Below are positions 1 through 64,000 of a DNA stretch of 64,000 nucleotides, in pieces. The position numbers and the translations under genes are program-made. This stretch comes from Microbacterium murale (lineage in GTDB: Bacteria > Actinomycetota > Actinomycetes > Actinomycetales > Microbacteriaceae): positions 1,054,001 to 1,118,000 of the forward strand of contig NZ_BMCM01000001.1 of NCBI RefSeq assembly GCF_014635185.1. The letters are read 5' to 3'. The number at the start of each line of letters is the position of its first letter. Position 1 is the stretch's first letter. A model generated the notes under the pieces. It saw nothing but the letters and a program-made list of their open reading frames with translations. It was not told the origin of the DNA and ran no database searches.

Positions 1-22
1 CGGTGTTCTGTAGAGTAGCAGG

Positions 23-625
23 ATGAACGCCGTTCCTGCATCCGCCCGAAACGACCGAACCGGCGTCGTCGACGCGGCGATGCGCGTGCTGGGCGAGAAC
101 GGCCTGCCGGGGCTGTCGATGCGGCGGATCGCCGACGTGCTCGATGTGCAGGTCAGTGCGCTGTACTGGCACTTCCCGAACAAGCAGACCCTGCTCGCCG
201 CCGTGAGTGAGCGGATCGTCGCGCTGAACAACAAGACTCCGGATGCTGCGCCCGACCTCGCCGCCATCGCGACGACGCTGCGCGAGAGGTTGCTCGCCCA
301 CCGCGACGGCGCCGAGCTGGTGTCGAGCTCACTGGCGCTCGGACTGCTCGAACTGCCGAGCCGAGCGCAGCTGGAGAAGGCCGCGCTCGCCGCAGGACTG
401 GATGCGACGTCCGCGGGCATCGCGGCGGACACCATCGTGCACTACGTGATCGGCTTCACGTTCTACGAGCAGCAGCGCGTTCACGCCGCTGTGGTCGGGG
501 CTGTGGATGCTTCGGCCGATCTCACACCCGTGCAGGTCGGGGACCGGGTCGACGCCTTCGATGCCGGGCTGAAGATGGTGGTCGCCGGTGTGCGGTCAGC
601 CGCCGGTGCGCATAGAAGTCGTTGA
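23..625 (+). CDS. TetR-family transcriptional regulator
   Basis: A 200-residue one-component repressor. The N-terminal helix-turn-helix (about residues 15-60) has the family pattern GLSMRRIADVLDVQVSALYW followed by HFPNK, and the rest is a helical ligand-binding domain. The TetR-like spacing and the C-terminal region suggest the tetracycline-repressor-like subgroup, but no ligand can be inferred. It begins only 22 bases into the window, so its own promoter and any divergent target lie mostly outside. It converges on the PIN toxin gene, with stops 3 bases apart. The family assignment is secure; the target is unknown. Confidence 0.88.
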   Translation: MNAVPASARNDRTGVVDAAMRVLGENGLPGLSMRRIADVLDVQVSALYWHFPNKQTLLAAVSERIVALNNKTPDAAPDLAAIATTLRERLLAHRDGAELVSSSLALGLLELPSRAQLEKAALAAGLDATSAGIAADTIVHYVIGFTFYEQQRVHAAVVGAVDASADLTPVQVGDRVDAFDAGLKMVVAGVRSAAGAHRSR

Positions 626-628
626 CCT

Positions 629-1057
629 TCAACGGCGACTGGCCGTGTCCCACGGGCTGACGAGATCAATGCCCGTGCCGACGAAGTCGGTGAGGTTGCG
701 CGTGGCAAGCGTTCCGCCGGACACCGCGGCGATGGCCGCGATCTGCGCATCGGCGATGCTGATGGGCGTTCCAGCGGCGGTGCGTGCCGCGATGACGGCT
801 CCGTACTCGAGAGCTACGGCCGTGGTGAACGAGAGGATGCGCTCCTCGAAGCCGTCCAGCGCGAGTTGGAATGCTTCTGCAAGGCGATCCCGGCGAGCGC
901 CCGTCGGGAGCAGTGCGATTCCGGCCGCGATCTCGCCGACGGTGATCGTCGTGGTCCAGATCTCTCCACGCGGAATCTCATCGAGCCAGGCGACGACGTC
1001 CGGATTCGGCTCCGCGCGCATCAGCTCGGAGATCACGTTCGTGTCGAGGATGATCAC
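629..1057 (-). CDS. PIN-domain toxin (VapC/FitB-like ribonuclease)
   Basis: A 142-residue PIN-domain protein beginning MIILDTNVISELM, with the first acidic residue (Asp5) and Asn7 of the PIN active site, Glu12, and a later conserved Asp in SIADAQIAAIAAV. The C-terminal TRNLTDF is also typical of VapC/FitB toxins, which cleave RNA with Mg2+ as part of type II toxin-antitoxin modules. It starts inside the 3' end of the upstream antitoxin gene (4-base overlap), the normal translational coupling of such pairs. All expected acidic positions appear intact, so the toxin is probably functional. Its RNA target cannot be predicted. Confidence 0.88.
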   Translation of the reverse strand: MIILDTNVISELMRAEPNPDVVAWLDEIPRGEIWTTTITVGEIAAGIALLPTGARRDRLAEAFQLALDGFEERILSFTTAVALEYGAVIAARTAAGTPISIADAQIAAIAAVSGGTLATRNLTDFVGTGIDLVSPWDTASRR

Positions 1058-1290
1058 GTCAGATCGACGGGCTCGGAGAACTCGGTGCGTGCGGGAATCT
1101 CAGGAGCACCGGCACCAGCGAAGGTTGTCGTAAGGAAGCTGCCGAAGCCGCGGTCGTTCTCGGTGCCCTTCGCCGCGGCAGTCAGAATGGAGCGAACCTC
1201 GGCCTCCATCGATCGGCCCTCTCGTGCCGCGCGCAGCTTGAGCGCACGCACGATACGTTCGTCGAGCCCGCGCACTGTGATCGTCGACAT
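1054..1290 (-). CDS. FitA-like ribbon-helix-helix antitoxin
   Basis: A 78-residue protein beginning MSTITVRGLDERIVRALKLRAA, followed by REGRSMEAEVRSIL. This is the short beta-strand plus two helices of FitA/VapB ribbon-helix-helix antitoxins that bind their own promoter. The C-terminal tail (about residues 48-78) would wrap the toxin. I chose the start at 1290 because AGGAG lies 6-7 bases upstream; an in-frame ATG at 1326 would add 12 residues without a ribosome site. It overlaps the PIN toxin gene by 4 bases, so the two form one operon and one toxin-antitoxin module. Confidence 0.85.
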   Translation of the reverse strand: MSTITVRGLDERIVRALKLRAAREGRSMEAEVRSILTAAAKGTENDRGFGSFLTTTFAGAGAPEIPARTEFSEPVDLT

Positions 1291-1532
1291 GGTGTCTCCT
1301 GACGGCATTGCTGTCATTGCTGTCACAAGTTTACCTCCAGACGGGTCGTCGGGCGACTGTATCGAGTCACGTCACCGCGCTGGATGACCTGTGGATAACG
1401 CGACCCGGATCTGATTGAGCGCTGCGCTGGATAGATCGTCGCCATAGCAGCATCCGCTGCGCACGCAAGGGGGTTATCGGTCCACCTGGGCCGTCGTAAG
1501 AAGGAGTGTGGAACAAGACGTAAGGAGACGCC

Positions 1533-1772
1533 ATGGCTGCAGGTGACATCGAGACGTTCCGCCGGGATGGGTTGTGGTTCAACCGCATCGAGGGCGAATC
1601 GCGCACCCTCGGACCCGGGTTCGAGAAGGAGAAGGAGGCGATCGTCGCGGGGCGGGAAGCCGCCGTCGCCAGGCAGGTCGATCACAATCTGAAGTTCTCC
1701 GAGGGCCCGACGGATGACATCGCGGCCTACGGCACGAACCCCCGCGACGTCACCCCAAATGGAATCGGCTGA
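1533..1772 (+). CDS. DUF2188-like small protein
   Basis: A 79-residue protein starting MAAGDIETFRRDGLWFNRIEGESR. A basic/aromatic strand is followed by a helix with EAIVAGREAA and then a region resembling the 'H-x-x-H-x-x-D-G' end of DUF2188 proteins (small stress-associated proteins of unknown role). A good ribosome site (TAAGGAGACGCC) precedes the ATG. Its 3' end overlaps the probable start of the next gene by 14 bases, so the two may be cotranscribed. The function is unknown, and the family link rests on pattern resemblance only. Confidence 0.7.
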   Translation: MAAGDIETFRRDGLWFNRIEGESRTLGPGFEKEKEAIVAGREAAVARQVDHNLKFSEGPTDDIAAYGTNPRDVTPNGIG

Positions 1773-2517
1773 CCCGGCCGATCACGCGCCGGGCATGCTG
1801 CTCAAAGCGTGCGTCAACGGTGCCAGGGATGTGTCCGAGCATCCACGACTCAGTGCCGACGCGCGAGCGGTCGCGGCAGACGCCGCGGCCGCCGTTGCGG
1901 AGGGAGCGGGAGCGATCCACGTGCACCCCAAGGGCGGCGCCGGTCGCGACAGCCTCGCGGCCGGCGATGTTGCGCGGTGGCTCAGCGCGATGCGCGATGC
2001 GTGTCCTGGCGTGCCGATCGGCGCGACGACGGGGGCGTGGGCCGCGCCCGAGGTGAGGAGTCGGCTCGCCGCCATCGCCGAGTGGACGCACCTGCCGGAC
2101 TTCGCCTCAGTGAACTGGCATGAGGATGGCGCCGACGAGGTCGCCGCGCTGTTGCTGAGCCGAGGTGTGGAGGTTGAGGCAGGCGTCTGGAACGCGGAGG
2201 GTGCGGAGCTCTGGGCGCGCTCGCCTCATCGCACCGAGTGCCTGCGAGTGCTGATCGAACTGCCCGACATCCCGTCCGACGACGTGCGCGACGTGGCTGA
2301 CGATCTGATCGGGCGAGTCACGACGGCGGAGAGAACAGTGCCGGTGCTCCTTCATGGCGAACAGCGCTCGACCTGGGCGGCGTTCGACCTTGCGGCCGAG
2401 CGCCGCCTGGATACCCGGATCGGGCTGGAGGACTGCCTCTCTCTGCCCGACGGCCGCATCGCGCCGGACAACGCGGCGTTGGTCAGGGCCGCGATCGAGA
2501 GGATCGCGGCCCGGTGA
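1759..2517 (+). CDS. Beta-keto acid cleavage enzyme (BKACE, DUF849 family)
   Basis: About 252 residues in the 3-keto-5-aminohexanoate cleavage family. These Zn-dependent enzymes condense a beta-keto acid with acetyl-CoA and split it into acetoacetate and a CoA ester. The metal site appears as AIHVHPKGGAGRDSL (the HxH pair), followed by IGATTGAW, SVNWHEDGADE and a late IGLEDCL segment, all at the family's usual spacing. The start could be ATG 1759, overlapping the previous gene, or ATG 1795 (MLLKACVNGAR), where homology to the family begins; neither has a clear ribosome site. The protein is slightly short for the family (about 270-310). The substrate is unknown, and there is no pathway partner next door. 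Confidence 0.78.
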   Translation: MESADPADHAPGMLLKACVNGARDVSEHPRLSADARAVAADAAAAVAEGAGAIHVHPKGGAGRDSLAAGDVARWLSAMRDACPGVPIGATTGAWAAPEVRSRLAAIAEWTHLPDFASVNWHEDGADEVAALLLSRGVEVEAGVWNAEGAELWARSPHRTECLRVLIELPDIPSDDVRDVADDLIGRVTTAERTVPVLLHGEQRSTWAAFDLAAERRLDTRIGLEDCLSLPDGRIAPDNAALVRAAIERIAAR

Positions 2518-2531
2518 CCTTCCACGCGCCC

Positions 2532-3533
2532 TTACTGCACCGACCAACCGCCGTCGCTCGCGACGATCGCACCGTTGATGTTGACGGCGTCGTCCGACAG
2601 CAGGAATGTGATCGACGCGGCAAGCTGCTCGGCCGTCGCGACGGTCGGGATGGCCTGCTGGAACGGCGCAAGACGCGCGGACCCGGCCTCCGACATGTTC
2701 GGAGGCATCGGGATGCCGGTGGCCACGCCGCCCGGAGCGACCGAGTTCACGCGAATGCCCTTCGGCCCGTACATGAACGCCGCCGACTTCGTGACGCCGA
2801 TGATGCCGTGTTTGCTCGCCGTATAGGCATTGCCCGACGCGTTGCCGCGCAGACCCGCCTCGCTCGAGACGTTGAGGATCGCGCCGCCACCCGCAGCCTC
2901 CATCAAGGGCAGCACGGCGCGCATGAGCTTGAACGGTGCAGTGAGGTTGATCGCGATGACGCGGTCCCACACGGCATCCGGAGTCTCGCCGGCCGGCGAG
3001 AAGTCGTCGTTGATGCCGGCGACGTTCGCGAGGCCGTCGATCCTGTCTCCGGCGGCCGCGACCACGGCGTCGATGGACTCCTGCTTGGTGAGGTCGCCTG
3101 CGACCGTGACGATGTCGGCATCCGTGATTTCCGCCTTGAAGGCATCGAGCTTGTCGGCCGCGATGTCGACCGCGACGACGCGTCCGCCTTCGCGGGCGAT
3201 GCGCGATGCCGTCGCCTTGCCGATTCCGGATGCTGCGCCGGTGACGATGATCGTCTTGCCGGCGAAGCGGCCAGAGGTGGTCTTCTCGACCCAGCCGGCG
3301 GGAGCGTCGTCGGTGGGGATCTCACCGTTGTTGGCCGCACGGACGAGGTCGTCGACGACCGACTGGGCCATCGCGCCCTGGCTGAGGACGACCATCTGCT
3401 GCAGCGGCAGTCCGAGAACGGGCGTGAGGGAGTCGGCGTCGGCGCCGGCCTGGGCGAGCATGCCGCGGACGAGCTCGCCGCCGATCGGATCATTCAGCCA
3501 TTCGCCGATGGTGGAGTGTGCGGTCAGTGCCAT
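2532..3533 (-). CDS. SDR-family NAD(P)-dependent oxidoreductase with N-terminal helical extension
   Basis: A 333-residue protein. Residues about 88-333 are a classical short-chain dehydrogenase: TGAASGIG at 98-105 (nucleotide binding), NVAGIND, the ILNVSSEAG strand carrying the catalytic Ser, and YTASK as the Tyr-x-x-x-Lys active site. Residues 1-85 are an unusual helical extension (STIGEWLNDPIGGELVRGML and following) that resembles the small helical domain seen at the C-terminus of some actinobacterial GH3 glycosidases. I chose ATG 3533 because AAAGGGAGA sits just upstream. The gene is divergent from a TetR gene that probably regulates it. A truncated, nearly identical second copy lies at 47065-47597. 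The substrate is unknown. Confidence 0.85.
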   Translation of the reverse strand: MALTAHSTIGEWLNDPIGGELVRGMLAQAGADADSLTPVLGLPLQQMVVLSQGAMAQSVVDDLVRAANNGEIPTDDAPAGWVEKTTSGRFAGKTIIVTGAASGIGKATASRIAREGGRVVAVDIAADKLDAFKAEITDADIVTVAGDLTKQESIDAVVAAAGDRIDGLANVAGINDDFSPAGETPDAVWDRVIAINLTAPFKLMRAVLPLMEAAGGGAILNVSSEAGLRGNASGNAYTASKHGIIGVTKSAAFMYGPKGIRVNSVAPGGVATGIPMPPNMSEAGSARLAPFQQAIPTVATAEQLAASITFLLSDDAVNINGAIVASDGGWSVQ

Positions 3534-3573
3534 GATTCTCCCTTTCAATCGAGTTTCGCAACGGTGCGTCTAC

Positions 3574-3583
3574 TTACCTGTAA
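3574..3583. promoter_or_regulatory. Candidate TetR operator in SDR/TetR divergent region
   Basis: The 75-base gap between the divergent starts contains TTACCTGTAA, which has perfect 4-base arms TTAC/GTAA around a 2-base centre and partly extended symmetry (TAC...GTA) outside. A repressor bound here could cover both start regions. The symmetry is read directly; assignment to the adjacent TetR protein is inference. Confidence 0.4.
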
Positions 3584-3608
3584 TCGTACTCCTCGATACT
3601 CTGAAACG

Positions 3609-4178
3609 GTGCCGAGACCTCGCAGTGAGAAAGCACGCCAGGCGGTGCTGGCGGCGATGCGTCGTGCCATCTCGGCCGAGGGCTACGCCGCCGTCACGAT
3701 CGAGGGTCTCGCCGCGGAGGCCGAAGTCTCGAAGCAGACGATCTACCGGTGGTGGCCGTCGAAGGCCGCGATCCTCGGCGAAGCGCTGCTCGAGGGCTCG
3801 ATCCCCGGTGGGGACATCCGGCTGCCTGTGACCGACGACCTCGAGGCAGACCTTCGGGCTTGGTTCTCGGCGGCGTCGGTGGGGCTGGGAGAACCGGAGT
3901 CGGTCGCGCTCGCGCGTGCGCTGATCGCCGTGACGGCGACCGATCCCGATCTCGGCGCGGCTCTCAACGAGCGCTTCGCGAGCCCCATCGTCGAGTGGGT
4001 GGTCGCGCGGATCGCGGTGGCGAAGGATGCCGGAGACGTGCGAGCGGATGCTGACGCAGAAGCCATCGCGGATCAATTCGTCGCCACGGCGTCGTACGCC
4101 GCGCTGCAGGGGCGGCCGCTGACCGCGGAGCGCGTTCGTGTCACGGTCGATCTGCTGCTGCGAGGCATCGCGGCGTAG
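3609..4178 (+). CDS. TetR-family regulator, probable controller of the adjacent SDR gene
   Basis: A 189-residue regulator starting at GTG (VPRPRSEKARQAVLAAMRRA). The DNA-binding helices EGLAAEAEVSKQTIYRWWPSK (about residues 30-52) are diagnostic of TetR proteins; the C-terminal two thirds is a helical TetR_C-like domain with SVALARALIAV and DQFVATASYAALQGRPL. The same reading frame is open far upstream, but the GTG at 3609 places the protein right after the divergent promoter. By gene arrangement it most likely represses the SDR gene at 2532-3533 and itself. The inducer is unknown. Confidence 0.85.
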   Translation: MPRPRSEKARQAVLAAMRRAISAEGYAAVTIEGLAAEAEVSKQTIYRWWPSKAAILGEALLEGSIPGGDIRLPVTDDLEADLRAWFSAASVGLGEPESVALARALIAVTATDPDLGAALNERFASPIVEWVVARIAVAKDAGDVRADADAEAIADQFVATASYAALQGRPLTAERVRVTVDLLLRGIAA

Positions 4179-4209
4179 TCGGACTGCGGGAATCGGCGGT
4201 GCGACCGCC

Positions 4210-4360
4210 GCGCTTCGCTGAAGGGCTGCACGGCGTGACCGATGCCTGCGGCATGATCTTCTTCCGCCCGACACGGTCGCCGAAAAGACCGAGCACGATC
4301 GTCCCTACACAGACGCGCGATATACGCCACTCCGGACGAGGCCAGCGAGAGCGACAATCC
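4210..4360 (-). pseudogene. Remnant of an MHS/MFS-type transporter gene
   Basis: In the otherwise empty gap before dhaL, the minus strand encodes GLSLSLASSGVAYIARLC in one frame. A one-base frame change then gives VGTIVLGLFGDRVGRKKIM. Together these match the conserved region around the second and third helices of metabolite:H+ symporters (pattern FGVAYIARPxGxxxxGHFGDRxGRKK). No start, no further helices and no coherent frame follow, so this is a decayed fragment of roughly 45 codons. The motif is seen directly; the family name is inference from that motif. Confidence 0.5.
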
Positions 4361-4389
4361 TCGCCGAGCAGTGTGACCTGCGACGTGGT

Positions 4390-5015
4390 TCAGTCTTCAG
4401 GCCGGGGTTCGGCGGAATTGGCGATCTTCCAGGACTGCAGGAAGCGTAGGAACGCCGTAGCACCGGGATCTTGAAGCCCGATGCTGCGCTCCTGCAGCCA
4501 CGACGCCCTGCCTCGCCGGGACTGCAGCGCCTTCGACGTATCGACGCCGCGCTGGGCCGCCTCGATCGCGGCATCCAGGCGGCCGTCCTCGGTTTCCTGG
4601 AGCGCTTCCGCAGCCGGGAACATCGCGTCGAGGATCGTCTTCTCCCCCACCTGAGACTTTCCTCGCTGACTGATCGACTCGGCCGCGGCAAGAGCGAAGC
4701 GATTCACGTCCTCCTGCTCGATTGACGTCGCGTCTCCCCACGTGCGCGACCCGGCCAGCAGAGCTCCCGCGACGAGCGCCGCCATCGTCGACGGATTCGC
4801 GTTGGCGAACGCCTTCGCACATGCGAGCACCACCTCGGTCGGTGTCGCGCTCTCGGGCAGTTGTTCCAGCGCGTCGTCGACCGCCTTGGCGCCCAGCGAC
4901 ACGGTGATCCCCAGATCGCCGTCACCCAGCGCCTGATCGAGTTCACCGAGCTCGTCGGCATAGCCGATGAACGTTTCGAGGGTTCCGCGGACAGCCTGGT
5001 TGAGTTCGTTGCCGT

Positions 5016-5019
<4 letters not shown>
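4390..5019 (-). CDS. dhaL: Dihydroxyacetone kinase subunit DhaL (nucleotide-binding)
   Basis: A 209-residue ATP/ADP-binding subunit. The Mg2+/nucleotide signature LDQALGDGDLG places Asp28, Asp33 and Asp35 where E. coli DhaL has its three metal-binding aspartates. Later NPSTMAALVAGALLAGS and GRASWLQERSIGLQDPGA match the family's phosphate-binding and C-terminal motifs. DhaL phosphorylates the ketone held by DhaK. There is no DhaM or other PTS phosphodonor gene in the operon, so ATP is the likely donor. It overlaps dhaK by 4 bases and is the last gene of the ABC-importer operon starting near 10807. Confidence 0.9.
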
Positions 5020-6029
<1,010 letters not shown>

Positions 6030-6054
6030 GATTGCACCTTTCTCTGTGCGTAGG

Positions 6055-7146
6055 TCACGGGGCCGGGGCGTGTTCGGCTGCGGGGTCGGGAACGCGTGCT
6101 CCTCGTCGACGCCGTCGCCAGGAGAACTGATCGACGATCATCACGACGATGAGGATGATGCCCTGAGCGATCGCGTATTCATACGAAGAGAGGCGAAGTG
6201 CCGTGAATCCGCTCGAGACGATCTGCAGGGTGAGGGTGGCGAGCACGACGCCGGCGACCGACGCGAAGCCGCCGGTGGGATTCGTCCCTCCCAGCACGGC
6301 GATGACGATGACGAGGAGCACGTAGGACGCGCCATAGTCCGCGGATGCCGTCGGGTTGCGTGAGAGGAAGAGCACCCCCGCGAGTCCGGCGAGAGCGCCC
6401 CCGAGGATGTAAGTGCTCATCAGCACACGTCGACTGCGGATGCCGGAGTACTTGGCGGCTACGGGGTTGGCACCCTCCAGCTGGATCTTGCGTCCCAGCG
6501 GCGTTCTGTTCACGATGACGGCGATCAGTACGGCGATGAGTACGAAGACGAGGAACAGGGCCGGGACGGGACCGAGCGCGACACGACCGAAATCGGTGAA
6601 TGCCGAGGGAGCGCCGTACAGCGTCGATCCTCCGGTCCAGACGATCGCGATCCCGTTGAGGATCTGCATCGTGCCGAGCGTTGCAAGGATCGGAGTGATC
6701 CCCACGACTGTGATGAGTACGGCGTTGAGCAGTCCGCACAGTACGCCGACCAGCACGCCGACCAGGACGAGCGGGACGCCGAGCGCTTCTGCGAGCTGTG
6801 GGTCCTGTGCGGCCACCGCGGTGAACAACGTCGAGATGGTGATGGCGGAGAGGTTGGCGATCGCGACGAGCGAGAGATCGATGCCGCCGGTGAGCATCGC
6901 GAGCATCATGGCGATCGCGATGACGCCGATCTCGGGAGCTGCGACCATGATGTTCTGAAGATTGATCGGGTTGAGGAAGACCCGCGGATTGAGGAACGCG
7001 AAGATTGCGAAGGCGATGACGAGCGCCCCGATCATCCTGCCGGTGCCCCGGTTCGCACTCGCCCGATCGATGACATCTCGCGTCCACGATCCGACGCGAT
7101 CGTTCATGCTCCGCACCGGGTTCTGTTCTGGCGTCGAGGTGCTCAT
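6055..7146 (-). CDS. Ribose-type ABC transporter permease (second permease)
   Basis: A 363-residue inner-membrane subunit of the RbsC/BPD_transp_2 family with about 8-10 hydrophobic segments and the family hallmark LTGGIDLSLVAIANLSAI near the middle-N-terminus, plus LGTMQILNG and AVLGGTNPTGG. I placed the start at ATG 7146 (MSTSTPEQNPV), giving a 4-base ATGA overlap with the preceding permease; longer readings lack a ribosome site. It pairs with the permease at 7143-8183 as a heterodimeric channel and is energised by the ATPase at 8183-9694. Confidence 0.88.
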   Translation of the reverse strand: MSTSTPEQNPVRSMNDRVGSWTRDVIDRASANRGTGRMIGALVIAFAIFAFLNPRVFLNPINLQNIMVAAPEIGVIAIAMMLAMLTGGIDLSLVAIANLSAITISTLFTAVAAQDPQLAEALGVPLVLVGVLVGVLCGLLNAVLITVVGITPILATLGTMQILNGIAIVWTGGSTLYGAPSAFTDFGRVALGPVPALFLVFVLIAVLIAVIVNRTPLGRKIQLEGANPVAAKYSGIRSRRVLMSTYILGGALAGLAGVLFLSRNPTASADYGASYVLLVIVIAVLGGTNPTGGFASVAGVVLATLTLQIVSSGFTALRLSSYEYAIAQGIILIVVMIVDQFSWRRRRRGARVPDPAAEHAPAP

Positions 7147-8183
7147 GCTGCACCCCCGTTCGTGGACGCGAGATTCGGGTCGTCCACCGTGTGCACGCGT
7201 TTCGCCCGACGGCGCGCGGTCACGGCCTGGATGCCGACTCCGAGAATGAGCAGGATCCCGACGGCGGCGCGCAGCCACGCGCTCGGCACACCGGCGAGGA
7301 GCAGGCTGTTGTTGATGACCTGGACGAGAAGGACCCCGAGTGCGGCGCCGATCACGGAACCTCGGCCACCGAAGATGGAGGCCCCGCCGAGAACGACGGC
7401 TGCGATGATGTCGAGTTCATCGCCCACCAGATCCTGCGGGTTGGCGCTGCGACTCATGATCATGTGCGCGACCCCGGCGAGAGCGCCTAGAACGCCGACG
7501 ATCACGTACACGGTGATCTGCGTGGGTACGACGCGGAACCCCGCTCTCCGCGCGGCCTCATAGTCGCCACCTATCGCATAGAGCGACCGGCCGAACATCG
7601 AATAGCGCAGCATCCACCAGACGATCAGCGTCAATACGAGCGCGAGCAGCACCATGACGTGCAGATACGCGCGACCCCGATCGGTCGCGAAGTCGATGAC
7701 ATTCACTCCTGCCAGCGCGGCCATCGACGGGGGCAGATCGGCGTAATAACGGGAACCGACGTACGTGAACATCGCGCCGATGAACAGTCCCTGCGTGCCC
7801 AGTGTGACGATGAGGGTGGGCAGACGGAATCTCGCGATCACGACTCCGTTGATCAGCCCGAGCACGGCACCGATTCCGACGGCGGTGGCGAAGATCGCCA
7901 ACACTCCGGGATCCGTCCCCGAGCCGAGGAAGAAGCTGACCGCAGTGTAGGAGGAGAAGATCGCCACTGCGGCGAAGGACACGTCGATCCCGCCCGTGAT
8001 TATGACGATGAGCACAGCAAGCGCGAAGATCATCGGCACCGTCGCACTGCGAAGGATGGAGAAGGCGGTGTTCGCGGAGAAGAACGCCGGGCTCAGTATC
8101 GACATCATGATGACGATGACGAGCAGGACGAGCGCGAGGATCCCCTCGTTGTTCGCACCGCGGAGCCGGAGGAGGATCTGCAT
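7143..8183 (-). CDS. Ribose-type ABC transporter permease (first permease)
   Basis: A 346-residue multi-pass membrane protein of the RbsC/LsrC-LsrD class. The signature VLIVIITGGIDVSFAAVAIFSS lies after the second helix; LGTQGLFIGAMF, AIGGDYEAARRAGF and VVLGGASIFGGRGSVIGA are the usual conserved loops that contact the ATPase. Start ATG 8183 shares one base with the ATPase stop (TGATG), and the stop overlaps the next permease, so the three genes are tightly coupled. Two different permeases with one double ATPase is the layout of AI-2 and rhamnose-like importers. Confidence 0.88.
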   Translation of the reverse strand: MQILLRLRGANNEGILALVLLVIVIMMSILSPAFFSANTAFSILRSATVPMIFALAVLIVIITGGIDVSFAAVAIFSSYTAVSFFLGSGTDPGVLAIFATAVGIGAVLGLINGVVIARFRLPTLIVTLGTQGLFIGAMFTYVGSRYYADLPPSMAALAGVNVIDFATDRGRAYLHVMVLLALVLTLIVWWMLRYSMFGRSLYAIGGDYEAARRAGFRVVPTQITVYVIVGVLGALAGVAHMIMSRSANPQDLVGDELDIIAAVVLGGASIFGGRGSVIGAALGVLLVQVINNSLLLAGVPSAWLRAAVGILLILGVGIQAVTARRRAKRVHTVDDPNLASTNGGAA

Positions 8184-9694
8184 CAGGCCGCCATCCTCTC
8201 CTGGATCGTCTCGACAGTGATGTCACCGTCGGTCAGTTCGTGCGAGAGGTGCCCCTTGCCGACCACGAGGACGCGATGGCAGCACGAGACGAGTTCCGTC
8301 GCGTCATCCGAGATGACGATCACCGCCATACCCTCTGCGGCTTCAGCGCGCAGCAGGTCCAGGATCTGAGACTTCGATCCGACGTCGACGCCGACCGTCG
8401 GACCGTTGAGGATCAGGATCTTCGGATGCGTCGCGAGCCATTTCGCCAGCACGACCCGCTGTGCGTTGCCGCCGGACAACGAACGCACAGGTGCAGCCGA
8501 GGTGGGAGCGTTGATCCGCAGCCCGGAGAACAGTCGGTCGATCGTGGCGGTGATACGCCGCCGGTCAAGAGTGCGCCATGGAGTGCGACAAGAGTCGAGG
8601 GAGCTGGCGACGATGTTGTCGGCGATGGGCTTCTCAAGGAAGAGCCCCTGCGTCAGGCGGTCTTCAGGGACATAGCCGATGCCGGCGGTGATCGCATCCG
8701 CGATGGTTCGAATGAGCACCTGCACGCCGTCGACGTGGATCGTGCCCTCCTCCGCTGGCCGTACGCCGAAGATCGCCTCGGCGATCTCCGTGCGGCCGGA
8801 CCCGAGGAGCCCCGTGATGCCGAGGATCTCGCCTGATCGGACAGTGAATGAGATGTCCTGGAACGCGCCGGTGAGCGTGAGCCCATCGACCTGGAGACGC
8901 GTACGGCCCTCTCCGGGGAGTTCACTGACAGCGCGAGACTCATCGAGTTCGCGGCCCGTCATCGTCTCCGCGATCGAAGACCTCGTGAAGTCCGACGTCG
9001 CTCCGGTCGCGATGACACGTCCCGAACGCATGATGGTAAGGCGGTCCGAGATCGTCAGCACCTCGTCGAGTTTGTGGGAGACGAACACGAGTGACACCCC
9101 TCGCGCACTCAGTTTTTCTACGACGGCGAACAGCCTGGCGACCTCTGTGTGGGTGAGGGCGGTCGTGGGCTCGTCCATGATGATGATGCGCGCTTCATTG
9201 ACCAGAGCGCGGCAGATGGCGGTGAGCTGGCGGTCCGCGACGGAGAGCTCCCCCAGCTCGTCGTCCAGATCGAGGTCCAGCCCGAGTTCGTCGATGATCG
9301 CCCTGGCGCGGGGCCGGGATGCCCTGGCACGGTATATCTTCTGCCGTGCTGCGACAGCCGAGGTGAGCACGATGTTCTCCCCGACCGAAAGATTGGGGAA
9401 GAGGGAGAAGTCCTGGTAGATCACCTGGATGCCCGTTGTGATCGCCGACGTCGTGTTCATCTTCGCGTGCGAGACGCCGTCGACGATGATCTCTCCGCGG
9501 TCGGGGCGCTCCGCACCGGCGATCACTTTGATCAGGGTCGACTTGCCGCACCCGTTCTCTCCGGCGATGCAGTGCACCTCACCCGGGAGGAGATCGATGG
9601 AGACGCCGTCGAGCGCAAGCACTCCGCCGAATCTCTTCGAGATGTCACGCACGGAGAGGACGGGCCGTGCGTCGAGTTCTTGAGAGCTGCTCAT
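8183..9694 (-). CDS. Sugar ABC transporter ATP-binding protein (RbsA/MglA type, tandem ATPase)
   Basis: A 503-residue cytoplasmic protein with two fused ATPase halves. The first has Walker A GENGCGKST (45-53), Q-loop IYQDFSLFPNLS, a degenerate signature LSVADRQL and Walker B IIIMDEPTTAL. The second has an eroded Walker A GLLGSGRTE, a full signature LSGGNAQRV and ILNGPTVGVDVG with Asn instead of the usual Asp and Glu. Such asymmetry, with one weakened site, is normal for RbsA/MglA proteins. It follows the binding-protein gene after a 72-base gap with a strong hairpin. Confidence 0.9.
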   Translation of the reverse strand: MSSSQELDARPVLSVRDISKRFGGVLALDGVSIDLLPGEVHCIAGENGCGKSTLIKVIAGAERPDRGEIIVDGVSHAKMNTTSAITTGIQVIYQDFSLFPNLSVGENIVLTSAVAARQKIYRARASRPRARAIIDELGLDLDLDDELGELSVADRQLTAICRALVNEARIIIMDEPTTALTHTEVARLFAVVEKLSARGVSLVFVSHKLDEVLTISDRLTIMRSGRVIATGATSDFTRSSIAETMTGRELDESRAVSELPGEGRTRLQVDGLTLTGAFQDISFTVRSGEILGITGLLGSGRTEIAEAIFGVRPAEEGTIHVDGVQVLIRTIADAITAGIGYVPEDRLTQGLFLEKPIADNIVASSLDSCRTPWRTLDRRRITATIDRLFSGLRINAPTSAAPVRSLSGGNAQRVVLAKWLATHPKILILNGPTVGVDVGSKSQILDLLRAEAAEGMAVIVISDDATELVSCCHRVLVVGKGHLSHELTDGDITVETIQERMAA

Positions 9695-9717
9695 CGATGT
9701 CTTTCTGACGACGACCT

Positions 9718-9747
9718 CGGGGTCGGCGCCATGCGGCGCCCACCCCG
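9718..9747 (-). terminator. Hairpin between binding protein and ATPase genes
   Basis: CGGGGT-C-GGCGCC-ATGC-GGCGCC-C-ACCCCG forms a 12-pair stem with one C/C mismatch and a 4-base loop, just after the binding-protein stop. No T-run follows. Its position suits partial termination or 3'-end protection, which commonly lets the binding protein be made in excess over the membrane subunits. Confidence 0.6.
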
Positions 9748-9766
9748 GGAGTCTGGTCTTCTCGGG

Positions 9767-10807
9767 CTAGAAGTCGTACTCCGCGGCAGTCTCGGCATCC
9801 GCCGCGACCGAGGCGTTGCCGACGAACACGTTGTCGAAGCCCTCCAGCGGCTGAAGGTCCTCATAGCCCTCGATGCCAAGGTCGGTACCAGCCTCGATCG
9901 TGCCGCCGTCAGCGAGGATCAGCGCGATCGCCAACTGGGCCTTGCCTGCCAGTGCCGGGTCCCAGAAGAAGATCTTGTCGATGGAACCGTCGGCCAGGTA
10001 CTGGTTCGCCACCGAAGGGATCGAGGTTCCCATGACGCAGATGTCGTCTTCGAGGCCTGCCTCCTGCACCGCACGGGCGATGCCCGGAACGTCATTTCCG
10101 GCTGAGCCCTGGAAGCCCTTGATGTTCGGGTACTTGGCGAGCACTTCCTTGGCCCGTTCGTAAGCCGTCTCCTGGTTGTCGGTCGACTCGATCGGCGTTT
10201 CGACGCGGGTCATGTCCGGGAAATTCTCCTGCTGGTTCTCGTAGGCGGCCTCGACCCACTCCATGTGCGTCTTGGCGGTCAGCCCTCCGACGAACTGCAC
10301 GTACTCGCCTTCGCCGCCCATGCATTCGCCGAGGTTGTCCATGATCTCGGAGCCGTAGGAGGCGTTGTCGAATGCTTCGATGTCGATATCGACGTTCTCC
10401 ATGCCCGTTGCCTCATGCGAGACGACGATGATGCCTTGATCGCGCGCCTGTCCGAGCACGTTGGCGAGAGCCTCGGGGGAGTTCGGGACCACCGTGATCG
10501 CGGTCGGCTGCTGGGCGATGAGGTCCTGAACGATGGCCACCTGCTTCTCCGGGCTGACGTCATCTGCCCCTTCCTGGCGGGCGTCGACGCCTGTCTCTTC
10601 GGCCCATTCGTCGACGCCGACGGCCATACGTTGGAACCACGGGATGGTCTGCGCTTTGACGACCGTGATCATCGTCATGTCCTCGGCGCTCGTGGAGCCG
10701 CCGTCACCGTCGGTATCGGCACCGCCTCCGACGGTGGTGCACCCAGCGAGGGCGAGGGCCGCGAACGCGGCTACGGCCGCTGCGGCGATGGAGCGATTGC
10801 GAATCAT
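9767..10807 (-). CDS. Periplasmic-type sugar-binding lipoprotein (LsrB/RbsB family)
   Basis: A 346-residue substrate-binding protein. The signal peptide ends in the lipobox LALAGC (Cys23), followed by a Gly/Asp-rich linker, so it is a membrane-anchored lipoprotein. The mature part is a type I periplasmic-binding fold: QEGADDVSPEKQVAIVQDLIAQQPTA is split across the first lobe (motif within 20-residue blocks), and NDVPGIARAVQEAGLEDD and GTSIPSVANQYLADGSID fall in the second. Overall it looks closer to LsrB/RhaS than to RbsB. First gene of the operon. Since the final genes are dhaK-dhaL, the ligand is probably a short ketose or something yielding one. Confidence 0.88.
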   Translation of the reverse strand: MIRNRSIAAAAVAAFAALALAGCTTVGGGADTDGDGGSTSAEDMTMITVVKAQTIPWFQRMAVGVDEWAEETGVDARQEGADDVSPEKQVAIVQDLIAQQPTAITVVPNSPEALANVLGQARDQGIIVVSHEATGMENVDIDIEAFDNASYGSEIMDNLGECMGGEGEYVQFVGGLTAKTHMEWVEAAYENQQENFPDMTRVETPIESTDNQETAYERAKEVLAKYPNIKGFQGSAGNDVPGIARAVQEAGLEDDICVMGTSIPSVANQYLADGSIDKIFFWDPALAGKAQLAIALILADGGTIEAGTDLGIEGYEDLQPLEGFDNVFVGNASVAADAETAAEYDF

Positions 10808-10884
10808 TCGTTACTCCTTTGTGAACGAGGGCCAACGGGGCGAGCGAATGCAGGTGTCGGGCGAGCCGTGCCACGCTCAGTAGG

Positions 10885-10913
10885 ACCGTATTGCGGGCGG
10901 CTCACGATGTCAA
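10885..10913 (-). promoter_or_regulatory. Promoter of the ABC-importer/dhaKL operon
   Basis: On the minus strand a perfect -35 TTGACA (10908-10913) and a -10 TACGGT (10885-10890) are 17 bases apart, the sigma-A optimum. Transcription would start near 10878, about 70 bases before the lipoprotein ATG. The whole 10808-11121 gap holds no gene; besides this promoter it contains the two palindromes at 10964 and 11041. Confidence 0.65.
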
Positions 10914-10963
10914 GCGTTTATGCGCACGACTCTGCGTGAAACCACGCACGTTCAATCGCTAGA

Positions 10964-10978
10964 CGCGCATAATGCGCG
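10964..10978. promoter_or_regulatory. Palindrome, candidate DeoR operator 1
   Basis: CGCGCAT-A-ATGCGCG is a perfect inverted repeat with 7-base arms and a single central base, 50 bases upstream of the operon promoter's -35. TATGCGCA at 10919 resembles one half-site nearer the promoter. Binding by the adjacent DeoR protein is inferred from location. Confidence 0.5.
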
Positions 10979-11040
10979 CACCCTCTGCGAATGACGCGAG
11001 CCGTCTCTCGTGAAGGTCGTGGCTAGACGGAAAGCGCCAG

Positions 11041-11064
11041 CTTCTGCGCGTTTTCGCGCAGAAG
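11041..11064. promoter_or_regulatory. Palindrome, candidate DeoR operator 2
   Basis: Perfect 10-base arms, CTTCTGCGCG and CGCGCAGAAG, flank TTTT. The element lies 57 bases upstream of the DeoR GTG and so could mediate autoregulation. It shares the core TGCGCG/CGCGCA with the palindrome at 10964. It could also be read as a short hairpin in a leader transcript. Confidence 0.5.
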
Positions 11065-11121
11065 AGCTTTCGCATCCACCGGTCGGGGTTTACTCTCGGT
11101 TAGGAAGAGAGGTGGTGACGA

Positions 11122-11868
11122 GTGTCACGACAAGCAGAGATCGTCGATGCCCTGCAGGATCACGGGTTCCAATCAGTACGCGAATTGGCGCAGCGCTTCG
11201 ACGTGACACCGTCCACCGTGCGTCGAGACCTGGAGCGGCTCGAGAGGATGGATCTCATCCGTCGCACCCACGGCGGCGCGATACCGGTTCAGCAGTCTGA
11301 GACGCCGCATCAATTCAAGGAGGAGTTGCACCTCCCGGAGAAGGCTGCGATCGGACGGGCGATGGCAGAGCGTGTACTCCACGGCCAGACGATCATCCTC
11401 GACGGCGGTACGACGAATCTGGAGGTCGCGCGCCACCTGGATCACCAGCGGCTCACCGTGGTCACCAACGATCTGCGCATCGGGCTCGAGATCGCGCGTA
11501 AGGGCACGATGCACCTGGTCTTCATCGGTGGAGAGCTGCTGCCCAACGCGTTCACGATGTGGGGACCGACATCCGTCCACCAGCTGTCGAACCTGCGAGT
11601 GGACGTCGCGATCTTCGGCGCGGACACGGTCAACGACGAGGGCCTCTTCAACAGCAGCAGCTATGAGATGGAACTCAAGCGACTCATGCGCTCGGTCGCA
11701 AAAGAGGCGTTCTTCGTCGCCGACAGCTCCAAGTTCGGTCGCGAAGCGCTCTTCAAGGCCTTTGGCGTCGACGACTTCACGGCAGGGATCACCGACGATC
11801 TCCTCGACCCGATCCGCGCATCTCACTTTCCCATCCCGATAATCCAGGCGAGTGTGCAGCGGAAGTAA
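11122..11868 (+). CDS. DeoR/GlpR-family transcriptional repressor
   Basis: A 248-residue regulator starting at GTG after GAAGAGAGG. The N-terminal winged helix SVRELAQRFDVTPSTVRRDL (about residues 17-37), then RRTHGGA, is the DeoR signature; the C-terminal sugar-phosphate sensor domain shows ILDGGTTNLEVAR, VVTNDLRIGLEI and IFGADTVNDEGLF. DeoR proteins usually respond to phosphorylated sugars. It diverges from the ABC-importer/dhaKL operon, so a kinase product (a ketose phosphate) is the natural inducer candidate. Confidence 0.88.
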   Translation: MSRQAEIVDALQDHGFQSVRELAQRFDVTPSTVRRDLERLERMDLIRRTHGGAIPVQQSETPHQFKEELHLPEKAAIGRAMAERVLHGQTIILDGGTTNLEVARHLDHQRLTVVTNDLRIGLEIARKGTMHLVFIGGELLPNAFTMWGPTSVHQLSNLRVDVAIFGADTVNDEGLFNSSSYEMELKRLMRSVAKEAFFVADSSKFGREALFKAFGVDDFTAGITDDLLDPIRASHFPIPIIQASVQRK

Positions 11869-11988
11869 CCCAGCTCTGGTGTCGAGCAGGGACGCCAGCG
11901 AGGACACCTCGGTGGCTGCCCCGACGACAGACCTCCCGTGTCCCGGCACCGGGACCGCCTCGCACCGCCGAGCACGTAAGGTCGTGGG

Positions 11989-12525
11989 GTGTCCGCATTC
12001 GCCCTGAAGTACGCCCTGATCGCGCTGGCGATACTCGTCGTCGCCGCCGGTGTGTGGTGGGCGATGAAGCGTCCGAACCGTTCCAAGCGTGCGCCGTCGC
12101 GCATGCGGATGCCGATCTTCGTCCCGCTCGCCGGATGGCTGCTGCTCGCGATCGGATTCCTTCTGGCTCTGAGTGCATTCACCTCCCGCTACACGGCCGA
12201 TCTGCTGCCGATGCGCATCGCCTCGCTGGCGATCGCCGCCGGCGGGGTGTTCTTCCTGGTCATGTACAACAACTGGTACATCGATGCGCGGTCCGACGAG
12301 GTGCAGTTCCGCACGATCCTCGGGCGTGAGCATGTGATCAAGTACGTCGACATCGTCGACTACCGGATGCGCGAGATGAACGGTCAGCCGAATTTCCGGG
12401 TGCGCTCGGCATCCGGAGTGAAGCTCAGCATCAACCCGCGGATCTTCCCCGTCGAGCCGCTGTTCGAGGCCATCCGCTTCCGCGAGCACACCGGCCGCTG
12501 GCCGCTGGTGGGCGAGCGGCGCTAG
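11989..12525 (+). CDS. Membrane protein with PH-like C-terminal domain
   Basis: A 178-residue protein with GTG start (GTAAGG upstream). Hydrophobic segments lie at about residues 3-25, 45-65 and 75-95; the soluble tail (about 95-178) has YIDARSDEVQFRTILGREHVIKYVDIVDYR, seen in pieces, a pattern of bacterial PH-like domains that follow membrane anchors. The function is unknown. It is alone between the DeoR gene and the convergent DUF4188 gene. Confidence 0.6.
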   Translation: MSAFALKYALIALAILVVAAGVWWAMKRPNRSKRAPSRMRMPIFVPLAGWLLLAIGFLLALSAFTSRYTADLLPMRIASLAIAAGGVFFLVMYNNWYIDARSDEVQFRTILGREHVIKYVDIVDYRMREMNGQPNFRVRSASGVKLSINPRIFPVEPLFEAIRFREHTGRWPLVGERR

Positions 12526-12542
12526 CCCTGCCCGCCCACCGC

Positions 12543-13034
12543 TCACGCGCTCGCCGCGGTGCGCCCGTCCACGAACCTCGCCTGCGCACGGTCGTGGCGC
12601 TTCCCCACCGCAACGTGTTCGGTCGCGGCAGCGAGCCCCATCGGCTTGGTCGCGACGTAGATGCTCTCGGCGCGATCGACGAGGAACGTCTCGTGCCAGA
12701 TCCCGACAGCGCCAGGCGCCTTGCGGGCCGCCTTGTTGAACGCGGTCCAGGCCGGGCGATGCTCCTGTGACGGAGCGGATGCGTAGGCGTAGAGCTTCTC
12801 CGTCGACGACCAGTACTGCACGACGTACGGGCCGCCGCTTCCGAACAGCAACTGGTATCCGAGGAATCCGGATTCTTTGTCCATGGACAGCTCGCGCAGC
12901 ATCCGGGGCATCGCCATGAATGCCGGTACCCAGAGATCCGGTCGCCACCAGCGGTTGATCTGCATTCCGATGTGGAACACGACGAGTTCGCCCTCGTGGC
13001 GATGGGTCATGCGGCCGTTGACGACTTCGGACAT
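12543..13034 (-). CDS. DUF4188 (monooxygenase-like) protein
   Basis: A 163-residue protein with VVFHIGMQINRWWRPDLWVPAFMAMPRML and later GYQLLFGSGGPYVVQYWSS and IWHETFLV, each a conserved block of DUF4188 proteins. These adopt a ferredoxin-like dimeric fold related to small heme-free monooxygenases and dehydratases. ATG 13034 is preceded by AGGAGG. It diverges from a MerR regulator across a gap made almost entirely of symmetric repeats, so it is probably the regulated target. The enzymatic role is not established. Confidence 0.7.
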   Translation of the reverse strand: MSEVVNGRMTHRHEGELVVFHIGMQINRWWRPDLWVPAFMAMPRMLRELSMDKESGFLGYQLLFGSGGPYVVQYWSSTEKLYAYASAPSQEHRPAWTAFNKAARKAPGAVGIWHETFLVDRAESIYVATKPMGLAAATEHVAVGKRHDRAQARFVDGRTAASA

Positions 13035-13050
13035 GGTTTCCTCCTGACTA

Positions 13051-13087
13051 GATAGCTTTACTATCCATAATGGATAGCGATACTATC
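13051..13087. promoter_or_regulatory. Interlocking GATAG/CTATC operator array
   Basis: GATAG-N5-CTATC occurs at 13051-13065 and again at 13073-13087, and between them CTATCCAT-A-ATGGATAG (13061-13077) is a perfect 8-base-arm palindrome. The array fills the 70-base space between the DUF4188 and MerR start codons. Regular half-site spacing suggests cooperative regulator binding; assignment to MerR is by position. Confidence 0.6.
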
Positions 13088-13104
13088 GATGTCAAGAGGT
13101 GACC

Positions 13105-13722
13105 ATGAGAATTTCTGAACTGTCGGCGCAGACGGGTGTTCCCGTGCCGACGATCAAGTACTACCTGCGCGAGGGGCTGCTGCCCGAGGGGGAGCGCAGC
13201 GCGCCGACTCAGGCGGCTTACGGCGAGACGCACGTGCAGCGTCTGCGCGTCATTCGCGCGCTGATCGCGGCCGGTGTCAGCATCGCCGAGACGCGGAGGG
13301 TGCTGGAGGCGCTGGACGATCCGCCGGCGGATGCGCATCGCCTGCTCGGGACGGCGCATGCCGCGATCACGCCGCCGGTCGACGAATCGCTCGACCTGAC
13401 CGCGGCGCAGGAAGCCGTCGCCGGACTCGGCTGGAAGCCCGGCATGTGCGACGAGGCCGTGCTGCACGACGTGGCACGGGCGCTGCAAGGACTCGAGAAC
13501 GCCGGGTTCGATCTGGCGAACGGCGCGCTGCCGGTGTATCTGAAGAGCATGCGCGATGTGGCGGATGTCGAGATCGCCGGAGTCCCGGCCGAGTCGGTGG
13601 AGGCTGCGGTCAGATACGTCGTGCTCGGGTCGGTGCTCGTCGAGCCACTGCTGCTGGCGCTGCGACGCGTGGCGCAGCAGGTGGCGTCGGCGGAGCGATT
13701 CGGCGGGGCGGATGCCCAGTGA
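13105..13722 (+). CDS. MerR-family transcriptional regulator
   Basis: A 205-residue regulator. MRISELSAQTGVPVPTIKYY is the winged helix-turn-helix of MerR proteins, followed by LREGLLPEGE and the second wing TQAAYGETHVQRLRVIRAL. The remainder (about 80-205) is a helical effector region without the cysteines of metal sensors. ATG 13105 is chosen because AAGAGGTG lies directly upstream; a GTG at 13099 is part of that site. The divergent DUF4188 gene and the repeat array suggest local autoregulation and target control. Confidence 0.85.
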   Translation: MRISELSAQTGVPVPTIKYYLREGLLPEGERSAPTQAAYGETHVQRLRVIRALIAAGVSIAETRRVLEALDDPPADAHRLLGTAHAAITPPVDESLDLTAAQEAVAGLGWKPGMCDEAVLHDVARALQGLENAGFDLANGALPVYLKSMRDVADVEIAGVPAESVEAAVRYVVLGSVLVEPLLLALRRVAQQVASAERFGGADAQ

Positions 13723-13753
13723 GGGGCGGATGCTGCGCGGTTAGGCTGAAGGC

Positions 13754-13930
13754 ATGAACAAGAACAGCGTGTGGACCATCGTCGGTGTCGTCGTCGCGGT
13801 CATCGTCGCGTGGTTCGTCGTCAGCGCCCTGTTCTCGGTGCTGTGGTTCATCGCCAAGCTGGCGCTCGTCGCCGTGGTCGCCGTGATCGTGTACCTGGTG
13901 CTGCGCGGAGCGTTCAGCAAGCAGGAGTAG
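13754..13930 (+). CDS. Small membrane protein, 58 residues
   Basis: A short gene encoding MNKNSVWTIVGVVVAVIVAW, then FVVSALFSVLWFIAKLALVA and VVAVIVYLVLRGAFSKQE. It is almost wholly hydrophobic, with two probable membrane helices (about 6-28 and 29-52) and a charged tail. GCTGAAGGC precedes the ATG. It begins 31 bases after the MerR stop and may be cotranscribed. Small two-helix proteins of this kind are common in actinobacteria and have no assigned role. Confidence 0.65.
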   Translation: MNKNSVWTIVGVVVAVIVAWFVVSALFSVLWFIAKLALVAVVAVIVYLVLRGAFSKQE

Positions 13931-13990
13931 CGCGAGGGACGTAAGGCGATCGGCCGGGGTCGGGGTCGGATCTCAGCGCGGCCCGCATGA

Positions 13991-14053
13991 GGCTCGCTTG
14001 GAAGAAGACTTTCCGGGGTTCTCGCGCGTGCGAACCCCAGAAACTGTTCTTCC
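13991..14053. repeat. Long imperfect-hairpin repeat, copy 1
   Basis: A 63-base element that is both repeated (copy 2 at 14398) and self-complementary. GGAAGAA pairs with TTCTTCC, TTTC with GAAA, and GGGGTTC with GAACCCC around a TCGCGCGTGC loop, giving an 18-pair interrupted stem. It resembles REP/BIME-type intergenic elements rather than a simple terminator because there is no T-run. Confidence 0.7.
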
Positions 14054-14103
14054 CTGGCGTCGTGCCGAGCCGGATGCGTCCAACGTCGCCGTCTGCGCGG
14101 TCG

Positions 14104-14373
14104 TCATCGGGTCACGCCGACCGGGTAACTGTAGACGTCCGTCTCCTCGACGCGATGGCTCGGACCGTAGTCGATGAGGCGTTGCCGCACGAGGTCGCGC
14201 TTCCCGATCGCCCACGCGGGAACGACTTCCGGCCACCTGGCGGCGCTTGGGAAGTACGTCACGAAGGGCCGCACGCCCCAGCCGCCATCGAAGTACAGGC
14301 CGCGGGACCCCTCCCAGTAGAAGACCTGCTCCTTCCAGCGGAACTCGATCTCGTAGTCAGACTCCGTGCTCAC
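14104..14373 (-). CDS. Hypothetical protein, 89 residues
   Basis: Encodes MSTESDYEIEFRWKEQVFYW followed by an aromatic-rich region (EGSRGLYFDGGWGVRPFVTY) and a C-terminal basic helix ending VYSYPVGVTR. No family is recognised. The gene is exactly bracketed by the two hairpin repeats at 13991 and 14398. It has no good ribosome site (sequence upstream of the ATG is weakly purine-rich), so expression is uncertain. The aromatic and charged composition looks like real coding sequence. Confidence 0.5.
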   Translation of the reverse strand: MSTESDYEIEFRWKEQVFYWEGSRGLYFDGGWGVRPFVTYFPSAARWPEVVPAWAIGKRDLVRQRLIDYGPSHRVEETDVYSYPVGVTR

Positions 14374-14397
14374 ATCGTGAGCCTAACGGCGGCGCGG

Positions 14398-14460
14398 GGC
14401 TCGCACGGAAGGAGACTTTCAGGGGTTCTCGCGCCTGCCAACCCAGGAAACTCTTCTTCC
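14398..14460. repeat. Long imperfect-hairpin repeat, copy 2
   Basis: Same orientation as copy 1 and differing at only about ten of 63 positions. GGAAGGA/TTCTTCC, TTTC/GAAA and GGGGTT/AACCCA-type pairing keep the hairpin, with more mismatches than copy 1. It lies 47 bases beyond the ligase stop, so it could also serve as that gene's 3' structure. Confidence 0.7.
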
Positions 14461-14507
14461 ATCGCGCATAGGTCGGGGTCAGGCGGGAGCGGGCATGCAG
14501 GGTCTAC

Positions 14508-16031
14508 TCACCCGCGCAGCAGCGCACGCAGGGTCTGGATGCTGTCGGCCTCCGCCGCGGTCTTGTCGGGGCGATACCCCTTGACGCGGGCGAAGCGCAG
14601 GGCGATGCCGCCGGGATAGCGGGGCGAGGTCTGCACGCCGTCGATCGCGATCTCGACGACGAGTTCGGGGCGCAGGAACACCGCGTTCGCCGTCCGGCGC
14701 GTCTCGTATGACGGGAACGTGTCGGTCTGCCACTGCAGCAGCTGATCGGTGAGCCCTTTGAAGGTCTTGCCGACCATCACGAAGCCGCCCGGCTCGCCGA
14801 ACTCGCCTTCTGGGTCGTGGGCGCCGAGGTGCAGGTTCGAGAGCTTGCCGCGCCTGCGTCCCGATCCCCACTCGGCGGCGAGTACGACGAGATCGTAGGT
14901 GAGCACGGGCTTCACCTTCACCCACGACTTGCCGCGCCGCCCGGCCGTGTACGTCGATCCGATCGCCTTGACGAGCACGCCCTCGTGTCCTGCGGCGAGC
15001 GCTTCGCGGGAGAGCTGCTCGGCAGCGTCCGCATCGGAGGTGACGATTCCCGGCATCCGCCATTCACCCGCGATCCGCTCGAGTTCTTCGAGGCGGAGGG
15101 CGAGGGGCTCGTCGATGAGGTCGCGGCCGTCGACGTGCAGCAGGTCGAAGAACCATGGCCGCAGCAATACGTCGCGGGCGACATCGGCGCCGAAGCGCGA
15201 CATGGTCTGCTGGAAGGGGCGAGGTCCGCCGTCTTCGTCGAGTGCGAGCGTCTCCCCGTCGAGGATGAGGTCGCGGGCGGGCAGGCTGCGCACGATGTCG
15301 ACGATCTCGGGCACGCGGTGCGTGATGTCGGCGAGGCTGCGGGTGTAGATGCCGACGTCGTCACCGTGCCGGTGTACCTGGATGCGGGCGCCGTCGAGCT
15401 TGTACTCGACGGATGCTTCGCCGGTCAGCTCGAGCGCGGCCGACGCGGTCGCGGCGGTGCCGGCGAGCATGGGTGACACGGGTCGTCCGACCTGCAGGCC
15501 GACATCGTCGAGCTGCTCGGCGGTACCGGTGAGAGCGACGAGGGCGGTCTCGCCGAGGTCGCCGGAGAGCATTGCTGCGCGGCGCACGCTGGCGACCGGG
15601 CGGTCAGAGGCGCGGGCGATCGCGTCGAGCAGCACGCCGCCGAGCGCACCGGTGCGCAGTTCGCCGAGCATCGCGCGGGCGAGGAAGTCCCACTCGCGGG
15701 CGGTGGCGCCGGACGCGAGATCGGTGAGCAGGCCGGTGCGGACGGCGGCCGAGCCGGACCCGGATGCCGCGGCAAGCGCATCGAGGGCATGATCGACGTC
15801 GGCGATGGTGAGGGTGGGTTCGTCGGCGTGGGAGATGTCGAGCGCAGTGAGGCCGCGCCATCCGACGCCCAAACGCCCCTGACGCGGAGCGGCGAGCAGC
15901 AGCCCGATGAGCACGGGGACGTCGTCGGGCTCGGCGCGTTCGAGCAGTTGGGCGAGCGCGCCGGTCTTCGCCAGTCGCGACGATGTGGCCGCGACCGTCT
16001 CTGCGGTGTCTGCGAGCTCGGAGAGCTTCAT
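14508..16031 (-). CDS. ATP-dependent DNA ligase (LigB-like)
   Basis: A 507-residue ATP-dependent ligase. Residues 1-190 are the helical DNA-binding domain, and the adenylation domain starts with EYKLDGAR, in which Lys211 takes the AMP. Further nucleotidyltransferase motifs are ILDGETLALD, FFDLLHVDG, EGVLVKAIGSTYTAGRRGKSWVKVKP and the OB-fold after it (LVVLAAEWGSGRRRGKLS). It matches mycobacterial LigB in length and layout, an accessory repair enzyme beside the NAD-dependent LigA. Start ATG 16031 (MKLSELADTAE) follows a weak GAGAA site; homology begins there. Confidence 0.92.
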   Translation of the reverse strand: MKLSELADTAETVAATSSRLAKTGALAQLLERAEPDDVPVLIGLLLAAPRQGRLGVGWRGLTALDISHADEPTLTIADVDHALDALAAASGSGSAAVRTGLLTDLASGATAREWDFLARAMLGELRTGALGGVLLDAIARASDRPVASVRRAAMLSGDLGETALVALTGTAEQLDDVGLQVGRPVSPMLAGTAATASAALELTGEASVEYKLDGARIQVHRHGDDVGIYTRSLADITHRVPEIVDIVRSLPARDLILDGETLALDEDGGPRPFQQTMSRFGADVARDVLLRPWFFDLLHVDGRDLIDEPLALRLEELERIAGEWRMPGIVTSDADAAEQLSREALAAGHEGVLVKAIGSTYTAGRRGKSWVKVKPVLTYDLVVLAAEWGSGRRRGKLSNLHLGAHDPEGEFGEPGGFVMVGKTFKGLTDQLLQWQTDTFPSYETRRTANAVFLRPELVVEIAIDGVQTSPRYPGGIALRFARVKGYRPDKTAAEADSIQTLRALLRG

Positions 16032-16137
16032 GACGGCATTCTCGCACCGAGCTCGGACGTTGCGGGTGCATGTCGTGAACGACCGTGCGGCATGGTGGCA
16101 ATGCGGCGGTGTCCGCCGGCATCCGACGTTCGTGGAC

Positions 16138-16713
16138 TCAGCTCGCAGGTGCGAAAGCCCGCGCGACGATGCGTCGAAGCACCTCGCGGCGACGCTCATG
16201 ATCCTCGATGTCGTCGTCGCGTGTGGCAGTGAAGGTGGCGCTCGCCGGCGACCAGGTCATCGACATCGCGATGACGGTCGTGAGCACATCGAAGGGCGTG
16301 AACCAGGGGTCGATGTGGCCCGACTTCTGACTCGCCTCGATGGCGCGGAGCTTGGCTTCGTCGAGGCTGTCCGCGTCGATCGTCAGATGGCCGGTGGAGC
16401 GGCGTTCCAGGCGAGCCCAAGTCGCGAGCCGCACGAGCTCGGGGGTCTCGAGGTACTCGTCGTACAGGCGCACGGCATAGCCGGGCAGGTCGTCGCCGTC
16501 GATGGGGACCGCGTTCACGATGCTGTCGAGCGCGACCGAGAAGACGGCCTCGAACAGGGCGCTCTTGTTGCCGAAGTAGGTGTACAGCTGCGCCTTGTTG
16601 GCCTGCGCCGCCGCGGCGATGCGGTCGACGCGCGCCCCGGCGATCCCGTGCTCTGCGAACTCGGCGCTCGCCGCATTGAGGATGCGCTCGCGCGTGCTGT
16701 CTCCTCGTTTCAT
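16138..16713 (-). CDS. TetR-family regulator, divergent from alcohol dehydrogenase
   Basis: A 191-residue repressor: MKRGDSTRERILNAASAEFA, then GARVDRIAAAAQANKAQLYTYFGNK as the helix-turn-helix (about residues 27-52) and a TetR_C-type ligand domain rich in helices. It diverges from the zinc alcohol dehydrogenase gene, and two copies of one near-palindromic 20-base site lie between them, so it is the probable repressor of both genes. An aldehyde, alcohol or related electrophile is a plausible but unproven inducer. Confidence 0.86.
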   Translation of the reverse strand: MKRGDSTRERILNAASAEFAEHGIAGARVDRIAAAAQANKAQLYTYFGNKSALFEAVFSVALDSIVNAVPIDGDDLPGYAVRLYDEYLETPELVRLATWARLERRSTGHLTIDADSLDEAKLRAIEASQKSGHIDPWFTPFDVLTTVIAMSMTWSPASATFTATRDDDIEDHERRREVLRRIVARAFAPAS

Positions 16714-16722
16714 CCCTCCAGA

Positions 16723-16742
16723 GTAACGAACCGGTTGGTTGC
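16723..16742. promoter_or_regulatory. TetR operator copy 1
   Basis: GTAACGAACCGGTTGGTTGC is symmetric about 16732/16733 (GTAAC.AAC CG GTT.GTT.C) and begins 10 bases upstream of the TetR start. It shares the consensus GTAACnAACnnGTTnGTTAC with copy 2. Confidence 0.6.
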
Positions 16743-16778
16743 ATTCGGGGCGAGCAGGGCGTAGCGTCTACGACGGTC

Positions 16779-16798
16779 AAAACAAACTAGTTGGTTAC
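16779..16798. promoter_or_regulatory. TetR operator copy 2
   Basis: AAAACAAACTAGTTGGTTAC is symmetric about 16788/16789, with perfect inner arms AACT/AGTT and an outer half GGTTAC matching copy 1. It ends 29 bases before the dehydrogenase ATG, where it could block that promoter. Copies 1 and 2 are centred 56 bases apart. Confidence 0.6.
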
Positions 16799-16827
16799 TT
16801 AGCCTTGCGGCGAGAGAGAAAGCACCC

Positions 16828-17859
16828 ATGAACCGAACCCCTGCATTCGTCGCGACGTCGTCCGATGCGCCACTTACGCTCCAGACGATCCAGAGGCGAG
16901 ACCTGCGACCGCACGACGTCTCGATCGACGTCACCTTCTGCGGGGTGTGCCACTCCGACCTCCACGAGATCCACCGCACCGGAAACAAACCGCTCGTCCC
17001 CGGCCACGAGTTCGTCGGCACCGTCAACGCGATCGGCACGGACGTCACGCGATTCCGGATCGGGGATGCTGTCGCCGTCGGCAACATCGTCGACTCCTGC
17101 GGCGCGTGCGCCATGTGCCTCGCGGGTCAGGAGAACTACTGCGTCGCGTTCCCGACCCTGACCTACGGCGGCAACGACCGTGTCGACGGAACCGTCACCC
17201 AGGGGGCCTATGCCAGCACCTACGTCGCCGACGAGAAGTTCGTCTACCCGCTGCCCGAGAGCCTCGATCCGGCCGGAGTCGCGCCGCTCATGTGCGCGGG
17301 CATCACGGTGTGGGAGCCGCTCGTCCACTGGAACGCCGGGCCGGGCGCGACGGTGGGAGTCGTCGGCCTCGGCGGACTGGGCCACCTCGCCGTGAAGTTC
17401 GCGCATGCGCTCGGGGCGAAGGTCGTGCTGTTCACGACATCCGCGCAGAAAGCGGCGAACGCGAGCGAGCTGGGCGTCGACGAGATCGTGATCTCGACCG
17501 ACCCGCAAGCGATGACCGATCAGCACAACCAGCTCGATCTCATCGTCGACACGGCGTCCGCGCCGCACGATCTCACGCCATACATCCGGGCGCTGGCTCT
17601 CGACGGAACCCTGGTCTCGCTCGGGGCACTCGGGTCGATGCAGTTCGATCCGATGGCGCTGCTCATCGGCCGCAAGAGCCTCGCGTCAGCCGGCAGCGGC
17701 GGCACGAAGGGGACGCAGGCGATGCTCGATTTCGCCGGCGAACACGGCATCACCGCCGACGTCGAGGTGCTCCCCGCCCGCGACGTGAACATCGCGCTCG
17801 AACGGCTCGAACGCAATGACGTGCGGTTCCGGTTCGTGCTGGATATGCGGGAGATGTAG
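16828..17859 (+). CDS. Zinc-dependent alcohol dehydrogenase (cinnamyl-alcohol/YahK type)
   Basis: A 343-residue medium-chain dehydrogenase that interconverts alcohols and aldehydes with NAD(P). Catalytic zinc ligands are Cys38 in CGVCHSD and His60-Glu61 in GHE; the structural zinc site is Cys91, Cys94, Cys97 and Cys105. The Rossmann loop VGVVGLGGLGHLAVKFA is intact. The CGVCHSDLH block and the GxGGLGH loop place it with the broad-specificity cinnamyl-alcohol-dehydrogenase group, often NADPH-dependent aldehyde reductases. Control by the divergent TetR protein through the two sites at 16723 and 16779 is likely. Confidence 0.9.
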   Translation: MNRTPAFVATSSDAPLTLQTIQRRDLRPHDVSIDVTFCGVCHSDLHEIHRTGNKPLVPGHEFVGTVNAIGTDVTRFRIGDAVAVGNIVDSCGACAMCLAGQENYCVAFPTLTYGGNDRVDGTVTQGAYASTYVADEKFVYPLPESLDPAGVAPLMCAGITVWEPLVHWNAGPGATVGVVGLGGLGHLAVKFAHALGAKVVLFTTSAQKAANASELGVDEIVISTDPQAMTDQHNQLDLIVDTASAPHDLTPYIRALALDGTLVSLGALGSMQFDPMALLIGRKSLASAGSGGTKGTQAMLDFAGEHGITADVEVLPARDVNIALERLERNDVRFRFVLDMREM

Positions 17860-17944
17860 TCGGGCACTCAGCCGTTAGCGTGAGGTGGCTCTCCGTCAGC
17901 GGCCAACGCCATCGCGAGATCCGTCGAGGGTCGTGTCCGGCGCG

Positions 17945-19009
17945 TCAGCGCGAACCGTGACCGGTGGAGGCTCGGAGCATCACGTCCGGCTCGATGTATT
18001 CGGCGACGACACCTTCCGTCGCGGTGCCGTCCAGGATCGCGAGCAGTCGCTGAGTGGCGCGGCGGGCCACCTCGGCCACCGGCAGACGGACGGTCGACAG
18101 CGGCGGATCCATATATCTGGAGAAGGGATAGTCGCCCCAGCCGATGACCATGACGTCGTCCGGTACGCGGATGCCGCGATCGCGCAGCGCCGCATAGATT
18201 CCGAGCGCGAAGTAGTCGTTGCCCACCAGGAAGGCGTCCGGGATGCGACCGCTTTCAAGCAGGTCCACCCCGACCCGGTGGGCATCCTCTCCGCGCCAGA
18301 GGGATGCGCCGCGAGCCGTCCGACGTGAGGGGACGAGCGCCGTCCTGCGTGAGTCGAACGGGATGCCGTGGGCTTCGAGGGCGTCGCGGAAGCCGCCGAG
18401 TCGGTGAGCCACGGTCGAGATCTGCAGGTCTTCCTCGACGAGGATGATGTCGCGCGCGCCGCGTTCGAGCAGAGCGGTCGTCGTCATGCGCCGACCGGCC
18501 TCGTTGTCGGTGGAGTAGAAATCCGCCTCGAGATCGGGCAGCTCGCGCGCGACGATGACCAGGGGGACGCCCGCTTTCGTCACTGCTGTCCACGGATTCG
18601 ACCGTCCCTGCACCGGAACCGCGATGATGCCGTCGACCCCTGATCGCAGGGCGGTGTCGACCGCGAACTGCTCTCGGTCGGGATCCTCATCCGAGAGCAG
18701 CAGCAGCAACGTGTACCCCTTCTGTATCGCCTGCTCTTCGATCTCGGCGACCAGGTCGTTGAAGAAGGGGTTGGCGAGATCCGTGATGATCACGCCGATC
18801 GTCCTGCGGGAGCCGAGAACAAGGGAGCGGGCGTGCGCATTCGGCACGTAGCCGATGCGCTCGGCCTCAGCCTTGATCTGCGCGCGCGTGGCATCGCTGA
18901 CCCCCGGCAGATCTCTGAGCGCGCGCGAGACGGTGTTGACCGTGAGGCCGACTGCCTCGGCGACGTCCTGCAGGGTTCGTCGCCGAGGTGCACCCGTCGA
19001 TCTGGGCAT
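17945..19009 (-). CDS. LacI-family transcriptional regulator
   Basis: A 354-residue LacI repressor. The helix-turn-helix TLQDVAEAVGLTVNTVSRAL (about residues 12-31) and hinge helix GYVPNAHARSLV precede the periplasmic-binding-fold sensor (IGVIITDLANPFFNDLV, GVDGIIAVPVQ, DAFLVGNDYFALGIYAAL). It is the third gene of the operon starting at 20337, 13 bases after the small protein. The likely operators, with half-site CGATAA, lie in the divergent promoter region at 20397 and 20536, so it probably controls both operons of this locus. Confidence 0.9.
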   Translation of the reverse strand: MPRSTGAPRRRTLQDVAEAVGLTVNTVSRALRDLPGVSDATRAQIKAEAERIGYVPNAHARSLVLGSRRTIGVIITDLANPFFNDLVAEIEEQAIQKGYTLLLLLSDEDPDREQFAVDTALRSGVDGIIAVPVQGRSNPWTAVTKAGVPLVIVARELPDLEADFYSTDNEAGRRMTTTALLERGARDIILVEEDLQISTVAHRLGGFRDALEAHGIPFDSRRTALVPSRRTARGASLWRGEDAHRVGVDLLESGRIPDAFLVGNDYFALGIYAALRDRGIRVPDDVMVIGWGDYPFSRYMDPPLSTVRLPVAEVARRATQRLLAILDGTATEGVVAEYIEPDVMLRASTGHGSR

Positions 19010-19022
19010 GTGTGGACTCCGA

Positions 19023-19364
19023 TCACTCCTTCAATTCAAGATAGATGCGGAGCATGGGCTCCGTCTCTCCTGAAAGATGCGTGCTGCGCAACCTTAGCCA
19101 GAACCCGAAGTTCGTCGCCGAAATCGAGACGAATCCCGAGGCGTTCGATTCCACGGGGGCGATGCCCTCATGATCGATCCAGTTCAGACCATCCGGTGAG
19201 ATCTGCACACGGAACTCGACCGTTGTACCCTCGGCCGGCTTCAAGAAGTGGATCCACCAGCGAGCCTCGCCTGCCCACGCCACCTCGAACGGCTCGGTGT
19301 CGTGCACCCCGTCGAGGTCGACGCCGCGCTCGATGACGGCGCTCTGCGACTGTCGCATGCTCAT
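19023..19364 (-). CDS. Uncharacterised small protein, paralogue of the one at 29765
   Basis: A 113-residue protein without signal peptide, predicted mostly beta. FRVQISPDGLNWIDHEG and FGFWLRLRSTHLSGETEPMLRI match the protein at 29765-30091 (EISPDGINWIRRG, FGNWLRVTVTG, then RILIHVN). ATG 19364 is taken because it lies 7 bases after the large-protein stop; longer readings enter that gene. The two small proteins each accompany one large protein of another paralogous pair, implying that large and small act together. The 'SPDGxNW' block is reminiscent of beta-sandwich domains of carbohydrate-active or phage-tail proteins, but no function is assigned. Confidence 0.7.
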   Translation of the reverse strand: MSMRQSQSAVIERGVDLDGVHDTEPFEVAWAGEARWWIHFLKPAEGTTVEFRVQISPDGLNWIDHEGIAPVESNASGFVSISATNFGFWLRLRSTHLSGETEPMLRIYLELKE

Positions 19365-19371
19365 GATCGGA

Positions 19372-20337
19372 TCACCAATCTGCCGAGATGACGGCGGAGT
19401 CGAGGAAGAGGAAGTTGCGGTGCGGCCCAAGTGTGCGCACCGAGAAGTAGAAGTTGAGCAGAGTCTCGAGCGACTCATACTTCTCGGCATACGGCGGCAC
19501 CGGAACATCGCGAAGGTCGTAGACCGTGTTGTTGAACTGGAGTTCGACGTTCGACCGCGTACTCGTGTCGATGAGGAAGCGCACGTAATGCCAGTTCACC
19601 TTGGTGGGCACCTCGTTGAAGCAGGCCTCCTGACGCTCATCGCTCAGGTAGCGCCAGTCCTCGGGATTCGGAGCCGTGAAGTCGCTGTACCGGCCGTAGT
19701 CGTGCTTGCCCTCGAAACGCTCATGCGGTGTGGGCTCGGCGACGGTCGGGTACATCCACTTCTGGATGATGTGACCCTCTTCGTCGGCGTTCTGGAAGCG
19801 CATGACGTTGTGATAGCGAACGCCCTCGTGGCTGAGATCCGTCGCCACGGTGAACGATCCGAACTGCGCCTCGGACGGATGCGAGTTCGCATCCCACGTG
19901 ATGTCGCCGTAGCTGTTCGCCTCTTCGCCACCCCCGAGGTTCGCCTCGACCTTCCAGGCGAGGTGCGCCTCGATCTGCAGCAGCCCGCGTCCTGCCATCG
20001 TCAGACGACGGATGGCGGTGGCCGCATGACCGGGGATGTTGCGGGTCGCGAGCTTGAGCGAGTATGTACCGGTCATTCCGCCGTGCGTGCCGACGTCGAA
20101 GAAGTTCTGGTTCGAGAGTTGCGGCGGGCGGAAGTCGCGGAAGTGCTCATCCATCGAGTCGAGATCGCCGCGGCCGTTGTAGTTGCCGCCGAGCTCGACC
20201 CATCCGTGGGCGCCTTCGTTGAAGTCGTCGAAGGTCAGGATGCGCGCGAGCGGATTGAACTTCGACAGGCGCAGATCGCTGCTGCGGATCGCGTCACGCA
20301 GGCTTGCTGCGGTGCTCGCGACTTCGGGGGTAGTCAC
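19372..20337 (-). CDS. Uncharacterised large protein, paralogue of the one at 27474
   Basis: A 321-residue protein. It starts at GTG 20337, with AAGGAG 7 bases upstream; longer readings would overlap the promoter. The block KFNPLARILTFDDFNEGAHGW and later GGMTGTYSLKLATR, YLSDERQEACFNEVPTKVNWHY (in parts) and VELQFNNTVYDLRDVPVPPY align along the whole length with the protein at 27474-28403. The DDFxxGxxGW start and alternating strands suggest a concanavalin-like beta-sandwich, as in many sugar-binding domains, yet no export signal is present. It is the first gene of the operon large-small-lacI. Confidence 0.7.
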   Translation of the reverse strand: MTTPEVASTAASLRDAIRSSDLRLSKFNPLARILTFDDFNEGAHGWVELGGNYNGRGDLDSMDEHFRDFRPPQLSNQNFFDVGTHGGMTGTYSLKLATRNIPGHAATAIRRLTMAGRGLLQIEAHLAWKVEANLGGGEEANSYGDITWDANSHPSEAQFGSFTVATDLSHEGVRYHNVMRFQNADEEGHIIQKWMYPTVAEPTPHERFEGKHDYGRYSDFTAPNPEDWRYLSDERQEACFNEVPTKVNWHYVRFLIDTSTRSNVELQFNNTVYDLRDVPVPPYAEKYESLETLLNFYFSVRTLGPHRNFLFLDSAVISADW

Positions 20338-20395
20338 CTGTGACTCCTTGACGTTGTGTCTGGCCCCGGCATCGGTGTCGGGGCGATGTGAGGCA

Positions 20396-20424
20396 ACATT
20401 AGTGTTATCGTCACCGGCTGTCAA
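20396..20424 (-). promoter_or_regulatory. Promoter of the large-small-lacI operon
   Basis: On the minus strand TTGACA (20419-20424) and TAATGT (20396-20401) are separated by 17 bases, ending 59 bases before the GTG start. The candidate LacI operator at 20397-20410 lies directly over the -10, as expected for repression. Confidence 0.65.
20397..20410. promoter_or_regulatory. Candidate LacI operator over the left promoter
   Basis: CATTAGTGTTATCG reads CGATAA-CA-CTAATG on the minus strand, an imperfect 14-base palindrome with half-site CGATAA, and covers the -10 of the left operon. The partner site is at 20536. Confidence 0.5.
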
Positions 20425-20535
20425 AGGCCAATTTTACGCAGAGGGCCTTGCAACGCTCGTTCTGAGGAATCCCCGTAAATTCAAGGGAAAATCTGAAGGG
20501 TTGACAATTGCGCCGGGATGCGGGAGGTTCATTAG

Positions 20536-20549
20536 CGATAATGTTCTTG
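20536..20549. promoter_or_regulatory. Candidate LacI operator for the importer operon
   Basis: CGATAATGTTCTTG has the same half-site CGATAA and 14-base geometry as the site at 20397 but in the opposite orientation, 63 bases upstream of the first permease ATG. A TTGACA at 20501 is nearby, but I could not pair it with a well-spaced -10. A short inverted repeat GAGGTC/GACCTC (20581-20598) precedes the ribosome site. Confidence 0.45.
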
Positions 20550-20612
20550 GGTTCGAAGCTGAACTCAGAACCCGTACTCGGAGGTCTACGGTGACCTCTC
20601 TCGGAGGTTGAC

Positions 20613-21536
20613 ATGCTCGGTTACACGATCCGGCGGGTGCTGCTCGCCGTCTTCGTGCTCTGGGGCGTCGTGACCGTCGTCTTCATCATCGTGCGGCTTG
20701 TTCCGTCTGACCCCGCGGTGCTCGTCGCCGGGATCGACGCGACACCGGAGCAGATCGCTACGATCCGCGCACGGATGGGCCTCGATCAGCCGCTCGTCGT
20801 CCAGTACATCGGCTACGTGGCCGGCGCGGTCAGGGGAGATTTCGGTATCTCGTACACCTACGGTGCGCCGGCCATGGAGCTCGTCGCGCAGGTGCTGCCG
20901 AACACGGCACTGCTGGCTTTCCTCGGCTGCACGCTCGCCGTCATCGTCAGCTTTCCGCTCGGCCTTCTCGCAGCTCTCCGGGTCAACCGCTTCACCGACC
21001 GGGTCGTCACCACCGCGAGCCTGTTCACGCAGGCGCTCCCCGGGTTCTGGGTCGGCGTCGTGCTCATGCTCGTCTTCTCCCAGATGCTGCGCCTGCTGCC
21101 GAGTGCGGGCCTCGGCAGTCCGGATGCGCTCGTGCTCCCCGTCGTGACCGTCGCGCTGCCCTTCATCGCGATCCTCACCCGCATGACCCGCAGCGGTCTT
21201 CTCGAGGTCGTCGGCGAGGGCTACATCACCACGGCCCGCGCGAAGGGCCTGTCCGAGCGGATCGTGATCCTGACCCACGCCGCACGCAACGCCCTCATCC
21301 CGGTCGTCACACTCGTCGGCCTCGAGTTCGGCGCACTGCTGGGCGGTGCGGTCATCACCGAGACGGTCTTCAGCTTCCCTGGTGTCGGCAAGCTTCTGGT
21401 CTCCTCGATCCTCTCCCGCGACTACAACCTCGTCCAGGCATGTGTCGTGATCATCGCTGCGGCGTTCGTCATCGTGAATCTGCTCGTCGATCTGCTCTAC
21501 GGCTACCTCGACCCGAGAGTGAGGCTTGCGAAATGA
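20613..21536 (+). CDS. Dpp/Opp-type ABC transporter permease (DppB-like)
   Basis: A 307-residue membrane protein with six hydrophobic segments. The start MLGYTIRRVLLAVFVLWGVV and the long extracytoplasmic loop with GLDQPLVVQYIGYVAGAVRGDFG are typical of DppB, and the EAA loop YITTARAKGLSERIVILTHAARNALIP contacts the ATPase. CGGAGG precedes the ATG. It is the first gene of an eleven-gene operon and overlaps the second permease by 4 bases. The family carries peptides, nickel and also oligosaccharides or glycerophospho compounds; the neighbours here argue against simple peptide use. Confidence 0.92.
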   Translation: MLGYTIRRVLLAVFVLWGVVTVVFIIVRLVPSDPAVLVAGIDATPEQIATIRARMGLDQPLVVQYIGYVAGAVRGDFGISYTYGAPAMELVAQVLPNTALLAFLGCTLAVIVSFPLGLLAALRVNRFTDRVVTTASLFTQALPGFWVGVVLMLVFSQMLRLLPSAGLGSPDALVLPVVTVALPFIAILTRMTRSGLLEVVGEGYITTARAKGLSERIVILTHAARNALIPVVTLVGLEFGALLGGAVITETVFSFPGVGKLLVSSILSRDYNLVQACVVIIAAAFVIVNLLVDLLYGYLDPRVRLAK

Positions 21537-22420
21537 CCGTCCCACCCACGATCGCGATGCAGACGATGCAGCGCGCTCATCGAGCGCGTCGCGGGGTCAT
21601 CGTCCGGATCACGATCCCTCTCGTCGTCATCGGCCTGTTCATCGTCGGTGCCATCGTCGTGCCGATCCTCTATCACTTCGACCCGCTGCACACCGACGTG
21701 CTGCTGCGCCTCAAGGCCCCGGGCACGACCCTCCCCGACGGATCGTTTGCGATCTTCGGCACCGACCAGGTCGGGCAGGATCTCTTCGCCCAGATGATGA
21801 TGGGTGCGCGCGTCTCACTCACCGTCGGCGTGTGTTCGCTGCTCTTCGCCGGAGTGTTCGGCGTGCTCACCGGGCTGCTCGCCGGGCACTTCGGTGGCTG
21901 GGTCGACAACGTGCTCATGCGCATCGCCGACGTGCAGTTGGCGTTCCCGTCGATCCTTCTCGCGATCCTCCTCGCATCGGTGCTCGGCCCGAGCCTGTGG
22001 AACGTCATCGTCGTCATCTCGATCACGAACTGGGTCGTCTTCGCCCGTGTCACCCGCAGTCAGGTGCTCACCCTTCGCAGTCGCGAATACGTCGAGGCCG
22101 CCCGAACCCTTGGCGCGAGCCACTGGCACATCATCGTGCGCACGCTGCTGCCAGGCTGCGTCGCTCCGATCCTCGTCGTCGCCACCGTCGAGTTCGGGCA
22201 CGTGGTGCTGCTCGAGGCGGCGCTCTCGTTCCTCGGAGTCGGCGTGCCCCTCGGCATCCCCAGCCTCGGAACCACCATCAGCAACGGCACCGCGTATCTC
22301 AGCACCGCGTGGTGGATCTCGACCCTTCCCGGCATCGCGCTCGCTGCTCTCGTGCTCTCCACCGGAGTGCTCGGCGACGCCTTGCGCGACCGATTCGACC
22401 CGAAGTTGCGGAGCGCCTGA
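21533..22420 (+). CDS. Dpp/Opp-type ABC transporter permease (DppC-like)
   Basis: A 295-residue partner permease. It has an N-terminal anchor (VIVRITIPLVVIGLFIVGAI), the DppC mark FGTDQVGQDLFAQMMMGARVSL, and the EAA loop YVEAARTLGASHWHIIVRTLLP. ATG 21533 gives the ATGA overlap with the upstream stop. The stop shares one base with the next start, so dosage of the four transporter subunits is coupled. It works as the second half of the membrane channel with the 20613-21536 product. Confidence 0.92.
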   Translation: MTVPPTIAMQTMQRAHRARRGVIVRITIPLVVIGLFIVGAIVVPILYHFDPLHTDVLLRLKAPGTTLPDGSFAIFGTDQVGQDLFAQMMMGARVSLTVGVCSLLFAGVFGVLTGLLAGHFGGWVDNVLMRIADVQLAFPSILLAILLASVLGPSLWNVIVVISITNWVVFARVTRSQVLTLRSREYVEAARTLGASHWHIIVRTLLPGCVAPILVVATVEFGHVVLLEAALSFLGVGVPLGIPSLGTTISNGTAYLSTAWWISTLPGIALAALVLSTGVLGDALRDRFDPKLRSA

Positions 22421-23457
22421 TGACGATCTCCCATGCCCCCGAGGCACGAACCCCCAACGCCAGCGCCGGTGAGCCGCTGCTGAGCGTGCAGGATCTTCAG
22501 GTCGAGTTCTCCACCTCGGCCGGTGTCGTGCGTGCACTCGACGGCGTGAGCTTCGACGTCGGACCCGGCGAGACCGTCGCGGTCCTCGGCGAGTCCGGTT
22601 CGGGGAAATCAGTCACTGCCCAGGCCATCATGGCGCTGCTTCCCCAGCCCGCGGGCTCCATCGTCGGCGGCCGCATCCTCTTCGGGGGCCGTGACCTCGC
22701 CGCGGAACCGGTCTCGAAGGTGCGGGAGCTCTGCGCGACCGAGATCGCGATGATCTTCCAGGACCCGCTCAGCTCGCTCAACCCGGTGTACCGGGTCGGC
22801 TGGCAGATCGCAGAGCTGTTCCGACGTCGCCGTGGCACGCCCAAGCAGGAGGCGTGGGCGAAGTCGCTCGAACTGCTCAAGCGCGTCGGCATCCCCGACG
22901 CCGAGACCCGCATCCGCGACTACCCCCACCAGTTCTCGGGCGGGCAGCGCCAGCGCATCATGATCGCGATGGCGATCGCCCTCGAACCGAAGCTGCTCAT
23001 CGGGGACGAGCCGACGACCGCGCTCGACGTCACGGTGCAGCAGCAGGTCATGAACCTTCTGGCCGACCTGCAGGCCGAGTCCGGCATGGGAATGATCCTC
23101 ATCAGTCACGATCTCGGCGTCGTCGCCGAAGTGGCCGACCGTGCCGCGATCATGTACGCGGGCCGGATCATCGAGACCGGCGGTATCCGACAGGTCTACG
23201 ACCACCCTGCGCACCCGTACACCCGCGGTCTGCTGGATTCGATACCGAGCACCACCTCGGGTGAGCGGCTCAAGCCGATCGTCGGCTCGCCCCCGAATCT
23301 GCTCGCACTGCCGACCGGATGCTCGTTCCATCCCCGTTGCCCATTCGCCACCGAACTGTGCCGCACGACCTCTCCGGCTCTGCGCCAGCCCGAAGGCTGG
23401 AGCGCCGGCCATCTTGCGGCCTGCCACCGTTCCGAGGAGGTGCTTCCCCATGACTGA
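22420..23457 (+). CDS. Dpp/Opp-type ABC ATPase (DppD-like)
   Basis: A 345-residue ATPase. Walker A is GESGSGKSVTAQ (about residue 60), with Q-loop MIFQDPLSSLNPVYRVG, signature FSGGQRQRIMIAMAIA, Walker B LLIGDEPTTALD and switch His in LISHDLGVVAE. The C-terminal oligopeptide domain has GCSFHPRCPFATELC, the cysteine pattern that holds an iron-sulfur cluster in Dpp/Opp ATPases. Start ATG 22420 overlaps the preceding stop by one base. It forms a heterodimer with the next gene product. Confidence 0.93.
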   Translation: MTISHAPEARTPNASAGEPLLSVQDLQVEFSTSAGVVRALDGVSFDVGPGETVAVLGESGSGKSVTAQAIMALLPQPAGSIVGGRILFGGRDLAAEPVSKVRELCATEIAMIFQDPLSSLNPVYRVGWQIAELFRRRRGTPKQEAWAKSLELLKRVGIPDAETRIRDYPHQFSGGQRQRIMIAMAIALEPKLLIGDEPTTALDVTVQQQVMNLLADLQAESGMGMILISHDLGVVAEVADRAAIMYAGRIIETGGIRQVYDHPAHPYTRGLLDSIPSTTSGERLKPIVGSPPNLLALPTGCSFHPRCPFATELCRTTSPALRQPEGWSAGHLAACHRSEEVLPHD

Positions 23458-24274
23458 TCAGTCGAAACCGCTGCTGAGCGTCGAACATCTCAAGGTGTCG
23501 TATCCGATCCGCTCCTCGATCCTGTTGCGCAAGACCGGAGAGAACGTCGCCGTCTCCGACGTGAACTTCGAGATCCGACCCGGCGAGACCGTGGGGCTGG
23601 TAGGTGAGTCCGGATCGGGCAAGTCGACGATCGCGCGCACGATCATCGGGCTCGTGCCCGCAGCCGACGGCATCATCCGCTTCGAGGGCAACGACATCAC
23701 GGAGCTCTCCCTGCGTCAGATGAAGGACATGCGCCGTGACATGCAGATGATCTTCCAGGACCCGTACGCCTCACTCAACCCACGGCTCACGGTGCGCGAC
23801 ATCATCGCCGAGGGGTGGCGTGTGCACACGGGCATCGTGTCGCGCGAGCGCTGGACGGCCGAGGCGAAGGATCTCATGGAGCGGGTCGGGCTCAACCCGG
23901 ACTACTCCGATCGGTATCCGCATCAGTTCTCGGGCGGTCAGCGTCAGCGCATCGGCATCGCGCGGACCCTCGCGCTGCGGCCGAAGCTCATCATCTGCGA
24001 CGAGGCGGTCAGCGCGCTCGACGTCTCGGTGCAGGCGCAGGTGCTCAACCTTCTCGAGGACCTGCAGGCAGACCTCGGGCTCTCGTACCTCTTCATCTCG
24101 CACGACCTGTCGGTCATCGAGCACATCTGCGATCGCGTGCTGGTGCTCAACAAGGGCGTCGTCGTCGAGGAGGGTACGGCCAGGGAGCTGTTCGACAACC
24201 CGCAGCATCCTTACACGAAGGCGCTCATTGCCGCGGTTCCGGTCGTGCGGCCCTGGCTGGAGGAGACATCGTGA
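23450..24274 (+). CDS. Dpp/Opp-type ABC ATPase (DppF-like, short)
   Basis: A 274-residue ATPase with Walker A GESGSGKSTIAR, MIFQDPYASLNPRLTV, FSGGQRQRIGIARTLALRP, LIICDEAVSALDVS and FISHDLSVIEHIC. It ends at HPYTKALIAAVPVVRPWLEETS, without the cysteine-containing C-terminal extension present in the partner; this is short for the family but complete by stop position. GAGGAGG precedes the ATG, which overlaps the previous gene by 8 bases. Confidence 0.92.
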   Translation: MTDQSKPLLSVEHLKVSYPIRSSILLRKTGENVAVSDVNFEIRPGETVGLVGESGSGKSTIARTIIGLVPAADGIIRFEGNDITELSLRQMKDMRRDMQMIFQDPYASLNPRLTVRDIIAEGWRVHTGIVSRERWTAEAKDLMERVGLNPDYSDRYPHQFSGGQRQRIGIARTLALRPKLIICDEAVSALDVSVQAQVLNLLEDLQADLGLSYLFISHDLSVIEHICDRVLVLNKGVVVEEGTARELFDNPQHPYTKALIAAVPVVRPWLEETS

Positions 24275-24930
24275 GCCGGACCATCACCGTGCACCTCGTG
24301 CGCCACGGCGAGTCGCTGTGGAATGTCGAAGGGCGCTATCAGGGCCAGCAGGATTCGGGTCTCACGGCCGACGGGCGAGCGCAGGCCGCGCAGTTCGCAG
24401 AGCTCTTCGCGCTGCAGGTGCCGGCGCCCGACCTCGTCGTCTCGAGCGATCTGCCCCGCGCGAAGGATACCGCCGCGCGCTATGCCGAGCGCACTCGGAC
24501 GAGCGTCAGCTACGACCCGGCGCTGCGAGAGATGAGCGTGGGGGACTGGGCAGGTATGACGCTCGAGGAGGCTGAGCGGCAGCATCCCGAACTCGTTGCC
24601 GCGGTCGCCGCCGGCGAAGATCACCGACGCGGAGGGGGCGAGACGTTCGGTGAGACCCGGGAGCGGGTCGTCAGGGCGATCGAGCAGGTCACAACCCGGC
24701 TCGAGAAGGAGGACGGCGACCGGGTCGCCGTGGTCTTCACGAGCGGCAACCCCATCCGGCTCGCCGCGGCTCACATGCTCGGCATCCCATCGCCGGGTCA
24801 CATGCCGCTCGGGGCACCCGACAACTGCTCCGTCACGACCTTCCATCTGCGTGACGGGCGCAGCGAGGTCGTGCGCTACAACCATGACGTCGCGCCGGCT
24901 CGTCCGGCGGACCCGAGGGAGATCTCGTGA
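24271..24930 (+). CDS. Histidine-phosphatase-family protein
   Basis: A 219-residue member of the phosphoglycerate-mutase-like superfamily. The nucleophile motif is LVRHGES (His12), with PDLVVSSDLPRAKDTAARYA and LREMSVGDWAGMTLEEAE giving the conserved Arg and Glu. The second catalytic His is replaced: where most members read S-H-G-G, this protein has VVFTSGNPIR. Some actinobacterial relatives show the same change, so it may define a subfamily rather than an inactive protein. The GTG start overlaps the ATPase stop, placing it firmly in the importer operon, where dephosphorylation of an imported or processed compound is the natural guess. Confidence 0.85.
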   Translation: MSRTITVHLVRHGESLWNVEGRYQGQQDSGLTADGRAQAAQFAELFALQVPAPDLVVSSDLPRAKDTAARYAERTRTSVSYDPALREMSVGDWAGMTLEEAERQHPELVAAVAAGEDHRRGGGETFGETRERVVRAIEQVTTRLEKEDGDRVAVVFTSGNPIRLAAAHMLGIPSPGHMPLGAPDNCSVTTFHLRDGRSEVVRYNHDVAPARPADPREIS

Positions 24931-25724
24931 CCGTACCGCTCACCTTCATCGCTCAGACCCACAACCTGTGGGGCGATCATCATGCCGCCGAGCGGGAGAC
25001 CGCGATGCGCGCCCTCTACGAGCTCCGCGCTCCCGACCTGCTCGCCACGCAGGAGACGCGCGCCTGGTCGCGGGACCTGCTGGATGCCGCGATGCCCGGT
25101 CACGACCGCGTGAACGACGATTTCCCCGGGTGGGAGAAGCAGAGCAACCTGTGGTGGAACCGCGAGCTGTTCAGCGAGATAGAGCACGGCGCCGAGGATG
25201 TCGGCATCCATGACGCGAACGCCCGCCTGTTCTGGGTGCGGCTGCGCGTCGCAGGAGGAGACCGGACGATCCTCTGGACGACAGCGCACCTCTCGTACTC
25301 CGGCAACGCGGTCGAGGTCGAGACGGGGATCAACCAGCGCACGCCGCAGGCGCATCGCGTCGTGGAGGAGCTCGGGCGGCTCGGGGAGGACGACGAACCG
25401 GTCTTCTTCGCCTCAGACACGAACGCGATCGCGACGGCCATCTGGGTGATCGGCAACGCCGGCTACCTCGACTCTTTCAGCGCGCTGAACCGGCAGGCTC
25501 CGCCGACGCATCCCGTCGTGCCCAATCCGTTCCGCGAGACTGTCGGCACGCCGAAGTCGCCCGTCGCGAGCCCGCACAAGACCATCGACTACATCTTCTT
25601 CCGAGGACCAGTGCGCCCGCGCAGCGCCGAGGTCGTGGAGTTCTTCGATCGGGGGATATCGCCCAGCGATCATCACCCGGTCGCATCAGCGTTCACCCTG
25701 CCAGGCCAGTCCGGGCTCGAGTGA
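24927..25724 (+). CDS. Endonuclease/exonuclease/phosphatase (EEP) fold phosphoesterase
   Basis: A 265-residue metal-dependent phosphoesterase. The active-site blocks occur in order: THNLWGD (Asn13), LLATQETRAW (Glu43), TTAHLSYSG, FFASDTNAIA, TIDYIFFRG and SDHHPVAS. The family includes nucleases, sphingomyelinases and inositol-phosphate phosphatases; with no DNA-repair neighbours and a small-molecule importer around it, a phosphodiester or phosphomonoester metabolite is a likelier substrate than DNA. No signal peptide, so cytoplasmic. ATGA overlap with the upstream gene. Confidence 0.85.
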   Translation: MTVPLTFIAQTHNLWGDHHAAERETAMRALYELRAPDLLATQETRAWSRDLLDAAMPGHDRVNDDFPGWEKQSNLWWNRELFSEIEHGAEDVGIHDANARLFWVRLRVAGGDRTILWTTAHLSYSGNAVEVETGINQRTPQAHRVVEELGRLGEDDEPVFFASDTNAIATAIWVIGNAGYLDSFSALNRQAPPTHPVVPNPFRETVGTPKSPVASPHKTIDYIFFRGPVRPRSAEVVEFFDRGISPSDHHPVASAFTLPGQSGLE

Positions 25725-25779
25725 GCAGCACCAAGTCGGACCCGACAAACCAAGTCACATCGAATCAAAGGAGACAGCA

Positions 25780-27363
25780 ATGACATCGCTACGCGCAAAG
25801 ATGCGCTCGATCGCCGCAGTCGCGGTGGCCGGAGCTCTTCTTCTCACAGGGTGTTCGGGCGGAGGCGGTGGTGGAGGCTCGACAGAGCCGCTGCCAGACG
25901 ACCAGCAGACCCTCACCTACATCCCGGCGTACGGCTGGGCCGCGTCCGACATCTCGCAGGCGCCCCTGGAGATCGGCATCAACATGGCGATCTCGCAGAC
26001 GCTCGAGACTCTCGTCACGCTCGACGACGAGAACCAGCCGCAGCCCAAGCTCGCCGAGTCCTGGGAATGGACCGACGACACGACCCTCGTCTTCCACCTG
26101 CGTGAAGGCGTCACCTACTCCGACGGCACGCCCTTCACCGCTGCCGACGTGAAGGGCTCGATCGAGCGGTACATCGCGTGGGAGGCCGCGCTGAAGACGG
26201 TGCTCTCCCCGATCCAGTCGGTCGAGGCCACCGATGACCTCACCGTCACGATCAAGACCGCAGGCCCATCGGGAACACTGGTCGGCGTTCTCTCGATGGT
26301 CTACATCGGAAAGGCCGAGTTCTCGCATCCCGACACGATGATCCAGGCCGACAACGACTACTGGGCTCAGCCGGTCGGGACCGGACCGTTCATCATCGAC
26401 GACTACGTCGCCAACGACCACTTCACCTTCGTGCGCAACGAGGACTACTGGGGTGAGAAGGCGAAGCTCCAGAAGCTGACGATGAAGCAGATCACCGACG
26501 TCAACGGCAAGATCACGGCGCTGTCGAACGGTCAGGCGCAGATCGTGGGCGACGTGCCCTACGATCAGGTCGCGCAGGTCGAGGCGATGAACGACGTCAA
26601 GTTCGTGCAGGAGAGCAGCCTGAACTATTACTTCCTGTGGTTCGACAACAAGAACGAGTTCCTCAAGGATCAGCGCGTCCGCGAGGCGATGTGGGCAGCT
26701 CTCGATCTGAAGACGATCCAGGAGTCGCTCTACGGCGACACGGCGAAGACCATGACGTCGTTCTGCCCCGAGGCGGCCTTCGGATGCGTCGAGCCGACCG
26801 ACGGCATGGTCGAGTACGACCCGGAGCACGCGAAGGAGCTGCTCGCCGAGGCCGGATACCCGGACGGCTTCACCGTGGACGCGATCTACAGCACCGCCAA
26901 CGGCGCCGGTTTCGCCAACATGATGCAGGCGTTCATCTCGGCCTGGCAGGAGATCGGTGTCACGGTCGAGCCGCGGGCTCTGGATGCCGCGTCCTGGCTG
27001 AAGGAGTTCGGCACGGTCAACGAGGCGGATGGAACGCACGCATGGGACATGGACGTGCAGCCGAACCAGACGATCACCGGTGACGCCGACTACACGATCT
27101 ACCGTCTGTACAACTGCACGGCGGCTCGTCTCGGGTACTGCAACGAAGACCTGGACGCGCTGACGACGAAGGCGCAGCAGCTCACCGATCCCGATGAGCG
27201 CCTGGAGCTGTACCAGCAGGCGATCGACATCATGCGGGCCGACACACCGGCGATCCCGCTGCTCGAGATCAACGTCAACGCGGCGATGTCCTCGAATGTC
27301 GAGGGTCTCGTGATCCCTGCGAACGAGTTCATCGACTTCAGCTCGGTGTACCTCACGCAGTGA
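25780..27363 (+). CDS. Family 5 (Dpp/Opp-type) substrate-binding lipoprotein
   Basis: A 527-residue lipoprotein. The signal peptide ends in LLLTGC (lipobox), with a long glycine run after the Cys as linker. The SBP_bac_5 core shows LAESWEWTDDTTLVFHLREG, then VTYSDGTPFTAADVKGSIER and GTGPFIIDDYVANDHFTFVRNEDYW (in blocks). It captures the substrate for the permease and ATPase genes upstream. AAAGGAG precedes the ATG after a 55-base gap. The cavity cannot be read for specificity by eye. Confidence 0.92.
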   Translation: MTSLRAKMRSIAAVAVAGALLLTGCSGGGGGGGSTEPLPDDQQTLTYIPAYGWAASDISQAPLEIGINMAISQTLETLVTLDDENQPQPKLAESWEWTDDTTLVFHLREGVTYSDGTPFTAADVKGSIERYIAWEAALKTVLSPIQSVEATDDLTVTIKTAGPSGTLVGVLSMVYIGKAEFSHPDTMIQADNDYWAQPVGTGPFIIDDYVANDHFTFVRNEDYWGEKAKLQKLTMKQITDVNGKITALSNGQAQIVGDVPYDQVAQVEAMNDVKFVQESSLNYYFLWFDNKNEFLKDQRVREAMWAALDLKTIQESLYGDTAKTMTSFCPEAAFGCVEPTDGMVEYDPEHAKELLAEAGYPDGFTVDAIYSTANGAGFANMMQAFISAWQEIGVTVEPRALDAASWLKEFGTVNEADGTHAWDMDVQPNQTITGDADYTIYRLYNCTAARLGYCNEDLDALTTKAQQLTDPDERLELYQQAIDIMRADTPAIPLLEINVNAAMSSNVEGLVIPANEFIDFSSVYLTQ

Positions 27364-27368
27364 CAGCT

Positions 27369-27402
27369 GATGGCGGGGGCGGCGCGAGCCGTCCCCGCCA
27401 TC
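27369..27402 (+). terminator. Strong hairpin after the binding-protein gene
   Basis: GATGGCGGGG/CCCCGCCATC (10 perfect pairs), a G-T pair and CGGC/GCCG closing a GCGA loop give a 15-pair stem with a GNRA-type tetraloop, 6 bases after the stop. No T-run follows. It could stabilise the binding-protein message or attenuate the downstream genes. Confidence 0.7.
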
Positions 27403-27473
27403 GTCGTCTCAGCATCCACTTCCCGGCATCCGAGTACCGCATCCAAGTCCACGTATCCAAGGAGAGCAAGCGC

Positions 27474-28403
27474 ATGCAGAAAGTCCTCAGTTACGACCGC
27501 GGCCTGGAGCGGTTCAACCCGCTGGCCAGGGTCATCACCTACGACGATTTCGACACCGGGTACAACGGCTGGCTGGATCTCACGCCGAACTTCGTCTACG
27601 ACGACTACGGGTCCTTCGATTCGGTCGTCGACCTCTCGAGTTGGGCTCCCACGCAGCTCAGTTCGGGCGCGATGCGGTTTGCCTCTTCGCACGGGTCGAT
27701 GGAGGGCACGTACTCGCTCAAGCTCAGCACTGCGCCGACCGGTGGCCCGCACACCGAGCCGCCACGGCCGGGGAGTATGGGGCACGCGATCAAGCGACTG
27801 TCCAGGTTCGGCGATCCCGATCTCATCCAGATCGAGGCGTGGTACTCGTACACGCCGGCGCAGGACCGCTTCGGGATCGGCGAGGACGACATCCGCGCGT
27901 TCGGCTTCTTCTTCGATGTGCAGGATGCCGAGCACCGATACATGCCGGGCGTCAGGTACGTCAATGCGCTCGGCGGGAAGCCGGTGCGCAAGTGGCAGTA
28001 CTACCGGGTCGCGGATGGTGTGAGCAGGGCGGACTGGAACTTCGGTGTCGAGGACGGCTGGTGCGTTCCGGGCGTGGACAACCAGTGGTACGGGCGCCGG
28101 TTCGAGGACGGCTCCACCGATGGGTATCAGTGGATCCCCGGCGGTGAGCAGCAGCTGGTGTTCAACGAGAGCCCGGACAAGATCAACTGGATGTACTTCC
28201 GGCTCACTGTCGACGTGCGCCAGAGGCGTTATGTCGAGCTGCAGTCAATGGATCAGGTATTCGACATGCGCGAGCTGGCTCCCACTCTCGTGCCGGGCTA
28301 CAAATCGATCAAGGACCTCATCAACCCGGTGTTCTTCGTCGAGACCGACACCGATCGGACCGTGAACCTCTACCTGGATTCGGTCGTGTACTCGTGCGAG
28401 TGA
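27474..28403 (+). CDS. Uncharacterised large protein, paralogue of the one at 19372
   Basis: A 309-residue protein starting MQKVLSYDRGLERFNPLARV after AAGGAGA. It shares with the 19372-20337 protein the opening FNPLAR(I/V)-T-DDF, the GS/GGM(E/T)GTYSLKL block, E-x-Q(E/L)-FNE-P-K-NW and VELQ---YD(L/M)R(D/E). The protein looks like one long beta-rich domain with many aromatic residues (YYRVADGVSRADWNF), as in carbohydrate-binding folds. No signal peptide or catalytic motif is recognised. It overlaps the FAD oxidoreductase start by 4 bases. Confidence 0.7.
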   Translation: MQKVLSYDRGLERFNPLARVITYDDFDTGYNGWLDLTPNFVYDDYGSFDSVVDLSSWAPTQLSSGAMRFASSHGSMEGTYSLKLSTAPTGGPHTEPPRPGSMGHAIKRLSRFGDPDLIQIEAWYSYTPAQDRFGIGEDDIRAFGFFFDVQDAEHRYMPGVRYVNALGGKPVRKWQYYRVADGVSRADWNFGVEDGWCVPGVDNQWYGRRFEDGSTDGYQWIPGGEQQLVFNESPDKINWMYFRLTVDVRQRRYVELQSMDQVFDMRELAPTLVPGYKSIKDLINPVFFVETDTDRTVNLYLDSVVYSCE

Positions 28404-29761
28404 ACGGGGCCGTCGCCGAGCCCGCGCGCGAGACTCCGGTCGTCGGGACGTTCGACGTGATCGTCGCCGGCGGCGGTCCGGCGGGAGTGATCGCCGCGAT
28501 CGCGGCGGCGCGCGGCGGGGCGCGCACCCTGCTCATCGAGCGGTACGGGTTCGTGGGCGGGATGGCGACGAGCGCACTGGTCACGCCGATCAGCGAGTTC
28601 CGCGTCGGCGGGCGTCAGCACATCGGAGGGATCCCTCTCGAGCTCATGCGGCGTGCGGCAGCGCTGGGCGGGGCCGAACTCGAACGCGACAGCGGCAACT
28701 GGCCGGTCAACGACGAGATCTTCAAGCTCGCCGCGCAACGGCTGCTGCTGGAGAGTGGCGTGACGCTCTTGCTGCACACATGGATCGCGGATGCCGTGGC
28801 CGAGGACGGTCGGGTCAGTCACGTGATCGTTCAGAACAAGGCCGGTCGGGTGGCTTACGCCTGCGAGTCGGTGGTGGACTGCACGGGAGATGCGGACATC
28901 GTGCGCGCGGCTGGGCTGCCGGCCACCAAGGGCGATGTGCTGCAGCCGGCGACCCTGTGGTTCCAGCTCGGCGGCGTCGACACCGACGCGCTCGGGTACG
29001 TCTTCGGGGATGCTGTGGACGGCATCCTCCCCGTGTCGGAGTCGATCCGCGCCCGGCTGGCCGAACTGCACGAGGCCGGTGAGGTGCCGCTGTTCGGCGG
29101 CCCGTGGATCAACAGTTTCTTCCACGACGGGCTCGTCAGCATCAACGTGCTGCGCGAGGCCACCGACGCGAGCGATCCGGAATGGTTCTCCCGCACCGAG
29201 ACGAGCCTGCGCGAGAAGATGCACGCGCTCATCGACGTGCTCCGTCGGGAGTTCCCGGAGTTCCGGGATGCGTGGCTGGCGAAGTCGGGCATCCAGACCG
29301 GGGTGCGCGAGACGCACCACATCGTCGGGCTGTACGAGCTGACCGGAGACGACATCATCCATCCGAAGGCGTTCCCCGACACGGTGGCGAAGGGCGCGCA
29401 CACGATCGACATCCATCACACGGACAGCATCGATCAGAGTGACTTCGTCATCCTCCGCCACCCCTACAACGTGCCGTTCCGTGCTCTCGTGCCAGAGGGC
29501 AGCGAGAACGTCGTCATCGCCGGGCGGTGTCTGTGCGCCGATGGCCCCGGATTCGGATCCGTGCGGGTGATGGCGACGTGCATGGCGATGGGTCAAGGGG
29601 CGGGAACCGCCGCCGCGCTCGCCGTGCGTCACGGCCTGACGATGGGCGAGATGGACTTCGACCTGTTGCGTGCTGCGCTGATCGACGACGGGGCGATCAT
29701 CGACTTCGACAACGTCCACGTCGAGAACATCGCGGCACTCGCCGGAACTGACAGGAGCTGA
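28400..29761 (+). CDS. FAD-dependent oxidoreductase (FAD_oxidored-type)
   Basis: A 453-residue flavoprotein. FDVIVAGGGPAGVIAAIAAA (about residue 18) is the dinucleotide-binding loop, followed by LIERYGFVGGMATSALV, VDCTGDADIVRAAG and the C-terminal FAD block NVVIAGRCLCADGPGFGSVR then MATCMAMGQGAGTAAALAV. This family contains unassigned oxidoreductases often found in polysaccharide- or polyol-degradation loci. GTG 28400 is chosen because it gives the GTGA overlap used across this operon; a GTG two codons earlier is possible. It would oxidise or reduce the imported compound. Confidence 0.85.
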   Translation: MNGAVAEPARETPVVGTFDVIVAGGGPAGVIAAIAAARGGARTLLIERYGFVGGMATSALVTPISEFRVGGRQHIGGIPLELMRRAAALGGAELERDSGNWPVNDEIFKLAAQRLLLESGVTLLLHTWIADAVAEDGRVSHVIVQNKAGRVAYACESVVDCTGDADIVRAAGLPATKGDVLQPATLWFQLGGVDTDALGYVFGDAVDGILPVSESIRARLAELHEAGEVPLFGGPWINSFFHDGLVSINVLREATDASDPEWFSRTETSLREKMHALIDVLRREFPEFRDAWLAKSGIQTGVRETHHIVGLYELTGDDIIHPKAFPDTVAKGAHTIDIHHTDSIDQSDFVILRHPYNVPFRALVPEGSENVVIAGRCLCADGPGFGSVRVMATCMAMGQGAGTAAALAVRHGLTMGEMDFDLLRAALIDDGAIIDFDNVHVENIAALAGTDRS

Positions 29762-29764
29762 GTC

Positions 29765-30091
29765 ATGCTGCAGAACAACACCTCCGTGCTGGCCAGGAGG
29801 GTCGTCATCGATGGAGACTTCGCGACGCTGGCGTACGAGGCAGGATGGGCGCGTGAGGCCGTCGTCTTCGTGCAGGTCGAGGGCGGTCATCCCGATCTCG
29901 TCGTGGCGACCGAGATCTCGCCGGACGGGATCAACTGGATCCGTCGCGGTGAGCCCGCGACGCTGTCAGCGGATGCGACGATCGCAGAGCTTTCACTGTC
30001 GGCGTTCGGCAACTGGCTGCGGGTGACGGTGACGGGTGCGTCGCCGGAGGCACCCGCCCGCATCCTCATCCACGTGAACGGGAAGAGCTGA
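29765..30091 (+). CDS. Uncharacterised small protein, paralogue of the one at 19023
   Basis: A 108-residue, beta-rich cytosolic protein. VVATEISPDGINWIRRGEPA and SAFGNWLRVTVTGASPEAPA correspond to the same positions in the 113-residue protein at 19023-19364, and both end in a hydrophobic strand (RILIHVN/RIYLEL). It begins 3 bases after the oxidoreductase stop. The reappearance of the same large plus small pair on the other side of the divergent promoter is the best evidence that the two form a functional unit. Confidence 0.7.
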   Translation: MLQNNTSVLARRVVIDGDFATLAYEAGWAREAVVFVQVEGGHPDLVVATEISPDGINWIRRGEPATLSADATIAELSLSAFGNWLRVTVTGASPEAPARILIHVNGKS

Positions 30092-30102
30092 ACGGGCGAC
30101 GT

Positions 30103-31167
30103 GTGACCGGCCGCAAGCACATCGCCCATCAGGGCGTGCACCTGCGCGCGACGATCGCCGGGGAGAACTCGCTCGAGGCGCTGAGGCTCGCCGCTCGCGC
30201 CAGGTTCGAGTGCGTCGAGATGGATGTGCGACTGAGCCGCGACGATGAATTCGTCGTCATGCACGACGAGACGCTGAACCGCACCTGCCTCGATCGGCAC
30301 GGTGGCGAGCTGACCGAACTGGTCCCGGTGTGGAGCAGAACGCTCGACGAGCTCAGGGAGGGGTACGTGCTCAGGGCTCGTGAGTCGCAAGTCCGCGAGC
30401 GGATCCCCACGTTGCGCGAGTATCTCGAGGAGGCACGCCGACTCGGCATCCTGCCGTTCATCGAGCTGAAGCTGCACGACCAGCCGCGTCGCGTCTACGA
30501 CGATCTCCTCGACATGGCTTCGGAGATCCTCGGGCGTGACGGATTCGTGATCACGTCGAACAACAATGCCAACCTCCTCATCCGCGGTCTGGGGGTTCGC
30601 GACGTCACGCTGATGGGCATCCTGTATCAGACGACGTTCGAGGAGATCGAGGGGCTGGGCGGCACGATCATGGCCATCAGCCTCACGCGGTTCGACGCAG
30701 CCGAGCACGCGGCGCTGGCCCGGCGCGCCCATGAAGCGGGGATTCTCACCGAGACGCACGTCGACACCATGGCGATGCTCGCTTGGGCGGATGAGCGCGG
30801 GATCGAGTATCTGTCGACCGACGTCATCGCACCGGATGCCGCGGCCGAGGCGTCGGTCGTCTTCGCCGCGGATCTGCAGGCGGCCGCGCACGACGGGCTT
30901 GCGGAGAACGGCGTTGTGACGCTCGACCCCGGACAGCGGCTGACGGTCGCCTCGCCGGAAGTGCCGTTCGGCGCGGCCTTCCTCGAGATGCGGATGTCGG
31001 GAGCGTGCGACGGGCGGTTCGCCGGGCAGGAGTTCACGGTGGATGCTGCGGAGAGCACCCGCGTTCGTCATCAGTTGCTTCTGAGTCGGAGGCGCGCCGA
31101 GCTCAGTTTCGTCGCCCGCTCGGCGTGCGTCATCGAGAGCATCGGGCTGAAGGTCACAGAGCTCTGA
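30103..31167 (+). CDS. Glycerophosphodiester phosphodiesterase-like protein with extra C-terminal domain
   Basis: A 354-residue protein. Residues 1-250 are a GDPD TIM barrel: HIAHQG with His9, GENSLEAL (Glu21, Asn22), VEMDVRL (Glu39, Asp41), VMHDETLNRT (His54) and FIELKL. The first motif reads AHQG rather than AHRG. Such enzymes split glycerophosphodiesters into glycerol 3-phosphate and an alcohol. Residues about 265-354 form an added beta-rich region (VVTLDPGQRLTVASPEVPFG and on) not present in standard GDPDs. Start GTG 30103. Last gene of the importer operon. Confidence 0.82.
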   Translation: MTGRKHIAHQGVHLRATIAGENSLEALRLAARARFECVEMDVRLSRDDEFVVMHDETLNRTCLDRHGGELTELVPVWSRTLDELREGYVLRARESQVRERIPTLREYLEEARRLGILPFIELKLHDQPRRVYDDLLDMASEILGRDGFVITSNNNANLLIRGLGVRDVTLMGILYQTTFEEIEGLGGTIMAISLTRFDAAEHAALARRAHEAGILTETHVDTMAMLAWADERGIEYLSTDVIAPDAAAEASVVFAADLQAAAHDGLAENGVVTLDPGQRLTVASPEVPFGAAFLEMRMSGACDGRFAGQEFTVDAAESTRVRHQLLLSRRRAELSFVARSACVIESIGLKVTEL

Positions 31168-31237
31168 GGCGCGCGGGATTCATCCCCAGTGCGGGTGCCG
31201 CGCCACGGCAACCGGCACACACGAATCGAAATGCGTA

Positions 31238-31270
31238 TTGACGTGAAGCTCAGGACTGGTATCGTTACCA
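31238..31270 (+). promoter_or_regulatory. Promoter and LacI operator of the mannoside importer operon
   Basis: TTGACG (31238-31243) and TATCGT (31260-31265) are 16 bases apart. The -10 is covered by TGGTATCGTTACCA (31257-31270), a 14-base palindrome with one mismatch to the regulon consensus TGGTAACGTTACCA. The SBP ATG follows 21 bases later, after GGAGG. Confidence 0.7.
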
Positions 31271-31291
31271 ACACCGATCGAGGAGGATCAC

Positions 31292-32587
31292 ATGGGACAG
31301 AGGCACACAGCACTGAAGCGAGTGGGCGGTTTCGGCGTCGCACTCGTAATGGCGTTCGGGCTCGCAGCCTGCGCGCAAGGGTCGTCCACTGGGGGCGGCG
31401 GCGACTCGAACGTCGTCACACTGAACGGTGATCGCGCCGACTTCACAGAGGCATACGCGGTTGCTGGCGAAGCGCTCGAGGAATCTGCAGGCTTCGGCCT
31501 CGAGGCGCGCAACGTGCCCTCGACCGAGAACTACCAGCAGATCGTGCGCTCTTCGCTGAAGACCGACAGCACGACCGACCTGGTGAAGTGGTGGAACGGG
31601 TATCGACTCCAGGAGCTCGCACGGTCCGGTGGGCTCGCGGACCTCACCGACTCATGGGACGCCGCTGTCGAGAAGGGCTGGGTCAACGAAGACACTCGCG
31701 ACAGCTTCTCCTACGACGGCAAGGTCTATGGCCTTCCCATCTACAAGTCCTACTGGACGATCTTCTACAACAAGAAGGTGTTCGCCGACGTCGGCATCGA
31801 AGTGCCCACCACCTGGGCGGAGTTCGAATCGAACAACGATGCGCTCAAGGCCGCCGGCGTCACGCCGCTGTTCGCCACGCAGGAGGCCGGCTGGACTTCG
31901 TTCATCTGGTACGCGGAGATCCTGTCCAAGCTCGACCCTGACTTCTATCAGAAACTCATGGACGGAGAGGCGAAGTACACCGATCCGACATCGCGCAAGG
32001 CGATGGAGATCTGGTCCGACATGTTCGCCAAGGGCTGGTTCACCTCACCGGACACTGCGTGGGACAACGAGCCATCGCTGTTCGCAGCGGGCACAGTGGC
32101 ACAGGTTCCGATGGGGTCCTGGCGCAACGGGCTGTTCGCCGACACCATGGATCAGGCCGACTACGGCGCATTCCTCCTGCCAACCGTCGAGGAAGGCGTG
32201 CAGCCGTCCGTGATCGTCGAGTCGGGCGTCATCACGATGGCGGCTAAGGCACCCAACGCCGAGGGCGCGCAGGCAGTGATGGACAACTGGCTGAGTCCGG
32301 AGGTGCAGCAGCCCTGGGCGGATGAGATCAAGGACACCTCGGCGAACCCGATGGTGGGTACCGACGACCCCGTGCTCGGTTCGATGCTCGAGCAGGTCAA
32401 GGCCAACGAGCCGGTCGAGCTGGTGCGCTACTGGGAGGCGGGCCCTCCCGCCCTGATCGAGAGTGGCGTGCAGTTCTTCGGCGCCTTCATGGCAGACCCC
32501 TCTCCGGCGAACATCGATCCGACGCTGCAGAAGCTGCAGGATCTGGCTGACACCGAGTGGGCGAACTGGAAGGCAGCCGGCAAGTGA
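31292..32587 (+). CDS. Family 1 sugar ABC substrate-binding lipoprotein
   Basis: A 431-residue lipoprotein with lipobox GLAAC after a basic leader and a long Gly/Ser linker. The SBP_bac_1 fold is shown by GKVYGLPIYKSYWTIFYNKK and VPTTWAEFESNNDALKAAGV, and MGSWRNGLFADTM with late helices typical of oligosaccharide binders. It is the first gene of SBP-permease-permease-AGE isomerase, under the mannoside-regulon operator. The cluster's secreted GH92 mannosidase suggests that mannose or short manno-oligosaccharides are its ligand. Confidence 0.9.
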   Translation: MGQRHTALKRVGGFGVALVMAFGLAACAQGSSTGGGGDSNVVTLNGDRADFTEAYAVAGEALEESAGFGLEARNVPSTENYQQIVRSSLKTDSTTDLVKWWNGYRLQELARSGGLADLTDSWDAAVEKGWVNEDTRDSFSYDGKVYGLPIYKSYWTIFYNKKVFADVGIEVPTTWAEFESNNDALKAAGVTPLFATQEAGWTSFIWYAEILSKLDPDFYQKLMDGEAKYTDPTSRKAMEIWSDMFAKGWFTSPDTAWDNEPSLFAAGTVAQVPMGSWRNGLFADTMDQADYGAFLLPTVEEGVQPSVIVESGVITMAAKAPNAEGAQAVMDNWLSPEVQQPWADEIKDTSANPMVGTDDPVLGSMLEQVKANEPVELVRYWEAGPPALIESGVQFFGAFMADPSPANIDPTLQKLQDLADTEWANWKAAGK

Positions 32588-33504
32588 CGGGTTCCGTGAC
32601 GTCGGTCCGTCCCAAGGGAGCCCCCTCGTCGACGGGCCGACGTCCCGGAACGCTCGGAGGTCGGTTGCAGGCGATCCCGTTCCTGCTGCCGGCCGTGGCG
32701 CTCGTCGGCGTCATGCTGCTCGTCCCCTTCGCCGCGACGGTCTATCAGAGCTTCACGAACGACGACGGATTCACCGCCGACTTCATCGGGGTCGACAACT
32801 TCTTCCGGTTGGCCAGCGACCCGCTGTTCGGACAGTCACTGTTGAACACGGTGATGTGGACGGTGGGAACACTGGTGCTGCCGGTCGGCATCGGTCTGCT
32901 CGTCGCCGTGTTCACGTCGCAGATGAAGGGCGGCAAGTGGCTCCGGCTCGCATTCGTCCTGCCCTACGCGCTCTCCGGCGCCGCGACCGCTGTGATCTGG
33001 GGCTTCATCCTGCGATCCGACGGTGCGCTCAACCAAGCCATCGCATTCTTCGGCGGTAGCCCGGCGGCATCGGGATGGCTGCTGGAGTGGCCAACGAACA
33101 CCATCGTGATGATCCTCGCCAATACTTGGCAGGCAACCGGTGTGGCGGTCATCCTCTTCCTCGTCGGACTTCAGGCCATTCCGTCCGAGACCGTCGAGGC
33201 CGGCGCCCTCGACGGAGCGACCGGTTACCGGCTGTTCTGGCACATCATCGTTCCTCAACTGCGTCCGGTCACCGTCGTCGTCATCGGGATGTCGATCGCG
33301 AACAGCCTGCGCGTGTTCGACATGATCTGGCTGCTCACCAAGGGCGGCCCCGGAGGGTCATCCGAGACGCTCGCCGTGACCATGTATCGACAGACCTTCA
33401 TCATCAGCGACTACGGCTATGGCGCGGCGGTCGCGGTGGTGCTGGCAATCATCGTCGTGGGCGCGTCCTGGGCCTATCTGCGACAGCAACTGAAGGAGAG
33501 CTGA
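32584..33504 (+). CDS. Sugar ABC transporter permease (MalF-like)
   Basis: A 306-residue CUT1-type permease with six hydrophobic segments after a cytosolic leader. PFLLPAVALVGVMLLVPFAA is the first helix, and the EAA loop IPSETVEAGALDGATGYRLF faces the ATPase. Start GTG 32584 gives a GTGA overlap with the binding-protein stop. No ATPase gene is present in this operon, as is usual for CUT1 systems that borrow a shared MsmK-type ATPase. It pairs with the permease at 33508. Confidence 0.9.
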   Translation: MTGSVTSVRPKGAPSSTGRRPGTLGGRLQAIPFLLPAVALVGVMLLVPFAATVYQSFTNDDGFTADFIGVDNFFRLASDPLFGQSLLNTVMWTVGTLVLPVGIGLLVAVFTSQMKGGKWLRLAFVLPYALSGAATAVIWGFILRSDGALNQAIAFFGGSPAASGWLLEWPTNTIVMILANTWQATGVAVILFLVGLQAIPSETVEAGALDGATGYRLFWHIIVPQLRPVTVVVIGMSIANSLRVFDMIWLLTKGGPGGSSETLAVTMYRQTFIISDYGYGAAVAVVLAIIVVGASWAYLRQQLKES

Positions 33505-33507
33505 GCC

Positions 33508-34317
33508 ATGGCCCGACTCATCCGCAATGTCGTCTTGACCGCACTGGCCGTCCTCTGGCTGGTTCCGGTGTATCTGCTGATCGTGAACGCGCTCACACCG
33601 GTCTCTGAGTATCACGGAGAGCCGCGCTGGCTCCCGGGTGGATTCGCGCTCATCGAGAACATCGTCGCGGCCTGGAACCAATCCTCGCTCGGCCTGGGAA
33701 TGCTCAACAGCCTGCTGTACGCGACCTGCTCCGCGCTGATCGCGGTGCTGGCTGCCGGGCTCGCCGGATTCGCCGTCGTCGTGATGCCGGTCCGCCGGCC
33801 GACGATCTGGTTCTGGTTGATCTACCTCGGCACGCTGCTTCCGCTGCAGATCTTCCTCGCGCCGTTGTTCAAGGCCTATGTCGGCGCGAAGATGTACGAC
33901 ACATCTTTCGGCATGATCCTCATCTACGCCGCGATCTGTGTGCCGTTCGCGTTCTTCATCGTGCGCAACTACCTCACGACCATCCCGCCGGAGATCGCCG
34001 AGGCTGCGAAGCTGGACGGCGCGGGTTGGGGCAGGCTGTTCGCACAGATCCATCTGCCCCTGATTCGATCGTCGCTGTTCGCGGCATTCATCTTCCAGTT
34101 CACCTGGGTGTGGAACGATCTGCTGTTCGGCATCACGCTGACGACCAGCCCGGATCGGCGCCCGGTCATGGCAGCTCTGGCCGAGATCAACGGCGGTTTC
34201 GTGAATGTCGGCCCGCCGGTGGTTCTGGCGGCCGCGCTGCTGGCCTCACTGCCGACGGTCGTGCTGTTCCTGTCGTGCCAGAGGTTCTTCGTGAGCAGCC
34301 TGAAGGCATCCGCCTGA
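33508..34317 (+). CDS. Sugar ABC transporter permease (MalG-like)
   Basis: A 269-residue CUT1 permease: MARLIRNVVLTALAVLWLVP, then six helices and the EAA loop IPPEIAEAAKLDGAGWGRLF. VWNDLLFGITLTTSPDRRPV is the usual loop between the last helices. It begins 3 bases after the preceding stop, with AAGGAGAG upstream. It completes the importer with the 31292 lipoprotein and 32584 permease. Confidence 0.9.
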   Translation: MARLIRNVVLTALAVLWLVPVYLLIVNALTPVSEYHGEPRWLPGGFALIENIVAAWNQSSLGLGMLNSLLYATCSALIAVLAAGLAGFAVVVMPVRRPTIWFWLIYLGTLLPLQIFLAPLFKAYVGAKMYDTSFGMILIYAAICVPFAFFIVRNYLTTIPPEIAEAAKLDGAGWGRLFAQIHLPLIRSSLFAAFIFQFTWVWNDLLFGITLTTSPDRRPVMAALAEINGGFVNVGPPVVLAAALLASLPTVVLFLSCQRFFVSSLKASA

Positions 34318-34344
34318 GCCGGTCACAGAGGCAGGAGCTTCATC

Positions 34345-35586
34345 ATGCGATGGCACAGCGACCCGAGTTGGTTGATCGACGACCCTGAGCACCAACGGAT
34401 GCTGTCAGGCGAGGCCGATCGCCTCCGGAGCTTCTTCGCGGAGCCGCCGGGCCGGAAGCGATTCGGCTGGCGCCGATTCGACGGGTCTGTTGACACGGAA
34501 CGACCGCTGGAGCTGTACAGCGTCGCTCGGCTCGTTCATTGCTTCGGCGTCGCGCGGATGCTGGGTGATGAACAGAGCGACGAGCAGGCGGGTGGATGGG
34601 CAGCCGATGGCGTGGAGCTGCTGCTCACCGAGTTTATGCACCCGAGCGGCGGTTTCTTCGATGCCGTGACGTCGGACGGGCTGCCGGTTTCGGAGACGCG
34701 CAGCGCCTACGGACATGCGTTCGCTCTGCTGGCTGGCGCCACCGCGGTTCAGGCCGATGTGCCGCGTGGAGCTGAGCTGTTCGGTCGTGCTCGTGACGCG
34801 ATCGACGATCTGTTCTGGGATGCGGGCGTCGGGGCGGCGGTCGACGAAGTCGATGTGCATGCGCGGCCGGTGTCGGACTACCGGGGGCAGAACGCGAACA
34901 TGCACCTGACCGAGGCGTTCCTTGCGTCCTATGAGCTCACGCGAGAGCCGGAGTTCTTGCATCGGGCACGTGGACTCGCCGAGCGTTTCGTGCTGAAGGG
35001 TGCCGGGTCACGTGAATGGCGGGTACCCGAGCACTACACCCGCGAATGGGAGGTCGACGAAGAGTACGGCCGCGAGCAACCACTCGATCAGTTCCGTCCT
35101 TTCGGCGTGATGCCGGGGCATGGTCTGGAGTGGTCACGGCTCGTCCTCGGCATCGCCTCCCACGACCCGAGTTTCGATCGTGCCGAGGAGGCTGCGCACG
35201 GTCTGTTCGCACGCGCGGTCCAGGACGGCTGGGACACCGAGAAGGGCGGGGTGAGCTACACCACGGACTTCAGCGGTGAGGTCGTCGGATCCGCGCGAAT
35301 GCACTGGGTGGTTGCAGAGGCGCTCGCAGCGGCGGTCTGGTTGGCCCGCACCACCGGGAGCGCGGAGTACGCGGAGTGGTACCGCCGGTTCTGGGACTGG
35401 ACGGATCGGCACGTGATCGATCGCGTCGGCGGCTCGTGGTGGCATGAGCTCGGCGCCGACAACCGTCCGGCATCACATACGTGGCCGGGTAAGCCGGATC
35501 TCTACCACGCCTACCAGGCGGTGCTCAGCGCCGGGCTGCTGCGGCCGACCGGTTTCGCAGCCGCAGCAGCCCGTCACGATCTGTGA
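34345..35586 (+). CDS. AGE-family sugar isomerase (mannose isomerase/YihS-like)
   Basis: A 413-residue (alpha/alpha)6-barrel protein. Histidine blocks AYGHAFALLAGA, GQNANMHLTEAFLASYEL, VMPGHGLEWSRLVLGIA and TWPGKPDLYHAYQAVL match the catalytic histidines of N-acylglucosamine-2-epimerase-fold ketose/aldose isomerases such as YihS and bacterial mannose isomerase. In this context it likely turns free mannose into fructose in the cytosol. It is the last gene of the importer operon and converges on the ManA-like gene, with only 4 bases between stops. Confidence 0.85.
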   Translation: MRWHSDPSWLIDDPEHQRMLSGEADRLRSFFAEPPGRKRFGWRRFDGSVDTERPLELYSVARLVHCFGVARMLGDEQSDEQAGGWAADGVELLLTEFMHPSGGFFDAVTSDGLPVSETRSAYGHAFALLAGATAVQADVPRGAELFGRARDAIDDLFWDAGVGAAVDEVDVHARPVSDYRGQNANMHLTEAFLASYELTREPEFLHRARGLAERFVLKGAGSREWRVPEHYTREWEVDEEYGREQPLDQFRPFGVMPGHGLEWSRLVLGIASHDPSFDRAEEAAHGLFARAVQDGWDTEKGGVSYTTDFSGEVVGSARMHWVVAEALAAAVWLARTTGSAEYAEWYRRFWDWTDRHVIDRVGGSWWHELGADNRPASHTWPGKPDLYHAYQAVLSAGLLRPTGFAAAAARHDL

Positions 35587-35590
35587 TCTC

Positions 35591-37402
35591 TCAGTTGTCG
35601 CTCGTGCGGGATCCGCGCACGTAGGCCTTCAATGTGGCGAATCGCTCGCTCCGGGAGCGCTCGGTCCGCTCGATCCGGTAGGGGCCGACGGATGCCGGGA
35701 TGATGAACGTCTCGGCGTAGTGGACGACGAACGGCTCGAACGATCCGGTCGGACTGACGACCCGTGCCTCGTCGCCCTCGACGAGGTTGATCACGTTGAC
35801 GGTGCCCTCGGTGTCGTGATCGGCGCCCTGGGTGAACCAGTGACGTCGGGTCTCGATGAACTCGAGTTCGTGCAGCCCGGTGCGCTCCTCGGTCACGTCG
35901 CCCTCGGTGCGGAGAGTCTCGACCTGATCGATGAGGTTCTCGTTGACCCACTCAGTGTCACGATCCCACTGGATGTTCTTCACGCCGTGGTCGAGGTGCA
36001 CCGGGCGCGGGATGCCGTCGAGCCCGACCCGTCCCCAGTCCCACAGTTTGAACGTGAAGGTGGAGGGGGTGGCTGAGATCTCGAGCACCATCGAGTTGGC
36101 ACCCGAGCAGTGGATCGTGCCGGCGGGGATCGCGAAGTGGTCGTGCTTGCGTGCCGGAAAGGAGTTGATGTAGGTCTCGGCGGGGAAGGGCGCGCCGCCC
36201 TCCTGGGCAGCGTGGAGGTCTTCGACCATCTGCTGCTGATCGATGCCGGTCTTGGTGCCGAGGTAGACCACGGCGTCGTCGTCGGCGTCGAGCAGGTAGT
36301 AGCTCTCGTCCTGCGTGTAGGCCATGCCGAAGGTGTTGCGGATGTAGTCCTGCAGCGGGTGCACCTGCAGGCTGAGGTTGCCGCCGCCCATGGTGTCGAG
36401 GAAGTCGAAGCGGATCGGGAAGTCCGCACCGAAGCGCGAGAAGTTCTTGGCTCCGAGCAGCTCGATCGGCTGCGCGAACACGAGGTCGATCGACGGGATC
36501 TCGATGACACCACCGTCGCCCTCGAGCAGCAGCGAGTTTTCCTCGGGCACGCAGTCGAAGCACCAGGCGTAGTTGTCCTTCGCGGGGTCGAGCCCGATGA
36601 CCTTCTTCATCCACTGGCCGCCCCACACGCCGGGGTCGAAGAACGGTACGACGCGGAAGGGACGGGTCGCGGCGTCCCGCAGCGACTGGCGGAAGGCGCT
36701 GCCGGTGATCATCCCGGCATCCGGAGAATCGGGGTGCGGCTCGGCCGGAGCGATCGCGTTGCCGTCGACGACGAAGTCGACGGTGTCGAACAGCGAGCGC
36801 TTGTGGCGATCGGCTGTGCGCCATTCGACGTAGAAGCCGCGCTTGTACTTGCGCAGGCCGTCTTCGTCCGCGTTGTCGGCACGCCAGTTGGTGGCGCCGG
36901 CACGCTGGCGCAGCTGGATCTCCCAGCGAGCCATGTCGACGATGACCGTGGTGGGGCTCTCGATCTTGTCGGCGAGCAGGCCGGCACCCCAGCCGACGAC
37001 GACGGTTCGCTCGGCGATGCCCGATGCCATCTCGTCGAGCTTGGCAGCCTCGTAGAAGTCGCTGAGTGCGAAGTGGCTCATGACGCCGAGCACGCGGTCG
37101 TCAGTGAGGTGCGGAGTGATCAACTGCTCGATCTCGTCGACGGGCCGCGCGGCGTCTTCGACGTCGACGATTTTCCAGTCGGGGAGTGCCTCGCTGATCT
37201 GCCGTTTGAGGGCGGGGATGTCGACGCCGGGGTAGGTGTCGACGAGGAGTGCGCCTCCCCGAGACGCGGCGGTCTCAGCGGCGGTCTGCCAGGCGGCGGA
37301 TCCGCGGAGGATCTTCTCGCCCGCGGGCAGATTCACGGTGGGCTGGGTGTCGTACCGGCCGCGTTCGGTCTGGTCGCGGGTGTCGCTGATCGGCGTGCTC
37401 AA
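35591..37402 (-). CDS. ManA-like class I mannose-6-phosphate isomerase, long form
   Basis: A 603-residue protein from a TTG start; AGGAG precedes it, and it makes a 4-base overlap with the ROK kinase stop. Residues about 1-230 form an extra domain (GGALLVDTYPGVDIPALKRQ, VMSHFALSDFY, VVVGWGAGLLADK, TTVIVDMARWE) that looks like a degenerate P-loop kinase fold. Residues about 240-603 are the cupin isomerase: NLSLQVHPLQDYI gives the Gln-x-His zinc pair, then DESYYLLDADDDAVVYLG and IPAGTIHCSG. It would convert mannose 6-phosphate to fructose 6-phosphate. Such 600-residue forms are known, but the role of the N-domain is unclear. Confidence 0.82.
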   Translation of the reverse strand: MSTPISDTRDQTERGRYDTQPTVNLPAGEKILRGSAAWQTAAETAASRGGALLVDTYPGVDIPALKRQISEALPDWKIVDVEDAARPVDEIEQLITPHLTDDRVLGVMSHFALSDFYEAAKLDEMASGIAERTVVVGWGAGLLADKIESPTTVIVDMARWEIQLRQRAGATNWRADNADEDGLRKYKRGFYVEWRTADRHKRSLFDTVDFVVDGNAIAPAEPHPDSPDAGMITGSAFRQSLRDAATRPFRVVPFFDPGVWGGQWMKKVIGLDPAKDNYAWCFDCVPEENSLLLEGDGGVIEIPSIDLVFAQPIELLGAKNFSRFGADFPIRFDFLDTMGGGNLSLQVHPLQDYIRNTFGMAYTQDESYYLLDADDDAVVYLGTKTGIDQQQMVEDLHAAQEGGAPFPAETYINSFPARKHDHFAIPAGTIHCSGANSMVLEISATPSTFTFKLWDWGRVGLDGIPRPVHLDHGVKNIQWDRDTEWVNENLIDQVETLRTEGDVTEERTGLHELEFIETRRHWFTQGADHDTEGTVNVINLVEGDEARVVSPTGSFEPFVVHYAETFIIPASVGPYRIERTERSRSERFATLKAYVRGSRTSDN

Positions 37403-38289
37403 TGCTTCTCCTGGTCTTCGTGGGTCTGGGGATGCGCGCTGCGGGCGAGAGTGCTCAGCCCGCGGGCTACGGAGTATTCGGGTTCCGGCGGCACGATGAA
37501 CCGCGGCGGCGTCATGGATGGCCATAGGTGTTCGCGCACGTATGCCTCGACGGGCGCGCTGACGGCGTCGCCGGCGCGAAGGATGCCACCCGAGAGGATG
37601 ACGACGCTCGGGTCGTACATGTGAATCAGCGTGACGACGCTCGCACCCCACACCCGCAAGAAGCTGTCCCGAATCTCCGCGTGGTCATCGGACTCGAACA
37701 GCTCCTTGACACTGAGTCGATCGCTTCGTTCGCGCAGCGCCCAAGCACTCGCCAATGTCTCCCCGCACCCGACGTTCCCACAAGGACAAACCGGCCCGTT
37801 GATGTCGACGGTGACGTGACCTCCGAGAATCCCGGCATGCCCGGTGATCCCGCGCAGCGGGACACCATCGATCATCGCTGCGGTGCCGATTCCGGTTCCG
37901 AGGGTCACGAGCACCGCGTCGCGCTCGCCGCTGGCGGATCCGGTGGAGGTCTCGCCTATGAGCGCCGCGCGCGCGTCGTTCTCGACGACAGCCGGCAGGC
38001 CGAACTCGTCATCGGCCCAGACGCGCAGGTCCAAGTCGCGCAGGAAGTCGTACTTGTCGTTGGCGTGCAGCATGCGTCCGGATGCCGGCGACACGACACC
38101 AGGGACGGCGATGCCGACCGCAGTCGGTGTGCCCGTGACTCGAGCGGAGAGCTCGCGGGCTGCTGTGACGGCAGACGCCAGGTCGGAGGCGTCGCCTCTT
38201 ACGGGCAGATTCTCCGAAGCGACGAGCGCACCGTCATCTATGACAGCGAGCTTGATCTCGGTGCCCCCGAAATCGATGCACAGCTCCAT
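37399..38289 (-). CDS. ROK-family sugar kinase
   Basis: A 296-residue kinase. MELCIDFGGTEIKLAVID is the phosphate-binding loop, VTLGTGIGTAAMIDGVPLRG the second ATP site, GHAGILGGHV the substrate block and CPCGNVGCGETLAS the zinc-binding ROK signature. Start ATG 38289 follows GGGAG. It is transcribed from the promoter carrying the perfect 20-base LacI palindrome and is coupled to the ManA-like gene. Phosphorylation of mannose or fructose fits the pathway; the sugar is inferred from context. Confidence 0.9.
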   Translation of the reverse strand: MELCIDFGGTEIKLAVIDDGALVASENLPVRGDASDLASAVTAARELSARVTGTPTAVGIAVPGVVSPASGRMLHANDKYDFLRDLDLRVWADDEFGLPAVVENDARAALIGETSTGSASGERDAVLVTLGTGIGTAAMIDGVPLRGITGHAGILGGHVTVDINGPVCPCGNVGCGETLASAWALRERSDRLSVKELFESDDHAEIRDSFLRVWGASVVTLIHMYDPSVVILSGGILRAGDAVSAPVEAYVREHLWPSMTPPRFIVPPEPEYSVARGLSTLARSAHPQTHEDQEKH

Positions 38290-38307
38290 TGCATTCTCCC
38301 ATCGACT

Positions 38308-38344
38308 GTTTGGTAACGTTACCAAACTGGATGCCAGGTGTCAA
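38308..38344 (-). promoter_or_regulatory. Promoter and perfect LacI operator of the kinase/isomerase operon
   Basis: On the minus strand TTGACA (38339-38344), 17 bases and TAACGT (38316-38321) form a near-consensus promoter. The -10 lies at the centre of the exact 20-base palindrome GTTTGGTAACGTTACCAAAC (38308-38327), the best copy of the regulon operator. Confidence 0.8.
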
Positions 38345-38365
38345 CTGAGGTCACATCGAAGCCCG

Positions 38366-39391
38366 CTAGCGCAGATGCATCCGCAGCGACACCGGCAGCT
38401 CGACCTCACGAGTGTCTGCATCCCGTTGTCCGCCGTCGAGTCGATCGAGCAGCAGTCGCGCCGCGATGCGCCCCAGCTCTCTCGGGTCGTGATCGATGAC
38501 GCTGATGGGCACGGGCGAGAGCTCCGCGAGCTCGAAATCATCGAAGCTCATGAGCTCGGGGAACTCGTCGACCGGGCGGGTTCCGCTGTTGATCTGCGCG
38601 CTGATCTCCTTGAGTGCACCGATCGCGTTTCGGTTGTTCGCACAGAAGATCGCCGTCGGCGGGTTGTCGCCCTGCAGCAGTGCGCGAGTGGCATCCCGCG
38701 CCTGTTCGACCGCCTGCTGATTGGTGGCGACGAGTGTGGGGTCGATCTGGAGTCCATGCTCCTCGTGGGCCCGGGCGAAGCCGTTGTAGCGCCGCTCGCC
38801 CGTGAAGATGGCCAGGCTGTTGCCGAGGTATCCGATGCGAGTGTGACCCGCATCGATCAGGGCTGTTGCACCGTCGTAGGCGCCCTCTTCGTCAGCGAGC
38901 ACGACGCTGTCCGCGGCCAGGCCGTCGACGCGACGTGAGGCCAGTACGACCGGCACTCCCTGCGCCTGTGACTGCGCGAGATGGCCGGAGTCGGTGCCGG
39001 CCGGAACGACGATCAGTCCGTCGACGCGTCGCCCGAGGAAGTCGCCGACGAGCCCTGCTTCACGGGCAGCATCCTCCGAGGTGTTGCCGAGCAGGATGCG
39101 GCGCCCGGTGAGCGCTGCTTCTTCCTCGACTCCGAGCGCGAAGGTGCTGTAGTAGGGGTTGGCGATGTTGGTGATCGCGACGCCGATGAGTCCACTGCTG
39201 TGTCCTGGGCGGATGCTGCGGGCGTTCTCGTTTCGGTGATATCCGAGTTCGGCGACGGCATCCATCACCCGCTTCTGCACGTCGGGCTTGACGTTCACCC
39301 CTCCGGAGAGCGTGCGCGACACGGTCATCGGGCTGACGCCCGCGCGCAGCGCGACTTCTTTCACCGTCGGGCGATTCGCTCGCTCCCCCAT
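38366..39391 (-). CDS. LacI-family regulator of the mannoside regulon
   Basis: A 341-residue repressor. TVKEVALRAGVSPMTVSRTL is the helix-turn-helix (about residues 9-28), GYHRNENARSIR the hinge, and the sensor domain has GVAITNIANPYYSTFALGVE, GLIVVPAG and TAIFCANNRNAIGAL. ATG 39391 follows GGAGGTAGCC. Four sites matching TGGTAACGTTACCA lie before the importer, the kinase operon, this gene and the GH92 gene, all in this cluster. It is therefore very probably the shared repressor, released by a mannose-related signal. Confidence 0.9.
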   Translation of the reverse strand: MGERANRPTVKEVALRAGVSPMTVSRTLSGGVNVKPDVQKRVMDAVAELGYHRNENARSIRPGHSSGLIGVAITNIANPYYSTFALGVEEEAALTGRRILLGNTSEDAAREAGLVGDFLGRRVDGLIVVPAGTDSGHLAQSQAQGVPVVLASRRVDGLAADSVVLADEEGAYDGATALIDAGHTRIGYLGNSLAIFTGERRYNGFARAHEEHGLQIDPTLVATNQQAVEQARDATRALLQGDNPPTAIFCANNRNAIGALKEISAQINSGTRPVDEFPELMSFDDFELAELSPVPISVIDHDPRELGRIAARLLLDRLDGGQRDADTREVELPVSLRMHLR

Positions 39392-39420
39392 GGCTACCTC
39401 CGCACTTCGCTCACACCCTT

Positions 39421-39434
39421 CGGGAACGTTATCA
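39421..39434. promoter_or_regulatory. LacI operator upstream of its own gene
   Basis: CGGGAACGTTATCA matches the consensus TGGTAACGTTACCA at 11 of 14 positions and lies 30 bases before the repressor ATG, suggesting autoregulation. This is the weakest of the four sites. Confidence 0.5.
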
Positions 39435-39475
39435 GGCTCCAACTGGCACGGGCATTTGCGCCACCCGAAGGACCA

Positions 39476-39509
39476 TTGACGCGTCCGCAGGCGGCTGATA
39501 ACGTTACCA
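39476..39509 (+). promoter_or_regulatory. Promoter and LacI operator of the GH92 gene
   Basis: TTGACG (39476-39481), 17 bases and TAACGT (39499-39504). TGATAACGTTACCA (39496-39509) covers the -10 and differs from the regulon consensus at one position. Confidence 0.72.
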
Positions 39510-39554
39510 ATCGCAGTCACGACGAAGTACTGAGATGCAGGGAGTGAATTGTTC

Positions 39555-42500
39555 ATGAGATCCCCGAAGCTTGGCTTGCAGAAGCGGATGCTGGCAGGCC
39601 TGACAGCCGCCGTGCTGACGAGCGGAATGCTGGTCGCCGCGGCCGACGCACCTGCCGCGCTCGCGAGTTCCACGTCTGACCAGGCGCGCGACTACGTCGG
39701 GCTCGTGAATCCATGGGTCGAAGCGGACATCGCGAGGTTCTTCTTCTTCCAGTCCGCCAGCAACCCGTTCGGAATGGTGAAGCTCCGCCCCGACACCACG
39801 ACTCACCATGCGCGTGGCACGGGCTATCGCCAGAACGAGAACGACGTCAAGGGGTTCAGTCACCTCCACGACTGGCAGCTGTCCGGCGTGCAGGTGATGC
39901 CCACTTCCGGCGAGAGCGTCAGCAAGTTGGAGGGCGACACGGGGTGGCAGTCGCACGTCGAGCACGACGACAGCGAACTCGCCCAGCCCGGTTACCACCG
40001 GCTGCACCTCGACCGGTACGACATCGATGCCGAGCTGACGACGACCGACCGGGTCGGGATGCACCGTTACACCTACGGCCAGGACGGTCCGGGCGAGATC
40101 ATCGTCAGCCTCGGCGGCGTTCTCGGCGAGGCCGTCATGGACGACGCCCACGTGACGCGCGTCAGCGATCGTGAGATCGAGGGGTACGTGAACCAGCACG
40201 GCGAGCGTTACCCCGGCCGGCACGACACGACCCTGTACTTCAACATCCAATTCGACACGCCCTTCGACTCCATGAGCGGATGGGCGGATGGCGCGCTGGT
40301 CGAGGACGGTGCGGCGGTCGACGAGGTCACCGGACCCGATTCCGGGGTCTACGTCAACTACGACCACCTCGACGCGGGCGACCAGGTGCAGATGAAGGTC
40401 GCACTGTCGCTGACGGGCACAGAAGGGGCACGCCGAAATCTCGAGGCGGAGCTGCCCGGATGGGACTTCGACGGCGTCAAAGCCGCGTCGCAGGACAAGT
40501 GGAACGAGATGCTGGGCCGGATCGACGTGCAGGGCGGCACCGATCAGCAGCAGGAGAAGTTCTACACCGACCTCTTCCACGTCCTCGCCGGTCGCAGCAC
40601 GGTCAGCGATGCCGACGGCGCGTACATGGACGACACGTGGAACATCGGCCAGGTCAAGCAGATCCCGACCGATGAGAACGGCGAGCCGGAGTTCGCCATG
40701 TACAACTACGACGCCCTGTGGCTGACCCAGTGGAACCTCAACTCGGTGCTCGGTATGGCGTACCCGGAGATCTACTCGAGCATCGTCAAATCGCAGCTGC
40801 AGATGTACGACGACGGCGGGCTGCTTCCGCGGGCGCCTGTGGCGGGCAACTACTCGATGGTGATGACCGGCTCTCCCATCACCAACTTCATCTCCGGTGC
40901 GTGGAACAAGGGCATCCGCGACTTCGACATCGACAAGGCGTTCGACGCGATGCTCGACGCGCAGTCGCTGGGTGGGCTGTACGACAAAGCATCCTCCGAC
41001 TATCTCAACTGGGGCACCGGCGGCAACCGCTCGTACCTCGATCTGGGATACGTGTCGAACGAATCGACAGGTCAGAGTGCGGGCCAGACACTCGAGTACG
41101 CGCATCAGGATTGGGTGCTCGGGCAACTCGCGGACGGGCTCGACAAGAAGGGCATCAACGCGTCCCAGTTCGCCACCGCGACAGCGTCCTCACGCCTCGA
41201 CGACAAGCACGCCGCAGAGCACGCCGTCGATGGCCGGCCGTTGCGCGCGCCGACCGACGTGGAGTGGCGCTCCAACGGCGAACAGAACCCCTGGATCGAC
41301 TTGGCGTGGGACGAGCCCCGCCTGATCGATCACGTAGTGCTCAGCGACCTGGCCGATCCTGAAGACAACGCCCGTGCCGGCGAACTCAGCTTCAGCGACG
41401 GCAGCAGTGTCACGGTCGACGAGATCCCTGCCGACGGGAGTGACAAGGTCGTGGAGTTCGACCCGCGGAACGTCGACTCCGTGCGGTTCACCGTGACCGG
41501 CGGCGAGGGCGAGAACGTCGGCCTCAGCGAGATCGAGGCGTGGGATGACACGGATCTCGGCGACTACCTCACCGATCGGTCGCAGAACTGGCGCAACGTC
41601 TTCGACGAGGAGGTCGGGTTCGCCCGTGCCCGCAACGCCGACGGCAGCTGGCGGGCGAACTTCGATCCGATGTCGTCCAGCGGCTTCAACCAGGCGAACT
41701 CGTGGCAGTCGACCTGGTTCACCACGCACGACGTGATGGGTCTGGCCAATGAGATGGGAGGCGAGGCGGCATACGCCGACAAGCTCAACTACGCGTTCGA
41801 GCAGTCCGGGATGGGCCAGTACATCGGCGGGTACGGTGACAGCGCCGTCAATTACGGGAATCAGCCCGGCCTTGAGATGGCGCACCTCTTCAACTACGTG
41901 GGCTATCCGTGGTTGTCGCAAAAGTGGGTACGTGAGATCAAGGAGGAGGTCTACGGTTCGACGGCGACCGACGATGGTTACGGTCACCACGACGAGGATC
42001 AGGGTCAGATGGGCGCGCTCAGTGCTCTGATGGCGATCGGGCTGTTCGAGGTGACCGGCGGCGGGCTGGAGGATCCGGTCTACGACATCACCTCGCCCGT
42101 CTTCGATGAGATCACGATCAAACTCGATCGTGACTACTACGAAGGCGACGAGTTCCGCATCGTCACACACGACAACTCGGCCGAGAACCTCTACATCCAG
42201 AGCGCGCAGCTGAACGGCGAGCGTCTCGATAACGCGTGGTTCGGCCATGACGAGTTCGCTGCGGGCGGGACGCTGGAGCTCTGGATGGGCGCAGAGCCGA
42301 ACAAGAGCTGGGGCGTCGACGAGCTGCCGCCGTCGGAGTCGGCATCCGAGGGCAAGCAGCCCGTGTTCGCCTCCGACATCGAGCTCTCGGGGCCCGACCA
42401 GATCGTCGAGCCGTACAGCTCGACCGCGTACGGCGCAACGGTGACCCCGGACGACACCTTGCTCGAGGAGGTCTACTGGTCGGTGACCGAGCCAGACGGA

Positions 42501-43646
42501 TCCGCGACCGACAAAGCGACGATCGACAAGTTCAGCGGCGTCCTGACCGTCAACCACAGTGACGGCCAAGTCGCCGTGACGGCGCGCTCCGCGGACAGCG
42601 GTGGGGTGAGCTCGACGAAGCTGGTCGACATCGCCTTGGATCCGGATCTGCTCAGAGGCAACGCCGCACGATGGCCGGGAGTCACGGCCACGGCGTCGTC
42701 GCAGTACAACTCGGGCTACGCTCCCGCGAAGGCTGTGGACGGTGTGATCGGGCAGAAGGACAAGGGTGACTGGGCTTCCAAGGGAGAGAAGAACCCCTGG
42801 ATCGAGCTGAAGTGGCCGGAACAGGTGCAGGCCGACAAGATCGTCCTTTACGATCGTCCGAGCGAAGATGACGCCAACGGCGGCACCCTCACCTTCAGCG
42901 ATGGCAGCACGGTCAAGGTCGAGGGTATTCCCGCCGACGGCACGGCGAAGGTCATCGACTTTGAGATGAGGACGTTCGATTCCGTGCGGTTCCAGGTCGA
43001 GGGCGGCAGCGGCCCGAACGTCGGACTGTCCGAGCTCGAGGTCTACGCGGTTCCCTACGGGCCCAGCGCGCCGCTGAACGTCGTCGCGGAGGCCGCGGAC
43101 CGGTCTGCGCTCGTGTCGTGGGATGCTCCGGAATCCGATGGCGGCGTGCCGATCACGGGCTACCTCGTCACGCCCTACCAAGGGGATGTGGCGCTGGAGC
43201 CGCTTGAGGCGGCGGGCGATGCCACCGAGCTGAGCGTTCCGGACCTCCTGCTCGGGGAGACCTACCGGTTCTCTGTGACGGCGCAGAACATGGCCGGTGC
43301 GGGGGAAGAGAGCGCACTGACTGAACCGGTGCGCATTGGGCCTCCAGCGTGGGAGAAGGGGACGGTCTACGACACCGGAGATGCAGTGTCGTACAAGGGC
43401 GTCGCGTATGTCGCGCAGTGGTGGACCACTGAGGTGCCCGGCGCGTCGGCGACTGGATCCTGGATGGAGCAAGGTGCAGTGAGCACGTGCGCCGAAGGCG
43501 ACGTCGCTGCATGGACGGACTCGCAGGTCTATGCGGGCGGCGAGCACGTCGTGTTCGACGGCGAGGTGTTCGAGGCGCAGTGGTGGACGCGCAACCAGCA
43601 GCCCGGTGAGAAGAATGGCCCTTGGGGGTTGGTTGGGGACTGTTGA
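39555..43646 (+). CDS. Secreted GH92 alpha-mannosidase with discoidin, Fn3 and chitin-binding-type modules
   Basis: A 1363-residue exported enzyme. A signal peptide (KRMLAGLTAAVLTSGMLVAA, cleavage near ALAS) precedes a GH92 catalytic region whose marks are NPWVEADIARFFFFQSASNP, KGFSHLHDWQ and the late HHDEDQGQMGALSAL with the base aspartates. GH92 enzymes remove alpha-linked mannose with Ca2+ help. Modules follow: a discoidin domain inserted inside the catalytic part (about 535-670), an Ig-like stretch, a second discoidin (about 1035-1165), Fn3 (1169-1260) and two CBM5/12-type repeats (AYVAQWWTTEVPG, FEAQWWTRNQQPG). No membrane anchor. ATG 39555 is preferred; TTG 39549 sits nearer the GGGAG. 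Confidence 0.9.
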   Translation: MRSPKLGLQKRMLAGLTAAVLTSGMLVAAADAPAALASSTSDQARDYVGLVNPWVEADIARFFFFQSASNPFGMVKLRPDTTTHHARGTGYRQNENDVKGFSHLHDWQLSGVQVMPTSGESVSKLEGDTGWQSHVEHDDSELAQPGYHRLHLDRYDIDAELTTTDRVGMHRYTYGQDGPGEIIVSLGGVLGEAVMDDAHVTRVSDREIEGYVNQHGERYPGRHDTTLYFNIQFDTPFDSMSGWADGALVEDGAAVDEVTGPDSGVYVNYDHLDAGDQVQMKVALSLTGTEGARRNLEAELPGWDFDGVKAASQDKWNEMLGRIDVQGGTDQQQEKFYTDLFHVLAGRSTVSDADGAYMDDTWNIGQVKQIPTDENGEPEFAMYNYDALWLTQWNLNSVLGMAYPEIYSSIVKSQLQMYDDGGLLPRAPVAGNYSMVMTGSPITNFISGAWNKGIRDFDIDKAFDAMLDAQSLGGLYDKASSDYLNWGTGGNRSYLDLGYVSNESTGQSAGQTLEYAHQDWVLGQLADGLDKKGINASQFATATASSRLDDKHAAEHAVDGRPLRAPTDVEWRSNGEQNPWIDLAWDEPRLIDHVVLSDLADPEDNARAGELSFSDGSSVTVDEIPADGSDKVVEFDPRNVDSVRFTVTGGEGENVGLSEIEAWDDTDLGDYLTDRSQNWRNVFDEEVGFARARNADGSWRANFDPMSSSGFNQANSWQSTWFTTHDVMGLANEMGGEAAYADKLNYAFEQSGMGQYIGGYGDSAVNYGNQPGLEMAHLFNYVGYPWLSQKWVREIKEEVYGSTATDDGYGHHDEDQGQMGALSALMAIGLFEVTGGGLEDPVYDITSPVFDEITIKLDRDYYEGDEFRIVTHDNSAENLYIQSAQLNGERLDNAWFGHDEFAAGGTLELWMGAEPNKSWGVDELPPSESASEGKQPVFASDIELSGPDQIVEPYSSTAYGATVTPDDTLLEEVYWSVTEPDGSATDKATIDKFSGVLTVNHSDGQVAVTARSADSGGVSSTKLVDIALDPDLLRGNAARWPGVTATASSQYNSGYAPAKAVDGVIGQKDKGDWASKGEKNPWIELKWPEQVQADKIVLYDRPSEDDANGGTLTFSDGSTVKVEGIPADGTAKVIDFEMRTFDSVRFQVEGGSGPNVGLSELEVYAVPYGPSAPLNVVAEAADRSALVSWDAPESDGGVPITGYLVTPYQGDVALEPLEAAGDATELSVPDLLLGETYRFSVTAQNMAGAGEESALTEPVRIGPPAWEKGTVYDTGDAVSYKGVAYVAQWWTTEVPGASATGSWMEQGAVSTCAEGDVAAWTDSQVYAGGEHVVFDGEVFEAQWWTRNQQPGEKNGPWGLVGDC

Positions 43647-43744
43647 GCGTGTGGAACGCACGCACAGCGCGTAAGGAGATCACCATCAGGTCGTGATGCA
43701 CAAGGTCCACGAGGGCGTGCTCCACCTGCGCTACCGTGTACGGC

Positions 43745-44248
43745 ATGGATGACCTCTTGGCCCATGCGCGAGGCATCGTCGACGGCATCCGCTACCTCAC
43801 GCTGGCCACCGTCGATGCGGGCGGTGTTCCGTGGAGCACGCCGGTCTACTTCGTGGCCGACGATGAGCTGGAGTTCTTCTATTGGATGTCGTCGGCGACG
43901 TCGCAGCACTCACGGAACATCGCCGCGCACCCTGAGGTGAGCCTGGCCGTGTTCGACTCGACGGTGCCGCCGTACTACGGGCGCTGCGTGTACGCGAGCG
44001 GAGTTGCTGAAATGCTCGTCGGCGACGAGCTTCAAGGTGGGCTCGAGGTCTACCCGGGTTCGGACGAGCGGGGCGGGTCGGAGGTCACGGAGGACGACGT
44101 CACCGGTGCGTCACCATGGCGGCTTTACCGCGTGCACGCGACTGCGCTCTGGGTGCTGTGTCCGCGCGCGCCACGGCAGTCGTGTGAGCGGCATGGACGC
44201 GCGGACGACCATCGGGCGCAACTGCGCGGCGGGGCGGTGCCGGTCTGA
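43745..44248 (+). CDS. Pyridoxamine-5'-phosphate-oxidase-like protein
   Basis: A 167-residue split-barrel flavin-binding protein. MDDLLAHARGIVDGIRYLTL, VDAGGVPWSTPVYFVADDEL, FYWMSSATSQHSRNIAAHPE and VSLAVFDS follow the PNPOx-like pattern for FMN or F420 binding. The C-terminal SPWRLYRVHATALWVL is also typical. ATG 43745 starts 98 bases after the GH92 stop with no strong ribosome site (an in-frame GTG lies at 43736). The role is unknown; relatives reduce or bind small cofactors. Confidence 0.75.
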   Translation: MDDLLAHARGIVDGIRYLTLATVDAGGVPWSTPVYFVADDELEFFYWMSSATSQHSRNIAAHPEVSLAVFDSTVPPYYGRCVYASGVAEMLVGDELQGGLEVYPGSDERGGSEVTEDDVTGASPWRLYRVHATALWVLCPRAPRQSCERHGRADDHRAQLRGGAVPV

Positions 44249-44422
44249 ACGATCGGTGAGCGGGATGCGGAGGCCGCAGCCGTTCGCTCCCTGTCGACCC
44301 GTCGTGCAGATCGTCGAGCGAGTCGAAGGCGGACGACACGTGCGTCCGCAACGACATGACGCTGATGCGACCGGGTCGGGTCGCGTCCCAAATTGAACGC
44401 GACCGCTCGGCTCACTGCGACG

Positions 44423-44464
44423 CAGGCTCACTCCGGATGCTGGCAGGCTCACTCCGGATGCTGG
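44423..44464. repeat. 21-base tandem duplication at a gene end
   Basis: CAGGCTCACTCCGGATGCTGG occurs twice in direct tandem. The second copy contains the stop codon and last four codons (Gln-His-Pro-Glu) of the small acidic gene, so the duplication recreated the same gene ending just beyond it. Confidence 0.8.
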
Positions 44465-44619
44465 CTGTGATCCTCGACGTCGGGTTCTGCCCGGAACAGA
44501 TCGGCGACTTCTTCCTCCGGCCGGGGCGCGACGTTCTCGTCGAGCTCGATCTCCGGCACGGTGGCCTCGCTCGGCCCGGGGATGTGCTCCCGGCGTGACT
44601 GGTCGTTGTGGGAATCCAC
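44449..44619 (-). CDS. Small acidic protein, 56 residues
   Basis: GTG start with AAGGAG 7 bases upstream. It encodes MDSHNDQSRREHIPGPSEAT, VPEIELDENVAPRPEEEVAD and LFRAEPDVEDHSQHPE. Strongly acidic, low-complexity and probably disordered; no family recognised. It lies 40 bases downstream of the pyridoxamine-oxidase-like gene in the same direction and may share its transcript. The good ribosome site and typical amino-acid bias make it a credible gene. Confidence 0.55.
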   Translation of the reverse strand: MDSHNDQSRREHIPGPSEATVPEIELDENVAPRPEEEVADLFRAEPDVEDHSQHPE

Positions 44620-44659
44620 GGCGGCTCCTTCGTTCTGTGGCAGCCTGCGCGCGTCAGGC

Positions 44660-45145
44660 TCAGAGATCGACCTTGCCGCTTTCGCCGCCGTCGTAGCGAT
44701 CCCCGGTGATCTTCGACTTCACGAAGCTGAATGCTGTGGCGATCCTTCCGCCCGGGGTGTCCCAGTACTCGGCTGAGTCCGCGGTGAACTTGAGTACGCC
44801 GACGGCGGGGTCGTCTGGACCGTCGGGGAACCAGGCCTCGACCACCGGGTTCCACAACTCGTTGAGCTTCTCGCGGTCATCGACGAGTCGGGCCGTGCCC
44901 GAGAGCGAGACCCAGGCGTCACTCGAACTGAGCGAGACGTTCGCGTGCGAGTCGGCGGCGAGATCTCTGATTGGCGACGAGTTCTTCGAGACGAGGAACC
45001 ACAGGTCGCCGTCGAACTCCGCCTCCTGCACCGTGAGCGGGTGCGCGACGAGCGTGCCGTCGGCGTGGCCGGTGACGAACATCGCGAATCGGAACTTCTT
45101 GACAAGTTCTGCGACCTTGGTGCGATCGTCTGTGGAGTCAGTCAT
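44660..45145 (-). CDS. General-stress-protein-26-like pyridoxamine-oxidase-fold protein
   Basis: A 161-residue split-barrel protein. MTDSTDDRTKVAELVKKFRF, AMFVTGHADGTLVAHPLTVQ, LWFLVSKNSSPIRDLAADSH and WVSLSGTARLVDDREKLNEL then WFPDGPDDPAVGVLKF match the general stress protein 26 group, which binds flavin and is linked to oxidative and general stress. ATG 45145 is chosen with AAAGG upstream. The motif order is complete. Probably cotranscribed with the small acidic gene. Confidence 0.85.
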   Translation of the reverse strand: MTDSTDDRTKVAELVKKFRFAMFVTGHADGTLVAHPLTVQEAEFDGDLWFLVSKNSSPIRDLAADSHANVSLSSSDAWVSLSGTARLVDDREKLNELWNPVVEAWFPDGPDDPAVGVLKFTADSAEYWDTPGGRIATAFSFVKSKITGDRYDGGESGKVDL

Positions 45146-45288
45146 GTCGTTCACCTTTCTCTTCCGTTCCATCTGTCGCAGTCAACGATGCGCTCTCTGT
45201 GCATTCGTGGGAACGGGGTTGAAAGCGACGCACATCAGGGATATGGGCGAGGTGATCTCGGAGCCCGCCACGGGGTGTTCGTCACATG

Positions 45289-46017
45289 TCAGCGATCCTT
45301 GGCTTCACCCGCCGGTGCGCCGACACGGCCGAAGTCGCTGGCCAACCATCTCTCGATCGACGGGAACGGGAACTCTCGAGACGAGTGCGCGCCAGGCAGG
45401 ATGCTGGTCGACTGCATCCGATCCAGTCGAAACAGGCGCCAATCTCCTCGGTCGATGTCGAAGCCGACGACGTACCACTGCCGGTTCCGTAGGAAGTGGC
45501 GGTGCGGCTCCACCATGCGCGCGGACTGCCGCCCGTGCTGGTCGGTGTAGTCGAAGCCGACGCGTGCTCCCTGGGCAACCGCATCGGACAGGATGCCGAC
45601 GAGCGCCCAGTCCACGGGTGCGGGCGACTCCTGCAGGATCTGGGTCGAGATCGCGGTGGCGGCCGCACGTCGGCGCAGGGCGGGCGGCAGCGTCTGCTCG
45701 AGCTTCGAGCGGGCAACGGACGCCGACGGGTCATCGGGGGCCCAGGTCTCGAGCACGAGCAGACTCGTGATGATCGTGGCGACCTCATCGGCGCTGAGGA
45801 GCAGCGGGGGGATCTTCGTGCCTGGGCGCAGTTGGTATCCGGCCCCGGGACCCGGTCGGGACTGCACGTCGTACCCGAGCTCCCGCAGTCGTTGCGTGTC
45901 TCGCCGCACGGTTCGTTGGCTCACTTCCAGTCGCTCAGCGAGCGAGGCAACACTCCAGTCGCCGCCTGTCTGGAGCAGAGAGAGCAGACGCAGGGTGCGA
46001 TTCGATGGCGAGTCCAC
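45289..46017 (-). CDS. YafY/WYL-domain transcriptional regulator
   Basis: About 242 residues. An N-terminal winged helix (TLRLLSLLQTGGDWSVASLA, then RLEVSQRTVRRDTQRLRELG) precedes a WYL sensor domain with VGFDYTDQHGRQSARMVEPH and WYVVGFDIDRGDWRLFRLDR. These regulators bind a small ligand or nucleic acid through the WYL region. GTG 46017 (VDSPSNRTLR) matches the usual family start; an ATG at 46059 would extend it by 14 residues into the divergent promoter. Its probable target is the NmrA-like gene facing it. Confidence 0.85.
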   Translation of the reverse strand: MDSPSNRTLRLLSLLQTGGDWSVASLAERLEVSQRTVRRDTQRLRELGYDVQSRPGPGAGYQLRPGTKIPPLLLSADEVATIITSLLVLETWAPDDPSASVARSKLEQTLPPALRRRAAATAISTQILQESPAPVDWALVGILSDAVAQGARVGFDYTDQHGRQSARMVEPHRHFLRNRQWYVVGFDIDRGDWRLFRLDRMQSTSILPGAHSSREFPFPSIERWLASDFGRVGAPAGEAKDR

Positions 46018-46099
46018 GATTCCATGATCGCCGAAGATACGGCCAAAAACAGGCCGCATCTGGTTCTAGTGTTGCCAGTCACAGACGAAAGGACTCGCC

Positions 46100-46963
46100 A
46101 TGCGAATCGCTGTCACCACCCCCAACGGCAACGTCGGTCAACACCTCACGCGGATGCTGGTGCGCGCAGGCATCCGGCCGCTGCTGCTCGCCCGGCATCC
46201 AGAACAGATATCCCCGGAGCTGATCCCCTACGTCGATGTGGCGCGCGCGGACTCGCAGAATGCCGATGAGGTCGTGGAGGCGACTCGCGGCGTGAACGCC
46301 ATCTACTGGGTCGATCCGTCGGTCATGTCGGAGTATCCGCTCGCGGATTACGCCCGCGCCACGGAGGCTCTCATGCGTGCGGTCGGCGAGAACGGTATCG
46401 GTCGCGTCGTGTTCCAGAGCAGCATCGGCGCCGAGAAGCGCCACGGCGCCGGTGAGATCGACGGGCTCGCGGCGACCGAGGTCGCGCTGGACGGTCTCGA
46501 CGTCGACGTCACCCATCTGCGGTGCGGCTACTTCTTCACCAACCTGCTGCTCGATGTCGAGTCGCTTCGCGCAGGTCGCCTGACAACCGTGCTGCCACTC
46601 GATGCGCCGATGGCCTGGGTGGCGCCACGCGACATCGCTGAGGTCGCGGCGCTGACGCTGCTCAATCGCGAATGGACCGGAGATCGCGTGCAGGCTGTGC
46701 ACGGGCCTGAAGACCTGAGCTGGTCGCAGGTCGCCGGGATCCTGACCCAGGAGCTCGGACGAGAGGTGATCGTCGAACGGGTCGCGGATGAGGAGATGCT
46801 GCGGCAGTACGTCGACGCAGGGATGCCGGGGGCGATGGCAGATGCCGTGCTGGGGATGTCGACCGGGCTGCGCGACGACTTCACGCCCGAGCAGGAGCGG
46901 TCGGTGGTGACGACCACTCCGACGACGTTGCGGGCGTGGGTGCGGGAGGAGTTGGTGGGGTGA
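46100..46963 (+). CDS. NmrA-like NAD(P)-binding protein
   Basis: A 287-residue atypical short-chain dehydrogenase. MRIAVTTPNGNVGQHLTRML has the TxxxGNxG-type nucleotide loop, then NAIYWVDPSVMSEYPLADYA, VVFQSSIGAEK, VDVTHLRCGYFFTNLL and the late WVREELVG. The family includes redox sensors and quinone or nucleoside-diphosphate-sugar reductases lacking the standard Tyr-x-x-x-Lys. AAAGGA precedes the ATG. Divergence from the WYL regulator suggests local control. The substrate is unknown. Confidence 0.85.
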   Translation: MRIAVTTPNGNVGQHLTRMLVRAGIRPLLLARHPEQISPELIPYVDVARADSQNADEVVEATRGVNAIYWVDPSVMSEYPLADYARATEALMRAVGENGIGRVVFQSSIGAEKRHGAGEIDGLAATEVALDGLDVDVTHLRCGYFFTNLLLDVESLRAGRLTTVLPLDAPMAWVAPRDIAEVAALTLLNREWTGDRVQAVHGPEDLSWSQVAGILTQELGREVIVERVADEEMLRQYVDAGMPGAMADAVLGMSTGLRDDFTPEQERSVVTTTPTTLRAWVREELVG

Positions 46964-47064
46964 CGGGCGACGCCGCGTGAAAGTCGGTTGCGTCTGTCGT
47001 TGGATGCTTCGCACGCAACGATGCCTGCTTGATGCTGGCGTGCAGAGGGGGTTGAGCAGCGGCC

Positions 47065-47597
47065 ACTGCACTGACCACCCGCCGTCGCTCGCGACGATCG
47101 CGCCGTTGATGTTCACGGCGTCGTCCGACAGCAGGAACGTGATCGACGCGGCAAGCTGCTCAGCGGTCGCGACGGTCGGGATGGCCTGCTGGAACGGCGC
47201 AAGACGCGCGGACCCCGCCTCTGACATGTTCGACGGCATCGGGATGCCGGTGGCCACGCCGCCCGGAGCGACCGAGTTCACGCGAATGCCCTTAGGCCCG
47301 TACATGAACGCCGCCGACTTCGTGACGCCGATGATGCCGTGCTTGCTCGCCGTATAGGCATTGCCCGACGCGTTGCCGCGCAGACCCGCCTCGCTCGAGA
47401 CGTTGAGGATCGCCCCGTGACCAGCCGTTTCCATCAGGGGCAGCACGGCGCGCATGAGCTTGAACGGCGCGGTGAGGTTGATCGCGATGACGCGGTCCCA
47501 CACGGCATTCGTCGTCTCGCCGGCGGGGGAGAAGTCGTCGTTGATTCCGGCGACGTTGGCGAGGGCGTCGATCGCGTCCTGTTGGGTGAGGTCGCCG
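47065..47597 (-). pseudogene. Truncated near-copy of the SDR gene at 2532
   Basis: This stretch matches 2534-3099 at about 96% over compared blocks and encodes the C-terminal SDR half (NVAGINDDFSPAGET, YTASKHGIIGVTKSAAFMYG, GGVATGIPMPSNMSEAGSAR). The N-terminal helical domain and the whole TGAASGIG cofactor loop are absent, a 33-base internal deletion removes eleven residues near DLT-Q, and the original stop codon is lost so the frame reads on. It cannot make an active dehydrogenase. Homology ends abruptly at about 47597, next to the defence island, which suggests a recombination or insertion edge. Confidence 0.85.
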
Positions 47598-47681
47598 GCC
47601 GGCACTGGAGCTGCGGCGGGCTGTGTCAGAAGTTTCGAACGATAGCAAAAACGGCATCGGCCGATCTTGACGCGGCACGTC

Positions 47682-49115
47682 CTACTTCGGGGCAGACTCG
47701 TTCACTAGCAGACCTGCAAGCCAATCTGCATGATGATCGAAGGTCACGAGATCAGTTCCGTCAACCCACACCACGTAAGGTGACTTTCGACTCGCAAACC
47801 AGTCCCAGGCCCAAAAATCGGTTGGCGGCGCGTGGTCGAACGCAAGAACCAACTCGGGCGCCTCCCCGGTGATCTCACGATTGCGAAATGCATATTCTTC
47901 GAGCTGGGCCCACCCGGACCTCACTTGCGCGGCAAGGTTGGAGCTCGTCCAGGTCTTGGCCTCAAACAGCAGGTGTCGAGAGGCGCCATCGAACGCATGA
48001 AGGTCGTACCCGCCTGGTTGTTCATCAACTGAGAAGCCGCAGCTGCGCAGACTCCCGGCGAGTGCATTGAGGACACGTCGGTGCCCTCGGGTGGCTTTCT
48101 CGAGCAGCTGACGGCGGCGCTCTGGGTCTGATTCGTAACTTGCTCGCTCGATCACGATCGATGTATCCGCTTCAACGTAGTCGACGGACTTGCCGAGTGC
48201 GGACCTGCCGCTCTTCACGCCGTTCGTGCTTGGCTGTGAAGGTAGTTCGTGGACACCCTGTTGGCGGTCCTCTTGAGGCTGAGGTTGGATCTCTGTGCCT
48301 GTATCTGTTGATACGGTCGTCGATGAAGCGCCTTCAAATAGTGTGAAAAACCGTTCGTCATCGAGCGCGAGTAGGTTCTGAAGCCTGCTGGCGGAGTAGT
48401 CATTGCCCCAGCGGGACCAGTATGGACTTCCAGCGAAGAGTGCCGTGGCGAACGAAGCAGCCGGAACTCTTATTGTTGGATCCCCAAGCAGGTCAGCGAG
48501 ACTGCTTGAGGTGGGTTCAATTGACCAGTATCCGACCGTGCCGTTCGAGTCCTTGCCGCGACGAAGCAACTTCGGTCGTGGACGCGCCCTTGTCTCCGAC
48601 CATGAAGGAAGGCCAGTTCCTCGCTTATCCGGATTGAAGCACAATGCGTCGGCGCCAGCTGCTCCGCAGAGCCCTGTGTGCACTTCGCGAAAGGCGCAGT
48701 CGAATCTGTGTTCCGTCACATACTCCGCTGACTGCAGATACGCCGGATCTAGTGGTGCGTTGCAGCCTATACCGCCCTGAATATCAAATGAGTTCCGCCA
48801 GTTGTTAACGGCGGGCGACAAGCCCTTGAAACTCGTTGTGAACGGCTTGTAGATGGGACCAGTTGCCGACTCCGGGAGAAAGTCAGGCGCTTTGGCCCAC
48901 GTGGGGTCGCATACTTTAAGCTGCAGGTCGCTTGTGGTTGTCGCGTCACCTACCGGCGGGATCATGAATCGACTGGGATCGGTGCGGTGGAGTAGAACGG
49001 CAACTGCCACACCAAAGTTGGGACCGCCGGGACGTTGCCCCGCGGTGGAGAAGGTACTTAGGTCCGCGATGGCCGCCTTGAAGTCCGATCTCTCCTTCTC
49101 CGTTGCGTCCGGCAT
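47682..49115 (-). CDS. Putative restriction endonuclease with C-terminal PD-(D/E)XK domain
   Basis: A 477-residue protein placed 3 bases after the methyltransferase stop, with AAGGACT upstream of ATG 49115. The C-terminus has YDLHAFDGASRHLLFEAKTW (Asp371, Glu385-x-Lys387), a PD-(D/E)XK nuclease arrangement, followed by helices that fit the fold. The rest (about 1-300: GGPNFGVAVAVLLHRTD, WSRWGNDYSASRLQNLLALD) is not recognised and may hold the DNA-recognition or assembly region. Base composition is plainly lower in GC than neighbours (35 of 60 in the line from 48241). Most likely the cognate nuclease of the fused methyltransferase. Confidence 0.65.
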   Translation of the reverse strand: MPDATEKERSDFKAAIADLSTFSTAGQRPGGPNFGVAVAVLLHRTDPSRFMIPPVGDATTTSDLQLKVCDPTWAKAPDFLPESATGPIYKPFTTSFKGLSPAVNNWRNSFDIQGGIGCNAPLDPAYLQSAEYVTEHRFDCAFREVHTGLCGAAGADALCFNPDKRGTGLPSWSETRARPRPKLLRRGKDSNGTVGYWSIEPTSSSLADLLGDPTIRVPAASFATALFAGSPYWSRWGNDYSASRLQNLLALDDERFFTLFEGASSTTVSTDTGTEIQPQPQEDRQQGVHELPSQPSTNGVKSGRSALGKSVDYVEADTSIVIERASYESDPERRRQLLEKATRGHRRVLNALAGSLRSCGFSVDEQPGGYDLHAFDGASRHLLFEAKTWTSSNLAAQVRSGWAQLEEYAFRNREITGEAPELVLAFDHAPPTDFWAWDWFASRKSPYVVWVDGTDLVTFDHHADWLAGLLVNESAPK

Positions 49116-49118
49116 GCG

Positions 49119-52100
49119 TCAAGTCCTTACAGCGTGGGTGTGATCATGCAAGAAATCTTCACTGCTGAGGCGCCCCGTCGCCCAGCGGGCGAACGCAGGC
49201 CTAGAGGCTGAGGCGACAAAGGGCTGTCGTTCTACGAGGGAGGGGAGGTCCATGATGGCTTCCTCGACAGTGACAGGATACGTTTCCGCGCGATTGACAC
49301 GATGGCCTTCGCGTCGTCCCAAGCATCGATCCAATGGGCCGTCGGGCGCGGTGACGGATTCTCCACGCCGGGCCACCAGGAAAACGCGCCGCCTCATCTG
49401 GGGAACGCCGAACTGTTCAGCTGCGAGCACCCAAGGGCGGGCGACTGGATAGCCAAGTTCGTTGAGTGTCTCGATCAGGTCCCGCGCCACTTTCCCTCCG
49501 CGTGCGGTCAGTATGCCTTCGACGTTCTCGAGAACGACTGCGTCGGGTTCAAGCGCGTCCACGAAGTCGAGAAAAGCAACCGCGAGGTCACTGCGCGGAT
49601 CGCTCGGGTCTCTAAAACCGGCGTGCGAGAAGCCTTGGCATGGTGGACCTCCGATGAGCGCGCTCGGGCGAGATCCATTTAGCTTCTGTCGGATGGATGC
49701 GTAGAGGTCTTCGCGTACTCGAGGGTCCGATAGGTCCGCACCTACCAGTAGTGTCCGGTCTGAATTCGGATCCGCGATCGACTCGGTAGGCCTGTTGAAT
49801 GCGTACGTTCGCAGCGCGGACTCGTTGCTGTCGGCGGCGACTGCTACAGACATTCCGGCGATTTCGAATCCGAGAGAAAGTCCCCCGGCGCCTGCAAACA
49901 AATCGACGACGGGTCCGCGATCCACCCCGCTCTCGAGCAACCGACCTGCGACAGCGCGGCCAAGCAACGGTGGCACAGCGTTTCCGATCTGCTTTCTAAT
50001 TGCGCCGTCGCCGCCGATGAATGCGTATGAATCGGGAAAAGACTGCAGTCGGGCCGCTTCTCGATGCGATAGCGTCCGATCCTCCACCGGGTGGATGTTG
50101 GTGCCGTTGCCTGGGCGGTTGTAGTAAGTAGCCACGGTGTAGGAGGGTTGCTCGGGTCGCAGTCGGCCATAGTATGTCGTCCGGACAACTCCGCGCTCCG
50201 CGGACATTGCTCTGATCTGTTTAAGCCGTTCCGACGGGACAGACTCCGGGATCTGTTGCCAATTACCGCCGATCGGGATGTGTCGGATCATTTCGTAATC
50301 GAGTTCGGACAGCGTGTTCAGCTCGTGTTGCATCCAGGTTCGTTCTTCGCGGAGATGCGCGGGCACACCGTGCCGACGGAACCAGTCCAATAGGCCAATG
50401 CACTCCTCAGCCCCGCGGGGATCCAGAATCTCCTCAAGAAGTGGCCTGGCCATGCTTGCCGTCAACCCCATTCCGAAGCAAACCAGCGCATCAATCAATC
50501 GCTCTACACGTAGTGCGAACTCCGACTCGGCTTGAGACCCAAGGTTCGACCTTACGGTCGCCGAAGTGGCGACTGCTTCAAGGATCGCGCGGTCCTGCAG
50601 CGGCCAGGGCAACTGATCGAGCTCGCCATTTGAAACGTGATTGTTCGCGTTGTGAAGCCGGAACCACCACTCCGCAGGCGCGCTGTTCAGGAAACCCAGC
50701 AAAGCTGCTCGCATTTCGGGGTCGCTGACCGCCAGATAGTTGCATGAGTTGGAAACGATGGAACCTGCGGGCACCTCTGCGAAGCTGAGCCGTCTTGACT
50801 TTCCCATATAGGCGACCTGTCGTCCGACGATGCGCGCCATTTCGGAGTCGACCCACTTGGCCCGCGATGTCAACGCAGTGACCCCAGCTTCGGTCACCCA
50901 GCCCGGCTTGCTTGACGATGCCACATCGGACAGGTCATATCGTTGGACATGGTCGCCGCGGACGACTCGCGCACTCCCGGGATGCTCGCTGAGCATCCAC
51001 TTGTCGGCCGTTAGGTCGAGCTCACCCCGTGCGTTCTTGACATCCAAATCGGCGATTCGGGGAAGGCGGACCACTTGTTCAAACGCAGCTCGTACTTCGG
51101 GGCGCATCATGGGGATGCGAAGTTGTTCGTCACGCGTATTCAAGATCTCGCTATAGCTCACTTCATACTCGGTGCCGTCATCGAGACTGCGCCCGCGGAC
51201 GCTGATCTGGATCGACTCATGGCCCCCGTCGCGGTCCGCCACGACGATTCCTGTCGGTTGATTGACCGTGGGAAACAATTTTGCGTCCTCGGGGTAGAGC
51301 ACGATCTGCTGGACGTGGCGGTCTCGCAGAAGTAGTTCACGAATGTCTCTTGACAGAGGGCCGCTTGTCCAGGAGGACGGTGCGATGCATACCATCCGCC
51401 CATTCGATGCGAGCCCCTCCATGCCCGCAGCCATGAACACGCGCTGATGGTCAAGACCGCGTTCGCGCAGACCGAGACGAGTGGCGGTCGCCGAGTAACG
51501 GCGCTGCGTTGAGCTTACCCATGCGTGTCCGGCGGCCACGGCTGCATCAGCGTTCGCGGCTTTGGTCTCCGCATTGGTGGCCTCGGATTTCAAATACTTC
51601 ACGCGGCCATACGGAGGATTCATCACCAGGACATCGGGCTGGACCAATTTCGAATCAAAGAGCGCGATCGCGTCGCCAGCTTGCACGCGCACGACAGTCT
51701 GTAGATTCAATCGCTCAATCACCGCGGTGATAATGCGCTCTGACAGCGCTGAGAGGTACGGACTTAGCTCCCACGCGTGAGCTTGGTGAATCGGAACGCC
51801 GGTGCGAGCGGCCTCGACGAGAAGACCGCTCGTGAGCATACCCGTTCCAGAAGCGGGCTCGAGGGATAGCCATACTTCGTCGCGACCGTCAAGGGCAAAC
51901 TTTGCCATCTCGCTCGCAACGGACGGCGGAGTGAAGAACGTTCCTGCGCGCTTCGCGCCTGAGAGGTTTCTGACTGTAGCGCCGGTGCGGGGGTCGACGT
52001 ACGTGTGAAAGGCCTTCTGAGTAAGCGTCGCGACGGCATAGGCGAGAACAAGAGGATCTTGTACTCGCCCGATAAGGTCAGCGACTGCGAGGTCGTTCAA

Positions 52101-52349
52101 GTCAATTGTGTGGGCAAGAGTGCGCACGTCATGCTCGTCCTGCGCGAGGGATGCGGTCTCGCTCAGTGGGGTTGCCTTCAGTTGCTGCTGCAGTTCCGTG
52201 AGGGGGGCATCCATCGCGTGGCGACCAATCGCGGAAGCCGCGCGCGTTCGAGCTTCAACCGCGAACTTGCGAGCGGCTGCTGTGATCTGTTCCGATGGAA
52301 CGATCGGGGTGTCGGGTCTGGATGCCGCGATTGTCAATTGATCTCCCAT
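49119..52349 (-). CDS. Fused N6-adenine and circularly permuted C5-cytosine DNA methyltransferase
   Basis: A 1076-residue bifunctional modification enzyme. The N-terminal half is an adenine methyltransferase with FTPP (139-142), LEPASGTGMLTSGLLVEAA (motif I, about 163) and MNPPYG (243-248). The C-terminal half is a cytosine-C5 enzyme in permuted order: motifs IX-X (PSYTVATYYNRPGNGTNIHP, LSHREAARLQSFPDSY, IGNAVPP, about 735-812) come first, then motif I DLFAGAGG (816), IV GGPPCQGFS with Cys904, VI LENVEG and VIII QMRRRVF. Such fusions suit an asymmetric site modified differently on each strand. ATG 52349 is preferred over 52499, but no strong ribosome site is seen. Confidence 0.85.
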   Translation of the reverse strand: MGDQLTIAASRPDTPIVPSEQITAAARKFAVEARTRAASAIGRHAMDAPLTELQQQLKATPLSETASLAQDEHDVRTLAHTIDLNDLAVADLIGRVQDPLVLAYAVATLTQKAFHTYVDPRTGATVRNLSGAKRAGTFFTPPSVASEMAKFALDGRDEVWLSLEPASGTGMLTSGLLVEAARTGVPIHQAHAWELSPYLSALSERIITAVIERLNLQTVVRVQAGDAIALFDSKLVQPDVLVMNPPYGRVKYLKSEATNAETKAANADAAVAAGHAWVSSTQRRYSATATRLGLRERGLDHQRVFMAAGMEGLASNGRMVCIAPSSWTSGPLSRDIRELLLRDRHVQQIVLYPEDAKLFPTVNQPTGIVVADRDGGHESIQISVRGRSLDDGTEYEVSYSEILNTRDEQLRIPMMRPEVRAAFEQVVRLPRIADLDVKNARGELDLTADKWMLSEHPGSARVVRGDHVQRYDLSDVASSSKPGWVTEAGVTALTSRAKWVDSEMARIVGRQVAYMGKSRRLSFAEVPAGSIVSNSCNYLAVSDPEMRAALLGFLNSAPAEWWFRLHNANNHVSNGELDQLPWPLQDRAILEAVATSATVRSNLGSQAESEFALRVERLIDALVCFGMGLTASMARPLLEEILDPRGAEECIGLLDWFRRHGVPAHLREERTWMQHELNTLSELDYEMIRHIPIGGNWQQIPESVPSERLKQIRAMSAERGVVRTTYYGRLRPEQPSYTVATYYNRPGNGTNIHPVEDRTLSHREAARLQSFPDSYAFIGGDGAIRKQIGNAVPPLLGRAVAGRLLESGVDRGPVVDLFAGAGGLSLGFEIAGMSVAVAADSNESALRTYAFNRPTESIADPNSDRTLLVGADLSDPRVREDLYASIRQKLNGSRPSALIGGPPCQGFSHAGFRDPSDPRSDLAVAFLDFVDALEPDAVVLENVEGILTARGGKVARDLIETLNELGYPVARPWVLAAEQFGVPQMRRRVFLVARRGESVTAPDGPLDRCLGRREGHRVNRAETYPVTVEEAIMDLPSLVERQPFVASASRPAFARWATGRLSSEDFLHDHTHAVRT

Positions 52350-52583
52350 CGATGCGATCGTATCGTCGTTGTCGCGTGCGTGCGGGCAACACGTCGGTCC
52401 GGCTTGCTCCGCAAGACCCGTAATCACCGACCGTACTTCAGGTCTCTGACATTCTGGCTCGCTGAGAGGTTCGGCTGGTCGAATGCCCTCCACCCGCAAC
52501 TCGTGCGTCTGTGGATGAGTCGGAACTCCAGCCGGGATCCCGCCTACTCGAAGCTGAGTGGGCTCGGTCTGATCGAGCGAGGC

Positions 52584-53813
52584 CTAGTTATGTGGTGCTA
52601 GCGACGGATCTTCGTTGCTTCGAGTGAGTGCCTCGCTGATGTCCCGAGCGCTTACCATCAACAATTCCGGACCCCCGAAGAGATCTATGGCGTGTGCCAC
52701 GACCGTCGACCCAGTAGCCGCGATCGTATACTTCCGCGGCTCCACCTCACCGGACACATACAAGAGATGCACCTCCGACACTCCAGCCGTCACTGCATAT
52801 GCGAGCGCTTGGTACACGTCGGCGTTGGGCGGTGACCCATTGCTGTCGCCCCATACCTTGTACTTCGTGTCGGCCACGGTGATGACCCGACCGCCACGAG
52901 AGATCACGATGTCAGGGCGTATCCTCACCTCGCCGCCGGTATCCAATCGCCAGTCTGAGACCTGTAGATCCACATCGAACCCGGCCGGACGCAGCGTTAC
53001 CTGGAGCACGCGCCCGACGAAGTCCTCGTATACTTTGGCGACATTGAGCAAGAAGGTTGCCCCTTCACTCGCGCCCTGAGAATGAGCCCATGAAGTCGTT
53101 TCGAGGATCCATCGCGCGAGGCGAAGCGCCGGTTGATAGTGCGCATTCAACCGTGATTCGCGCGGCAGCGTGACGGACATCGCCGGACGGAGTTCCGATA
53201 CGTCGGCGAAGAGCGTCGTGGTGACGCCAGCTCGGTCAATCACTCGACTCGGAAGCTGCTCGATCCGCATTAAGGCTCGAAGTGCGGCCTTGACGATTCG
53301 GTTCTCCGCAACATCCTCGGTGTAGTCGTCGTAGGTGAGCTCGATCGGGACCGGAAGGCCGGGGCGCGACTTCAGCTGTCGCGCAACGTCCCAGCGGCCG
53401 CGGACCACCGTCCCCGTTTCATTGACTGGGATATATCCCTTGAGTAGACCGCGACTCGTCGCGTCATCGACCGCGCTAAGAAACGCTGATGCAAGCGCCG
53501 ACGGCAGGTCCTCGTCCGCTTCAAATGCGAAATGAGCGTCCCGCACGCTGGCTTGGACGCCCGAATACGACGCCATGAAGATCAGGCTGCGCAACGGAGT
53601 CTTCGGCTTGACGATGATCCGCACGTCGTCGATTGCGACGACGCCGACGCGATTCACATCAGTAACTCGCCACGACCCCATGTCCGACGTCGGCAGCACA
53701 CGACAGAATCGCAGCTCCTGCAGACGTGCCGCTTGCGACGGGCTGAGGGAGACAAGAGATTCGCCCTTCTCGGCGATCTCCTGGACTTTGATCGCGGTGG
53801 CCGTAAGGCTCAT
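52584..53813 (-). CDS. mcrC: McrC-like nuclease subunit
   Basis: A 409-residue partner of the McrB GTPase. RPDIVISRGGRVITVADTKY holds Asp301 and Asp315-x-Lys317, the PD-(D/E)XK site of McrC nucleases. The N-terminal region (GVVAIDDVRIIVKPKTPLRS, YTEDVAENRIVKAALRALMR) shows the usual McrC helical assembly domain and its ExNR block. ATGA overlap with mcrB. It follows McrB and precedes the methyltransferase, 234 bases away in the same direction, so the four defence genes may be expressed together. Confidence 0.86.
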   Translation of the reverse strand: MSLTATAIKVQEIAEKGESLVSLSPSQAARLQELRFCRVLPTSDMGSWRVTDVNRVGVVAIDDVRIIVKPKTPLRSLIFMASYSGVQASVRDAHFAFEADEDLPSALASAFLSAVDDATSRGLLKGYIPVNETGTVVRGRWDVARQLKSRPGLPVPIELTYDDYTEDVAENRIVKAALRALMRIEQLPSRVIDRAGVTTTLFADVSELRPAMSVTLPRESRLNAHYQPALRLARWILETTSWAHSQGASEGATFLLNVAKVYEDFVGRVLQVTLRPAGFDVDLQVSDWRLDTGGEVRIRPDIVISRGGRVITVADTKYKVWGDSNGSPPNADVYQALAYAVTAGVSEVHLLYVSGEVEPRKYTIAATGSTVVAHAIDLFGGPELLMVSARDISEALTRSNEDPSLAPHN

Positions 53814-55942
53814 GTCTCCGGCGCTGCCTCCGGTTGTGCAGACAGCGCACCCAGCAGCGCGTCCAACCCGTACTTCACGTGCACATCGACCCCGGTGCCG
53901 ATGTGGCGTTCCTCGAGGAGAGGCAGGATGCTTTCCTCCCACACCGCACGCAGGTCGTCGGCGCTCAGGTCGCCCGATCGCAACAGGTGGCTGGGGCCGA
54001 TACGGTCCTCGCGATCGCGGATGCTCGCGTTCAGTTGGTCGAATAGTGCAGCGACCGGCAGCGTCTGCGGATGGTGCTTCGCCCAGCGACCGAGGATCCC
54101 CTTCACCGGCTCGACATCAGGGTGCAGTTCGAAGAACGAGAACCTCCGCCGCATCGCGGAATCTAGCAGCGCGATCGATCGGTCTGCTGTGTTCATTGTT
54201 CCGATGATCAGCACGTTGGCCGGCAACATGAAGGACTTTCCGCCATCGTCACCTGATCCCGCGTACAGCACGTCGATCGCGTCGTCCCGGTACTCAAGTA
54301 GGTAGTACAGCTCTCCGAACACCTTGCTGAGGTTGGCCCGGTTGATCTCGTCGATCATCAGTACGTGCGGCACATCGGGGTTCTTGCGTGCTTCATCTGC
54401 GATTTCGCGCAAGGGGCCGCGCGTCAAGGAGAACGACAGCTGGCCGACAGCATCCGTCACAGGGCGATAACCCGCGAAAAAGTCCTCGTACGTGTACGAC
54501 GGATGGAACTGTATGCGCTTGACCACGCTGCCCGGCTTGCCGAGTCGATCAGCGAGCGCACGCGCGACGTATGTCTTCCCCGTTCCTGGGGGACCGTAGA
54601 GGATCACCTGGCCCCGACGATGCAGTGCCTTCGTGACCTTTGCAAGCCACGCGCCGTCGAGGTGTGTGGCCGCGGCGAGTTCGACCACATCGACATCGGT
54701 GGGGACGAAGCCACGCGGATCGAGTGTTTCGTGCGCCGTATCCGGCGGCTGAATCTCTTCCTCGGGTGGCATCACCGGAGGCACCGTCTTCCACCGGGCC
54801 TCAAGATCGCCGTAGAGGTCTACGGGCTTCCCGGCCTTGATCTGAAGAGCGATGATGATCGCTTGGAGGTCGGCATCCGGGTCATCGGAGAATTCCCCTC
54901 CGATCTCGCCAACGAACGCCTCGCGGATGCGCGTCCGATGGTCGGTGGAGACGATGGGGCCGAAGAAGCCGGGGTGAACGAGATAGAGAAGCGCGTATCG
55001 CTGAGTAGGGAATCCATCGTTCTTGCCGAGGACGAGATCCCGCCATGCGTGCGGATCGTCGAGTGCCCGCTGCTGCTCGTCATCGTTGAGTTCTGTCCAT
55101 GAAACAAGAACATCGAGGATGACGGTGATCGCACGATTGACGTGCGACTGCATGCCCTGGCCGGGGTTGAAAGCGCCGCCGGCGAATGCCCTGTCGAAGA
55201 CCTGCGGAATCTCGACGGGGTGCCGCATCGTGTTGAGGGCGGATTCGACCCGTTCCCGCTTCTTCGCGTGGCCCATGACGTTCGCGATTGGGAGCAGCTG
55301 GAAGGCGAGAATCTCCGCCATCAGGAGCTTCTGATCCTCGGTTGCATCGGCGAGCTGCAACTCGAGGTTTGCCGTGAAGCCACGCCCCTCGATCTTCTCG
55401 GCGGCCGCCCACAGCGCGCTCAGGCCGCGGATGTTTTGAGCGGTCCATACTTCGCGGCCGGGCGAGAAGGCGGAAAGGCCCTTGCGTAGACCTTCTTCCA
55501 CGATGACTTCAGCTGCCGACAAGAGCGCGCGCTGTTTGGAGTTGCCGCTCACCCACCTCTCGGGCAACGCCTGCTCAACTTCGTTGACCCTGCGGTCGCG
55601 TTCAAGTGTCCAGAGGCGGCGAGCCTCACGGTAGAGGTCGTTGCCTGGATGAGTGTCGAGTGCGGCGATTCCACTCTGGGTGATCGCCCATTCCCCAGTA
55701 AGTGCTGGGTTCTTGCGGAGCCAACCAGCCGCAACGAGGTCCGAGCTGGCGAACCGCCAGTTGGTGGAACCCCGCGGGAGGCCCCTGGTGTTGATCTCCG
55801 ACTCGTACGGGGTCAAGGGCACGCGCAATAGACACTGACCCCAAATGTCCTCGATCGACACGTATCGTCCGTCGGACGCTGTTTCCGCGAGGATCTCGAG
55901 AGCGCAACGTGCGCGCTCTGAGGTCTTGAGTTCTTTCTCCAT
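53810..55942 (-). CDS. mcrB: McrB-like GTPase/AAA+ subunit
   Basis: A 710-residue protein. Residues 5-110 look like an Mrr-N-type winged helix (YVSIEDIWGQCLLRVPLTPY, STNWRFASSDLVAAGWLRKN), then a long helical DNA- or partner-binding region, and the AAA+ motor at about 430-700: Walker A LYGPPGTGKTYVARAL (450-457), IQFHPSYTYEDFFAGYRP, Walker B VLMIDEINRANLSKVFGELY and the McrB signature GTMNTADRSIALLDSAMRRR. It drives DNA translocation for McrC cleavage. ATG 55942 has GGAGGAG upstream. First gene of the defence transcript. Confidence 0.88.
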   Translation of the reverse strand: MEKELKTSERARCALEILAETASDGRYVSIEDIWGQCLLRVPLTPYESEINTRGLPRGSTNWRFASSDLVAAGWLRKNPALTGEWAITQSGIAALDTHPGNDLYREARRLWTLERDRRVNEVEQALPERWVSGNSKQRALLSAAEVIVEEGLRKGLSAFSPGREVWTAQNIRGLSALWAAAEKIEGRGFTANLELQLADATEDQKLLMAEILAFQLLPIANVMGHAKKRERVESALNTMRHPVEIPQVFDRAFAGGAFNPGQGMQSHVNRAITVILDVLVSWTELNDDEQQRALDDPHAWRDLVLGKNDGFPTQRYALLYLVHPGFFGPIVSTDHRTRIREAFVGEIGGEFSDDPDADLQAIIIALQIKAGKPVDLYGDLEARWKTVPPVMPPEEEIQPPDTAHETLDPRGFVPTDVDVVELAAATHLDGAWLAKVTKALHRRGQVILYGPPGTGKTYVARALADRLGKPGSVVKRIQFHPSYTYEDFFAGYRPVTDAVGQLSFSLTRGPLREIADEARKNPDVPHVLMIDEINRANLSKVFGELYYLLEYRDDAIDVLYAGSGDDGGKSFMLPANVLIIGTMNTADRSIALLDSAMRRRFSFFELHPDVEPVKGILGRWAKHHPQTLPVAALFDQLNASIRDREDRIGPSHLLRSGDLSADDLRAVWEESILPLLEERHIGTGVDVHVKYGLDALLGALSAQPEAAPET

Positions 55943-56018
55943 CGTGCTCCTCCGCGTCGGACTCGATTGCGAGTCTAAGGTCAGCACTCAGATGCGCACC
56001 CTGCCGTGAGCTCCTGAA

Positions 56019-56936
56019 CTAGAGCCCACTCAGCAACTTGCCTTTCGCTCCAGCAAATTCGTCGTCCGACAGAATTCCTTCCCGATGAAGCTCGGAAAGC
56101 TCGCGTAGACGATCAGATAGAGACGGCGCGGCAGCTTGCATAGCGGCAACCGCAACAACTTCTGGCTCCGAGATCTGTTCAGGTTCCGCGCTGATACCGA
56201 GCACGGTGTTCCCAGCTTCCACTAGCGCTCGCGCGACTGCGTCGTGTTCTTTCTTGCTCACCTTGAACATGCCGTTGTGCTGTTGATTGGTGAGTGTGTG
56301 AATGGCAACGTCTGTCGCGATGACGAGATCGGATTTTCTCGCGGCGTTGGCGGCGAGTTGATTGATCCCGCTTGCGGCGACGCCGATCGCGGTGCCTTTG
56401 CTCAGCAGTTTCCCGCCCTTTACGAGGCCCGACATCGCCTGCATAACCGCCCCTTCGAGCGGCGAGCCCGGTGCGACTTCAGCCGTACGTGCAGCGTCCG
56501 CTTCTGATCCGCCAAACGTGATCGACCGCAGCTTCTCGAACGGTGTGTTCTTGGTGATCTCGGCCGTGCGGGCGTAACCTTCCCGCGCTTCGGCCACTCG
56601 GACGTATCCGCCCTCATAGAGCTCGATCGTTGAGAAACCGAAGACGCCACTTGTAACCATGGGCCCGGCAGCGACGGCGCGTTCCTGGTGTGCTCGGACT
56701 TCCTCCGCGCGCGCGGCCTTTCGGTCTGCAGCGACCTTCTTGACCGAAGAGCCAAACTTGGACCACATACCAGCGCTCGCTGGCTGCTCGTCTGCAACAT
56801 CGAGAGTGACCGGTGCAGGCGGAAGCGCGAGCGCCGATGCAGGCGTTCGGAGCTGATCAGTCCATGCCGATCCGTCCCAGTACCGCTCACTGCCACTGCC
56901 GTCCGGGTACCACCCCGCTGGTGCTTGCTCGCTCAT
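56019..56936 (-). CDS. DUF2510/SHOCT-domain protein
   Basis: A 305-residue protein. APAGWYPDGSGSERYWDGSA at residues 5-24 is the DUF2510 WYPDP-type repeat common in actinobacterial envelope proteins, and SLSDRLRELSELHREGILSD followed by DEFAGAKGKLL at the end is a SHOCT motif. The middle has VTSGVFGFSTIELYEGGYVR with a PH-like look. No membrane span, so it is probably peripheral. Start ATG 56936 gives the family N-terminus. It stands 76 bases beyond mcrB and could be carried with the defence island. The function is unknown. Confidence 0.72.
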   Translation of the reverse strand: MSEQAPAGWYPDGSGSERYWDGSAWTDQLRTPASALALPPAPVTLDVADEQPASAGMWSKFGSSVKKVAADRKAARAEEVRAHQERAVAAGPMVTSGVFGFSTIELYEGGYVRVAEAREGYARTAEITKNTPFEKLRSITFGGSEADAARTAEVAPGSPLEGAVMQAMSGLVKGGKLLSKGTAIGVAASGINQLAANAARKSDLVIATDVAIHTLTNQQHNGMFKVSKKEHDAVARALVEAGNTVLGISAEPEQISEPEVVAVAAMQAAAPSLSDRLRELSELHREGILSDDEFAGAKGKLLSGL

Positions 56937-57053
56937 GGATTCATATTGGCATGAATGGACACCAGCAGCGGTGCGGGGGGAGTTAACAGGATGACGAGGG
57001 TGCGCGCGGCGGGCGCCCGGCTCCCCACCCGGGCCCCCGCCGCACATCACTCC

Positions 57054-57893
57054 TTACGGCTGAACGAACACCTCATCAGCGAACATCCCGGGACTCACAC
57101 GGATCTGCACCGTTTCGCCATCGGGCACGAGGAACGCCCGCGAACCTGTCGCCGACGCTCCGTTGTAGAGCTCGTCGATGCCGAATTCGTCAGCCAGCAC
57201 GACGATGCTGTCGAAACTGTTGATGACGTTGCCGGCGCTGGTGACGACGTCTACGCCGACCTCCATCGAGGTGCCCGACTCTGCTCCGCTGTACGTGATC
57301 GTATAGTTCACGATCTCGTAGTGCGAGCCTGCCGGTGCCGGCTCGTTGAACGCGTTCCCCTCAGCAACGGCGGTGGCGCCGTCAGCCGCGTGACTGTTCA
57401 TCACGACGGTCCAATCAGTCGAACTGATCTGTGAGCCCAGCGGGTACGGATTCTCGCGCGTGCCCTGCTCGGCAGCATCCGCCGGCTCTTCCTCGACGGT
57501 GGGCGCGGCATCTTCCTCAACGGGCTGCGTGACCGTGGTCTCGGTGTCGCCGAAGGCCTCGCTCGCGGCGTTTGCGATCACCGCGAAGAAGACGACGAAG
57601 CCGACGATCGTGCCGACGATCGAGACGATCAGGCCGACGACGCCCATCCACTTGCGGTCGCCCTTGAGGAACAGCGACACGATGCTGAGCACGAACGCGA
57701 TCGGCAGCAGGACCCAGCCGACGATCAGTGCGCCGGGGATGCACGCGAAGATGAATCCCACGATGGCGACGATCATCGCGACCAGTGCGACGATGTTCGT
57801 CTTCTTGGGTGCGGATGTCGACGCATCGGCGAACGGCATGGGCGGAGGCACCGGCTGCGGAGAAGGTGCAGCGGGAGGGTTGGGTACGGACAT
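57054..57893 (-). CDS. Membrane protein with DUF4190-like and DUF4352-like domains
   Basis: A 279-residue protein: a proline-rich cytosolic start, two or three helices (IVALVAMIVAIVGFIFACIP, GALIVGWVLLPIAFVLSIVS, VGLIVSIVGTIVGFVVFFAV), an acidic linker and an extracytoplasmic beta-rich domain with PYPLGSQISSTDWTVVMNSH, GSHYEIVNYTITYSG and SRAFLVPDGETVQIRVSPG, as in DUF4352 domains. AAGGAG precedes ATG 57893. It is likely cotranscribed with the DUF2510/SHOCT gene (117 bases apart). The role is unknown; the layout suggests a surface sensor or cell-envelope factor. Confidence 0.75.
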   Translation of the reverse strand: MSVPNPPAAPSPQPVPPPMPFADASTSAPKKTNIVALVAMIVAIVGFIFACIPGALIVGWVLLPIAFVLSIVSLFLKGDRKWMGVVGLIVSIVGTIVGFVVFFAVIANAASEAFGDTETTVTQPVEEDAAPTVEEEPADAAEQGTRENPYPLGSQISSTDWTVVMNSHAADGATAVAEGNAFNEPAPAGSHYEIVNYTITYSGAESGTSMEVGVDVVTSAGNVINSFDSIVVLADEFGIDELYNGASATGSRAFLVPDGETVQIRVSPGMFADEVFVQP

Positions 57894-58024
57894 GTGATTC
57901 TCCTTATGGAGTGTGCGTGAAGCACCGGCCTGCCCCACGACGAATGCCGTAGGACGCCGACTCGCACGCACAACGAATAGTGCCCCAATCAGGGCGCGAT
58001 TCTGGAGTTCGGGTAGAACTCTGT

Positions 58025-58038
58025 GGTCCGTGCGGACC
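58025..58038. promoter_or_regulatory. Inverted repeat GGTCCG-TG-CGGACC
   Basis: Perfect 6-base arms with a 2-base centre in the 297-base space between the DUF4352-like and antitoxin genes. No gene was found in this space. It may be an operator; its protein is unknown. Confidence 0.4.
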
Positions 58039-58071
58039 GGCTGTTTCAGACCATAGAGAAGGGGTCAGACA

Positions 58072-58094
58072 TTGGTCCGATCCCACCTGACCAA
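58072..58094. repeat. Inverted repeat TTGGTC/GACCAA
   Basis: Perfect 6-base arms around 11 bases, near GGTCAG/CTGACC half-matches at 58063-58092. It lies about 100 bases before the antitoxin start and could be a hairpin or a remnant of a recombination site. Confidence 0.35.
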
Positions 58095-58155
58095 AGGTCG
58101 ATGCCGAAGCGGTGATTCGGCGTTCCGTCCCGCTGCAGCGGGCAAAGAACTTGTG

Positions 58156-58184
58156 TTCGATTTTTTCGAATTGAGGAGTAGAAT
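58156..58184 (+). promoter_or_regulatory. Promoter of the second toxin-antitoxin operon
   Basis: -10 TAGAAT (58179-58184) is near consensus, and a weak -35 TTCGAT (58156-58161) sits 17 bases before it inside the inverted repeat TTCGA-TTTTT-TCGAA. The expected start point coincides with the ATG at 58191, so the message may be nearly leaderless, although GAGGAG lies 12 bases upstream. Confidence 0.55.
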
Positions 58185-58190
58185 GGGCGT

Positions 58191-58718
58191 ATGAGCACCT
58201 CGACTGATGTGCCCCGCGGCGCACGCAAGGCACAGACCTATCTCCCGGAGGCAGAGGGTCGCGATGAGCTTCTCGATTTCGCTGAACTGTTGCGCGAGCT
58301 CGAGGGGTATCTGGCGCAGAACTCGTCCAAAGCAGCACTTGTCGACCCTCAAGGCAACGCCCGCCCGGTTCCGGATGAGATCTTCCGAATCCTCGACCAG
58401 GTGACGAATGCGCTCGCTGCGGGCGAAGGAATCACGATCGTTCCGCAAGGCGCGACGATGACGACGCAGCAGGCAGCGGATTTCCTGGGGATCAGCCGCC
58501 CGACGCTTGTTCGCCTTTTGGAAGCCGATGACATCCCCTTCGAGAAGCCTGGTCGTCATCGTCGAGTCCGACTCGAAGATCTGGTTTCGTACCAGGCAAG
58601 ATTCCGCGCCGAACGTCGCGCCGCTCTCCGTGAGCTGCAGCAGACCACTGCCACCGCGAAGATCCGGATCGGAGACCCGAACAGCGTGAAGCGCATGAAG
58701 GAGCTGGACGCTGAGTGA
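58191..58718 (+). CDS. HTH-domain antitoxin (excisionase-like DNA-binding)
   Basis: A 175-residue protein. The C-terminal half has TMTTQQAADFLGISRPTLVR followed by LLEADDIPFEKPGRHRRVRL and EDLVSYQARF, the MerR-like fold found in excisionases and antitoxins. The N-terminal half (about 1-80) is helical and may neutralise the toxin. It is coupled to the PIN toxin by a GTGA overlap. Longer than classical VapB antitoxins, and of the type seen with PIN_3 toxins in actinobacteria. Probably autoregulates through the repeat at 58156. Confidence 0.82.
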   Translation: MSTSTDVPRGARKAQTYLPEAEGRDELLDFAELLRELEGYLAQNSSKAALVDPQGNARPVPDEIFRILDQVTNALAAGEGITIVPQGATMTTQQAADFLGISRPTLVRLLEADDIPFEKPGRHRRVRLEDLVSYQARFRAERRAALRELQQTTATAKIRIGDPNSVKRMKELDAE

Positions 58719-59266
58719 GTTTTCCTGCGTTCTTCGACACGAATGTCCTGTATGGGGCGCTGATCAACGACTTCATTCTCGAACTCGCTGATCGCGGTCT
58801 ATTCCGGCCACTCTGGTCGAAGGATGTGATGGCCGAACTCGCGAAGAACCTGGTCGCGAACGGTGAGGATCCGCGCCTAGTCGAGAAGCGTGTTGCCACG
58901 ATGGAGCACTACTTTGCGGACGCGATGGTGACGGGCTACGCCGATCTCGTTTCGACGATGACGAACGATGAGAAAGACCGACACGTCCTCGCGGCCGCGG
59001 TTCGCGGTGGCGCGGAAGTGCTTGTCACGTTCAATATGAAGGACTTCCCTGCGGACTCAGTGGAACCGTTCGACCTCGAAGTCGTCCACCCCGATGATTT
59101 CCTTCTGGACCAGCTCGACCTGTTCCACGCGCCCACGTTGCGTGCCTTGGTCGAACTCGTTGAGGGATATGACTCCCCGACGATGACCATCGACGACTTT
59201 CTTCTTGCGCTCATCCGAGCCGGCGTGCCAAAGTTCGCGGAAGCCGTTCGCGCCAGGCTCTACTGA
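58715..59266 (+). CDS. PIN-domain toxin (PIN_3 type)
   Basis: A 183-residue PIN-domain ribonuclease. SFPAFFDTNVLYGALINDFI carries Asp8 and Asn10, followed by LWSKDVMAELAKNL with the Glu. TNDEKDRHVLAAAVRGGAEV then LVTFNMKDFP gives the later acidic residues. The C-terminal helical tail is longer than in VapC of the 629-1057 type. The GTG start overlaps the antitoxin stop. The acidic set appears complete, so an active toxin is expected. Its RNA target is unknown. Confidence 0.84.
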   Translation: MSFPAFFDTNVLYGALINDFILELADRGLFRPLWSKDVMAELAKNLVANGEDPRLVEKRVATMEHYFADAMVTGYADLVSTMTNDEKDRHVLAAAVRGGAEVLVTFNMKDFPADSVEPFDLEVVHPDDFLLDQLDLFHAPTLRALVELVEGYDSPTMTIDDFLLALIRAGVPKFAEAVRARLY

Positions 59267-59291
59267 TTCTCCGCGAACTAAGCTCATCCCC

Positions 59292-60131
59292 ATGCCCTGG
59301 CGCACCATCGAGCTCCACGTCGACCGCGACAGCGTCGCCATGGGCGACGACGTCGAATCCCATGCAAGGACGACGACGCTTCCCAGAGGCGCGCTGCTCA
59401 GCGCCGCGATCGAGCAGTGCTCGCCCGAGATCAAAGCCCAAGGATGGTCATGGGTCGCCGTCGTGGATGGCACGGTCGCCGCAGTCTGGTCAATCGATCA
59501 CGGCGCGCAGCTGCTCGTCGCAGATCGCAAGCTCACGCGCGGCCCGATCGACATACACTTCCGCTACTACGTCCAGATCGATCCAGGATGGCTCTTCGAC
59601 CGTCTCGCACAGGGCGCCCGCGCCAACCTGCGAGAGCTCGAACACGAGTACGCTCCGATCGCGCGCGAGAAGTACCGGGCCGAGCTCCGCCGTCGCGAGC
59701 GGGAGATCGATGCCCGGCTGCTGAGTTCCGAATGCATCGAGGCCATCCGGCACTACCGGGCCGACGTCACGTTGCACGCTGACGTCGCCTGCGAGTTCAC
59801 CCACCAGGGCGAGCCCTGGGTGGTGAAACGCGCCGACACCATGTTGCAGGTGTTCCGCGGCGGAGGCGGTCCGATCGCGTCGATCCGACCCCATGCACTC
59901 GGGGAAGCGTGGCTCGTCGGAATGCTCGGCGCCTCCGCCCGCATCGCTGCGGCCCTTCCGGACCTGCCCGATATCGACCCTCTGCCAGGCCTCGAACTCG
60001 AACCGACGGGAGGACGGTGGATCTCGCACGGAGCGACCGTCGTCCAGGTCAGCACGGAGCTCGCCGCCCGCGTCGCCCGACTCGCCTTCGGGCGTTCGGT
60101 TGCCGAGGTGCGGACGCTTCTCGAAGTCTGA
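59292..60131 (+). CDS. Hypothetical protein, 279 residues
   Basis: ATG 59292 (MPWRTIELHVDRDSVAMGDD) begins 25 bases after the toxin stop, so it may be part of that transcript. An N-terminal mixed alpha/beta segment (VESHARTTTLPRGALLSAAI, GWSWVAVVDGTVAAVWSIDH) and a charged helix (EKYRAELRRREREIDARLLS) precede a C-terminal half with VVKRADTMLQVFRGGGGPIA and PLPGLELEPTGGRW. No family recognised and no signal peptide or catalytic motif seen. Codon use looks like the chromosome. Possibly an orphan species-restricted gene. Confidence 0.6.
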   Translation: MPWRTIELHVDRDSVAMGDDVESHARTTTLPRGALLSAAIEQCSPEIKAQGWSWVAVVDGTVAAVWSIDHGAQLLVADRKLTRGPIDIHFRYYVQIDPGWLFDRLAQGARANLRELEHEYAPIAREKYRAELRRREREIDARLLSSECIEAIRHYRADVTLHADVACEFTHQGEPWVVKRADTMLQVFRGGGGPIASIRPHALGEAWLVGMLGASARIAAALPDLPDIDPLPGLELEPTGGRWISHGATVVQVSTELAARVARLAFGRSVAEVRTLLEV

Positions 60132-60152
60132 ACCCTCTACCCGAAATCCCCT

Positions 60153-60953
60153 TCAGGAGGCGTTGTCTGCACCTGAAGCCAGGTCCACAAGTCCGGAGAG
60201 TTCTGCTGCGGTGGCGCGGAGTGCCGACACCACGCGAGCCTCGACCTCAGGGTCGAACTTCTCGATCGGGATTGAACAGCTGATCGCGTCGACAGCCGAG
60301 CCCCCATGCGGGATGGCAACGGCAACGCAAGCGAGTCCCGGAGTATTCTCACCAATCTCGCGCGCCCACCCTCGTTCGCGCGTCTTCGCGAGATCAGCGA
60401 ACAGCGACGGACGATCAGCCAGCGTGTGCGGCGTGCGTGACTCAAGCTCCTTCGGCAGCAAGGCGTCGACGACGTCGTCGGAGCGAGCTGAGAGTAGTGC
60501 CTTCCCGAGGGAACAAGCATTTGCCGGAAGGCGCCGACCCACGCGTGATGTGCTCCGTAGATGATGCGTCGATTCCCTACTGGCCAAGTAGATGACATCG
60601 CTGCCGTCCAAGCGTGCAACGTGGACCGTTTCGTCCAGTTCTTCCCCCAAGCGACGAAGCAATGGTCCGGAGAACTGGGCGACGAGATCGCGTTCCAGAT
60701 ATGACGAACCTGCCAAGAGTGCGCGGAGGCCGATGCTGTAGCGCCCGGCGCCCGGCTCGAACTGCAGCCAGCCGCGTCCGACCAGCGTGCGGAGCAGGAC
60801 CAGAAGACTCGACTTCGGATACGGAAGCTCGCGGTGTACCTCTGCAAGCGACATCGGACGTGGGGACGAGGCGAGCAGTTCCAAGAGCTCGACCGTCCGC
60901 AGCGCACTCTTGACGGATGTCGGGGCAGTCTCCGTGACCGTGGTCGACGCCAT
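60153..60953 (-). CDS. IclR-family transcriptional regulator
   Basis: A 266-residue regulator. The N-terminal winged helix (SALRTVELLELLASSPRPMS, then LAEVHRELPYPKSSLLVLLR) is followed by an IclR ligand domain with YSIGLRALLAGSSYLERDLV, VHVARLDGSDVIYLAS and GWAREIGENTPGLACVAVAI. IclR members near kdgD genes commonly govern aromatic or sugar-acid catabolism. It diverges from kdgD, and a palindrome sits at the kdgD transcription start, so repression of kdgD and the importer is likely. Confidence 0.88.
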   Translation of the reverse strand: MASTTVTETAPTSVKSALRTVELLELLASSPRPMSLAEVHRELPYPKSSLLVLLRTLVGRGWLQFEPGAGRYSIGLRALLAGSSYLERDLVAQFSGPLLRRLGEELDETVHVARLDGSDVIYLASRESTHHLRSTSRVGRRLPANACSLGKALLSARSDDVVDALLPKELESRTPHTLADRPSLFADLAKTRERGWAREIGENTPGLACVAVAIPHGGSAVDAISCSIPIEKFDPEVEARVVSALRATAAELSGLVDLASGADNAS

Positions 60954-60995
60954 TGTGTACCTCCGAGGTTAGATCTACCGGTCAAAGATTAGCGT

Positions 60996-61042
60996 TTGAC
61001 AGCGCATTCCGTTCGGCCTAGTGTAACTCATGCACATATGTG
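60996..61042 (+). promoter_or_regulatory. kdgD promoter and candidate IclR operator
   Basis: TTGACA (60996-61001), 17 bases, TAGTGT (61019-61024). The perfect 10-base palindrome CACATATGTG (61033-61042) covers the expected start point, a suitable place for a repressor. The ribosome site AGAGAGG lies before ATG 61067. Confidence 0.68.
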
Positions 61043-61066
61043 AACGTTATGCAGAGAGGCGAACAA

Positions 61067-61990
61067 ATGCTCAGTGGATTGCTCTTCTTCCCCGTCACCC
61101 CCTTCCACGAGGAGGGCAGTGTCGATGCGGAAGTGTTGGCATCCCACATCGAGCGCGGCATCGTCGCAGGTGCTGGTGCGGTGTTCGTCGCCTGCGGTAC
61201 GGGTGAGTTCCACGCGTTGAGCGAGTCCGACTACCGGATCGCCGTGCAGACCGCGGTCGAGGTCGCCAACGGCCGAGTTGAGGTAGTCGCGGGTGTGGGC
61301 GGCGCCCTCCCTCTCGCTCAGAACTTCGCTGTCCTCGCCGCCGACGCCGGTGCCGACGGAACCCTCGTTCTCCCTCCGTACCTGGTGGCGGGCCCACCGC
61401 TCGGTCTGGCGAAGTACGTCACCGACATCGTTGATTCTGCACCTCTCCCCGCGATCGTCTATCAGCGGAACAATGCTGTATTTGACCTCGATAGCGCGCG
61501 TGCACTGGCGCAGCACCCGGGAGTCCGCGGCTTCAAAGACGGCATTGGTGATATCGCCCGCGTCAAGGCCATCCGCGAGGTCATCCTCGCTGAGACCGAT
61601 CGAGAGTTCCTCTTCTTCAATGGGATGCCGACTGCTGAGCTGAGCCAACTCGAATATCGCGACGTGGGCGTTGATCTGTATTCGTCCGCAGCATTCGCTT
61701 TCGCCCCTGAGATCGCACTGGCGTTCTATCGGGCCTACGTCGACCACGACGATGTGACGGCCGAGCGAGTGCTGGACACCTTCTACCGGCCGTTCGCGCA
61801 GCTTCGCGACAGCGTCGAGGGGTACGCAGTCGCGCTCATCAAGGCTGGAATGACGCTGCGCGGTCACGACGCCGGGTCGGTACGACCTCCACTGTTGGAC
61901 GTGCGACCCCAGCATGTCGAGCGACTGAACACCATCCTTGACGACGGGCTTCGCCTGGCCGACGAGCTGGCGCTGGCAGGCGCTCGATGA
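61067..61990 (+). CDS. kdgD: 5-dehydro-4-deoxyglucarate dehydratase
   Basis: A 307-residue member of the DapA/N-acetylneuraminate-lyase superfamily. MLSGLLFFPVTPFHEEGSVD is the family start, with GTGEFHALSESD, IVYQRNNAVFDLD (the conserved Tyr) and GVRGFKDGIGDIARVKAIR, in which Lys forms the Schiff base. It dehydrates and decarboxylates 5-dehydro-4-deoxyglucarate to 2-oxoglutarate semialdehyde in glucarate or galactarate use. ATG 61067 is chosen for the ribosome site and homology; an in-frame upstream ATG at 61049 is not supported. First gene of an operon with a family-1 sugar importer. Confidence 0.85.
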   Translation: MLSGLLFFPVTPFHEEGSVDAEVLASHIERGIVAGAGAVFVACGTGEFHALSESDYRIAVQTAVEVANGRVEVVAGVGGALPLAQNFAVLAADAGADGTLVLPPYLVAGPPLGLAKYVTDIVDSAPLPAIVYQRNNAVFDLDSARALAQHPGVRGFKDGIGDIARVKAIREVILAETDREFLFFNGMPTAELSQLEYRDVGVDLYSSAAFAFAPEIALAFYRAYVDHDDVTAERVLDTFYRPFAQLRDSVEGYAVALIKAGMTLRGHDAGSVRPPLLDVRPQHVERLNTILDDGLRLADELALAGAR

Positions 61991-62063
61991 GTTCCATCGT
62001 CAACCGACTCTGACCCTCCACGGTCACCTTTGGTGACCTGACACCCGAGAGAAAACCGAGACT

Positions 62064-63374
62064 ATGAAATCAAAGAAGATTATCGGAGCAACACTGGCCG
62101 TGACGACCCTCGCGGCACTTCTCACCTCGTGCGCCGGCGGCGATGGCGCGGGAGACAGCGGATCGACCACATTGACGTTCTGGGACGGCAACGCCATTCC
62201 AGAACGGACCGAGGTGTGGAAGTCGATTATCGCTGATTTCGAGGAAACGAACCCGGACATCTCGATCGACTATGTCGGCCTACCACAGGACTCGTCGGGG
62301 CAGAAGTTCGACAACGCGATCGCCACCGGCTCTGCGCCGGATATCGGAGTGGTGCCGCGGGGCGACGTTGCCAGCTACCAAGCTCAGGGCGGCCTCACAC
62401 CCCTGGACGACTATCTTGCTGACAGCGATCTCGCGGACCAGATCACTCCGGACTATCTTGATCAGACGAGGGCCGCCTCCACCGATGGCAAGCTCTATGC
62501 ACTGCCGACGCACGCCCTCGTCGACACGATCTGGTACCGCCCTGAGCTGTTCGATGCTGCCGGCGTCACGCCGCCGGACACGTGGGATGAGTTCTACGAT
62601 GCGGCCGCTGCGATCACAGACGCCTCGGCCGGCCGCTTCGGGTTCACTATTCGAGGTGGAGAGGGCGGCGGCTACCAGTTGCTTGCCGATCTGTATTCGG
62701 CATCGGGGATTGACGAGTTCTTCGACAAAGACGGCAAGAGCACACTAAACGACCCGAAGAATCTTGATGCGCTCGAGAAGCTCATCGCGCTATATGGCAA
62801 GGACACGCCCGAAGCCGACGTCACGAACCCCTACCCCCAGATGCTCGCGCAGTTCCAGGGCGGGCAGATCGCGATGATGCAGCACAACATCGGGTCCTAC
62901 CCGACGCTCATGAAGACGTTTGATGATTCACAGGTGAAGGCACTTCCATTGCCGCGCCCAGCAGCCGGCGAGGGCCATGTGGCGGTGTCCGGTCTCCTGC
63001 CGAGCATCGCGATCTACGACCCCGAGCACGCCGATGCGTCGTGGAAGTTCCTTGAATTCGTGATGCAGGCCGACAACGACAGTGCGCTCGCGGAGACCGC
63101 TGCGGGCATCCCGGCAAACATCGAGGCTCAGAGCGCTGATTGGGTGCAGGTGCAACCTGCCATCCAGATGGGCCTCGGCCTCATCAACGACCCTGAGACC
63201 GTGACTGTCGTCGCTCCGACTTATCTGCCGGAGTGGGCAGGGATCATCAAGACAGACGTTGAGCCGTTGTTCCAGAAGGTGCTCCTTGGTGAAGCCGAGC
63301 CGGCCGAGCTGCTGGACACCTGGGCTGGCCTTATCGATGAGGCCCAGGCGAAGTACGAGGAGCGAACCTCCTGA
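62064..63374 (+). CDS. Family 1 sugar ABC substrate-binding lipoprotein
   Basis: A 436-residue lipoprotein with a basic leader MKSKKIIGATLAVTTLAALL and lipobox LLTSC. The SBP_bac_1 core shows TLTFWDGNAIPERTEVWKSI, LYALPTHALVDTIWYRPELF and TPPDTWDEFYDAAAAI. It is the binding protein for the following permease (start shares one base with its stop). Coming after kdgD, a sugar acid or oligouronide is a plausible ligand, but family-1 proteins more often bind neutral oligosaccharides; the assignment is open. Confidence 0.88.
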   Translation: MKSKKIIGATLAVTTLAALLTSCAGGDGAGDSGSTTLTFWDGNAIPERTEVWKSIIADFEETNPDISIDYVGLPQDSSGQKFDNAIATGSAPDIGVVPRGDVASYQAQGGLTPLDDYLADSDLADQITPDYLDQTRAASTDGKLYALPTHALVDTIWYRPELFDAAGVTPPDTWDEFYDAAAAITDASAGRFGFTIRGGEGGGYQLLADLYSASGIDEFFDKDGKSTLNDPKNLDALEKLIALYGKDTPEADVTNPYPQMLAQFQGGQIAMMQHNIGSYPTLMKTFDDSQVKALPLPRPAAGEGHVAVSGLLPSIAIYDPEHADASWKFLEFVMQADNDSALAETAAGIPANIEAQSADWVQVQPAIQMGLGLINDPETVTVVAPTYLPEWAGIIKTDVEPLFQKVLLGEAEPAELLDTWAGLIDEAQAKYEERTS

Positions 63375-64000
63375 TGACCGCCGCATTGGAAACCCGGCCG
63401 GCGTCGGCCGGCCGGGTGGGTAGACCGCCCGAACGGCCACCGCGGAGGAAGCGAAAAGGCCGCCTGACGCCGTACATGCTGCTCGCTCCTACCGCTGTTC
63501 TGATCGCCGTCTTCCTGGTGTATCCGGTGGGCAGCGTGTTCTACTACAGCCTGCAGAAGTACAACATCACCCAGCCCTACGACAACGGATTCGTGGGCTT
63601 CGATAACTTCGTCAAGATCTGGAGCGACCCCACCTTCTGGAGCAGCCTTCGCTTCACAGGTCAGTGGGTTGTGGTGGAAGTCGGCCTCCAACTCATCTTC
63701 GGCCTAATCCTCGCGCTCGTGGTGAACGAGACATTCAAGGGTCGCGGCATCGCCAGAGCCCTCTCCTTCGCCCCCTGGGCGGTTTCAGGGGTACTGACCA
63801 CGACACTCTGGTTGCTCATCTACAACCCGATCTCCGGGTTCAGCAAGTACTTCGCAGACTGGGGCCTGGTGCCCTACGGCACGAGCATCCTTTCGAGCGG
63901 CGACGGTGCGTTCTGGGGAGCAGTCATCGCTGAGCTCTGGAAGGGCATTCCCTTCTTCGCGATCCTCATCCTTGCGGATCTGCAATCGGCCTCGCCCGAA
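63374..64000 (+). CDS. Sugar ABC transporter permease (MalF-like), cut by window end
   Basis: ATG 63374 overlaps the previous stop by one base. The 209 visible codons give a cytosolic basic start (RPPRRKRKGRLTPYMLLAPT), the first helix TAVLIAVFLVYPVGSVFYYS, a periplasmic loop with FVGFDNFVKIW, and at least three more helices including SFAPWAVSGVLTTTLWLLIY; the EAA loop would lie just beyond the end. It is a CUT1 permease; the partner permease is expected outside. No frameshift is visible. Confidence 0.88.
   Translation, partial: MTAALETRPASAGRVGRPPERPPRRKRKGRLTPYMLLAPTAVLIAVFLVYPVGSVFYYSLQKYNITQPYDNGFVGFDNFVKIWSDPTFWSSLRFTGQWVVVEVGLQLIFGLILALVVNETFKGRGIARALSFAPWAVSGVLTTTLWLLIYNPISGFSKYFADWGLVPYGTSILSSGDGAFWGAVIAELWKGIPFFAILILADLQSASPE

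What the first reader, a model, noticed from the sequence alone, without database searches (positions are those of the whole stretch)
17945..31167. Two divergent operons combining an importer, three phosphoesterase-type enzymes, an oxidoreductase and duplicated unknown protein pairs
Seen: left operon large-small-LacI; right operon DppB-C-D-F, histidine phosphatase, EEP phosphoesterase, binding lipoprotein, large, FAD oxidoreductase, small, GDPD, with ATGA/GTGA overlaps. Known: GDPD, EEP and histidine phosphatase families act on phosphodiesters and phosphomonoesters; family-5 importers can carry non-peptide compounds. Inference: uptake of a phosphodiester- or polyol-containing molecule and its stepwise breakdown, with the unknown proteins as binding or auxiliary enzyme parts. 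I know of no described pathway with this gene set.
Basis: partly seen in the sequence, partly recalled or inferred. Interest (0 to 1): 0.8.

Follow-up and report, generated by a model that had tools for sequence, protein, structure and literature searches.

The report
Acid-sugar operon with uncharacterised lectin-fold pair

Summary
Both operons share an apparent control point: an operator-like motif occurs exactly twice in the 3.9-Mb genome, both times between the operons, and persists with small changes in four relatives. The phosphodiester idea fails: homologues of the phosphatase and EEP lie near DUF6772 in 2 of 83 other loci, the GDPD in 0 of 83. The conserved core is DUF6772-DUF6385: adjacent in 92 of 100 cases, in the same 4 of 148 genomes with equal copy number, spread over ten phyla. 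Elsewhere the pair often sits with sialidase-, NanM/SSF-, NanA-, MR/MLE-, LarA- or mannitol-dehydrogenase-type genes: 44 of 75 loci against 2 of 40 control regions. Models show a concanavalin-type jelly roll and a small beta-sandwich. Best reading: import and cytoplasmic breakdown of an acidic sugar, DUF6772-DUF6385 being a two-part enzyme. Substrate and reaction are unproven; the host lacks NanE.

The parts
17945..19009 (-). LacI-family repressor, probable regulator of both divergent operons
   Evidence: PF00356 46.7 bits, PF13377 106 bits; operator-like motif found only at this locus
19023..19364 (-). DUF6385 small partner, left copy
   Evidence: PF19912 24.5 bits, below the 26.8 cut-off; aligned with the family in A3
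19372..20337 (-). DUF6772 large partner, left copy
   Evidence: PF20562 385.9 bits
20397..20410 (+). putative LacI operator, left (CATTAGTGTTATCG)
   Evidence: one of 2 matches in the whole genome, 0 in the reversed-pattern control; similar sites in relatives
20530..20543 (+). putative LacI operator, right (CATTAGCGATAATG), just after a TTGACA-17-GAGGTT candidate promoter at 20501-20529 (promoter placed by eye)
   Evidence: the promoter scan did not list this promoter
20613..21536 (+). DppB-type permease
   Evidence: sequence; homologues in 12 of 83 loci; no Pfam scan made
21533..22420 (+). DppC-type permease
   Evidence: sequence; homologues in 14 of 83 loci; no Pfam scan made
22420..23457 (+). 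DppD ATPase
   Evidence: PDB matches to DppD/OppD-type ATPases, best 8j5q 2.9e-134
23450..24274 (+). DppF ATPase
   Evidence: sequence with Walker A and SGGQ motifs; homologues in 24 of 83 loci; no Pfam scan made
24271..24930 (+). histidine phosphatase, branch 1, with TSGN at the usual second-histidine site
   Evidence: PF00300 170.3 bits
24927..25724 (+). endonuclease/exonuclease/phosphatase (EEP) protein
   Evidence: PF03372 33.6 bits
25780..27363 (+). family-5 substrate-binding lipoprotein
   Evidence: PF00496 275.4 bits; LLTGC lipobox in the sequence
27474..28403 (+). DUF6772 large partner, right copy
   Evidence: PF20562 313.8 bits; model mean pLDDT 91.5
28400..29761 (+). FAD-dependent oxidoreductase
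   Evidence: PF12831 352.5 bits
29765..30091 (+). DUF6385 small partner, right copy
   Evidence: PF19912 31.7 bits; model mean pLDDT 96.5
30103..31167 (+). GDPD-family protein, local addition
   Evidence: PF03009 66.1 bits over the N-terminal half of the profile; no homologue in 83 other loci

Best explanation
A LacI-type repressor controls two divergent operons for uptake and cytoplasmic breakdown of an acidic sugar (a uronic, ulosonic or related sugar acid, perhaps as a glycoside). Shown by sequence: gene content, operon overlaps, two operator-like sites found nowhere else in the genome, and a tightly linked DUF6772-DUF6385 pair present twice. Inferred: the lipoprotein and DppBCDF import the compound; in the cytoplasm the FAD oxidoreductase oxidises one hydroxyl; DUF6772, a jelly-roll protein with many invariant charged residues, bound to its small beta-sandwich partner DUF6385, binds the acid group and cleaves or rearranges the sugar, by analogy with keto-sugar and lyase-type jelly-roll enzymes. 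The diverged second pair would handle a second form of the substrate. The phosphatase, EEP and GDPD are lineage-specific extras.
For: DUF6385 directly follows DUF6772 in 92 of 100 DUF6772 matches in 83 loci; 2 more are cut by locus ends; of the other 6 rows, L013 and L023 have the FAD gene between, as the window does, two are fragments of one gene in L074, and L055 and L056 show no partner (L009/L019 and L011/L069 are the same contigs counted twice). Both families occur in the same 4 of 148 genomes (own included) with copy numbers 2, 1, 2, 1. Partner distances correlate (r 0.75, 69 pairs), and for 11 of 14 copies in the seven loci with two mapped pairs the nearest large and nearest small protein come from the same pair. 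Acid-sugar markers in 44 of 75 loci against 2 of 40 control regions; FAD oxidoreductase 18 of 75 against 0 of 40. A Chloroflexota locus has the pair followed by NanE (216.5 bits, cut-off 189) and ROK, with DHDPS, sulfatase and Dpp-type importer genes. Bacteroidota: GH33-like sialidase, SSF, NanM-like, NanA-like. Four alphaproteobacterial plasmid loci: FadR/GntR, MR/MLE and the pair. 22 invariant columns in 73 DUF6772 sequences, among them R108, R155, R161, K236, E121, D148, E232. Operator-like sites. Most ABC importers of actinobacterial sialic acid clusters carry SBP_bac_5 (PMC8754123, passages seen).
Against: No activity or ligand is shown for either DUF. Fold matches are weak (TM-scores about 0.3-0.5) and are lectins and calreticulin as much as lyases, so a binding role fits too. 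The window's own two operons carry none of the markers used, and 31 of 75 loci carry none, including Microbacterium AK031 and the Brachybacterium and Enterobacterales loci. Marker queries came from the loci themselves, which inflates their count; taken singly, NanE (0 of 74 besides its source), NanA-type DHDPS (4 of 74 against 0 of 40), LarA (4 of 74 against 1 of 40) and mannitol dehydrogenase (9 of 74 against 1 of 40) are not significantly enriched, nor is the Dpp ATPase (23 of 75 against 12 of 40). The host has no NanE and no NanA above cut-off; one of its NanA-like genes is DapA and one KdgD-type by cut-off. Tessaracoccus keeps a separate nan operon with its own importer, whose binding protein is about 28% identical over part of its length to the DUF6772-linked one, so substrates probably differ.
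Confidence: 0.5

Rival explanations
1. Phosphodiester or phospholipid-headgroup pathway: the importer brings in a phosphodiester, GDPD and EEP cut it, the histidine phosphatase removes phosphate.
For: Three phosphoesterase-type genes lie in the same operon run; two overlap the importer genes or each other translationally.
Against: Only 2 of 83 other loci have the phosphatase and EEP, 0 of 83 the GDPD; two of the three enzymes have unusual catalytic motifs (motifs recalled).
Confidence: 0.12
2. The substrate is N-acetylneuraminic acid itself or a modified or anhydro form, taken up by a SatABCD/ST3-like importer, with the pair doing a preparatory step before NanA.
For: Nan-like gene set with the pair in an Anaerolineae genome; GH33-like protein directly upstream in Microlunatus; NanA-like gene next to the pair and a Dpp importer in a Bifidobacteriaceae MAG; strong NanE in 13 of 20 pair-bearing Actinomycetota genomes tested against 34 of 148 relatives (hits of 79 bits or more, counted by hand; 3 of these 34 also carry the pair; the two sets are not matched for taxonomy).
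Against: Window genome lacks NanE and a NanA above cut-off; in Tessaracoccus the canonical nan operon is separate; mannitol dehydrogenase, MR/MLE and LarA neighbours fit uronic or aldonic acids better.
Confidence: 0.13
3. DUF6772-DUF6385 is a non-catalytic cytoplasmic sugar-binding or stabilising complex (lectin plus carbohydrate-binding-like partner) that hands intermediates to neighbouring enzymes or senses them.
For: Fold neighbours of DUF6772 are mostly lectins, and those of DUF6385 include carbohydrate-binding modules; neighbouring enzymes vary while the pair is constant.
Against: Many strictly invariant charged residues in DUF6772, more than I would expect of a lectin; compact alphaproteobacterial operons leave little else to act on the substrate.
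Confidence: 0.2
4. Ordinary peptide importer with unrelated genes swept into one operon.
For: Dpp-family importers usually carry peptides (general knowledge); best NCBIfam hits of the binding protein are nickel and peptide types, all far below cut-off.
Against: Operator-like pair found only here; a homologue of the binding protein accompanies DUF6772 in 16 of 83 loci from several families; no peptidase among the operon genes scanned.
Confidence: 0.05

Closest known systems
Actinobacterial nan clusters with ST3 (SBP_bac_5) sialic acid importers
   Same: family-5 binding protein with Dpp-type importer and cytoplasmic breakdown; DUF6772 lies inside a nan-like set in one Chloroflexota genome
   Different: no nanA/nanK/nanE in the window operons; no NanE in the genome; core is DUF6772-DUF6385
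Sugar-acid operons with MR/MLE dehydratase, FadR/GntR and sugar ABC importer
   Same: compact regulator-importer-enzyme layout, with DUF6772-DUF6385 inside
   Different: window has a Dpp-type importer, LacI control and a FAD oxidoreductase, and no MR/MLE gene in the two operons
Jelly-roll polysaccharide lyases (alginate lyases such as Aly36B), concanavalin-type lectins
   Same: overall fold class of the DUF6772 model
   Different: low TM-scores, about 10% identity, no sequence match in the PDB
Keto-glycoside pathways (FAD dehydrogenase plus 3-keto-disaccharide hydrolase)
   Same: FAD oxidoreductase beside a jelly-roll protein; a PF06439 gene follows the pair in Chitinophaga
   Different: different protein families; the analogy is recalled and inferred, not tested

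Membership tests
PF20562 DUF6772 | score above the curated cut-off of 27 bits | tested here: met
   385.9 and 313.8 bits
PF19912 DUF6385 | score above the curated cut-off of 26.8 bits | tested here: inconclusive
   right copy 31.7 (met), left copy 24.5 (just below)
Family-5 (Dpp/Opp) ABC importer | SBP_bac_5 binding protein and Dpp-type ATPase | tested here: met
   275.4 bits; DppD PDB match 2.9e-134; permeases not scanned
nan (Neu5Ac) catabolic cluster | NanE (PF04131) in the genome | tested here: not met
   0 matches in the own genome; control rings in 8 of 14
nan (Neu5Ac) catabolic cluster | NanA above the curated cut-off (NF003164) | tested here: not met
   best 142.4 bits, cut-off 281; that gene passes the DapA cut-off
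Glycerophosphodiester utilisation unit | GDPD kept with the importer and core genes in relatives | tested here: not met
   0 of 83 loci
Two-subunit enzyme | physical complex of DUF6772 and DUF6385 | not testable with these tools
   only single-chain models could be made; genetic linkage supports it
Acidic-sugar catabolic operon | binding protein recognises a sugar acid | not testable with these tools
   needs a binding assay

The most novel reading that the evidence does not exclude
DUF6772-DUF6385 is a previously undescribed two-subunit enzyme, jelly-roll catalytic subunit plus small beta-sandwich partner, that performs a common step in breakdown of acidic sugars (sialic-acid-like, uronic and related acids) in at least ten bacterial phyla, working together with PF12831 FAD oxidoreductases in some lineages.
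Probability: 0.4. Interest if true: 0.7.

Novelty: new variant of a known kind. Interest (0 to 1): 0.5.

Why it matters
A tightly paired, widely spread protein duo, for which the searched library gave no paper by family name or Pfam number (DUF6772, DUF6385, PF20562), sits in many sugar-catabolic operons. If it is an enzyme, it fills a missing step in acidic-sugar catabolism and would let many 'DUF' genes be named (380 confirmed relatives of the large protein in one genome scan). The single-locus operator pair gives a clean way to look for the inducer.

Tried and rejected
Phosphodiester pathway: rejected as the core function. Canonical Neu5Ac catabolism in this host: rejected for want of NanE and NanA. 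The downstream GlcNAc-2-epimerase-fold gene (34345-35586) first looked like the missing ManNAc epimerase, but its best NCBIfam match is D-mannose isomerase (304 bits, cut-off 600), and it lies after a gap in what looks like a separate operon. Recent duplication of the pair: rejected. A Kdo/RG-II or Kdn substrate was considered from memory; one paper search gave nothing useful. blastn finds no match of the Superficieibacter DUF6772 gene in the E. coli genomes. My gene caller took some antisense ORFs: in Microlunatus L025 the true gene on the other strand is a GH33-like protein with a Tat-type signal by eye. SusC/SusD names for two large Bacteroidota clusters (c18, c15) are my presumption from size and place; they were not scanned. 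The family tally of 114 neighbours was uninformative: only 25 of 154 families are shown, and even the known EEP and phosphatase members in the set do not appear. A sigma-70 scan did not list the two promoters I place by eye. Other paper searches gave sialic acid papers or nothing on this gene set. Only one paper was opened, PMC8754123, and only passages of it.

Rows dropped: A2 used 71 of the 80 loci plus the two window copies (redundant or partial copies left out); A3 used 47 of the 73 rows of its cluster, chosen for diversity; one search used 75 of 84 loci (left out: the window, duplicates L009 and L011, near-duplicates L034 and L068, fragment L074, and L047, L051, L071 under 8 kb) and counted query-source loci in the 44; its 40 control regions, at positions I picked, come from 25 genomes that carry the pair; one search tested 50 of 80 loci (49 genomes); one search aligned 114 of the 119 proteins listed; one search mapped 69 pairs, and two pairs in 7 loci (the window and 6 of the 16 loci with two or more DUF6772 matches). 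One search kept 80 of 380 confirmed relatives.
Full report
What is there. The window lies in a 3.9-Mb, 18-contig genome; the nearest named relative of the right-hand large protein is in Microbacterium sp. AK031 (97% identical). The 'large' and 'small' unknowns are Pfam families DUF6772 and DUF6385; plasmid records name the large one 'DUF6772 family protein' or 'hypothetical protein' and the small one 'hypothetical protein'. No paper in the searched library holds the words DUF6772, DUF6385 or PF20562.

One regulon. The divergent intergenic region holds two copies of CATTARYGWTAWYG, at 20397-20410 and 20530-20543. This pattern occurs exactly twice in the whole genome and its reversed control not at all. 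The pattern was derived from these two sites, so the test shows that they are rare, not that LacI binds them. Similar sites, with none to a few changed bases, stand in L023, L013, L014 and L017 while much of the region around them diverges. By eye each lies on or just after a TTGACA-type promoter, which the consensus scan did not list. The LacI gene ends the left operon. The simplest reading is a dedicated repressor for both operons.

The pair. In 83 loci (two contigs counted twice), DUF6385 lies just downstream on the same strand of 92 of 100 DUF6772 matches; 2 are cut by locus ends; of the other six rows, two (L013, L023) have the FAD gene in between, as the window does, two are fragments of one gene (L074), and two (L055, L056) show no partner. 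In 148 genomes (the own one and relatives) the two families appear in the same four, with 2, 1, 2 and 1 copies each. Across 69 pairs the partner distances correlate (r 0.75), though shared ancestry alone gives some correlation; in the seven loci with two mapped pairs, the nearest large and small relatives belong to the same pair for 11 of 14 copies, the exceptions being the two copies of L055 and the left copy of the window, whose nearest partners come from two close relatives. The window's two pairs belong to deeply separated branches. The family is rare: in a sample of 396 genomes of the phylum only the own genome has it. Yet it reaches Actinomycetota, Bacteroidota, Pseudomonadota, Planctomycetota, Verrucomicrobiota, Spirochaetota, Chloroflexota, Acidobacteriota, Gemmatimonadota and Deinococcota; many of these are metagenome assemblies, and the last three phyla rest on one each.

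Structure. DUF6385: mean pLDDT 96.5, all-beta; the top PDB match by E-value is a domain of a Thermococcus protease (3afg), the highest TM-score among the 50 shown is XepA (0.73), and GOLD domains, PirA-type proteins and carbohydrate-binding modules also appear. DUF6772: mean pLDDT 91.5, jelly roll; matches are lectins, calreticulin and alginate lyases at TM-scores of roughly 0.3-0.5. Neither matches a solved structure by sequence, apart from three weak hits (E 0.016-0.79) of the DUF6385 profile, two of them to carbohydrate-related proteins. DUF6772 keeps 22 invariant columns in 73 sequences, including three arginines, one lysine, two glutamates and three aspartates; DUF6385 keeps E25, W28, E31, S52, G55, W58, F81 and K107 in 47 sequences. 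I could not map these onto coordinates.

Company kept elsewhere. Bacteroidota loci carry GntR, BNR proteins, SSF with a NanM-like propeller, two large genes that I presume to be SusC/SusD (not scanned), and in Parapedobacter a NanA-like gene; one BNR family is GH33-like (best 1eur, 1.2e-29) and the aldolase's best solved relatives are N-acetylneuraminate lyases (5afd, 4e-72), though it stays below the NCBIfam NanA cut-off (170.4 of 281 bits). The Anaerolineae locus L032 combines the pair with a Dpp-type importer, GntR and two FAD oxidoreductases (by homology clusters), sulfatase, two DHDPS genes, ROK, and NanE above cut-off. In Microlunatus a GH33-like protein with a signal sequence (by eye) precedes the pair. 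Four alphaproteobacterial plasmid loci show FadR/GntR, MR/MLE and the pair, with sugar ABC genes, and three of them an SDR downstream on the same strand. Spirochaetota and some Actinomycetota add mannitol dehydrogenase, PfkB kinase and Zn-alcohol dehydrogenase. Against 40 control regions that I chose at round positions in 25 genomes carrying the pair, acid-sugar markers taken together are enriched (44 of 75 against 2 of 40), and so is the FAD oxidoreductase (18 of 75 against 0 of 40); singly, SSF/Kelch (18 of 74 against 1 of 40), GH33-like (12 of 74 against 0) and MR/MLE (8 of 74 against 0) stand out, while NanE (0 of 74 besides its source), DHDPS (4 of 74 against 0), LarA (4 of 74 against 1) and mannitol dehydrogenase (9 of 74 against 1) do not reach significance. 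Histidine phosphatase and EEP stay at 2 of 75 and GDPD at 0 of 75 (all). The marker queries come from these loci, so the joint figure is inflated; 31 of 75 loci have no marker, and the window's own two operons have none.

Against a sialic acid reading for this host. The genome has no NanE, its NanA-like genes are below cut-off, one is DapA and one KdgD-type by cut-off; the third, at C1:575061, is an unassigned DHDPS. Tessaracoccus oleiagri, whose nan cluster is described in PMC8754123 (passages seen), holds a separate nan operon with its own family-5 importer, so the DUF6772-linked importer there probably serves another compound. I therefore claim only 'acidic sugar', at about even odds, and mark the reaction as inference.

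The phosphoesterases. They are present but local. Two have unusual catalytic motifs by my recollection of the families: the phosphatase in all three orthologues and the GDPD in the window. They may remove phosphate groups from a particular form of the substrate, or act elsewhere in the cell.

Verdict. The main new point is the tightly paired DUF6772-DUF6385 unit and its acidic-sugar company.

Noticed in passing
window 31292-39673: Separate sugar locus next door: family-1 binding protein, two permeases, a D-mannose-isomerase-like AGE-fold protein (34345-35586), then on the other strand ROK kinase (37399-38325) and LacI (38366-39673); looks like mannose or mannoside use.
   Followed up: partly
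window 24271-24930; L013:6831-7490; L023:6800-7456: Histidine phosphatase orthologues all carry FTSGNPIR where the superfamily usually has the second catalytic histidine (motif recalled).
   Followed up: partly
window 30103-31167: GDPD-family protein with HQG instead of HRG (motif recalled) and a stretch beyond the matched profile; no homologue found in the otherwise very similar Microbacterium AK031 locus.
   Followed up: partly
L153:9397-12302: FAD oxidoreductase (70% identical to the window's) followed by a mannitol dehydrogenase in another genome of the same genus, which has no DUF6772, near a sugar ABC set and LacI like those of the Brachybacterium DUF6772 loci.
   Followed up: partly
L039:6327-7436: GH33-like protein of Chitinophaga with five Asp-box matches but no FRIP-like motif by pattern search, so perhaps not acting on ordinary sialic acids.
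   Followed up: partly
L146 (LR606148.1 plasmid 5): DUF6772-DUF6385 operon on a plasmid typed as conjugative in Rhizobium sp. Q54, beside MR/MLE and a gluconolactonase-family gene.
   Followed up: no
window 61040-61990: 5-dehydro-4-deoxyglucarate dehydratase-type gene (PRK03620 383 bits, cut-off 278): a further sugar-acid gene in the same window.
   Followed up: no
L099:9351-9928: NanE in Pseudolysinimonas appears in two pieces, about 6 kb from a further DUF6772-LacI unit.
   Followed up: no
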